From IMG/VR virus record IMGVR_UViG_3300030101_003658, positions 1-36,145 of that record: a DNA stretch of 36,145 bases. One strand, written 5' to 3'. Of the stretch, positions 1-36,145 are shown piece after piece (position 1 is the first letter of the stretch; the number at the start of each line of letters is the position of its first letter). This DNA comes from a virus. Both the position numbers and the translations under genes were made by a program. The notes below the pieces were generated by a model, which was not told the DNA's origin, made no database searches, and saw nothing but the letters and a program-made list of their open reading frames with translations.

Positions 1-600
1 TTACTTTATCCAAATGACGGTGGTACCACAAGTGGTGGTGCACATAGATATATGTTTTACGAAGCAAGCGGTTTAGCAAGTAGTACTCAGCTTAGTTGTA
101 CCCACATCAATTCAAACGTTAGAGCGGGTGTTGGTTTACCGGCAATAGATTTTACTGGATATAGTGGTTTAAAGTTAGAGTTTTGGGCACATGTATTTGG
201 AGCTGGATTTCATGGGAACACGAGTTGTGACGAGGTTGGATTTGCTGTTGCTGTCACCAACTCAGCCACATCAACATCATCAGCTAATGAAATTGCAACA
301 GGGTTGGGACTAAGTAGTGATACAGCTGGAGGCGCAGAAATGACATATACTGACTTAAGTGGTAATGTTGTAACAACTAAAAGGCTTGGTGGTGATGGGC
401 AAATACAAACTTCAGGTCACGGTTCTGTAGCAGATGGAGCTAAGTGGATTAAAGTTACGGCTGATATAAGTGGTGCTAGTGGAGCAAGCGATGCTCGTAT
501 ATACTTTACAAACATTACTCATGGCGGTCAGGGTACTGCAACTTCAAGATATCAACAAGATGTTTGTGTAGATAATATAAGAATAACAGGATTGGTATAA
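1..600 (+). CDS. C-terminal part of a beta-rich, lectin-like or fibre-like protein (5' truncated)
   Basis: The reading frame is open from base 1 and ends at the TAA at 598-600, so the gene begins left of the window; the first internal Met at 52 is probably not the start. The visible 199 residues are rich in Gly, Ser, Thr and Ala with alternating hydrophobic residues, as in a beta-sandwich. They contain segments such as GYSGLKLEFWAHVFG and WIKVTADISGASG and end in VCVDNIRITGLV. An ending of the type 'D-N-I-R-I' is common in carbohydrate-binding jelly-roll domains of secreted Bacteroidota proteins. A role in adsorption or as a virion decoration protein is inference from this fold-like pattern and from the phage context. 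No catalytic motif is visible. The next gene starts one base after the stop. Confidence 0.7.
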   Translation, partial: LLYPNDGGTTSGGAHRYMFYEASGLASSTQLSCTHINSNVRAGVGLPAIDFTGYSGLKLEFWAHVFGAGFHGNTSCDEVGFAVAVTNSATSTSSANEIATGLGLSSDTAGGAEMTYTDLSGNVVTTKRLGGDGQIQTSGHGSVADGAKWIKVTADISGASGASDARIYFTNITHGGQGTATSRYQQDVCVDNIRITGLV

Positions 601-601
601 T

Positions 602-802
602 ATGGAAAAATGTACAGAATGTGCAGAAGGCACAATAAAAATAGTTAAATACGTTTGTAGAGAAAACGATTACGCTTTGTTAGAGGATAACGGAGATGTT
701 ATAGAAAAATATGACGAACACGGTCTATCAAGTGATGATAATGAAATTGGGGATGTTGATAGATACAAGCTGTGCTCCTGTGGTAAAAGATTTGAAATAT
801 AA
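602..802 (+). CDS. Small hypothetical protein with Cys pairs, possible zinc ribbon
   Basis: This 66-aa acidic protein begins one base after the preceding stop, so translation is probably coupled. It has a CxxC pair at residues 4-7 (CTEC), a Cys at 19 and a second pair at 58-60 (CSC, followed by GKRFEI). Two Cys pairs flanking a hydrophilic middle suggest a zinc-ribbon-like fold, but the second pair is CxC rather than CxxC, so metal binding is only inferred. I do not recognise a named family. Its place beside other small hypothetical genes upstream of the packaging cluster suggests an accessory role. Confidence 0.75.
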   Translation: MEKCTECAEGTIKIVKYVCRENDYALLEDNGDVIEKYDEHGLSSDDNEIGDVDRYKLCSCGKRFEI

Positions 803-828
803 CTAATAATTAAATAAAATTAAATAAA

Positions 829-1116
829 ATGGCAAAAAAAGAAAAAGAAATAGAATTAAAAGTAAAAGCAGAAAAAATATCTGAAGAACATTTAACTGAG
901 TTACAAAAATTAGTAAATGGTATAAATGGTATACAGTTTAATATAGGTAAAATTGAATCTCAAAAACACGAGATGCTACATCAACTAACCGTACTGCAAC
1001 AAAAGACACATCAAATGCAAGACACTTTGCAAAAAGAGTATGGAACTTATGATGTTGATTTGACTGATGGTAAGATTAACTGGCCTGAAGATAAAAAGAA
1101 AGAAGATGAAAAATAA
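829..1116 (+). CDS. Small coiled-coil hypothetical protein
   Basis: This 95-aa protein starts at an ATG preceded by an A/T-only leader with no Shine-Dalgarno sequence. Residues 1-20 are Lys/Glu-rich. Residues about 18-70 look helical with heptad-like spacing of Leu, Ile and Met (ISEEHLTELQKLVNGI to VLQQKTHQMQDTLQ). The tail is EYGTYDVDLTDGKINWPEDK. Short coiled-coil proteins with a similar 'EYGT-DV--DG-I' tail are, as far as I recall, common and unassigned in marine phages. The end overlaps the next start by 11 bases. No enzymatic motif is visible; it could be a small virion or assembly factor. Confidence 0.8.
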   Translation: MAKKEKEIELKVKAEKISEEHLTELQKLVNGINGIQFNIGKIESQKHEMLHQLTVLQQKTHQMQDTLQKEYGTYDVDLTDGKINWPEDKKKEDEK

Positions 1117-1330
1117 TATCATCAGAAAAATAACTATAGGTAAAGATTACAAAAATGATTCTATGCACTATGCTGTGGATCAGGAGGTTTACGGAGGTCA
1201 TAAGATTTGTGATATAATAGAGGAAGAAGATAAATACTGTATTTATATTAGAAAAGGAGACGTAGTTATACCTTGGAAGGACTTTAATAAAAACATGGCT
1301 ATATCAGTTGAGTATAATCTAGAATACTAA
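1106..1330 (+). CDS. Small conserved hypothetical phage protein
   Basis: The frame is open from 1067, but the Met at 1106 is the better start: it gives a 74-aa protein and shortens the overlap with the preceding gene to 11 bases instead of 50. The sequence begins MKNNIIRKITIGKDY and contains YGGHKICDIIEEEDKYCIYI and VIPWKDFNKNMAISVEY. The alternating pattern suggests a small beta-rich domain. Similar proteins with a 'VPWK-FN-NMP' core seem familiar from marine phage genomes, without known function. The stop TAA shares its last A with the ATG of the next gene (TAATG), which implies coupled translation. Confidence 0.7.
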   Translation: MKNNIIRKITIGKDYKNDSMHYAVDQEVYGGHKICDIIEEEDKYCIYIRKGDVVIPWKDFNKNMAISVEYNLEY

Positions 1331-1917
1331 TGAAACCTTTTAAAGATTTTATAGTATCACCAATTGGCGATAGATATAATAATATCGCAAAAGTTGGTGA
1401 TAAGAGTTTGATACTCAACACTGATATATACAATCATGAGTTTGTTAATAGACAAGCTAGTGTAATCGCTACTCCATTATTATTTTCATCACCTATAAAA
1501 GTGGGTGATGAAATAATAATACATCATAACGTTTTTAGAAGATGGAACGATATGAAAGGTAAAGAAAAAAATAGTAGATCTTACTTAAAAGAAAACCATT
1601 ATTTAATATCTCCTGACCAAGTATATTTATACAAAAGAAAAAAGTGGAATGTTATTGACGGTTACACTTATATAAAACCAATAGTATCAAATGATAAAAT
1701 GTCATTTAGCGCAGAAGAAGAGTTGATAGGTATTGTTAAATACTCTGATGGTACTTTTGATATAAACGAGGTAGTAGGATATAGACCTAGAACAGTTGTT
1801 GAAGATTTTGTTGACGGAGAAAGATTATATAGAGTTATGAATAAATTTATTACAATTAAATATGGACATAAAGGAAACAAAAAAGAATATAATCCAAGCT
1901 GGACACAAAGCGGTTGA
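1330..1917 (+). CDS. Hypothetical protein with possible GroES-like (chaperonin cofactor) fold
   Basis: This 195-aa protein is coupled to the upstream gene by a TAATG overlap. It has the feel of a Hsp10/GroES-type beta barrel: an opening that could match the 'KP--DRV' strand (FKDFIVSPIGDRYNN), then IKVGDEIIIHHNVFRRW, then a late VVGYRPRTVVEDFVDGE. 'VGDEVIV' strands and a 'GIVKYSDGTF' strand are typical of GroES barrels, and several phages encode cofactors that adapt the host chaperonin to fold the capsid protein. The position just before terminase and capsid genes would suit that role. This is inference: the fold and the mobile loop cannot be proven from sequence reading. The 3' end overlaps the next gene by 56 bases. 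Confidence 0.75.
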   Translation: MKPFKDFIVSPIGDRYNNIAKVGDKSLILNTDIYNHEFVNRQASVIATPLLFSSPIKVGDEIIIHHNVFRRWNDMKGKEKNSRSYLKENHYLISPDQVYLYKRKKWNVIDGYTYIKPIVSNDKMSFSAEEELIGIVKYSDGTFDINEVVGYRPRTVVEDFVDGERLYRVMNKFITIKYGHKGNKKEYNPSWTQSG

Positions 1918-2137
1918 AGAGTTAATTAAGGTTGCTAGAGAAGAGATAGTTGATTCAGACGAAGATATATCAGCGGATAGATTAAAGAATGCGGCTGCTA
2001 CAAAGAAATTAGCTATATTTGATGCATTTGAAATACTAAACAGAATTCATGAAGAAGAGGCTATGTTAGAAGGCAAGCCTGTTGAAGAAGAAAAAAAGAC
2101 TACATTCAAAGGATTCGCAGAGGGAAGGTCTAAGTAA
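1862..2137 (+). CDS. Putative terminase small subunit
   Basis: This 91-aa, mostly helical protein lies directly before the large terminase and shares its last base with that start (TAATG). The core KAVEELIKVAREE to DRLKNAAATKKLAIFDAFEI resembles the helical DNA-binding or oligomerization proteins annotated as terminase small subunits or terminase-associated proteins in Bacteroidota phages. A small subunit would recognise phage DNA and feed it to the large subunit. The start at 1862 lies 56 bases inside the upstream gene in another frame. No later Met gives a sensible protein, so the overlap looks real. No helix-turn-helix is obvious, so the assignment rests mainly on position. Confidence 0.65.
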   Translation: MDIKETKKNIIQAGHKAVEELIKVAREEIVDSDEDISADRLKNAAATKKLAIFDAFEILNRIHEEEAMLEGKPVEEEKKTTFKGFAEGRSK

Positions 2138-4350
2138 TGTATAAACAAACATTATATAAGGTTGTAAAACCTATAAAATTAAATACCATCAAAAGACTTA
2201 ATAAGTCTAAGAAGTGGGAATATGGTTATAACAAGGAAAATGATATTATTAGTATTAGTAAAAGTGGGCAAATTGGTGAAGTACTTGAAATCCAAGATCT
2301 TCAAATAGCTCTACCTAAACAACCAAGCGAGATATATAGCTGTAGTAAAATAAAGTCAGAGCAAAAGTGGAAACAATTCCCTGCTAATCCTGAGTTTAAA
2401 AGAATTAAAACTGTATTTGACTGGCAAGATTATCCAGATGATTTTAAAGAAAAACATTATGGATATATAGACGAAGAGTTTAAGAGAAGAGAAGAAGGTT
2501 TTTGGTTTATGAATAACGGAAAACCAACATATATAACAGGAACACACTACATGTATTTACAATGGAGTAAAATAGATGTTGGTGCTCCAGATTTTAGAGA
2601 GGCCAATAGGTTATTCTTTATATTCTGGGAAGCTTGTAAAGCAGATAAAAGAAGTTATGGAATGTGCTATTTAAAAAATAGACGTTCAGCTGAAACTGTT
2701 AATTTAGCTACATTAGCTAGTGATAGTAGATTTGGTATATTATCTAAAACTGGTGCTGATGCGAAGAAAATGTTTACGGACAAAGTAGTACCTATTAGTT
2801 TAAATTATCCATTCTTCTTCAAACCAATACAGGACGGTATGGACCGACCAAAGTCCGAGCTCGCTTACAGGGTGCCAGCTAAAAAGTTTACTCGTAGAAA
2901 AATGAGGGAGCGTGAAGAACAAGATGATATGGAAGGTCTTGATACTACTATTGACTGGAAAAATACAGGTGATAATAGTTATGACGGTGAAAAATTATCT
3001 TTATTAGTTCATGATGAAAGTGGTAAATGGGAAAGACCTGACAACATAAAAAATAACTGGAGAGTTACAAAAACTTGTTTACGGTTGGGTAGTAGAATTA
3101 TAGGTAAATGCATGATGGGGTCAACTTCCAATGCTTTAGATAAAGGAGGTGACAATTTTAAAAATTTATATAATAACTCTGATGTAACAAAAAGAAATAG
3201 AAATGGACAAACAAAGTCTGGATTATATTCTTTATTTATACCAATGGAGTGGAATTACGAGGGATTTATTGATGAGTATGGCCAACCAGTTTTTAATACA
3301 CCAGAAAAAACTAAAGTTGATCCACAAGGTTTAGATATAGATTATGGAGTTATAGACCATTGGGATAATGAAGCCGAAGGATTAAAAGATGATCAAGACG
3401 CGCTAAATGAATTTTACCGTCAATTTCCTAGAACTGAAGAGCATGCGTTTAGAGACGAAACTAAAAATAGTATATTTAACCTTATTAAAATATACGAACA
3501 AATAGATTACAACGAAGGTAATAAAAACTCTTCAGTAATAACAACTGGTAGTTTTCAATGGACTAATGGCGTGAAGGACACACAAGTTGTATTTACTCCA
3601 AACCCAAATGGTAGATTTAAAATAAGTTGGGTGCCAGAGCAAAGATTGCAAAATAATGTTATATTAAAAAATGGAGTAAAGCACCCAGGTAACGAACACA
3701 TGGGAGCGTTCGGTTGTGATTCATATGACATATCAGGAACAGTAGATGGTGTTGGATCTAAAGGTGCGTTACATGGATTAACTAAATTTTCAATGGAAAA
3801 TGCTCCAGCTAATACTTTCTTTTTAGAATATATAGCAAGACCACAAACGGCTGATATATTTTTTGAAGACATACTAATGGCACTAGTGTTTTATGGGATG
3901 CCAATACTTGCGGAAAATAATAAACCAAGATTATTATATTATTTAAGAAGAAGAGGATATAGAGCGTTTAGCATGAATAGGCCAGATAAGATTTGGAACA
4001 AACTATCAACAGCAGAAAAAGAAGTAGGTGGTATACCAAACTCTAGTGAAGATATAAAGCAAGCCCACGCGGCTGCTATTGAAACTTATATTAACGATCA
4101 CGTTGGGTTGTTACAAGATGGTACTTATGGAAATATGTATTTTAACGAAACATTAAACGACTGGTCTAGATTTGATATAACTAAAAGAACAAAGCACGAT
4201 GCTTCAATAAGTACTGGATTAGCTATAATGGCTTGTAATAGACATTTATATAGACCAAATCCAGTTAAACAAAAAACCTCTTTAAACCTTAATATTTCAA
4301 AGTATAATAACAAAGGATTTCAATCAACAATAATAAAAAATAAAGTATGA
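2137..4350 (+). CDS. terL: Terminase large subunit (ATPase-nuclease DNA packaging motor)
   Basis: This 737-aa protein packages DNA into the prohead. The ATPase half shows a Walker A-like loop at residues 180-187 (KNRRSAET) in place of the usual G-R-x-x-G-K-T. A clear Walker B follows at 289-294 (LLVHDE), with the catalytic Glu at 294. The nuclease half shows FGCDSYDISG with Asp528 and Asp531, and a late HDASISTGLA with Asp688. These fit the acidic RNase H-like metal-binding residues of terminase nucleases. The segment MALVFYGMPILAENN is also typical of TerL from Bacteroidota phages. Length suits a larger TerL. The end overlaps the portal start by four bases (ATGA), so the two are probably translated together. 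A short, locally GC-richer patch lies at about 2830-2880. Confidence 0.9.
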   Translation: MYKQTLYKVVKPIKLNTIKRLNKSKKWEYGYNKENDIISISKSGQIGEVLEIQDLQIALPKQPSEIYSCSKIKSEQKWKQFPANPEFKRIKTVFDWQDYPDDFKEKHYGYIDEEFKRREEGFWFMNNGKPTYITGTHYMYLQWSKIDVGAPDFREANRLFFIFWEACKADKRSYGMCYLKNRRSAETVNLATLASDSRFGILSKTGADAKKMFTDKVVPISLNYPFFFKPIQDGMDRPKSELAYRVPAKKFTRRKMREREEQDDMEGLDTTIDWKNTGDNSYDGEKLSLLVHDESGKWERPDNIKNNWRVTKTCLRLGSRIIGKCMMGSTSNALDKGGDNFKNLYNNSDVTKRNRNGQTKSGLYSLFIPMEWNYEGFIDEYGQPVFNTPEKTKVDPQGLDIDYGVIDHWDNEAEGLKDDQDALNEFYRQFPRTEEHAFRDETKNSIFNLIKIYEQIDYNEGNKNSSVITTGSFQWTNGVKDTQVVFTPNPNGRFKISWVPEQRLQNNVILKNGVKHPGNEHMGAFGCDSYDISGTVDGVGSKGALHGLTKFSMENAPANTFFLEYIARPQTADIFFEDILMALVFYGMPILAENNKPRLLYYLRRRGYRAFSMNRPDKIWNKLSTAEKEVGGIPNSSEDIKQAHAAAIETYINDHVGLLQDGTYGNMYFNETLNDWSRFDITKRTKHDASISTGLAIMACNRHLYRPNPVKQKTSLNLNISKYNNKGFQSTIIKNKV

Positions 4351-6740
4351 CAGAGTCTGTTATAAATTTTCCATCACAAGCGGTTAGCGATTTAGAAAAG
4401 CTTAGCTTGGACTACGGTTTAAAAGTAGCTAGAGCCATAAAATGGGAGTGGTTCAATGGCAATGAAAGTAAATATTATAGTAACGTAAATAATTTTCATA
4501 AATTAAGATTATACGCTAGAGGAGAGCAGCCGGTGCAAAAATATAAAAATGAATTATCTATAAACGGTGATTTATCTTATCTTAATCTTGATTGGAAACC
4601 AGTGCCAATTATATCTAAATTCGTAGATATAGTAGTAAACGGCATGGCTCAAAGAACATTTGAAATAAATGCTTTTTCACAAGATCCTTTTGGCGTTAGT
4701 AAAAGAACTGAGTATATGGAATCTATACTTAGAGACATGAGATCTAAAGAATATAACGATATAGTTCAGCAAAAATTTGGAATTGATCTTTACGAAAATG
4801 ATAAAGAAAATTTACCAGAAACAGAAGAAGAACTAGCGTTGCATATGCAATTGAGTTACAAGCAATCTATAGAATTAGCTGAAGAACAAGCTTTAAATGT
4901 TTTATTTGAAAACAGCGATTACGAACTTGTAAGACGTAGAACTTTATACGACTTAACTACTATAGGTATTGGCGCGACTAAAACAACTTTTGATTGGTCT
5001 GAAGGCGCTAAAGTTAAATATGTTGATCCAGCTAATTTAGTTTATTCGTATACTGAATCCCCTTATTTTGATGATATATATTATGTTGGTGAGTTAAAAG
5101 AGTTACCAATAAACGAACTTGTTAAAGAGTTTCCAGAGTTGACAGAAGAAGATATTAAAATGATAACTCAAACTAAAGACCAAAGTAGGTATTTATATAG
5201 TAAGAGCGATGATAAAAATAAAGTACAGGTATTATACTTTAACTACAAAACTCATATGAATGATGTTTATAAGTTAAAGAAAACTGGAAGTGGAGGTGAA
5301 AAAGTTATAGAAAAAGATGACACGTTTAATCCACCTGTTAAAAGTATGGATGGTGATTTTAGTAGATTAGAAAGAGTTGTTGAGGTATTATATGAAGGTG
5401 TTTATATTCCAGGATGCGATAAACTATTAACTTGGGGAATGGCTGATAATATGATGAGATCTGATTCTGATTTCAATGTAGTTAAAATGAATTACCAAAT
5501 AGTAGCGCCTAGAATGTATCAAGGTAGAATAGAATCGTTAGTTAGTAGAATAACTGGTTTTGCGGATATGATACAACTTACGCATTTAAAGCTGCAGCAA
5601 GTTATGGCTCGTATGGTACCTGATGGTGTATATTTAGACGCTGATGGTTTAGCTGAAATAGATTTAGGTAACGGAACAAATTACAATCCACAAGAAGCAT
5701 TAAACATGTTCTTTCAAACTGGTTCTGTTATCGGTAGAAGTTTTACATCAGAGGGAGACATGAACCCAGGTAAAGTTCCAATACAGCAAATAAACAACGG
5801 TGTATCTGGTGGTAAACTACAAGCTTTAATACAGACGTATAATTATTATTTGCAAATGATAAGAGATGTGACCGGATTAAACGAGGCTAGAGATGGTAGT
5901 ATGCCTGATGCTAATGCTTTAGTTGGAGTACAAAAATTAGCAGCCGCTAACTCAAATACGGCTACTAGACACGTACTTCAATCGATGTTATACTTAACAG
6001 CTGAAGTTGCTGAATGCCTGTCATTAAGAATATCTGATATTGTAGAATATTCTCCAACTAAAAATGCTTTTATACAAGCGGTAGGAGCTCACAATGTTGC
6101 TACATTAGAAGAGTTAAAAAACTTACATCTTCACGATTTTGGTATATACATTGAAATGTTGCCAGATGAAGAAGAGAAAGCAATATTAGAAAACAATATA
6201 CAAGTTGCTTTATCAAAAGATTCAATAGACTTAGACGACGCTATTGACTTAAGGGAAGTTAGAAATTTAAAGTTAGCAAACCAATTGCTAAAATTAAAAA
6301 GAAAAAAGAAAATGCAAAGAGATCAAATGATGCAACAGCAAAATATACAAGCCCAAGCTCAAGCTAACGCTCAACAACAACAAGCTGCTGCTCAAATGGA
6401 AATGGAAAAAAATAATTCAAAAATGCAAGCTGATATGCAACTAGAACAAACTAAAGGGCAATTGCAATCTCAGTTTTTACAACAAGAAATACAAGGTAAA
6501 AAAGAATTAATGCAGTTTGAGTTTGAATTAAACTCTAAGTTAAAACAAATGGAAAGAGATACTAGCGCTGCTAATGAATCAATGAGAGAAGATAGAAAAG
6601 ATCAAAGAGTTGATAGGCAAGCTGGCCACCAAATGAACATGATTGACAAAAGAAAAGAGGGTGATACTCTTAATAAGTTTGAATCGTCAGGTAATGATAT
6701 ACTTAGTGGGGACGCTAATATAGACATGATTGGCATGTAA
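4347..6740 (+). CDS. Portal protein
   Basis: This 797-aa protein starts within the last codons of the terminase gene (ATGA overlap), the standard position for the portal, the dodecameric ring at the capsid vertex through which DNA passes. Its N-terminal region (LRLYARGEQPVQKYKNELSI) and the region around 480-530 (MIRDVTGLNEARDGSMPDAN) match the helical stem and crown style of podovirus portals. The segment MLPDEEEKAILENNIQVALS also recurs in Bacteroidota phage portals. The C-terminal region from about residue 655 is Gln/Met/Ala-rich and strongly coiled-coil (MMQQQNIQAQAQANAQQQQA onward). It resembles the barrel extension of P22-type portals, although that comparison is structural inference. 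Confidence 0.88.
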   Translation: MTESVINFPSQAVSDLEKLSLDYGLKVARAIKWEWFNGNESKYYSNVNNFHKLRLYARGEQPVQKYKNELSINGDLSYLNLDWKPVPIISKFVDIVVNGMAQRTFEINAFSQDPFGVSKRTEYMESILRDMRSKEYNDIVQQKFGIDLYENDKENLPETEEELALHMQLSYKQSIELAEEQALNVLFENSDYELVRRRTLYDLTTIGIGATKTTFDWSEGAKVKYVDPANLVYSYTESPYFDDIYYVGELKELPINELVKEFPELTEEDIKMITQTKDQSRYLYSKSDDKNKVQVLYFNYKTHMNDVYKLKKTGSGGEKVIEKDDTFNPPVKSMDGDFSRLERVVEVLYEGVYIPGCDKLLTWGMADNMMRSDSDFNVVKMNYQIVAPRMYQGRIESLVSRITGFADMIQLTHLKLQQVMARMVPDGVYLDADGLAEIDLGNGTNYNPQEALNMFFQTGSVIGRSFTSEGDMNPGKVPIQQINNGVSGGKLQALIQTYNYYLQMIRDVTGLNEARDGSMPDANALVGVQKLAAANSNTATRHVLQSMLYLTAEVAECLSLRISDIVEYSPTKNAFIQAVGAHNVATLEELKNLHLHDFGIYIEMLPDEEEKAILENNIQVALSKDSIDLDDAIDLREVRNLKLANQLLKLKRKKKMQRDQMMQQQNIQAQAQANAQQQQAAAQMEMEKNNSKMQADMQLEQTKGQLQSQFLQQEIQGKKELMQFEFELNSKLKQMERDTSAANESMREDRKDQRVDRQAGHQMNMIDKRKEGDTLNKFESSGNDILSGDANIDMIGM

Positions 6741-6770
6741 TTAATATTTAATATTTTATAAAATTTTATT

Positions 6771-7982
6771 ATGGAAGAACTAAACGAAGAAGTTGTTGAA
6801 AAAACAACAGACCAACCTATTGAAGAGGTTACAGAAAACAAAGTGGAACAACCACGAGATGAAACAGGTAAATTTAAATCTAAATTTGAAAGCGCTAAAG
6901 ATGATAGTGTTTATAAAGTAGATTTAAATAAACCAGTTTCAACAGAAGAACCTGTAGAAGAAGAGGTTCAAAAAGAAAATGTAGTTGAAGAAGTTGCAGA
7001 AGAAAAACCTGTAGAAGAGAAAGAAGAAGCAATAGAACAAGAGCAAGAAGAAGCTCCAGTGCTTGAGGAAATAACAACTGAAGATTTAATTGAAAATAAA
7101 GATATTGTTGAAGAAGCTATAGAAGAAACGCAAGCTACTGGAAAACCTTTACCAGAATCTATACAAAAGTTAGTTGACTTTATGGAAGAAACTGGAGGTG
7201 ATATAAACGACTACGTAAATTTAAATCGTGATATAAGTAAAATGGACGATGCAGAGATATTAGATGAGTACTACAAGGAAACAAAATCTCATTTAACACC
7301 TGAGGAAAGATCATACTTATTAGAAGATTCATTTGGCATAGACGAAGAACTTGATGATGAAAAATCTGCACGAATGAAAAAAATAGCCCTTAAAGAGCAA
7401 GTTGCCGAGGCTAAAGCCTATTTAGACGGGCAAAAGTCTAAATACTATGAAGAAATTAAAGCTGGGTCAAAGTTGACTCAAGAACAACAAAAGGCTATTG
7501 ATTTCTTTAATAGATACAATAAGGAATCTGAAAGTCAAAAGAAGATAAATGAAGCAAGTAAAAGAACATTTTTAAATAAAACTAATAATCTTTTTAACGA
7601 AGAGTTCAAAGGTTTTGAATACAAAGTTGGAGATAAAAAATATAGGTTTAATGTTAAAGATGTTGATAAAGTAAAGACAACTCAAAGTGATATCAATAAC
7701 TTTGTTAACAAATTTGTTGGTGAAGATAAAACAACTATTGAAGATGCTAAAGGTTATCATAAATCTTTATTTACAGCTATGAATGCGGACGCTATTGCTA
7801 ATCATTTTTATGAACAAGGCAAAGCTGACGCAACAAAAGCTAGAATTGCTAAAGATAAAAATATAAACACTGAGCCTCGTAAATCTCACGGCGAAATTAA
7901 TGCTGGCGGTTTAAAAGTTAGAATACTTGGTGATTCTTCTTCTGATTTAAAAAACAGATCCTTCAAATTTAAAAAGAAGTAA
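6771..7982 (+). CDS. Acidic scaffold-like prohead protein
   Basis: This 403-aa protein lies between portal and major capsid, the usual site of the scaffold gene. Residues 1-120 are an extreme Glu/Val-rich low-complexity tract (EEPVEEEVQKENVVEEVAEE). The rest is charged and helical (LKEQVAEAKAYLDGQKSKYYEEIKAGSKL) and ends in a basic tail (NRSFKFKKK). Scaffold proteins are typically acidic, helical and end in a basic helix-like tail that contacts the capsid protein, so the composition fits well. There is no sign of a fused protease. The leader is A/T-only without a Shine-Dalgarno sequence. A non-scaffold internal core protein is the main alternative. Confidence 0.8.
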   Translation: MEELNEEVVEKTTDQPIEEVTENKVEQPRDETGKFKSKFESAKDDSVYKVDLNKPVSTEEPVEEEVQKENVVEEVAEEKPVEEKEEAIEQEQEEAPVLEEITTEDLIENKDIVEEAIEETQATGKPLPESIQKLVDFMEETGGDINDYVNLNRDISKMDDAEILDEYYKETKSHLTPEERSYLLEDSFGIDEELDDEKSARMKKIALKEQVAEAKAYLDGQKSKYYEEIKAGSKLTQEQQKAIDFFNRYNKESESQKKINEASKRTFLNKTNNLFNEEFKGFEYKVGDKKYRFNVKDVDKVKTTQSDINNFVNKFVGEDKTTIEDAKGYHKSLFTAMNADAIANHFYEQGKADATKARIAKDKNINTEPRKSHGEINAGGLKVRILGDSSSDLKNRSFKFKKK

Positions 7983-8004
7983 AACAATTTAAAATAAATT
8001 AATT

Positions 8005-9474
8005 ATGGCAATTACCCCAGGAGCTCAGACTAGAGCTGCTTCAGTACAAGCAACTTTATCTGAAAATTATTTGGACATCCAAAATAGTGGATGGGCACAG
8101 CAATATCTTCCTGACTTAATGGAAAAAGAAGCTGAGGTATTCGGAAAAAGAACTATCTCAGGATTTCTTGCTCAAGTAGGTGCAGAAGAAGCTATGTCAG
8201 CTGATCAAGTTATTTGGTCAGAACAAGGTAGATTACATCTATCTTATAAATGTGAAATTCAAACAGCCGCTACCGGTATAGTAAAAATTACTAACGATAT
8301 CGATGCTAGTGGTTCTGCGTTTACATTAGGAACTAGTCACGGTATAAGAGTTGGTGATATGGTATTATTAGCTGGTGGCGGACAAACTATAACTTGTAAC
8401 GTCGCTGCTGTCGACTTAGATTCATCAGGCGCTGCAGCAACATCCGCTAACAACTATATAAAAGTTTTACCATACGCTGAAGAAAATATTGATGATTTAG
8501 GATTTGGTGATAGTGATGATACTTGTACTATACTAGTGTTTGGATCTGAGTTTAAAAAAGGAACAGACGGTAGAAGTACAGCTAATGAACCATCTTTCAC
8601 AACTTTTACTAACAAACCAATTATATTAAAAGATCTATACGAAGTATCAGGATCTGATGCTGCGCAAATCGGTTGGGTTGAAGTAAGCGGTGAAGACGGA
8701 CAAAATGGTTATTACTGGTACTTAAAAGCAGAGGGTGACACAAGAGCTAGATTCTCTGATTACCTAGAAATGGTATGTATTGAATCTGAAAAAGCTGACA
8801 CTAAATCATTAATTAATGATGGTGTTGTTGGTACTAACGAGCTACAAGGTACAGAAGGTTTGTTTTCGGCTGTTAAAACTAGAGGACATCAAACGTCTGG
8901 TGTAACAGGTGTTAACGCTGCTACTGATTTAGCAGAGTTTGATGCTATCTTAGCTGAGTTTGATAAAAACGGTGCTATTGAAGAAAATATGATGTTTGTT
9001 AATAGAGCTACTGCTCTAGCTATGGACGACATGCTTGCTTCAATGAATTCTTACGGAGCTGGAGGTACTTCTTACGGAGTATTCGACAACGACGAAGATA
9101 TGGCATTAAACTTAGGATTCTCAGGATTCCGAAGAGGTTCTTACGACTTCTATAAGTCTGACTGGAAATACTTAAACGATCTAGCTACAAGAGGTGGTAT
9201 TAACGCTGCTGCTACGGCTGGTGAGGACATTAGAGGTATTATGGTACCTGCTGGTGTTTCTTCTGTTTATGATGAAGGTTTAGGAAAGAACATGAAAAGA
9301 CCTTTCTTACATGTTCGTTATAGAGCTTCTCAAATGGAAAGCAGAAGAATGAAGACTTGGATTACTGGATCTGTTGGTGCGGTTACATCTAAGTTAGATG
9401 CTATGCAAGTTAATTTCTTATCAGAAAGATGCATGGTAGTACAAGGAGCTAACAACTTTATGTTAATGAACTAG
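8005..9474 (+). CDS. Major capsid protein, HK97-like with an inserted beta domain
   Basis: This 489-aa protein follows the scaffold and is followed by the strongest terminator in the window, as expected for a highly expressed capsid gene. The N-terminal arm (residues 1-60) is helical. Residues about 85-185 form a Gly/Asp-rich beta insert with GIRVGDMVLLAGGGQTITCN. The C-terminal half shows AEFDAILAEFDKNGAIEENM, LGFSGFRRGSYDFYKSDWKY and a late RPFLHVRYRASQMESRRMKT, suggestive of the P and A domains of HK97-fold capsids. Codons in its later half use C-ending forms for Phe, Tyr and Asn more often than neighbouring genes, as in highly expressed genes. The family assignment rests on order, length and fold-like pattern. 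Confidence 0.85.
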   Translation: MAITPGAQTRAASVQATLSENYLDIQNSGWAQQYLPDLMEKEAEVFGKRTISGFLAQVGAEEAMSADQVIWSEQGRLHLSYKCEIQTAATGIVKITNDIDASGSAFTLGTSHGIRVGDMVLLAGGGQTITCNVAAVDLDSSGAAATSANNYIKVLPYAEENIDDLGFGDSDDTCTILVFGSEFKKGTDGRSTANEPSFTTFTNKPIILKDLYEVSGSDAAQIGWVEVSGEDGQNGYYWYLKAEGDTRARFSDYLEMVCIESEKADTKSLINDGVVGTNELQGTEGLFSAVKTRGHQTSGVTGVNAATDLAEFDAILAEFDKNGAIEENMMFVNRATALAMDDMLASMNSYGAGGTSYGVFDNDEDMALNLGFSGFRRGSYDFYKSDWKYLNDLATRGGINAAATAGEDIRGIMVPAGVSSVYDEGLGKNMKRPFLHVRYRASQMESRRMKTWITGSVGAVTSKLDAMQVNFLSERCMVVQGANNFMLMN

Positions 9475-9486
9475 TACTTATTTAAG

Positions 9487-9514
9487 ATAGGGCGGTTCGC
9501 CGCCCTATTTTTTT
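9487..9514 (+). terminator. Intrinsic terminator after the major capsid gene
   Basis: A perfect 9-bp stem, ATAGGGCGG (9487-9495) with CCGCCCTAT (9500-9508), closes a TTCG tetraloop (9496-9499). A run of T follows at 9508-9514. The GC-rich stem, stable UUCG-type loop and T-tract are textbook features of factor-independent termination. It begins 12 bases after the capsid stop codon. Confidence 0.95.
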
Positions 9515-9537
9515 ATTAATTTTTATTATATTATATT

Positions 9538-10386
9538 ATGGCAAAGAAAAAAATAACTGAGGTCGAAGAGCCTATAGTTAAAGAAACAGTGGTTGTTAAA
9601 GAGCAACCGGTTGTAAAAGAGCAACCTAAGGTTGAGGCTCCTAAAGAAAAAGCTAAACCAAAAAATACTTGGGAAATAAAAGATAGAACTTACGTTTTAA
9701 AAAATGGAAGAAAACCATTAAGTAAATCTGTAAAAGCTACAGGTATATACTGGTTTGATGAAGAAAAAGGTTATGAAAGAGAGTTGAAATATTGCGAAAA
9801 TCAAAGAACAGTTTTTGTTGACGAAATGAAAGGTGATCAAAGATTAGCTCATATTATTTTTAGAGCTGGCGTATTACACGTAAAGAAAAACAAAGTGCCT
9901 CTTCAAAAACTTTTATCTATATATCACCCTCAAGCAGGAAAAACTTGGGTTGAATTAAAACCAAAATTACAAGCTGCTAACCAAGTTCAAAATATTGAAT
10001 TAGAATTAAAGGCTATGAATATGGCTATGGATATGGAAATAAACATGGCTGAATCTATAATGAGAGTAGAAACAGGATCTAAGGTCTCAAAAATGAGTTC
10101 TAAAGAACTTAAAAGAGATTTATTAATATTTGCTAAGAAAAATCCTAAATTATTTTTAGATCTTGCAAATGATGAAAATATACAACTTAGAAACACTGGT
10201 ATCAAAGCTAGAGAAATGGGATTAATTAAATTATCACCAGATCAACGACATTTTAGTTGGGGCTCTAATGATAAAAAGTTAATGACGGTTCCATTTGAGG
10301 AGCATCCATATTCAGCTTTAGCTCAGTGGTTTAAAACTGACGAAGGTATGGAAGTGTATTCTATTATAGAAAAAAGAATGAAATAA
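9538..10386 (+). CDS. Hypothetical virion-associated protein downstream of capsid
   Basis: This 282-aa protein is flanked by two strong terminators. Residues 1-40 are a low-complexity Lys/Glu/Val/Pro tract with a repeated unit (VVKEQPVVKEQP), probably disordered. A compact domain follows (TWEIKDRTYVLKNGRKPLSK, then QRLAHIIFRAGVLHVKKNKV). Then comes a helical region with AMNMAMDMEINMAESIMRVE and SSKELKRDLLIFAKKNPKLF. The C-terminal part (GIKAREMGLIKLSPDQRHFSWG) reads like a small domain common in proteins after the capsid gene of Bacteroidota phages. A role in head completion or decoration is inference; I see no enzyme motif. The A/T-only leader has no Shine-Dalgarno sequence. Confidence 0.8.
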   Translation: MAKKKITEVEEPIVKETVVVKEQPVVKEQPKVEAPKEKAKPKNTWEIKDRTYVLKNGRKPLSKSVKATGIYWFDEEKGYERELKYCENQRTVFVDEMKGDQRLAHIIFRAGVLHVKKNKVPLQKLLSIYHPQAGKTWVELKPKLQAANQVQNIELELKAMNMAMDMEINMAESIMRVETGSKVSKMSSKELKRDLLIFAKKNPKLFLDLANDENIQLRNTGIKAREMGLIKLSPDQRHFSWGSNDKKLMTVPFEEHPYSALAQWFKTDEGMEVYSIIEKRMK

Positions 10387-10406
10387 TAGTTTTTTAATAA
10401 CTAAAG

Positions 10407-10434
10407 ATAGCCACCCGTTAAGGTGGCTATTTTT
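10407..10434 (+). terminator. Second intrinsic terminator
   Basis: A perfect 9-bp stem, ATAGCCACC (10407-10415) with GGTGGCTAT (10422-10430), encloses the 6-base loop CGTTAA and is followed by TTTTATTT. The stem can be extended by A-U pairs into the tail. It starts 20 bases after the preceding stop codon and ends the single-gene unit 9538-10386. Confidence 0.92.
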
Positions 10435-10462
10435 ATTTAGGGGCTAACCTTCCGCTTTATTA

Positions 10463-10481
10463 TGTAACTATATAATAGTAA
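10463..10481 (+). promoter_or_regulatory. Shared intergenic palindrome, copy 1 (putative promoter or operator)
   Basis: The sequence TGTAACTATATAATAGTAA contains ACTAT and ATAGT as inverted arms separated by three bases. The same layout recurs at 23711-23729. It lies between a terminator (10407-10434) and the start of the 52-aa gene at 10493, exactly where transcription would have to restart. It also contains TATAAT at 10471-10476, resembling a sigma70-type -10 box, but no good -35 box lies upstream. The two copies and their positions are seen; promoter function is inferred. Confidence 0.45.
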
Positions 10482-10492
10482 AATATATTATT

Positions 10493-10651
10493 ATGAAATC
10501 AAAAGGACTCGGAGATTCAATAGAAAAATTCACAACATTTACGGGTATAAAATCATTTGCTCAAATGACAGCTAGGGCCATGGGTAAAAAAGATTGTGGA
10601 TGTAACAAAAGAAAAGAAACATTAAATAAAATGTTTCCATATAAAAAATAA
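10493..10651 (+). CDS. 52-aa conserved protein with a C-x-C pair
   Basis: This short gene sits between the second terminator and the 257-aa gene; ATG at 10493, TAA at 10649-10651. The protein begins MKSKGLGDSIEKFTTFTGIK and ends NKRKETLNKMFPYKK, with a KKDCGCNKRK core (Cys35 and Cys37). Small proteins with the pattern 'GLGD-IEK-T-ATGI ... DCGC-KR---LN--FPY' seem familiar as an overlooked family in Bacteroidota phages. The CxC pair and basic surroundings suggest metal or nucleic-acid binding, which is inference. The next gene begins five bases after the stop. Confidence 0.8.
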   Translation: MKSKGLGDSIEKFTTFTGIKSFAQMTARAMGKKDCGCNKRKETLNKMFPYKK

Positions 10652-10656
10652 AAATA

Positions 10657-11430
10657 ATGATAAGTGTAGATACAGTATATCAAAAAGTTTTAGCATTAGC
10701 TAATAAAGAACAAAGGGGTTATATAACGCCTCAGGAGTTTAATTTATTAGCAGATAAGGCTCAGCTTGAAATAATAAACGATTATTTTCATAAAATAAAA
10801 ACATCTCATTTAAAACCTAAAAACTATTCAGAAAACTCTGATGAGTTAGAAATGGTTAGAGAGAAGATGAGCTATATAAGAACTAAAGCAGAATCTGTAC
10901 CAATAACCATAAGTGACAGTTTAGATAAAGCGACGCTACAATTACCTAACGTATATATGTTAGCTACAATACACACAGCACACGAATACGACTTAAACGG
11001 CCAAGCAACTTATCAAGGTGGAAATGAAATTGTAGGTGTAGACAAGCCTCAACTTTTAAACATGTTAAGAAATCCACTGCTTAGACCTACGCAATCTAGA
11101 CCCGTGTATATAAGACAAGAAAATTCTCTTTCAAATAATACAAATACTCACACGATAACTTTAGAAATATATCCTGGTGATATTGGAGCTTCATCTGTAG
11201 ATATAGAATATTGGGCAAAACCAGCTAATCCTAATTGGGGATATGTTATTGTTAATGGAAAAACACTTCATAACTTTAATACTAGTATAAACTTTTCACT
11301 ACACCCTATAGAAGAAGAACCTTTAGTTATGAGAATATTGCAACTAGCAGGAATAACAATAGACAAACCACAATTACAACAATCAGTTATGGTTGACCAG
11401 CAAACTACTAAACAAAATCAAAATAGTTAA
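10657..11430 (+). CDS. Probable neck or head-completion protein
   Basis: This 257-aa protein opens with a helical segment typical of phage adaptor-type proteins (TVYQKVLALANKEQRGYITP, then EFNLLADKAQLEIINDYFHK). The middle is beta-rich, with LPNVYMLATIHTAHEYDLNG and SVDIEYWAKPANPNWGYVIV. The C-terminal tail is Gln-rich. The N-terminal pattern 'GY-TP-EFN-----AQ-EI---YF' recurs in structural proteins between capsid and tail genes of Bacteroidota phages. It precedes another putative adaptor by two bases, so the pair probably acts together at the portal-tail junction. The exact role is inferred from position. Confidence 0.8.
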   Translation: MISVDTVYQKVLALANKEQRGYITPQEFNLLADKAQLEIINDYFHKIKTSHLKPKNYSENSDELEMVREKMSYIRTKAESVPITISDSLDKATLQLPNVYMLATIHTAHEYDLNGQATYQGGNEIVGVDKPQLLNMLRNPLLRPTQSRPVYIRQENSLSNNTNTHTITLEIYPGDIGASSVDIEYWAKPANPNWGYVIVNGKTLHNFNTSINFSLHPIEEEPLVMRILQLAGITIDKPQLQQSVMVDQQTTKQNQNS

Positions 11431-11432
11431 TT

Positions 11433-12299
11433 ATGGGATTACTAGACAATCAAACGCAAAATGCTTATTACACAGGTGGAGACGCTGGTTCTTATCAATT
11501 TACTACAATGGACAATATTATATCAGCCTTTATGGTTGCTTATGTTGGTGAAGATAAAATAATATCTAAGATTAGTAGAACAGACGTTCAGTTTCACGCA
11601 ATGCGTGCTATACAAGAATTATCATATGATGTTTTTCGTTCTGTAAAATCTCAAGAAATAGAAGTGCCTGCTACATTAACAATGATGCTACCTCAAGATT
11701 ATGTTAACTACGTGAAATTAGCTAGAGTAAGTAGCACGGGTATAGAAAAAATATTATATCCAGCTAGAAACACGTGCAACCCTTTTGCTATAACTCAAAA
11801 CTCTGATGGCGTATATCAATTTACAGGTGATAACTTAACTGAGCAAACTCCTAGTAACACTTGGTCTAACTATCAAAGTTTACCAGAAGTAGATCATTAT
11901 TCTGATGACTCAACAGATATTGAAATAGAAAATAGAGGTAGAAGATATGGATTAGATCCTCAATATGCTCAAGCTAATGGAACTTTTTATATAGATAATC
12001 TTAGAGGGCATATTCATTTTAGCTCTAGCCTTAGTGGCGAAACTATTATATTAAAATATATAAGTGATGGATTAGGTACGGATAACGAAATGGTTGTACA
12101 TAAGTTCTGTGAAGAGGCTTGTTACAAGTGGATAGCTTATGGTATATTATCTACAAGATCAAATATACCACCATTTATAGTACAAAGATTTAAAAAAGAA
12201 AAGTTTGCTGAAACTAGAAAAGCAAAAATTAGATTATCAAATATTAAGATAGAAGAATTTACTCAGGTATTAAAAGGAATGAGTAAACCAATAAAATAA
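11433..12299 (+). CDS. Probable head-to-tail adaptor protein
   Basis: This 288-aa protein starts two bases after the upstream stop. Its N-terminal half has TTMDNIISAFMVAYVGEDKI, SRTDVQFHAMRAIQELSYDV and PQDYVNYVKLARVSSTGIEK, a helix-then-beta pattern seen in gp4-like tail adaptor proteins of podoviruses. A later segment, TIILKYISDGLGTDNEMVVH, is followed by KFCEEACYKWIAYGILSTR and a helical basic tail (FKKEKFAETRKAKIRLSNIK). Gene order (portal, scaffold, capsid, neck, then the large stabilization protein) supports an adaptor. It is not a tail-tube protein of a long-tailed phage as far as I can see. Confidence 0.8.
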   Translation: MGLLDNQTQNAYYTGGDAGSYQFTTMDNIISAFMVAYVGEDKIISKISRTDVQFHAMRAIQELSYDVFRSVKSQEIEVPATLTMMLPQDYVNYVKLARVSSTGIEKILYPARNTCNPFAITQNSDGVYQFTGDNLTEQTPSNTWSNYQSLPEVDHYSDDSTDIEIENRGRRYGLDPQYAQANGTFYIDNLRGHIHFSSSLSGETIILKYISDGLGTDNEMVVHKFCEEACYKWIAYGILSTRSNIPPFIVQRFKKEKFAETRKAKIRLSNIKIEEFTQVLKGMSKPIK

Positions 12300-12303
12300 A
12301 ATT

Positions 12304-15300
12304 ATGCCAGAAATTAAAAACACATTTACCGGAGGTAAAATGAACAAAGATCTTGATGAAAGATTGGTTCAAAACGGTGAATACAGACATGCTTTAAACG
12401 TTCAGGTTAGAACCACTGATTCAGCTAACGATGAAGGAATTGGTAATGCTGGTACTGTCCAAAATATGTTAGGTAATTCTTTATTAAATCAACTACCTAA
12501 CGTTTTTCCTGAAGACAATAAGCATATTTGTGTTGGCTCTGTTGGTGATGAAAAAAATGATAAAGCTTATTTTCTTTTTGGCTCTTCATTTAACCAAAGT
12601 TTTAGCATTGCTGATATTAATAACATTGTCGATAACGATGAGGTTAGAATTTATTTTGATACTATTATTGAAACAAATTTTGCAAATAATTTATCTGAAC
12701 CAGTTGTTGTTGACGTTTGGAAAGTTATTTACTCAGGAAGTTCTTTAATAGCTCAACTTGGAAATTCTACAGCTGAAGATTGGTTTGGTCAAAATGAAAC
12801 TGCTACAGCTTGGACTGAATTAAATGTAACAGATGTAGACAATATTAGACCAGGTATGTTTATAAGATTTTGGGATCTTAATGGAAACGTAACTTTAGAA
12901 GACATTGAAATAAAAGCTATTGATGAAAATACTATATTATTAAAAGAGCAACAAACAATAGAATTAACAACAGCTAATTCTATGGTTATAGAATTTTACG
13001 CTCCTAAAGTTTTAAATTTTAGATCAGAGTTAGATGACAATTTTGTAACTGGTATAAATGTTATCGATGATTTTTTAATATGGACTGATAATAAAAGTGA
13101 ACCAAAAAAAATACATATACCAAGATCAAAAGCTGGTACAACCTCAAGCATTTCTCACACTAAATTATTTTTAACTAATCCTGAAGACACAAGTCAATAC
13201 GTCGATGCTAACACTTTAGTTAACCAATTAGACAATGGTAGTTTAGAAAATGGTTCTGGTGTAAATAGTTATTTAAAAGAAGAACATATAACTGTTATTA
13301 AAAAATCACCTAAAGCACCTCCTACTTTAGAAATGAGTAGTACTCATAATAGAAACGGGGTAGTTAATTCTTCTTGTACGTTTTCTTTTTTTAGCGATTA
13401 CGATGAATCAACAAACATTTCTGATTTAATAAATTACAATGACTCAAGAGTAATAACAATAGATTCTAGTAATACTAATTTTATAACAAACGATATATTA
13501 ATTTTTGAATTAGAAACTAATTCAGATTCTCAAGTAACAGCTACATTTATATCTTACTTAAATGAAAATGACGAAGAGGTTTTAGAATCAACTAATCGTA
13601 TTAAAATTAATCTGATAACAGCATACCAAGGTATAACAGAAACTGACGTGTCTTGGGATTTAAAGTTACAACAAAGAGAGCCTTTATTTGAATTAAAACT
13701 TGTAAGGTTTGGTTATAGATATAAATATGAAGATGGTGAGTATTCTTCATTTTCTCCATGGTCTGAATTAGCATTTTTACCAGGTGAATTTGACTATAAA
13801 ATAAATAAAGGTTTTAATTTAGGTATGGTAAATAACGTTCGCGAACTTATCATAAAAGATTTTATTCCTTATACAATGCCTTTAGATGTTGTTAGTGTGG
13901 ATATACTATATAAAACAACAGATGCTCCTAGCGTTTATATAGCTGAAACAATAGACATAGGCTCTAACCAATGGGAGTTATTTACACCAAATGGAGAGGA
14001 TTCCACACAAATAAAAACAGGTAGACTATCCATAACCTCTGAAATGATTCATAGAGTTTTACCTGAAAACCAAGCGTTAAGATCATGGGATAATGTTCCT
14101 CGTTACGCTTTGGCTCAAGAAATAATTGGTAATAGATTAGTGTTAGGTAATTACACACAAGGATATGATATAGGTGGTCCAATAAATTTAACACAAAACA
14201 TTGTAAGTGCAAGTATACCGTCTAATTTAGTTAGTCAACCTCCTTTTAAATCTGTAAAATCTTTAAGAGATTATAAAGTGGGAATGGTATTTGGCGATAA
14301 GTATGGTAGAGAAACCCCCGTTATATCACCTGGTCACACTTTATCAGTTGACGAGACGGTTGATTCTTATGATTCTATAGTAGATGGTATAACAGTTGAC
14401 AAAACTCTTTGTGGTAAACAAAATAGTATTACTGTTTCACAAAATTGGGAAAACGGTTCTAGTCCTGATGATTGGATTGATTACGTAAAATATTATGTAA
14501 AAGAAACATCTAGTGAATATTACAATTTAGTAATGGATAGATGGTACGATTCTGGAGATGGTACTGTTTGGCTTTCTTTTAATTCTGCTGATAGAAATAA
14601 AGTTGATGAAGAAACTTATTTAATATTAAAAAATGGTTTTGGTAACCAAACACCAGTTGTACAAAAAACTAAATATAAGATATTATCTATAGAAAACGAA
14701 GCCCCAGACTTTGTTAAAAAAGTTTATATACCAATAGGGCATCTTGGGGCACCAGATATTTCAGGCTCACAAGGAACTGGTGGTATTGATCAAAATAATA
14801 CTGTAACAGATTCTATTTGGGCTAATGGACAAGATGCTAATACTGGGCCACCAAATGGGCTTATAGAGGGTACAACTTTAGCTGTTTCTAATGCTTTGTG
14901 GCAGTCTATATTTCCTGATCCAGAAGCAGATGATTTTGACGGTAATTATTTTGGGCAAGAAATAAAAGGCCTTCCTCAATTTAGAATAATTGGTACTTCT
15001 TTAGATGGTACTTCTTCTAATTTTTTATATAGTCAAGCAACTGATTGGGTTAGTCTTACTAATTATAAAAAGATATCTGTAGGTGATAGTCCTTTTATTG
15101 AGTTACAATGGTCACAGCCATTAGGTAGTCAAGTTGATTTTTATACAACATGGGTTAACTCAAACGGAATTACTGATATAAATAATAACGCTTTAGACGT
15201 TATGGACTTAGTTTATTCTATAGAATTTAGAGATAGTATAACCGAAAATAAACCTTGGTTTGATGGTAAGTTTTTTGTAAAAATACAACAGGATGCTTTA

Positions 15301-18300
15301 GTGCAACAGGAAGTAATGACATATTCTTTAGGGTTTCAGTGGCAAGCCTTAGGCAGCTATGACATGGCTTACATTTCTAGTACTGTTGAAAATGAAAGTT
15401 TACAACTAGGAGCGCCTTACACAGGGCAGTCTGCTGTATTTTCTTGGCAGAGTGTTTTAGACAGTTTAACAGGCGATAGTTTATCAACAAGTTGGTGGTA
15501 TAGTAATTTTAATCAAATTTTAGATTCAGGCCCTGATAACAGTGGTGATTGGACCAACTTAACAAATAATGTTACAGACGACTTTTTTGAAACAGGAGTA
15601 AGAGATTTTTGTGCAAACGGTCCTTTTACAGATTTTTTTAATGAAGATGATACTTTTGGCGCTGGCGTTAATTGGTTTGGTCAATTAGGACCTCAAGTTT
15701 TTAATGGTTTACCTAACGGTCAAGATAATGAATATGAAGGTCAAATTTATAGTTGTGACTCTTGCACTAGTATAGCTTCAACGGCTAATGGTTCTGATTT
15801 TGAAGATTCATTTCATAGTAGCTCAAATACTTATTTTGCAAACCCAGACAACAGTAATGAATTTAATATACTAGCAAACTCTGGTGTATTTGCTTCTTGC
15901 ACTTGGCAAGATAACTTTGAGACTAGAAACTTTTGGAGAGCGTGGACCGATAGCCATAATCAAACTTATCAATCTGATACTATATTTTTAGATTCTTCAA
16001 AGACTAGATTTTTTGAATGGTTTACTAATGACTACGGCGTATATGATTCTGACTATCAAGAACAATTAGCGCCTGGCCTAGATGATGCAAGGCAATTTTT
16101 TAAGCATGAAGCTTTTAGCAATAGCGGTAATGTTAGCGCTGGAACTTATGATGAAATGACAATATCTTATATTTTTCCAGATGGTGGAGGGCCATATTCA
16201 GGTGATGCTTTTGAGCTTTGGAACCAATTAGACACGGAAGATAATCTTTTCTTTTCTATAGGTGACGATCCTCAAATATATAAAATTATAAATGTAAAAG
16301 ACGGTAGAGGCCGAAACTATTCTAAAAATACGCTACCTGGTTTTGATGGTCAAGTTGGCACTATAGGTGGTAATCCCACCTCTGTTAGTGGAGATGTTTA
16401 TGTAGAAAATACTGTTACGACACAGGTAAATAATTTTTTTACAGAACAATGCGTTCCATGTAACCAGACAGTTAACTTAACGCTTTTAAATAACGTTCCG
16501 TTAAGTTACACCAACGAACAACTTGAAGATTACTTTTTATACGCCAGTGAGGGTGGCCCCGCTGTTGTTGGTTCGGTTAACGCTTTCAACTCAGGAACAT
16601 ACCCCACTGAAGATAGAAAAGGTTGTACTAGATTTACAAAAAAAATTAGATTTGTTGCTGTAGATTCTACAACGGTGGCGTACTTACAAGACGGTTCAGA
16701 CAACGTTGGCGCTAATTTAGATACTTACGATCCACGTGGCCATTTACATCATGACGGTAGAGATACTTTAAAAATATTCTTAAAGAAACCTGTACCAGTG
16801 TCATATATAGATAGTGATCCAAATAATGAACTAGGAGCCGTATGGGAAACTGAACCTAAAGAAGATTTAAATTTAGATTTATATTATGAAGCTTCAGGCG
16901 CTATACCTATTAGACTAAATAAAGAAAACGCTTTTAATTTTGCTCCAATAAATTCATCTGTTAGTATAAAAAGAAATGTACCTCAAGGAGCTAATATTTA
17001 TGTTTTAAGTGATATTGATATAGCTTCTACAAGAAGCGACTTAAAGGTATCAAATATACATTTTACAGATCAATCTAACGAAGCTATTTTAGAAATAGTA
17101 TCTAAAACACAATCCGCAGATCCAAACTTATCTAATCAATTTTTTTACCATAGTGGGCCATTTGATATTGAAGGACAGCAAGATACTTCTTTATACCCCG
17201 CTTTTGACGTTGATATAAAAATAGGTGATGTTCTAACTTTTACACATAGCAATGGAACTGAAACAAGAGCTACTGTAACAAGTTATTGGCAAGCAGTAAC
17301 TCCGTCGCCAGATGTGTTTACTCAACCAGGTGTAGTTGATACAAGTCAAACTTTATCTAGTGGGCCTTTTTCTTTTAGTAAAAAAACTAATACTTTTCCA
17401 GGGTCAAATCAAATAATACCAAGCGGTTTATACGGTATTAGTATAGATGTTTGGAACGAAGATGTTAAATTACCTTGGTTTAATTGTTATGCTTTTGGTA
17501 ATGGTGTTGAATCAGATAGAATTAGAGATGATTTTAATGCACCAACTATTGATAATGGCGTAAAAGTTTCTACAACATTTTCAGGTTATGGTGAAGAAGA
17601 AATAAAAAGTGGAATGATATACTCAGGTATATATAATTCAACATCACAAATAAATAGACTTAATGAATTTAACATGTCTGAAAAAATTACTAAGGAATTA
17701 AATCCTAGACATGGTTCTATACAAAGATTAAAGTCTAGAGACACGGACATGGTTGTATTTGCTGAAGATAAAGTTTTAAGATTATTAGCTAATAAAGACG
17801 CTATATTTAATGCTGATGGTAATCCTCAATTAACAGCTACTGATAAAGTTTTAGGTCAAGCTGTTCCTTACGCTGGTGATTATGGAATATCTAAAAATCC
17901 AGAATCATTAGCTTGGGATCAATATAGAATGTACTTTACGGATAAACAAAGAGGCGCTGTGTTAAGATTATCACAAGATGGTTTAACTCCAATATCTAGT
18001 GTTGGCATGAAATCTTGGTTTAAAGATAGATTATCAAAATCTGATTCTTTATTAGGCACATTTGACGTTGTTAATGGAGAATATAATCTTACTATAAAAG
18101 AACCCGCTGTAACAGTTGCTTTTAATGAGGGCGCTAAAGGTTGGGTTAGCTTTAGATCTTTTATTGCTAGCAATGGCTTATCTGTAAGTGGTAAATACGT
18201 AACAACAAATAATAATGGAATTTGGTTACATCACCAAGTAGTCAGTCTTGCAGGAGATATAATAAATAGAAATAATTTTTATGGAGAAGATTATAGATCT

Positions 18301-20571
18301 AGAATAACTTTATTATTTAACTCTCAACCTAGTTCTATAAAATCATTTAAAACTATAAACTACGAAGGATCTGATGGTAGAATAATACCTTTTTTAGGTC
18401 ATACAGGTGTTGTTTTTACTGGAAACGTTAATACTAATACTGATGGAGATATAACAAGTAGCGTTACTTCTTTTCTTAGTGCAACTGATAATGAATATTA
18501 TAATCTGACAGGGCAAGACGGATGGTGGTGTTCTAATATAAGAACTGATTTAGAAAGTGGAAAGGTCCCAGAATTTAAAAAGAAAGAAGGTAAATGGTTT
18601 AATAATATATCTGGAACTGGTATTGGTATTAATTTTAATGTTTTTGATACTGATCAATTTTCTGTTCAAGGCATAGGCCAATTAGCCGCAGATTCGTTTG
18701 TGCAAAATGCTAGCGAAGGAGATGGTAGCGATTGTTACCCAATATGCCCTGATGGTTTTGTTTGTAGCGAAGGAACTTGCGAGGAGGAAGTAATAATTAT
18801 ATCTGGATGTACTAATCCTTTAGCTGATAATTACAACCCCGCTGCAAACGTAGATGATGGAAGTTGCCAAGTTACAATAATAGGTTGCATGGATCCTATA
18901 GCGCCAAATTATAATCCATCAGCAACTGTTACTGATGATATAATACTAAGCACATTAAGTTGTAACGGCTGTGGTGTTAGTTCTGGCCCTTGTATAACTT
19001 GCGAAAATTACGTATTTGGATGTTATTCAAATATAAACGCGGTTAACTATAATCCATTTGCAAATAGAGATGGAGTGTGCTATTATCAAGGTGTTTTAGT
19101 TCCTTGTTTCCCAGGTCCTATAGATACTTTTATAGAACAACCTGGTGCTAGTTGTATGTTTGAAGGAAATTTAAATTGCAATTGGAATTCTGAAGGAACT
19201 GGAAGTCAACTTAGTAACAATGTTTATGGTGATATTGATGGTTGCATAGATGAAATTGAAGGTTGTACAAACCCTGGTTACAGTGAATATAATCCTTACG
19301 CAACTATAGATGATGGCACTTGTCTTTCATTATGTGGGGAAAATGTGGTTGGCTGCACAGATATTAATGCTTGTAATTATGATAATAATGCTACAATTGA
19401 TAGTGGTAATTGTGATTACTGCTCTTGTAAAGGTTGTATGGATTCTTCTGCTATTAATTATAATCCATTTGCAACAAAACAATGTGATGAACCTATTGAT
19501 AACGCTGGTGTAAATATAGATGAAGGGTTTGATAATTGTTGTGTGTATAATCAGTTAGTATTTAATATTTTATCTACTATTAATGTAAACCAGGGTGGCG
19601 ACGGTGATATTATAGGTTGCACTTGCCCTGGCTATGCTAACTATGACCCATTAGCTATTTATCAATGTTGGGAAGTTCCATTTGAAGAATGCTGTGGGCC
19701 ATCAACAGAGGTCGGTGTGGTAGGTTGTATGGAAGAAACAATAAATTTAGTTAACGCTACTGTGACAAATTATAATCCCGACGCGACAATACCAGATATA
19801 TGCCAGTACGAGATACAATACTGTAGTGATGAAAGTGCTATAAATTACAACGTTGGAGGCTGGATAGATAATCTTACATCTAATTACACTTTAGTACCTA
19901 ACGACAGTTTATGTGTGGCTACTGTTTCTGGATGCACAGATGTTAGTATGTCTAACTACAACGCTAGTGCAAATTTTGACGATGGTTCTTGTATTCCATT
20001 TATTTATGGATGTAATGATCCAAACTCTTGGAATTATAATCCATTTTTAAATTCAACAGATGCTGGTTCAAACCAACCATACTATTATGTGCCAACACTA
20101 ACAGATTATGCAGGATATTTACCTAATATTTCGTTTGTTTATGACGGAGAGTGTCAACCTATAATATACGGATGTATGGACGATGGTTTTCAAACTTGGT
20201 CTCCTCATCCAGGTGTAGCTGCTACAAATTATGCTGGACCAGGTAATACAAATAATATAGACCCTCCAGCAAATACACAGTTTACTCAAACGTTTACTCC
20301 AGCTGAAAGTGGATATGGATTGCCAATGATGGAAGGTGGATCAAACGGTGTTGGAACGTGGTACCCTGGTACTGATGTTAGTGGTGTTTCTATAAACATA
20401 TTAATGGGTAGTGATGGAGCGTCTGGATTACAATGTCCAACATGTCTTTGCACGTACCCTGAAACACAAGAGTTACAAGTAATTAATTATCCAGGAGACA
20501 CGTCGGGTTTTGGAATTGAAGATGGTGTTACAACTTCATTAGTCGACCAACAAGGTAATACAGTAGATTAA
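12304..20571 (+). CDS. Giant tail stabilization-type protein with C-terminal Cys-rich repeat arm
   Basis: This 2755-aa protein opens with IKNTFTGGKMNKDLDERLVQ and EYRHALNVQVRTT, a signature of the P22 gp10-like tail stabilization or hub proteins of Bacteroidota phages. Further recognisable segments are ALRSWDNVPRYALAQEIIGN (about residue 590), YKVGMVFGDKYGRETPVISP, VLRLLANKDAIFNADGNPQL (about 1820) and YFTDKQRGAVLRLSQDG (about 1880), all suited to a large beta-rich scaffold. Residues about 800-1800 form a long, poorly conserved-looking insertion. From residue 2168 to about 2720 there are about twelve Cys-rich repeats related to GC-x-D-x-x-A-x-N-Y-N-P-x-A-x-x-D-D-G-S-C. They probably form an exposed arm at the tail tip. 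The normal family length is shorter, so the middle and C-terminal parts look like lineage-specific additions. Confidence 0.9.
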   Translation: MPEIKNTFTGGKMNKDLDERLVQNGEYRHALNVQVRTTDSANDEGIGNAGTVQNMLGNSLLNQLPNVFPEDNKHICVGSVGDEKNDKAYFLFGSSFNQSFSIADINNIVDNDEVRIYFDTIIETNFANNLSEPVVVDVWKVIYSGSSLIAQLGNSTAEDWFGQNETATAWTELNVTDVDNIRPGMFIRFWDLNGNVTLEDIEIKAIDENTILLKEQQTIELTTANSMVIEFYAPKVLNFRSELDDNFVTGINVIDDFLIWTDNKSEPKKIHIPRSKAGTTSSISHTKLFLTNPEDTSQYVDANTLVNQLDNGSLENGSGVNSYLKEEHITVIKKSPKAPPTLEMSSTHNRNGVVNSSCTFSFFSDYDESTNISDLINYNDSRVITIDSSNTNFITNDILIFELETNSDSQVTATFISYLNENDEEVLESTNRIKINLITAYQGITETDVSWDLKLQQREPLFELKLVRFGYRYKYEDGEYSSFSPWSELAFLPGEFDYKINKGFNLGMVNNVRELIIKDFIPYTMPLDVVSVDILYKTTDAPSVYIAETIDIGSNQWELFTPNGEDSTQIKTGRLSITSEMIHRVLPENQALRSWDNVPRYALAQEIIGNRLVLGNYTQGYDIGGPINLTQNIVSASIPSNLVSQPPFKSVKSLRDYKVGMVFGDKYGRETPVISPGHTLSVDETVDSYDSIVDGITVDKTLCGKQNSITVSQNWENGSSPDDWIDYVKYYVKETSSEYYNLVMDRWYDSGDGTVWLSFNSADRNKVDEETYLILKNGFGNQTPVVQKTKYKILSIENEAPDFVKKVYIPIGHLGAPDISGSQGTGGIDQNNTVTDSIWANGQDANTGPPNGLIEGTTLAVSNALWQSIFPDPEADDFDGNYFGQEIKGLPQFRIIGTSLDGTSSNFLYSQATDWVSLTNYKKISVGDSPFIELQWSQPLGSQVDFYTTWVNSNGITDINNNALDVMDLVYSIEFRDSITENKPWFDGKFFVKIQQDALVQQEVMTYSLGFQWQALGSYDMAYISSTVENESLQLGAPYTGQSAVFSWQSVLDSLTGDSLSTSWWYSNFNQILDSGPDNSGDWTNLTNNVTDDFFETGVRDFCANGPFTDFFNEDDTFGAGVNWFGQLGPQVFNGLPNGQDNEYEGQIYSCDSCTSIASTANGSDFEDSFHSSSNTYFANPDNSNEFNILANSGVFASCTWQDNFETRNFWRAWTDSHNQTYQSDTIFLDSSKTRFFEWFTNDYGVYDSDYQEQLAPGLDDARQFFKHEAFSNSGNVSAGTYDEMTISYIFPDGGGPYSGDAFELWNQLDTEDNLFFSIGDDPQIYKIINVKDGRGRNYSKNTLPGFDGQVGTIGGNPTSVSGDVYVENTVTTQVNNFFTEQCVPCNQTVNLTLLNNVPLSYTNEQLEDYFLYASEGGPAVVGSVNAFNSGTYPTEDRKGCTRFTKKIRFVAVDSTTVAYLQDGSDNVGANLDTYDPRGHLHHDGRDTLKIFLKKPVPVSYIDSDPNNELGAVWETEPKEDLNLDLYYEASGAIPIRLNKENAFNFAPINSSVSIKRNVPQGANIYVLSDIDIASTRSDLKVSNIHFTDQSNEAILEIVSKTQSADPNLSNQFFYHSGPFDIEGQQDTSLYPAFDVDIKIGDVLTFTHSNGTETRATVTSYWQAVTPSPDVFTQPGVVDTSQTLSSGPFSFSKKTNTFPGSNQIIPSGLYGISIDVWNEDVKLPWFNCYAFGNGVESDRIRDDFNAPTIDNGVKVSTTFSGYGEEEIKSGMIYSGIYNSTSQINRLNEFNMSEKITKELNPRHGSIQRLKSRDTDMVVFAEDKVLRLLANKDAIFNADGNPQLTATDKVLGQAVPYAGDYGISKNPESLAWDQYRMYFTDKQRGAVLRLSQDGLTPISSVGMKSWFKDRLSKSDSLLGTFDVVNGEYNLTIKEPAVTVAFNEGAKGWVSFRSFIASNGLSVSGKYVTTNNNGIWLHHQVVSLAGDIINRNNFYGEDYRSRITLLFNSQPSSIKSFKTINYEGSDGRIIPFLGHTGVVFTGNVNTNTDGDITSSVTSFLSATDNEYYNLTGQDGWWCSNIRTDLESGKVPEFKKKEGKWFNNISGTGIGINFNVFDTDQFSVQGIGQLAADSFVQNASEGDGSDCYPICPDGFVCSEGTCEEEVIIISGCTNPLADNYNPAANVDDGSCQVTIIGCMDPIAPNYNPSATVTDDIILSTLSCNGCGVSSGPCITCENYVFGCYSNINAVNYNPFANRDGVCYYQGVLVPCFPGPIDTFIEQPGASCMFEGNLNCNWNSEGTGSQLSNNVYGDIDGCIDEIEGCTNPGYSEYNPYATIDDGTCLSLCGENVVGCTDINACNYDNNATIDSGNCDYCSCKGCMDSSAINYNPFATKQCDEPIDNAGVNIDEGFDNCCVYNQLVFNILSTINVNQGGDGDIIGCTCPGYANYDPLAIYQCWEVPFEECCGPSTEVGVVGCMEETINLVNATVTNYNPDATIPDICQYEIQYCSDESAINYNVGGWIDNLTSNYTLVPNDSLCVATVSGCTDVSMSNYNASANFDDGSCIPFIYGCNDPNSWNYNPFLNSTDAGSNQPYYYVPTLTDYAGYLPNISFVYDGECQPIIYGCMDDGFQTWSPHPGVAATNYAGPGNTNNIDPPANTQFTQTFTPAESGYGLPMMEGGSNGVGTWYPGTDVSGVSINILMGSDGASGLQCPTCLCTYPETQELQVINYPGDTSGFGIEDGVTTSLVDQQGNTVD
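18805..20235 (+). repeat. Array of about twelve degenerate Cys-rich protein repeats
   Basis: Within the giant tail gene, repeat units start at 18805, 18883, 19018, 19261, 19351, 19432, 19615, 19723, 19819, 19930, 20008 and 20170. The clearest units are GCTNPLADNYNPAANVDDGSC (split here as GCTNPLADNYNP then AANVDDGSC), GCTNPGYSEYNPYAT and GCTDVSMSNYNASANFDDGS. Unit lengths vary because several carry insertions, and the last is strongly degenerate. The same repeat style is common in secreted and surface proteins of marine Bacteroidota, where paired Cys residues probably form disulfides. Divergence between units argues against recent duplication. Confidence 0.85.
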
Positions 20572-20589
20572 AAATATAAATAAATAAAA

Positions 20590-23277
20590 ATGCCATTAGA
20601 AGGATTACATATAGAAAATTTTGTTAAGCAAGAAAACGTTACTGGCGCTAATACTAGTCTAACAATAGACGGTGTTGAAAACACTAATGTGTTAGTAAGG
20701 TCTGCTAAATTAAGAATATCTGTTCAAGATGATTTAGAACCTTACGAAGGAGGTTGTGGTTATTGGTCTGTTTGTATTAATGATATTAAAATAAGTGGTT
20801 ATCCTGGTAGAACGCAAGTGCCTTCTGGAGGTGGTCCTAATTCTGATTTTCTTCAAGTGTCTAAAATTTGGATGGGCACAGATGGCTTTATACACCCTGA
20901 TAATCCAATAAAAGATACAGAGTACGAACCAAGTTATCAAAATAATGGTGGTAATAATATACCATGGATAGCTAATATTCCTTATGATGTTCCAGGTGGA
21001 CTTGGCATTAACGGTAGGCCAAACAGAAATTATAAAAAATATCCTAAATCTAAAACTATATTACAGGGAGACAAGTCAATACAAGCTGTATTAAATGCAA
21101 TTGATGAAGCTACTGCAGGGGGACAGGGTTATTTTATTGAAGGGGAGACTGATCCAGGTAATAATGATTGGCAAAACTGCGAAGGTACATATTGCTTTGG
21201 TAATATACAAATTAACTCAACAACAGGTGGTGGTTTACTGTTTGCCAGCGCTGTAGAAACTTTAGATGATTTTATAACAGGAGCTGGCTTTTCTGTTCCA
21301 AGCGATCCTGGTTTGGAGGGATCTTGGGAATTTAGTGGAGAGTTTAATTACTATGGATATACTTTTGGGGGTGAATATCCTAATACCCCGGTAAATCTAG
21401 GTTATTGGAAATATGTTGACGAGACGCAAACCGCTGCAGCCTTATGGGATAATAAAGTAGATCGTATTTTTACTTTTAATACAAACCCAACTACACCAAA
21501 TATTTTATATGCTGATTACATAAGCCCTAACAACAATCAAGTTACACCGCAAGGTAATAAGGTTGACGTTATTGTTTTATTTGAAAACAATGTTTCTTTA
21601 AGTGACGATCTAACACAAATTAATATTGATTTTGATGGAAAACCAGTTTGGGTGGAAACTGATTGTGACGATGGAACGCCGCTAGCACTCCCAGGTCTAC
21701 CAACAATTAGTAATACTATTATAACGCCTGATGTTATTGAAACCGGAAGCAAGGCCGTTGAGGTAAAAACTACTATAACAAAAGGAAATCATAATTCTTT
21801 TGACGCTCCAAGAACACTTAATTCTTTACCTTTTACAATTGAGGAAATAAACAATGGAGCAAATACAGATCATGATAGATTTATTATTAAAACAAATATT
21901 AAAGCTAATAGAACAGCTAGAATTGCTGATATTGAATTTAGTATTACAGACACAACTAATCCTTATACTAAAGATTTTGTAGAAGGCAGTACTCCTAGTG
22001 GGTATTTTAAAACGTTACCAAGACTTGCAAAAAACTACGATAACGTAACTTTAAAATTAAAAAGTAAAACTAAAACTGATGGTAGGGTAACTTCTTGCAT
22101 ATATGAACTACATAGAAAAAATAACTTATCACCAACTGTTCCTAACGTTTCATTTACTTATACTACTAAAAGATTTCTTAATTCACCTTTTGGAGGTATT
22201 AATCAAGAACCTAGCATAAACAAAATAAGAATAAATAAAAATTATGTTAGTAGTAGTGGAGAAGATATATTAGTAAGCATATATGGAACGCCTGGTGCAG
22301 CTTTTGGCGTAACTGTAAATGAAAGTGAGGTTTCTACCCACACTCACGCTGATGGACTTTCAACAACGGATGAAGCGGTAGAGCACGGGAACGACGTGTC
22401 GATACTTCCTAAGCCTATCATTAAAACGACCACGTTTCACGGTATGCCTGATTTCCCGGTGTTAACAGGCGTTATAGGTAAAAATGGTATTTTTAAATTT
22501 ACACAAAAAATACCAGAAAATATAAATAGAAAAACTGAATTTGTTACAGCCCCAAGTAACGCAAGGGAAGATATAGTTTTTAAAAGTTTAAATAACGTTA
22601 ATGTTGGCGATAGATTATATACTAAATCTTTAAAAGACGAACCACCAATAACAGTAAGCGTTTTAAACCCTGATGGTGACAATGTTAACGAACTTGATTT
22701 AAGTGCTAACATTACAGCAGCTACAGGAGATGCGGCATTTTTTAAATCAAAAAAATGTTATACTGTTAATTTAGTTCCTGATCTTTGTTCTAGACTAATG
22801 ACAGGAATTTTATCAAAAAAAATATATCAATATTTAAATCCTGTTTTAACAATAAATAATAATATAACAGGTAGTGATTTTAAAATTTCTCATGATGGTG
22901 GAGTTGCCACTGGCTTTGCTAATGGCGAAGACTATACAACTTATTTAACCGGAGAACCTTTTACACACTCATCTACAATAAAAAGTAAAAAATCTAATTA
23001 TGTGTCTAAGAAAAGTTTTGTAATGATACTAGATCTTCACGATGCGGCACATAACTGGACGGCTTACAAATATCCTTCTAAAAATAATGTTGATGATTTT
23101 TGGACAATAACTGATAGTTGTAAATACTCTGGCACTGAAATTGAAATCACAAACATGAGTATATCTGCTCTTAGTAGTAACACAATAACATTTAGTTATG
23201 ACGTTGAGGTTATAAAGTGGGGTAGCGAAAACGTAACATTAGATTTAACATTAAATAATTTATTCACATTTGCATAA
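20590..23277 (+). CDS. Large beta-rich tail protein (fibre or hub component)
   Basis: This 895-aa protein follows the giant tail gene after 18 bases. It is Gly/Asn/Thr-rich and looks mostly beta. The N-terminus (LEGLHIENFVKQENVTGANT) precedes VRSAKLRISVQDDLEPYEGG and a Cys-containing GCGYWSVCINDIKISG. A helix-containing region follows around residues 160-185 (ILQGDKSIQAVLNAIDEATA). Residues 578-588 include STHTHADG, an HxH pair (His584, His586). The C-terminus (VEVIKWGSENVTLDLTLNNL) is a final beta segment. I do not recognise a named family. Position between the stabilization protein and the ejection genes supports a tail component. A locally GC-richer patch is present at about 22320-22460. 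Confidence 0.82.
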   Translation: MPLEGLHIENFVKQENVTGANTSLTIDGVENTNVLVRSAKLRISVQDDLEPYEGGCGYWSVCINDIKISGYPGRTQVPSGGGPNSDFLQVSKIWMGTDGFIHPDNPIKDTEYEPSYQNNGGNNIPWIANIPYDVPGGLGINGRPNRNYKKYPKSKTILQGDKSIQAVLNAIDEATAGGQGYFIEGETDPGNNDWQNCEGTYCFGNIQINSTTGGGLLFASAVETLDDFITGAGFSVPSDPGLEGSWEFSGEFNYYGYTFGGEYPNTPVNLGYWKYVDETQTAAALWDNKVDRIFTFNTNPTTPNILYADYISPNNNQVTPQGNKVDVIVLFENNVSLSDDLTQINIDFDGKPVWVETDCDDGTPLALPGLPTISNTIITPDVIETGSKAVEVKTTITKGNHNSFDAPRTLNSLPFTIEEINNGANTDHDRFIIKTNIKANRTARIADIEFSITDTTNPYTKDFVEGSTPSGYFKTLPRLAKNYDNVTLKLKSKTKTDGRVTSCIYELHRKNNLSPTVPNVSFTYTTKRFLNSPFGGINQEPSINKIRINKNYVSSSGEDILVSIYGTPGAAFGVTVNESEVSTHTHADGLSTTDEAVEHGNDVSILPKPIIKTTTFHGMPDFPVLTGVIGKNGIFKFTQKIPENINRKTEFVTAPSNAREDIVFKSLNNVNVGDRLYTKSLKDEPPITVSVLNPDGDNVNELDLSANITAATGDAAFFKSKKCYTVNLVPDLCSRLMTGILSKKIYQYLNPVLTINNNITGSDFKISHDGGVATGFANGEDYTTYLTGEPFTHSSTIKSKKSNYVSKKSFVMILDLHDAAHNWTAYKYPSKNNVDDFWTITDSCKYSGTEIEITNMSISALSSNTITFSYDVEVIKWGSENVTLDLTLNNLFTFA

Positions 23278-23288
23278 TTTAAAATTAT

Positions 23289-23699
23289 ATGGTAGTATTA
23301 GAATTTAACGGTGGTTTACCTAACACTTCAGTAGAAGTATACGATTTAATTTATTACGTGGCTAATGTACAAAACCAATGGCAAAATATGTACATGGCAT
23401 CTAACGAAGAAGTAGCTAGTGGAGTATCTACAACTGTTTTTTTAGGCGTGGTGTCTAGTATAATAACAGAGACTAATGAAAGTGGGCAGCCTATTTTTAA
23501 AATAGTAGTAGAGCAACCGCCAACAATGAATGTACCACCTGCACCTTCAGCTAGCGATTATATATTTTTTGTAAAAAATACAGAAACAGAATTATCAACA
23601 TTAAAAGGATATTATAGTAGTGTTACACTAGAAAACAATTCTAAAACAGCAGCGGAGTTATTCGCCGTGTCTTGTGAGGTTGTTGAATCTAGTAAATAA
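23289..23699 (+). CDS. Conserved hypothetical tail-region protein
   Basis: This 136-aa protein starts 11 bases after the preceding stop. It begins MVVLEFNGGLPNTSVEVYDL and ends AELFAVSCEVVESSK. A central DYIFFVKNTETELSTLKGYY followed by SSVTLENNSKTAAELFAV matches a pattern I recall in many phages: 'DYI-F-K-N ... L-GYY---- NNS---AELF-V--E--ESSK'. That family is small, beta-rich and of unknown function, usually beside tail genes. It might be a minor tail or assembly protein. No signal peptide or enzyme motif is visible. Confidence 0.8.
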   Translation: MVVLEFNGGLPNTSVEVYDLIYYVANVQNQWQNMYMASNEEVASGVSTTVFLGVVSSIITETNESGQPIFKIVVEQPPTMNVPPAPSASDYIFFVKNTETELSTLKGYYSSVTLENNSKTAAELFAVSCEVVESSK

Positions 23700-23710
23700 C
23701 AAGTAAAAAA

Positions 23711-23729
23711 TGTAACTATAATATAGTAA
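23711..23729 (+). promoter_or_regulatory. Shared intergenic palindrome, copy 2 (putative promoter or operator)
   Basis: The sequence TGTAACTATAATATAGTAA has arms ACTAT (23715-23719) and ATAGT (23723-23727) separated by three bases. It agrees with the copy at 10463-10481 at 16 of 19 positions or better outside the spacer. It lies 24 bases before the start at 23753 and so precedes the block of putative ejection proteins. TATAAT occurs at 23717-23722. Promoter or operator function is inferred from repetition and position. Confidence 0.45.
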
Positions 23730-23752
23730 GTTTAACTAATAATAAACAAAAT

Positions 23753-24445
23753 ATGGGATTACCAGCATTAATGATCGGATCAGCAGTGGCATCAGGCGTA
23801 TCAAGTATATTTGGAGCTATTAGCGCGGGAAGAGCTAAAAGAGAAGCTGAAAAAAAAGAAAGAGAAGCTAGAGCAGAAATGGAAAGATTAAGGCAGGCGT
23901 ATAAAGATTTAGACACATCTAATCCTTTTGCTAATCTTCAGAATCAGTTTTTAAACATGGAAAATACTATGGAAGATTTGACTGTAAACCAACAACAAGC
24001 TAGGTTTCAAGCTCAGCAATTTCAACAGTCACAAGCTAATATATTAGGTAACTTACGAGGAGCAGCTGGTGGTAGTGGTATAGCAGCGCTAGCTCAATCA
24101 TTAGCTCAGCAAGGACAATTAGCCTCTCAACAAGCTTCTGCTAGTATAGGTCAACAAGAGGCGGCAAATCAAAGAGCAGCAGCACAACAAGCAGCTAATT
24201 TACAACTACAAGAAAGACAAGGTCAAAGTAACTTAGATCTTCAAGTAGCTCAAGGTGAACGACAATCACAACAAATGGAAATGGGCAAAACAGCGACGTT
24301 ACTAGGAATGTCTCAACAAGAGACAGCGGCTTATATGCAACAAGCCCAAGCTGCTAATCAAGCTAAGTGGAACGCTATATCTAGCGGTATAGGAAGTTTA
24401 ACTAACATGGTGGGATCTTACTATCAAGGAGCTGGAGCAAGATAA
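23753..24445 (+). CDS. Gln/Ala-rich internal virion (ejection) protein
   Basis: This 230-aa protein begins with a hydrophobic, Gly/Ala-rich segment (LPALMIGSAVASGVSSIFGA, residues 3-22) followed by a basic-acidic helix (GRAKREAEKKEREARAEMER). The rest is a Gln/Ala-rich helical region with QQQARFQAQQFQQSQANILG and GGSGIAALAQSLAQQGQLAS. It ends with another glycine-containing amphipathic segment (WNAISSGIGSLTNMVGSYYQ). This composition is characteristic of small internal virion proteins such as T7 gp14 and its P22 counterparts, which leave the head and form a channel across the outer membrane. Similarity is in composition and position rather than clear motifs. The leader carries the palindromic motif at 23711-23729. 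Confidence 0.82.
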   Translation: MGLPALMIGSAVASGVSSIFGAISAGRAKREAEKKEREARAEMERLRQAYKDLDTSNPFANLQNQFLNMENTMEDLTVNQQQARFQAQQFQQSQANILGNLRGAAGGSGIAALAQSLAQQGQLASQQASASIGQQEAANQRAAAQQAANLQLQERQGQSNLDLQVAQGERQSQQMEMGKTATLLGMSQQETAAYMQQAQAANQAKWNAISSGIGSLTNMVGSYYQGAGAR

Positions 24446-24458
24446 TAAATAATATAAT

Positions 24459-26063
24459 ATGGCAAGAGATACAGCAGATACAACTTTAGTAAAAGGCGCA
24501 GCAATGGCTGCTGGCGCTAATATAGAAAATTATGGCCTAGCGGCAGCTAAAGGAATGACTGATATTAGTAAGTCATTTGGTGATTTGGGAGCAGGCTTAG
24601 CTAAAGAGCTTGGTGAAATGTCACAAAGATTTGATGACTTTGCTGATGCTGAATTAGCTAGACAACCAGATGACATGTTAGAGCCAGATCGAAAACGATT
24701 AATGGAGCAGCTAGAAAGAAGAAAAAAAGATTGGATAATAGGAGGAAAGAAAGATAGAGAAATGATAAAATTTGAATTAGAAGAAGAGGGTCAAACAATA
24801 TCACAATGGGACGAAGTTAGACAAAATCTAGCTAAGAATAATAAAGATCTTAATAAAAAATTTAAAACAAGTGCATTAGGTCAATCAATAATTGAGGCAT
24901 TACAAGGGTCTATAAAAAAAGATGCTAACGGCAGAAGAGGTTACTATCTCACTGATGATAATGGAAAAAAAGTATTTAAAACATTAAAGCAAGTTAATGA
25001 AATTATAAATCAAAATACTTATGACAAGGTAAGTAAAAATGTTATTGATGCAAATATAGATAAAACGATTAATAATTCTAAAAACGCTAAAGAAGGCGAA
25101 ACATTTAACTACACACAAGAGTTAATGAATTATGAAAACATAATAACAAAAGGTAATGTCATATCACTGGCAACACAAGAACATGTCCCTGGTAGAATAT
25201 TCTACGACGACTTACAAGAAATGCTTGTTAATAATACTTATGGAGATTTAGGTATTAAACCTAATAAGGTAAATAGATTTGACCCTACTCCAGAGTCTGT
25301 TGTTACTGAAGAGGACGCTAAAGTTATAGCTGATAACTTAATGAAAAATAAAAGATTAACACAAAGGTATCTAGCTACATACTTTACTAATTATGCTGAG
25401 CAGAATTGGTACAACTCAAATCCAAATAAAGGCGGTAATAGTCCAGATCCAGAGGGGACTATATACAAAGACCATGATAAAAGCTGGGACTATAAAATTG
25501 TAAATGGTAGATGGCAAGCTAAGCGTAAAAGCGGAGGCTCATGGCAAGATATACACGATAAATTCCCATCATCAGTAATTAAATTAAATAATAAATACCC
25601 TAACGCCGGAGGTGGTAGCTCTAGCGGCGGTGGAAGTAGAACAAGTGGCAATAACACTAAACGACAAACGACACCACAACCTGATCAACCTACAGGAAAT
25701 AATGATGCGCAAAACAATTGGCTTCAAAAGCCAGCTATTAAAGAGTACATGAATAATGATGATTTAGTAATGGGTAGTGGTGATTTAGGAGTTACGGGTA
25801 GAGACGTAAGATATAGCGCTAATAATTTTGTAGAAAGATTTAATAATAAATTTGGAAAATACGGAATTAAAGCTAGAAGAATTAAACATACTAAAAACAC
25901 TCTTGATCCTGATAAAATTGAAATTAGTTTTGAAGGGCTTGGTGATGACTTTAAAAAAGAATTTAAAGTTAATTTTATAAGTGGCACAGGTAAAAATAAT
26001 ATTTCTGCTTCAGCAATAAATAGATTTTTAGGAGATACGTTTGGGCGTTTAACTGACAACTAA
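24459..26063 (+). CDS. Probable internal virion (ejection) protein
   Basis: This 534-aa protein starts 13 bases after the preceding stop. The N-terminal 60 residues are Ala/Gly-rich and helical (KGAAMAAGANIENYGLAAAK). A charged helical body follows (RKRLMEQLERRKKDWIIGGK; KNNKDLNKKFKTSALGQSII). Residues about 385-425 are a Gly/Ser then Gln/Pro/Thr linker (GGGSSSGGGSRTSG and onward), separating a C-terminal domain of about 110 residues (MNNDDLVMGSGDLGVTGRDV to RLTDN). It lies between the Gln/Ala-rich protein and the giant protein, matching the three-gene ejection blocks of podoviruses. The role is inferred from this order. No lysozyme or transglycosylase motif is visible. Confidence 0.8.
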   Translation: MARDTADTTLVKGAAMAAGANIENYGLAAAKGMTDISKSFGDLGAGLAKELGEMSQRFDDFADAELARQPDDMLEPDRKRLMEQLERRKKDWIIGGKKDREMIKFELEEEGQTISQWDEVRQNLAKNNKDLNKKFKTSALGQSIIEALQGSIKKDANGRRGYYLTDDNGKKVFKTLKQVNEIINQNTYDKVSKNVIDANIDKTINNSKNAKEGETFNYTQELMNYENIITKGNVISLATQEHVPGRIFYDDLQEMLVNNTYGDLGIKPNKVNRFDPTPESVVTEEDAKVIADNLMKNKRLTQRYLATYFTNYAEQNWYNSNPNKGGNSPDPEGTIYKDHDKSWDYKIVNGRWQAKRKSGGSWQDIHDKFPSSVIKLNNKYPNAGGGSSSGGGSRTSGNNTKRQTTPQPDQPTGNNDAQNNWLQKPAIKEYMNNDDLVMGSGDLGVTGRDVRYSANNFVERFNNKFGKYGIKARRIKHTKNTLDPDKIEISFEGLGDDFKKEFKVNFISGTGKNNISASAINRFLGDTFGRLTDN

Positions 26064-26117
26064 TCTAAACAAAATTACAAAATAATTATTAATAACGGGT
26101 AACTAACGAAACAGTTT

Positions 26118-29100
26118 ATGGAAAAAGAAATGTACATTGTCCTAGATAGCGATGGTAATAAAAAATCATATTTTGTCGAAAACGAAAATGATAAAATTGA
26201 ATTATTTAATAACGCAAAAGCAAACAATGAACAAGTGCTTGACGTAATGGGCAACCTTGTGAATTTTAATAACAAATCTAACAACAACAATACTGAAGAT
26301 TTTAAGCCGTTTGAATTTAAAAAACCTAAATTACAAACAGAAATTGAAAACTTTTCTCCTCCAAGGTCTCAAGGTGAGTTTGAAAGGCAAGAGGAAACAA
26401 AAAAGTTTAAAGAGCAAAGAGAGCGAGCAAACGATCCTAATTACGTATGGAGCCCTTCCGACAATAAGTATATATCTAAAGATGAAACTGACGAGGCGTA
26501 TACAAGCAATCTACAAAACATTATACACCATGACATAGAAGACGTGCCTGGCCCTGATTTAGCCCCTGGAAACATGGGTCGTAAAGAAGTTGATCGTTTA
26601 GTTCAATGGTTCAATAATGATAGTAACTATTCTAACTCTGGAGTTAAGTTAAATGTTTCATCAAGGGATAGTAAATTTGAAGAAGTAGAACTATTATTTT
26701 GGAACCAAGAGCCTGGACAGGGCCACACTTTTGATATTAGAGATCCTAAACTTTTCGACAATATTAAAACTCAAATAGATCAAGAAGTTCATACTGATAA
26801 AAAAATAAAAAATCTTGATTACCTATCTAAATTAATACCACCTCAAATATTAAACTACACAAACGACGGTTACGGTAACGACGAAGTAAACAAAGCTACA
26901 TTTCATAAGAACCTTAATACAATTGTAAATTTTATTAAAAATAAAAAACAAGACACAAGTTATTTAGGTAGTTACTCAGATCCGTACTCAAAAGACCTCA
27001 ACTCAAATATATCATTAGAGGAAATCGAAGAATTTTTTAAAGACCCTGTTAATAGTCAACAGCTTTTAATGTATTTAAAAGATGATGATAAAGATATTTT
27101 TCCTTTGGGCAATTTGCATGAAAGGCCCGCTGGGATGTTTAGATCTTACAAAAAATTTTCTCAAGGAGTTTTTCCAGATTATTCACCAGGAGACGAAATG
27201 GTTGTTCCAACTATAACAATGCCTGATGGTAGTGTAGTATCTTATGATTATATATGGAGAAATAGAAAGCAAGCGTATAATTATTGGAAAGAAAATAATG
27301 CAAATAGTGAACTGCAAAATGAACAAGAAAGAGTTTCTGAAGGAAATCCAAATATTAATAAGGATCAAAAAAGAGAATTATTAGTTAATAATTATGTTTC
27401 TAATTTAAAAAATTCAGAATATATATTAAACGCGTACGATGGAGATACTGATGCTGCTATTATTGACTTACAAGATCAAATAAAAGATTTTAAAGAAAAC
27501 TACAAAGAAGACTCACCTATAAAAGAAAATACTGAGTATAAAAAATTAATATCAGAAAGAGACAGATTAATAGACCAACAGGGTTATACAGATGATATGA
27601 AATTGTTTGACGAAAACAATAACTTTATAGGCATAGATAAAAATTGGGTTTATAATAAAGAAAAAAATCAATGGATTAATAATAAAACTGGTGATGTAAA
27701 AGACGTTCTTGGTAATAATGATGACGCTGAAAAAAGAGCAATTAAAAACGATAAAAACGAGCTTGAAGACATGCTTGTTAATTCTGTTATTGATTTAAAA
27801 GAAATAGCAAAGTTAGTTGCATTAGATCATGAAAGAATACATGGAAAACATACATGGTTTCATAAAAAGCTTTCTGCTTTAGTTGACTTTGATAAATCAA
27901 GTTGGATGCGTGATGCTAGACAGCTTCAGAAAGTATTAGCAACAAATAGCATATTTAATCTTGACCAAGAAGTTCCAGGTATTTCAGAAGACTTTTTAGA
28001 AACAGGTATGATTGGAAAAGATTTACCACGCTTGACAAAATTATCTGGTAATACGGATTTAGAAAAAGAATTTAATAAAGCCTTAGAGGAGGTGGTTACA
28101 AATTATAGAGCGTTACAGCTTAATATAAATCCAATGAAAGGACCCGTTCAAAGTTGGATAAGTGAAACTTTAACAAAAGCACAAAAAACTTTTGGTGGAG
28201 AACATTATGGTAGTAAAATAACATATGATGATCTTAATGAAACGTTTGAGCACCAATTTAAAGAAAACGATGACTATTCGTTATTAGATATTGAAGATAG
28301 AGAATCAAAAGGTAGACAGTTTGCTGACGTTATTACAGGTGGGGTTATTGATATATCTCAATTAACTCTTGGTATTTTTGTAGGTAATAAGGTTACTGGC
28401 TTTAGCAAAGCAGCTAAGTTCTTACAAAAAGCAATGCAAAGCTCAAAAAGATATCAAAACGCATCTAAGTTTAAATCTGCTGTTGCAGATATTTCTTTTA
28501 GCGGTATTAAAACAGCTGTTGAATGGTCTATAGGTGAAGGTGTTTATTCTACTATAATTGGTAATGATATTCAACAAACTTTTTATTGGGACGATGAAAA
28601 AGGAGAAATGGTAATACATCCAACCGCTGCTATAGCTTTAGGGTCTGGAACAATGATATATAAAAAATTTAAAGATGTTGTTCATAAAGGCTTAATGACT
28701 AGATCAGCAAACTATAGAAAATTAAATAAAATAACACCAGATTTATTTAAAGCTGCTCAAAACACTGTTGGTGGTGGTGTTACTCCAGCGCTTCTACTCT
28801 CTGCGGGTACAGGCGTTGATCAGTTTTTAAAATATGGTAAAATTAATTTAGAGACAGAGTACGATGATGAAGGTAATATTATAACACCTAGCATGTTCGG
28901 TCCTGATGGTATGAAATCTTTGGCTGAATCTATCATAATGTTTGGTACTTATGGTTTAATGAAGGGCGGCCCTAGAATGTATTACAAGGCAGCTAAAGCA
29001 GATATATTAAAACTTAAAGGTATTGATGCGAACCAAAGAGTACATCAAAACTCTCTTAATATAGATCAAAAAGAGGTAGATGGCGATGGTATAATAGATC

Positions 29101-32100
29101 CAGATGTTATAGAAAAAAATGCTAAAAAACAAAGAAATAAAAATAATAAAAAACTAAAAAAAGTTACAAAAAAAATAAGAGAAGTTGAACAATCTAATAC
29201 TTTAGATGCAGAGCAGAAAGGTAAAAAATTAACAGAGCTTGAAAATCAAAAAACAGAATTAAACAAAAAGAAAAAAGAGATAGACAATGCTGAAAAGATG
29301 TTAAATACTTATAACGTTGTTAATGAGGCTAGAGCTATTGCTAAAGCAGATAATGCTTATGACCAATATTTGCTACAAGAATTTTTAGAAACAGATGCTT
29401 TTACTAATTTACGCCGAGGTGTTGGTAAAATGAGTATAGAACAATTAGAACTTATTGCAGATCAAAAATATGGATTAAGACCTGAAGCTTTAGAAATAAT
29501 ATATGATAGACTTAATATAAAAGAAAGTGAAAGAGGTTACTATGATTTTGTAGTTAATAGAATAAGAGAAGATGCTTCTTACCTAGATTATCTTAAGGTT
29601 CCTAAAGGAATGGGTAATAAATCAAGAGAGAAATATATTAAAAACTCTCACAAAGAAGCTTTTAATGAAATGCAAATTAGATCATTAGAAGAAGCTTCTA
29701 AAAAAGATCCTAGTACTAAATCTAAAAACGATAACTTAATAAAAAAACTAAAAGAAGAAAATAAAAAACTTTTAGAAGAAAACGAACTTCAAATAGATAA
29801 GTTTAATAAAAACTTTAGAGAAAGATTAAAAAGAGAAAACGATTATTTAAGAGATGTAGTAGAAAAGCAAAATAAAACATACAAAACTTATAACACAAGA
29901 GATTTTAAAAAAGCCGTTGAAAAAAACGGTGGCGTATATGATAAGACAATGAACGCTTTTATAACAGAAAAAGGTGATAAAATATTTATAGATTTACAAA
30001 AGGCCTCAAAAAATAAAAGTTTAGGTTTAGGTATACATGAGGTTGCGCATATGTTGTTAATAGATTCTTTTAAGACTACTAAAAACGGTAAAAGAGTTGT
30101 ATCAGAGCAAGGTATTAAAACTATAGACTACATGCTCGATAAATTACCGGGTGGTAGATATGGTAAAGATTTTAAATTGCTTAAAGATGTTGTAGAAACA
30201 AACTATAGATATGAAGTTGATGTTGAAGCTTCAAGAAAAGCAAGTATAGAAGCTGGTGAAAGAAAAATAATTTATAAAAAAGACGCTAACGGAAAGCGTA
30301 TTGAAAAACCAAAAGAAGAATACTACGAAGAATACGTTGGTAAATTAGCTGAGTTTATAAAAGAAGGTAGAATAAAATCAACAGCTGGATTAGGAACTAG
30401 AATAGGTAAAGCTTTTTACCCAGTATTAAAAAAAGGTTTACCACAGTTATATAAATTTAATATAAACGGCACAGATAGTAAAAAAGCTGGAGCTGACATG
30501 TTAAAGTTTATAGACTGGATGGCTACTACAGGGTTAACTAAAAACGTACTTGATGTAGGAGTTGGCGGCAAAAGTTCTAGCGGTAAAGGTCCTGGTGCTG
30601 AATCACGAGATATAAACAATCAAATACAACAACTTAAGCCAGGTTCAGAACTTGTAGTTAAAGAAAATACTAAAATAACAAATGCATTAATTAAACGAGC
30701 CCAACAAAAGTTTGGTGATAATTGGAAAGAAATACTAGATAGCGACGCACCAGAAAATAAAGCTAAACAAAAAGAATTTGCTAAAGAAACTACTGATTTA
30801 AGAATGGGTGAAACAAATAGTATAACCTCTGTTAACGAAGGTGTAGTATACTACATGGTTAATCACCCTAAGTACGGTCGTAAAGGAGAGATAGCTGGTG
30901 GATATGATAAATCTGGAAAAACGCAAAGAGAGTTTATAGAAGGATTTAAAAAAGAATTAGAGGATCTAGCTATGACTTATAACCCAGCTAAAAATGATGC
31001 TGTTGGGGCTTACTTACTTCAAACTATAAAGAAAAGATATCCAGGTATAATGGATGTTGTAAGCAAGGGATCTAATACTAAATCTTTAACTACAGAAGAC
31101 GGCACTCAAATTGAAATAAGAGATTTAGATAGTTACGAAAAACTTGAATCAGAAAATATACTTGAATTAGAATTTAGAAAAAGAAGAAGCGAAAAATTAA
31201 TTGAAGAGGTTAGTAAAGAAATATCGCAATCTAAACTAAGAAGAGAAATAGGTATAGAAGATACTCAAAAAGAAAAAATATTTGAACAAGTAAAAAAAGA
31301 TTTACAATTAACAAAGTCTCCTATTGGCACAACAAAAAAAAGTTTTTTAAGTTCATTAAATAAAGCAACAGAAAATTCTCATTATGATATATTAAAAGAT
31401 TTACCTAATGAAAAAATAATTGAACTAAAAGATGCTATATTAGAATCTATACCTATATCAGAGTTGGTTCAGATGGGTAAGTTTTTACCTCAAGGAAATA
31501 TATTTATAAAAGAATATACTCACCCTACAAAAACTAAATGGGGAGCTAACGCAGAAATAATGGAGTTTATGGGTATTAGACCTGATGGCGGATTTAAGTT
31601 TAATACATCTGGAAAAAATTTATTACCGGAAATGAAAAGTTTATTTGATGTGTTTTCTAAAATGCCTCAAGCAGAACAAAAAGCTTCAGCTGAATTTAAA
31701 GAGTTTAATAAAAAAATTAAAGCTGGCTTTCCTAAAATATACGAAAGAAGAAACGTTGGTATTAACGAATGGAAAACATATATAGAATCTTCAACTAAAG
31801 GTAAAAGGCAAGTCGCTGAAAAGTCAGGAACTAAAGGTAACAATAGAATTAATCTGTTAAAAAAATTATCTACATCTTTAACTAAGGATGCTATACCAGA
31901 AATACTTGAAAACAATAAAGAGTTTGTAGATAGATACATGGACGTTAAAGGGCTTAAGGAACAGGTAGAAGCTAAAGCATTAATAGAGCAATTTATTAAT
32001 AGTATAGAAAGAAGACAAGGTATGCAGTTTTCTAAAAATGTTGAGCAAGCTTTAGAAGAAGCTAGATTAGAAAGAAGAGAAATGATTAATGCTGGTGAAA

Positions 32101-35100
32101 AATCTATAAGAGGCATGTTTAATATTATAAACAAAATAGCTGATGTCGGTGTTCAAAATGTTTATGATTTTAGTCCTGTAGGCGAAAAGTTTAAATATGA
32201 ACTTAAAAAAGAATATAAAAATTTAATAAGTAACAGCGAGGCTAAATTTATTTTTGAAAATTTAATACTTGAAAATAAAGTTTTTAATCATGAAGGCGGA
32301 GTCGAAGTTCAAAAAATATTAGAAGGAATAGAGTCAAAAGGTAATAAACGTAGTTTAGGTTTTGAACAGTTTATTATGAATCAATTTAAAGGTGTTAAGG
32401 GCATAGTTTTAAAAACAGAGTTTCAAACAGAAATAGGGGACATGGCAGATGTTCCTGCTGAAATAGCTGGTAGAGCTTTTAATGTAGAAGTTAAAATGCA
32501 CAATGCTAGATTAGGAAGTCTTACGGCTAGTCTAAATATGAAAAACAATACTATAGGCGAAGTAACAACTAAAGATTTTAATAAGTTTAGAGACAAAGCC
32601 CAAATAGAATCATTGCTAAAAGAGTCACTAAAAGGTTGGAGAAAAATAAGAAGTTATTATAAAAAACTTTCTACAATTCCAGAAGGAACTGTAATTGACG
32701 GAGTTGAGGTTAGTAAAAGAGATAAAATTTTATTAAAGAATTTTAACAAACATAACAGCGCTATTCCAGGCTGGGCTTTTAAATTAGCTTTAGAATCAAA
32801 GTTATACAATCAAGCTAGATCAACTGGTGTTTTTAAAGAAACTCTTATAGAAGATATGTATATGCTAAAGACAAACCCATCTGAATATATGTTGTGGTTA
32901 GGAAAAGGCTTGTTGCATTTAGGTAAAAATAGTTTTGGTTTAGAAACCACTAAGTTAGAAGGAGAGTTTTTTGGCAGCTGGGGCCATAGTAAAAGATCTA
33001 TTAAAAGCAAGACAACTAAACATGAGGCTTTTATAACTAAAAAAAATCCTAAAGGTATAATTGATGCTAGCGGTCTGGTTACAGCTAGCTTAAGATTTAT
33101 TCCCACAGCTAAAAAAGTAACTAGCAAAAACTCTAAAATAAACGTTACAAGTAAACAAGGTTTACAAGTATTTAATAGAAGCGTTAAGAACGCTACTAAA
33201 ATAATTAAAGCTCAAGAAAAAGCTAAAGCTCAAGGTCAAGCTTCTAAATCTATTAATAACGTTATTGATTTTGCTACAGGTAAAATAAAAAGAAAAGGTA
33301 TGTCTACTTTTGATTTTGACGATACGGTTGGTAGAACAAAGTCAGGCGTTAGAGCTAGAGTACCTAATCCTGATGGAAGCCCTAAGCCAAAACGTAAAGT
33401 TATATTTTTAGCTGGTGGTGCTGGTAGTGGTAAGGGTAATGTTATTAGAAAACTAGAATTAGAAAAGCAAGGTTTTAAAATAGTTAATTCTGATATATCA
33501 TTAGAGTGGTTAAAAAAGAATCATGGTTTACCTGAAAACATGAATGATCTAACTAAAGAACAAAGAAGTATATTAGGTAAATTAGGCCATGAGTCTAGGC
33601 AAATAGCTAAACGTAAAATGATGAAGTACCAAGGTAATGCGGAGGGTGTTGTCATTGACGGAACTGGTGGCTCAGTTAAAACAATGGAAAAGCTTGTTAA
33701 AGAGTTTAAAGACAAAGGGTATGATACTAGTATGTTATTTGTAGAAACGTCATTAGATGTAGCCTTAGAGCGTAATAGAGCTAGAAAAGAAAGATCATTG
33801 CTTGATGTTATAGTTAAACGTAATCACGAGGCTGTACAAAAAAATAAACCTTCGTTTAAAGACATGTTCCAGCAAAACTTTATGGAAGTTAAAACAGATA
33901 AGTTGACAATGGAAAGCGCTATGCCTAGAGAGTTGGTATCAAAAATGGGTGAGTTCGTTAGAGGCTATGAAAAAATTAGATTAGACGCTGAAGAGTTTGC
34001 TAGTAAAGGAGAGATGATTAAAAACAAAGGAGGTGAATTTGATTTTTCTGAATTTAATAAAGTTGTAGAAGGACAGCCTGGTCCTTTCCTTGAAAAACTA
34101 AAAGAAAGAATTAAAGAGTACGGAAGTAAAGATGTATTTATTTTAACAGCTAGACCAGCGGCGTCAGCTACCGCTATAAAAGAATTTTTAAAAGAACAAG
34201 GTATAGATATACCAATAGAAAATATAACAGGATTAGGCAATAGTACTGGACAAGCTAAAGCGCAATGGATGTTAAAGAAGTTTTCTGAAGGCTACAATGA
34301 TATGTATTTTGTAGATGATGCTTTTCAAAATGTTAAAGCTGTTAAAGATGTTTTAAATAAACTAGATGTTAATTCAAAAGTTGTTCAAGCTAAACTTCAA
34401 TTTAGTAAAAATATTGATGTTGAGTTTAATGACATAATAGAAAGAATATCTAAAGGTAAAATTAAATCAGCAAAAGAAATGTCATTAGCTGAAGCTAGAG
34501 CTTTAGGTAAAGGTAAAGGTAGATTTGATTATTTTGTACCACCTTCAGCTGAAGATTTAAAAGGATTAATGTATTATCTTTTAGGAAAGGGAAGGCAAGG
34601 TGAGGCTGATATGAAATTTATTAAAGAAGCTTTATTTGATCCATGGGCTAGAGGCATTAGAGATTTAACTATTGTTAAACAAAAAATGGTTGAAGAATAT
34701 GCTAAGCTAAAAAAAGATAATAAAAAATTAAAGTTAGATAAAAAAGTAGAAGGAACTCCTTATACTGTTGACGCTGCAATTAGAATGTATTTATGGGAAA
34801 AAGCTGGACACGAAGTACCTGGTATAAATAAAGCTGAACAAAAAATATTAACTGACTACGTTAAGTCTAGACCTGAATTAATTTCTTTTGCAGAAACGTT
34901 AGGTTCTATAAGTAGAATAAAAGAAGGTTACGAAAAACCTAGTGATTATTGGATGGTTGAAAGTATAGGAGCTGATTTAAATAATATAACATTAAACAGA
35001 ACAAGAAAAGATTTTTTACACGAATGGATTGAAAATAAAAATATAATATTTTCTGAAAAAAACTTAAACAAATTAGAGGCTCAATTTGGTCCTAGCTATA

Positions 35101-36145
35101 GAGAGGCATTAGAAAATATGCTTACTAGAATGGAACTAGGTACTAATAGATTACAAGGTATAAAAGACGGGCCTACTAAACTATGGTATGATTGGGTTAA
35201 CGGTTCTGTAGGAGCAACCATGTTCTGGAATACTAGATCAGCAGCTCTACAAACTATATCTATGGTTAACTTTACAAACATGGCAGAGAATAATATATTT
35301 GCTCAAACAAGAGCGTTTGCTAATCAAAAACAATTTTGGTCTGACTTTGCAATGTTGTTTAATTCACCTATGTTAAAACAAAGAAGGGGTGGTTTAGAAA
35401 TAGATGTGTCGGCATCAGAGCTAACAAATATGTTTCAAAAAAGTGGTAAAGATCCTAGAGCAATATTAAAGTATATGTTAGAAAAAGGTTTTACACCTAC
35501 GCGTATTGCGGATAGTTTTGCTATTGCTATGGGTGGATCTGCTTTTTACAGAAATAGATATAATAAATATATAAAACAAGGTATGTCTAAAGCTAAAGCT
35601 AAAGAAAAGGCTATGCTAGACTTTCAAGAAATAGCTGAAGAGACACAACAATCTTCTAGACCTGATTTAATATCACAGCAACAAGCTGGTCCGTTAGGAC
35701 GTATAATACTAGCTTGGCAAAACACGCCAATGCAAATGACAAGATTAATGAAGAAAAAATTATCTGATTTAGTAAATAGAAGAAGAAAACCAGGTCAAAC
35801 ACAAATGCAAAGTGATATGGCAAATTTATCTGGTATATTATACTATGGTGCTATACAAAATTTATGGTTTGGTATGTTACAATCAGGGTTGGCTTGGACA
35901 ATGTTTGGTTCTGACATGGAAGACAAGTTTGAAAAGCAAAGTAATAAAGTTTTAAATGGAGCATTTGATACTTTGTTAAGAGGTACTGGTATTTATGGTG
36001 CGGCTTTTTCAACAATGAAAAATACTGTATTAAGATATTATCAAGAAAAAGAAAAAGGATTTATTAAAGGAGACCAAGCTTACACTATTATTGAAGCATT
36101 AAATCTTTCTCCACCAATTGGTAGTAAAGTTAGAAAAGGTTATAA
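26118..36145 (+). CDS. Giant polyvalent virion protein, at least 3342 aa (3' end beyond window)
   Basis: The frame runs without a stop from ATG 26118 to the window edge; an in-frame TAA at 26100-26102 makes 26118 the first possible Met. Visible parts in order: hydrophilic region (1-700); hydrophobic segments near 735-760, 834-850, 886-908 and 935-955; Lys/Glu coiled coils near 998-1060 and 1205-1258; HExxH at 1307-1311; a PD-(D/E)xK-like motif at Asp2108/Asp2111 and Glu2124-Val-Lys2126; HAD motif I DFDDT at 2399-2403; P-loop GGAGSGKG at 2433-2440; HAD LTARP at 2676-2680 and VDD at 2732-2734; and a helical C-terminal part with NTRSAALQT at 3038. Multidomain proteins of this kind are called polyvalent proteins and are thought to enter the host with phage DNA. 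It follows two ejection-type genes. Function is inferred; no N4-type RNA polymerase motifs were seen. Confidence 0.9.
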   Translation, partial: MEKEMYIVLDSDGNKKSYFVENENDKIELFNNAKANNEQVLDVMGNLVNFNNKSNNNNTEDFKPFEFKKPKLQTEIENFSPPRSQGEFERQEETKKFKEQRERANDPNYVWSPSDNKYISKDETDEAYTSNLQNIIHHDIEDVPGPDLAPGNMGRKEVDRLVQWFNNDSNYSNSGVKLNVSSRDSKFEEVELLFWNQEPGQGHTFDIRDPKLFDNIKTQIDQEVHTDKKIKNLDYLSKLIPPQILNYTNDGYGNDEVNKATFHKNLNTIVNFIKNKKQDTSYLGSYSDPYSKDLNSNISLEEIEEFFKDPVNSQQLLMYLKDDDKDIFPLGNLHERPAGMFRSYKKFSQGVFPDYSPGDEMVVPTITMPDGSVVSYDYIWRNRKQAYNYWKENNANSELQNEQERVSEGNPNINKDQKRELLVNNYVSNLKNSEYILNAYDGDTDAAIIDLQDQIKDFKENYKEDSPIKENTEYKKLISERDRLIDQQGYTDDMKLFDENNNFIGIDKNWVYNKEKNQWINNKTGDVKDVLGNNDDAEKRAIKNDKNELEDMLVNSVIDLKEIAKLVALDHERIHGKHTWFHKKLSALVDFDKSSWMRDARQLQKVLATNSIFNLDQEVPGISEDFLETGMIGKDLPRLTKLSGNTDLEKEFNKALEEVVTNYRALQLNINPMKGPVQSWISETLTKAQKTFGGEHYGSKITYDDLNETFEHQFKENDDYSLLDIEDRESKGRQFADVITGGVIDISQLTLGIFVGNKVTGFSKAAKFLQKAMQSSKRYQNASKFKSAVADISFSGIKTAVEWSIGEGVYSTIIGNDIQQTFYWDDEKGEMVIHPTAAIALGSGTMIYKKFKDVVHKGLMTRSANYRKLNKITPDLFKAAQNTVGGGVTPALLLSAGTGVDQFLKYGKINLETEYDDEGNIITPSMFGPDGMKSLAESIIMFGTYGLMKGGPRMYYKAAKADILKLKGIDANQRVHQNSLNIDQKEVDGDGIIDPDVIEKNAKKQRNKNNKKLKKVTKKIREVEQSNTLDAEQKGKKLTELENQKTELNKKKKEIDNAEKMLNTYNVVNEARAIAKADNAYDQYLLQEFLETDAFTNLRRGVGKMSIEQLELIADQKYGLRPEALEIIYDRLNIKESERGYYDFVVNRIREDASYLDYLKVPKGMGNKSREKYIKNSHKEAFNEMQIRSLEEASKKDPSTKSKNDNLIKKLKEENKKLLEENELQIDKFNKNFRERLKRENDYLRDVVEKQNKTYKTYNTRDFKKAVEKNGGVYDKTMNAFITEKGDKIFIDLQKASKNKSLGLGIHEVAHMLLIDSFKTTKNGKRVVSEQGIKTIDYMLDKLPGGRYGKDFKLLKDVVETNYRYEVDVEASRKASIEAGERKIIYKKDANGKRIEKPKEEYYEEYVGKLAEFIKEGRIKSTAGLGTRIGKAFYPVLKKGLPQLYKFNINGTDSKKAGADMLKFIDWMATTGLTKNVLDVGVGGKSSSGKGPGAESRDINNQIQQLKPGSELVVKENTKITNALIKRAQQKFGDNWKEILDSDAPENKAKQKEFAKETTDLRMGETNSITSVNEGVVYYMVNHPKYGRKGEIAGGYDKSGKTQREFIEGFKKELEDLAMTYNPAKNDAVGAYLLQTIKKRYPGIMDVVSKGSNTKSLTTEDGTQIEIRDLDSYEKLESENILELEFRKRRSEKLIEEVSKEISQSKLRREIGIEDTQKEKIFEQVKKDLQLTKSPIGTTKKSFLSSLNKATENSHYDILKDLPNEKIIELKDAILESIPISELVQMGKFLPQGNIFIKEYTHPTKTKWGANAEIMEFMGIRPDGGFKFNTSGKNLLPEMKSLFDVFSKMPQAEQKASAEFKEFNKKIKAGFPKIYERRNVGINEWKTYIESSTKGKRQVAEKSGTKGNNRINLLKKLSTSLTKDAIPEILENNKEFVDRYMDVKGLKEQVEAKALIEQFINSIERRQGMQFSKNVEQALEEARLERREMINAGEKSIRGMFNIINKIADVGVQNVYDFSPVGEKFKYELKKEYKNLISNSEAKFIFENLILENKVFNHEGGVEVQKILEGIESKGNKRSLGFEQFIMNQFKGVKGIVLKTEFQTEIGDMADVPAEIAGRAFNVEVKMHNARLGSLTASLNMKNNTIGEVTTKDFNKFRDKAQIESLLKESLKGWRKIRSYYKKLSTIPEGTVIDGVEVSKRDKILLKNFNKHNSAIPGWAFKLALESKLYNQARSTGVFKETLIEDMYMLKTNPSEYMLWLGKGLLHLGKNSFGLETTKLEGEFFGSWGHSKRSIKSKTTKHEAFITKKNPKGIIDASGLVTASLRFIPTAKKVTSKNSKINVTSKQGLQVFNRSVKNATKIIKAQEKAKAQGQASKSINNVIDFATGKIKRKGMSTFDFDDTVGRTKSGVRARVPNPDGSPKPKRKVIFLAGGAGSGKGNVIRKLELEKQGFKIVNSDISLEWLKKNHGLPENMNDLTKEQRSILGKLGHESRQIAKRKMMKYQGNAEGVVIDGTGGSVKTMEKLVKEFKDKGYDTSMLFVETSLDVALERNRARKERSLLDVIVKRNHEAVQKNKPSFKDMFQQNFMEVKTDKLTMESAMPRELVSKMGEFVRGYEKIRLDAEEFASKGEMIKNKGGEFDFSEFNKVVEGQPGPFLEKLKERIKEYGSKDVFILTARPAASATAIKEFLKEQGIDIPIENITGLGNSTGQAKAQWMLKKFSEGYNDMYFVDDAFQNVKAVKDVLNKLDVNSKVVQAKLQFSKNIDVEFNDIIERISKGKIKSAKEMSLAEARALGKGKGRFDYFVPPSAEDLKGLMYYLLGKGRQGEADMKFIKEALFDPWARGIRDLTIVKQKMVEEYAKLKKDNKKLKLDKKVEGTPYTVDAAIRMYLWEKAGHEVPGINKAEQKILTDYVKSRPELISFAETLGSISRIKEGYEKPSDYWMVESIGADLNNITLNRTRKDFLHEWIENKNIIFSEKNLNKLEAQFGPSYREALENMLTRMELGTNRLQGIKDGPTKLWYDWVNGSVGATMFWNTRSAALQTISMVNFTNMAENNIFAQTRAFANQKQFWSDFAMLFNSPMLKQRRGGLEIDVSASELTNMFQKSGKDPRAILKYMLEKGFTPTRIADSFAIAMGGSAFYRNRYNKYIKQGMSKAKAKEKAMLDFQEIAEETQQSSRPDLISQQQAGPLGRIILAWQNTPMQMTRLMKKKLSDLVNRRRKPGQTQMQSDMANLSGILYYGAIQNLWFGMLQSGLAWTMFGSDMEDKFEKQSNKVLNGAFDTLLRGTGIYGAAFSTMKNTVLRYYQEKEKGFIKGDQAYTIIEALNLSPPIGSKVRKGY
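29890..30420 (+). other. HExxH metallopeptidase-like domain inside the giant protein
   Basis: After a strand that reads KIFIDLQKASKNKSLGLGI, residues 1307-1311 are HEVAH, the zinc-binding HExxH signature, followed by a hydrophobic MLLIDSF. A downstream helix, EEYYEEYVGKLAEFIKEG (about residues 1400-1415), offers Glu residues that could be the third zinc ligand, as in gluzincins. The fold and activity are inference; the motif alone occurs by chance at some rate in a protein this long, but its setting with flanking hydrophobic residues supports it. Confidence 0.55.
32170..32600 (+). other. PD-(D/E)xK nuclease-like domain inside the giant protein
   Basis: Residues about 2020-2160 read as a restriction-endonuclease-like fold. 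A strand ending IGDMADVPAEI supplies Asp2108 or Asp2111, and the next strand FNVEVKM supplies Glu2124 and Lys2126 (E-x-K). A preceding helical part includes LGFEQFIMNQFKGVKGIVLK. This spacing fits the D-(X)n-ExK core of PD-(D/E)xK nucleases. Activity is not shown. A degenerate, non-catalytic member is possible. Confidence 0.5.
33300..34400 (+). other. HAD phosphatase-like domain interrupted by a zeta-toxin-like P-loop kinase
   Basis: HAD motif I (STFDFDDTVGRTKSG, Asp2399 and Asp2401) is followed within about 32 residues by a P-loop kinase: KVIFLAGGAGSGKGNVIRK, then IVNSDISLEWL, VVIDGTGGSVKTM, and VETSLDVALERNRARKERS with its Arg-rich lid. HAD then resumes with GGEFDFSEFNKVVEGQPGPF, LTARPAASATAIKEFL, ITGLGNSTGQAKAQ (candidate motif III Lys) and MYFVDDAFQNVKAV. 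The kinase resembles zeta toxin and polynucleotide-kinase-like enzymes by its Walker A of GGxGSGKG type and the 'DGTG' and 'R--R' elements. A kinase plus phosphatase pair recalls nucleic-acid end repair enzymes or nucleotide-sugar kinases; which substrate is used is unknown. Confidence 0.7.

Follow-up and report, generated by a model that had tools for sequence, protein, structure and literature searches.

The virion block and the gene that closes it

The window, by which we mean the whole stretch of 36,145 nucleotides analysed here, comes from a marine phage whose last virion gene encodes a giant protein. The genes for the terminase large subunit (2137-4350, plus strand) and the portal protein (4347-6740, plus strand) place this phage, as both match their counterparts in Elemovirus and in the Cellulophaga phages phi38:1, phi40:1, phi13:2, and phi18:3, and also those of Tenacibaculum phage Gundel, Maribacter phage Panino, and the environmental genome MW202828. 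We conclude that the phage sits near the cultured flavophages as a Pervagoviridae/Elemovirus-related podovirus. Directly before the terminase gene lies a GroES-like gene (phrog_13932, 1330-1917), which is kept at that place in several cultured relatives, some of which encode GroEL too.

Profile searches revealed that the window genes encoding proteins of 403, 489, 282, 257, 288, and 2755 aa individually match phi38:1 gp92-gp97 and, likewise, Elemovirus gp30-gp25. The 2755-aa product is a muzzle-like tail protein (12304..20571, plus strand; crAss_MUZ_C, 2.3e-7), which anchors the synteny and, being about twice as long as phi38:1 gp97 (1324 aa), carries large insertions. Between the muzzle-like gene and a 136-aa gene lies an 895-aa gene (20590-23277), which has eight matches among the ORFs of relatives and no match to any tested gene of the isolates. 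In every inspected related genome except that of Gundel, the virion block is closed by a large or giant gene. The GenBank entries for phi40:1 (gp97-gp101) and phi18:3 (gp112-gp115, gp120, gp121, and gp123) describe products as "annotation based on experimental MS/MS proteomics analysis", among them that of the last virion gene of each phage (gp101 and gp123, respectively). The first-pass annotation had placed the giant gene last in the virion block, and this gene-by-gene synteny with phages whose last gene is MS/MS-annotated bears the placement out. In Gundel, the large structural gene (Gundel_1 gp074, NC_062747.1 40108-47556) precedes the terminase gene instead of coming last, indicating that the gene order is rearranged there. 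We also note that the public names of two last virion giants, PP540027.1 PANI_CDS0069 and MW202828.1 UOF82488, look unreliable ("tRNA methyltransferase" and "reticulocyte binding/rhoptry protein").

The two genes preceding the giant encode proteins of 230 aa (23753..24445, plus strand) and 534 aa (24459..26063, plus strand). By position, they stand in the places of phi40:1 gp99 and gp100, both MS/MS-annotated, and by order in those of N4 gp52 and gp51, which makes them the probable first and second ejection proteins, respectively. Their earlier description as ejection-type genes thus holds as far as position is concerned, whereas no sequence homology to phi38:1 gp99 or gp100 was detected.

The giant ORF itself (26118..36143, plus strand) begins with ATG and runs for 3342 codons to the end of the contig, where it is still open, and in the nearest relative (contig L086) the frame continues for 198 codons beyond the final codon of the window, suggesting by comparison that about 200 codons are missing at the 3' end. 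Relatives were collected by scanning IMG/VR with the C-terminal 515 residues of the window, which gave 209 matches, 80 of which were fetched. The giant is a single open frame in all 77 relatives longer than 1,900 aa, the others being short pieces, and in these 77 its length is 2211-4025 aa (median 2940), with a few cut by the contig end. The uninterrupted frame of at least 3342 codons reported at first pass is therefore real and not an assembly artefact. Among contigs bearing a terminase gene, 15 of 21 also carry the C-terminal core of the giant, and the remaining six are fragments of 21.7-31.1 kb. Matches to the core in bacterial genomes were confined to two short contigs (L221 and L222; JAAGZR010000477 and JAAGZR010000008) of one Aliivibrio metagenome-assembled genome. 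We considered and rejected Aliivibrio as the host, as these contigs are likely stray phage DNA.

Modules of the giant protein

The N-terminal third (residues 1-1030; 26118..29207, plus strand) is lineage-specific, being detectably similar only to the giants of L086, L087, L102, and L115. A 19-residue Kyte-Doolittle scan found a sole notably hydrophobic stretch (residues 737-756, peak 1.59), so the plural "hydrophobic segments" described previously is weak; charged, coiled-coil-like runs occur past residue 975. We regard the N-terminal third as a probable envelope or ejection region. An N-terminal domain of ~550 aa in phi38:1 gp101 recurs in 35 of the 81 family members (the window and the 80 fetched relatives) and in phi13:2, Elemovirus, and Panino; it was not found in the window itself. 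Homology between the window N terminus and this domain was rejected, as a direct search was null and hhalign gave only a 58-column match.

Next in the chain is a zincin-like metallopeptidase module (residues 1286-1481; 29973..30560, plus strand), detected by profile in 73 of the 81 members. It contains HEVAH at residues 1307-1311 (30036-30050) and a candidate third ligand, the Glu in YYEEY (30321-30347), with a conserved Glu lying ~95 residues past HEVAH; a second HExxH motif, HERIH at residue 571, falls outside the conserved region. HExxH is present in 77 of the 80 relatives, and the other three are short pieces. The zincin profile also matches Elemovirus gp21 (1.8e-10) and the MW202828 giant (3.5e-6), and the family's homology to the giants of the cultured and environmental relatives is modular, residing in the ~550-aa N-terminal domain and the zincin. 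In reversed-sequence controls, no module gave a domain i-E-value below 0.02.

A conserved helical module, which we call MID (residues 1569-1796; 30822..31505, plus strand), is present in 63 of the 81 members. We noted a likeness to sigma-70 region 2 at 30630-31030 (residues ~1505-1640), in the first part of MID, with the pattern NNxxLAxxA...G...FQxGFxxELxxLxRTYDPAxxxPFGAY. Sigma factors were four of the seven best matches of the MID profile against the PDB (E 0.12-0.56), and pairwise hhalign comparisons of MID with sigma factors fell in a single register above controls (P 0.0012-0.0077). Narrower MID profiles gave no sigma factor matches, the Pfam families listed for MID include no sigma family, and the VIA-align scores against sigma factors (Z 3.5-3.7) are within noise. 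The resemblance is faint and suggestive, and we treat it as a lead.

The PD-(D/E)xK nuclease module (residues 2077-2293; 32346..32996, plus strand) was recognized from its motif and an AlphaFold2 model. It occurs in 19 of the 81 members (the window and 18 relatives) with the D and ExK conserved; in the window, these lie within residues 2107-2127. Within the model of residues 1275-2300, the nuclease region is predicted with confidence (pLDDT mostly 78-93), and PD-(D/E)xK enzymes rank first among its VIA-align matches (HhaI endonuclease, Z 8.4 over 147 residues; homing nuclease I-Ssp6803I, Z 6.4; Hjc resolvase, 5.8). Because these Z values are modest, the nuclease call rests on the consistent match list together with the motif; the model combines the core fold with the D and ExK expected of this class. 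A Foldseek search with the zincin-to-nuclease model alone returned nothing below E 0.001.

Downstream lies a HAD-family phosphatase (residues 2396-2770; 33303..34427, plus strand), with motifs FDFDDT (33309-33326; DFDDT is residues 2399-2403), FILTARP (34137-34157), and YFVDDAF (34305-34325), all on the plus strand. Its catalytic residues (DxDxT, T, K, and DD) do not vary across the 48 sequences aligned. The phosphatase is interrupted between motifs I and II by a P-loop kinase (residues 2425-2600; 33390..33917, plus strand) with the P-loop GGAGSGKG at residues 2433-2440 (33414-33437). Fourteen of the 81 members carry the kinase, and the P-loop lysine and DGTG are invariant in 12 of 12. The spacing between HAD motifs I and II is exactly 276 residues in all measured kinase carriers as opposed to 76-79 in kinase-less relatives in which both motifs were located (with the exception of L116, which has a different insert and a spacing of 102). 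This indicates that the kinase is a module of ~200 residues inserted at one site. The HExxH, D...ExK, HAD, and P-loop motifs listed in the first-pass annotation were thus all located, and the presence of HExxH in nearly every relative and the invariance of the HAD catalytic residues exceed what chance would produce.

The kinase-HAD fold was read on a model of the L086 protein (mean pLDDT 78.8), whose segment is 80% identical to that of the window. With this model, the first Foldseek match in the PDB was T4 polynucleotide kinase-phosphatase (Pnkp; 5e-5), and VIA-align placed the Clostridium thermocellum Pnkp kinase at the top, with Z 16.9 over 166 residues (rmsd 3.0). O-phosphoseryl-tRNA kinase reached Z 15.2, and zeta toxin and T4 Pnkp each scored 13.7, the latter in an alignment spanning the kinase and the phosphatase together. 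The modelled domain has the polynucleotide-kinase fold. No significant match came from searching PDB sequences with the HAD-kinase-core profile, and the Pfam family Zeta_toxin matched the window kinase at 1.5e-9 (38 bits, cut-off 22.3). Phage proteins resembling the kinase include small ones encoded by HTVC008M and Melnitz; a weaker likeness is seen to multidomain proteins of Staphylococcus phages, which bear the annotation RNA ligase or phosphatase.

The C-terminal core (residues 2771-3342; 34428..36143, plus strand) is mostly helical and universal, being present in 81 of 81 members. It was seen only within the window's family, with no sequence match to the five named giants of relatives, among them those of the cultured phages, and no Pfam match in the window scan (E up to 1). 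The L086 model, compared with BFVD, retrieved close relatives first and then many phage proteins of polyvalent type, with names such as PolyVal, large polyvalent associated, MuF-C, and nuclease, in alignments of ~770-1340 columns at 10-15% identity (E ~1e-14 to 1e-6). On the evidence of the model, the core fold appears to recur in the C-terminal parts of other polyvalent proteins from phages. Zinc-finger-like repeats, C-x6-G-x-RC-x10-CxxH, are found at the C terminus of 39 of the 80 relatives, in two copies in 34; those of L086 (L086:11900-12139) weakly match the NCBIfam entry HGG_STG (E 0.078). In the window, such a zinc tail would lie past the contig end.

Across the family, we counted 14 module combinations among 78 proteins, with the order of modules constant. 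On the core tree, a minimum of 5 changes must be assumed for the kinase and 12 for the nuclease, while the phi38:1-type N-terminal domain requires 19 and the zinc tail 11, which suggests that modules were repeatedly gained or lost and that the content is rapidly reshuffled. The variable parts also include a Glyco_hydro_108 match in two relatives and an LPD14 match in one (0.0012).

A possible role at entry and its alternatives

On balance, we think it probable that the giant is a virion-packaged, ejected polyvalent protein built on the plan of the N4 giant, with a kinase-HAD pair that most likely heals nucleic-acid ends at entry. According to this proposal, two smaller putative ejection proteins would be followed by the giant with its envelope-interacting N terminus, and the core would act as a packaging handle in the virion. 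The latter role, for packaging or ejection, is probable by analogy with N4, the C-terminal region of which is required for encapsidation (PMC5512222). The zincin would probably release or process domains after entry. Between the fixed ends would be placed exchangeable enzymes, here a nuclease and a HAD 3'-phosphatase that houses a 5'-kinase, and the kinase-phosphatase pair would most likely heal broken ends as the phage enters, e.g. those left where host nucleases have cut tRNA. Host nucleases that cleave tRNA are the classic target context of T4 Pnkp. End healing seems to us the most economical role because a polynucleotide kinase is nested in a phosphatase and would be delivered with the genome. 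The multi-enzyme, polyvalent make-up proposed at first pass is thus upheld by sequence profiles and models for the zincin, nuclease, HAD, and kinase, with packaging, ejection, cleavage, and any action against defence systems standing as predictions; similarly, a toolkit acting on nucleic-acid ends is a possible role, given the match of kinase and HAD to T4 Pnkp and the presence of a PD-(D/E)xK nuclease, as a predicted activity. RtcB and the PF09414 RNA ligase were both looked for in 12 contigs that encode the kinase, and neither was found. This counts against the repair reading, though not decisively, because these contigs are fragments; a search for the PF09511 ligase gave no match in control genomes and was hence uninformative.

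The kinase may instead be a UDP-N-acetylglucosamine kinase of the zeta-toxin type, serving to weaken the cell wall as the phage enters, as wall action has been proposed for zeta-like kinases in polyvalent proteins (PMC5512222). This stays a real rival because the window kinase passes the Zeta_toxin cut-off, and the zeta fold is matched in structure (Z 13.7); in addition, the closest BFVD match to the L086 model is named UDP-N-acetylglucosamine kinase. We nevertheless consider it rather unlikely, as polynucleotide kinase scores higher than zeta toxin (Z 16.9 versus 13.7), T4 Pnkp is the top Foldseek match with the HAD matched too, and nesting in a HAD phosphatase would fit end healing better than a toxin. 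It is also conceivable, if somewhat unlikelier still, that the giant is mainly a structural component of the ejection channel like T7 gp16, with enzymes that serve in assembly only or are vestigial. The virion position, the MS/MS annotation in relatives, and a phi38:1 counterpart free of the enzyme motifs would agree with such a role. However, the invariance of the HAD (48/48) and kinase (12/12) residues and the retention of the nuclease D and ExK speak against it, and the repeated gain or loss of enzyme modules suggests cargo.

All computations made are compatible with a giant that is never packaged and instead acts inside the cell at a late stage, in maturation or host takeover, its gene just happening to end the late operon. 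This we regard as highly improbable, given that the syntenic last genes of phi40:1 and phi18:3 are structural by MS/MS annotation and that family members have a domain in common with the phi38:1 and phi13:2 counterparts. Hardly less doubtful is a more elaborate version of the entry model, in which the giant would correspond to that of N4 minus the polymerase and would bring in an end-healing kinase-phosphatase together with MID, a degenerate sigma-70 region 2 that would recruit the RNA polymerase of the host to the phage genome as it enters. If true, the virion would carry a sigma-like domain where N4 has an RNA polymerase.

Returning to the preferred reading of an ejected, end-healing polyvalent protein, a virion-delivered polynucleotide kinase-phosphatase would, if confirmed, allow repair of host-inflicted nucleic-acid damage to begin before any phage gene expression. 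Only a small number of model phages are known to inject giant proteins. The family described here is common in IMG/VR viral contigs and comparable with cultured flavophages, and its fixed ends with an exchangeable middle would offer a natural catalogue of what phages inject. As phi38:1, phi40:1, and Elemovirus are cultured, packaging and ejection are testable.

Comparison with known systems

Among the cultured relatives, gp101 of phi40:1 and phi38:1 and gp21 of Elemovirus resemble the window giant in holding the last place after the same gene block and in having either the N-terminal domain or the zincin in common with its family. Unlike the window giant, phi38:1 gp101 is half the size (1691 aa) and lacks HExxH, HAD, and P-loop motifs by pattern search. 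The kinase-HAD pair is most readily compared with T4 Pnkp and the C. thermocellum Pnkp kinase, with which it shares the 5'-kinase fold and, in the case of T4 Pnkp, a HAD phosphatase in the same chain. In T4 Pnkp, however, the kinase stands in front of an uninterrupted HAD domain, whereas that of the window splits the HAD between its motifs I and II, and the pair sits in a giant protein of the virion block.

The giant of N4 and other Schitoviridae, gp50, is similar in size (~3500 aa), in coming after two virion genes, one small and one of middle size, and in having an HExxH subdomain and a large helical C-terminal domain; in N4, the HExxH is carried by the C1 subdomain (PMC12633501). It differs in its enzymatic content, which is an RNA polymerase in N4 and a nuclease, kinase, and phosphatase in the window. 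We considered and rejected an RNA polymerase giant, as no polymerase family was detected in the window (Pfam, E up to 1), nor among the families tallied in the regions upstream of the core in 68 relatives (0.01). A comparison of the core with the C2 domain of the N4 virion RNA polymerase likewise detected no homology at the sequence level (hhalign E 0.32 and 0.055). With no polymerase found and no C-terminal match at the sequence level, we would not class the giant among the N4-like RNA polymerases.

With the polyvalent proteins (Iyer et al. 2017, PMC5512222), the giant shares a giant chain bearing several unrelated enzymatic domains, here at least two in one polypeptide (among the zincin, PD-(D/E)xK nuclease, HAD, and kinase), a zincin, a late virion neighbourhood, in that it is encoded among late virion genes, and a core fold similar to that of BFVD proteins named PolyVal or LPD. 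It is unlike them in that Pfam finds no LPD38 or MuF in the window, nor indeed any LPD domain at E up to 1, and in that HAD is universal in its family. By analogy, the giant would be an N4-type ejected giant in plan (gp52-gp51-gp50) and a polyvalent protein in content, and we conclude that it is probably a previously undescribed, rapidly reshuffled form of the known polyvalent injected phage proteins.
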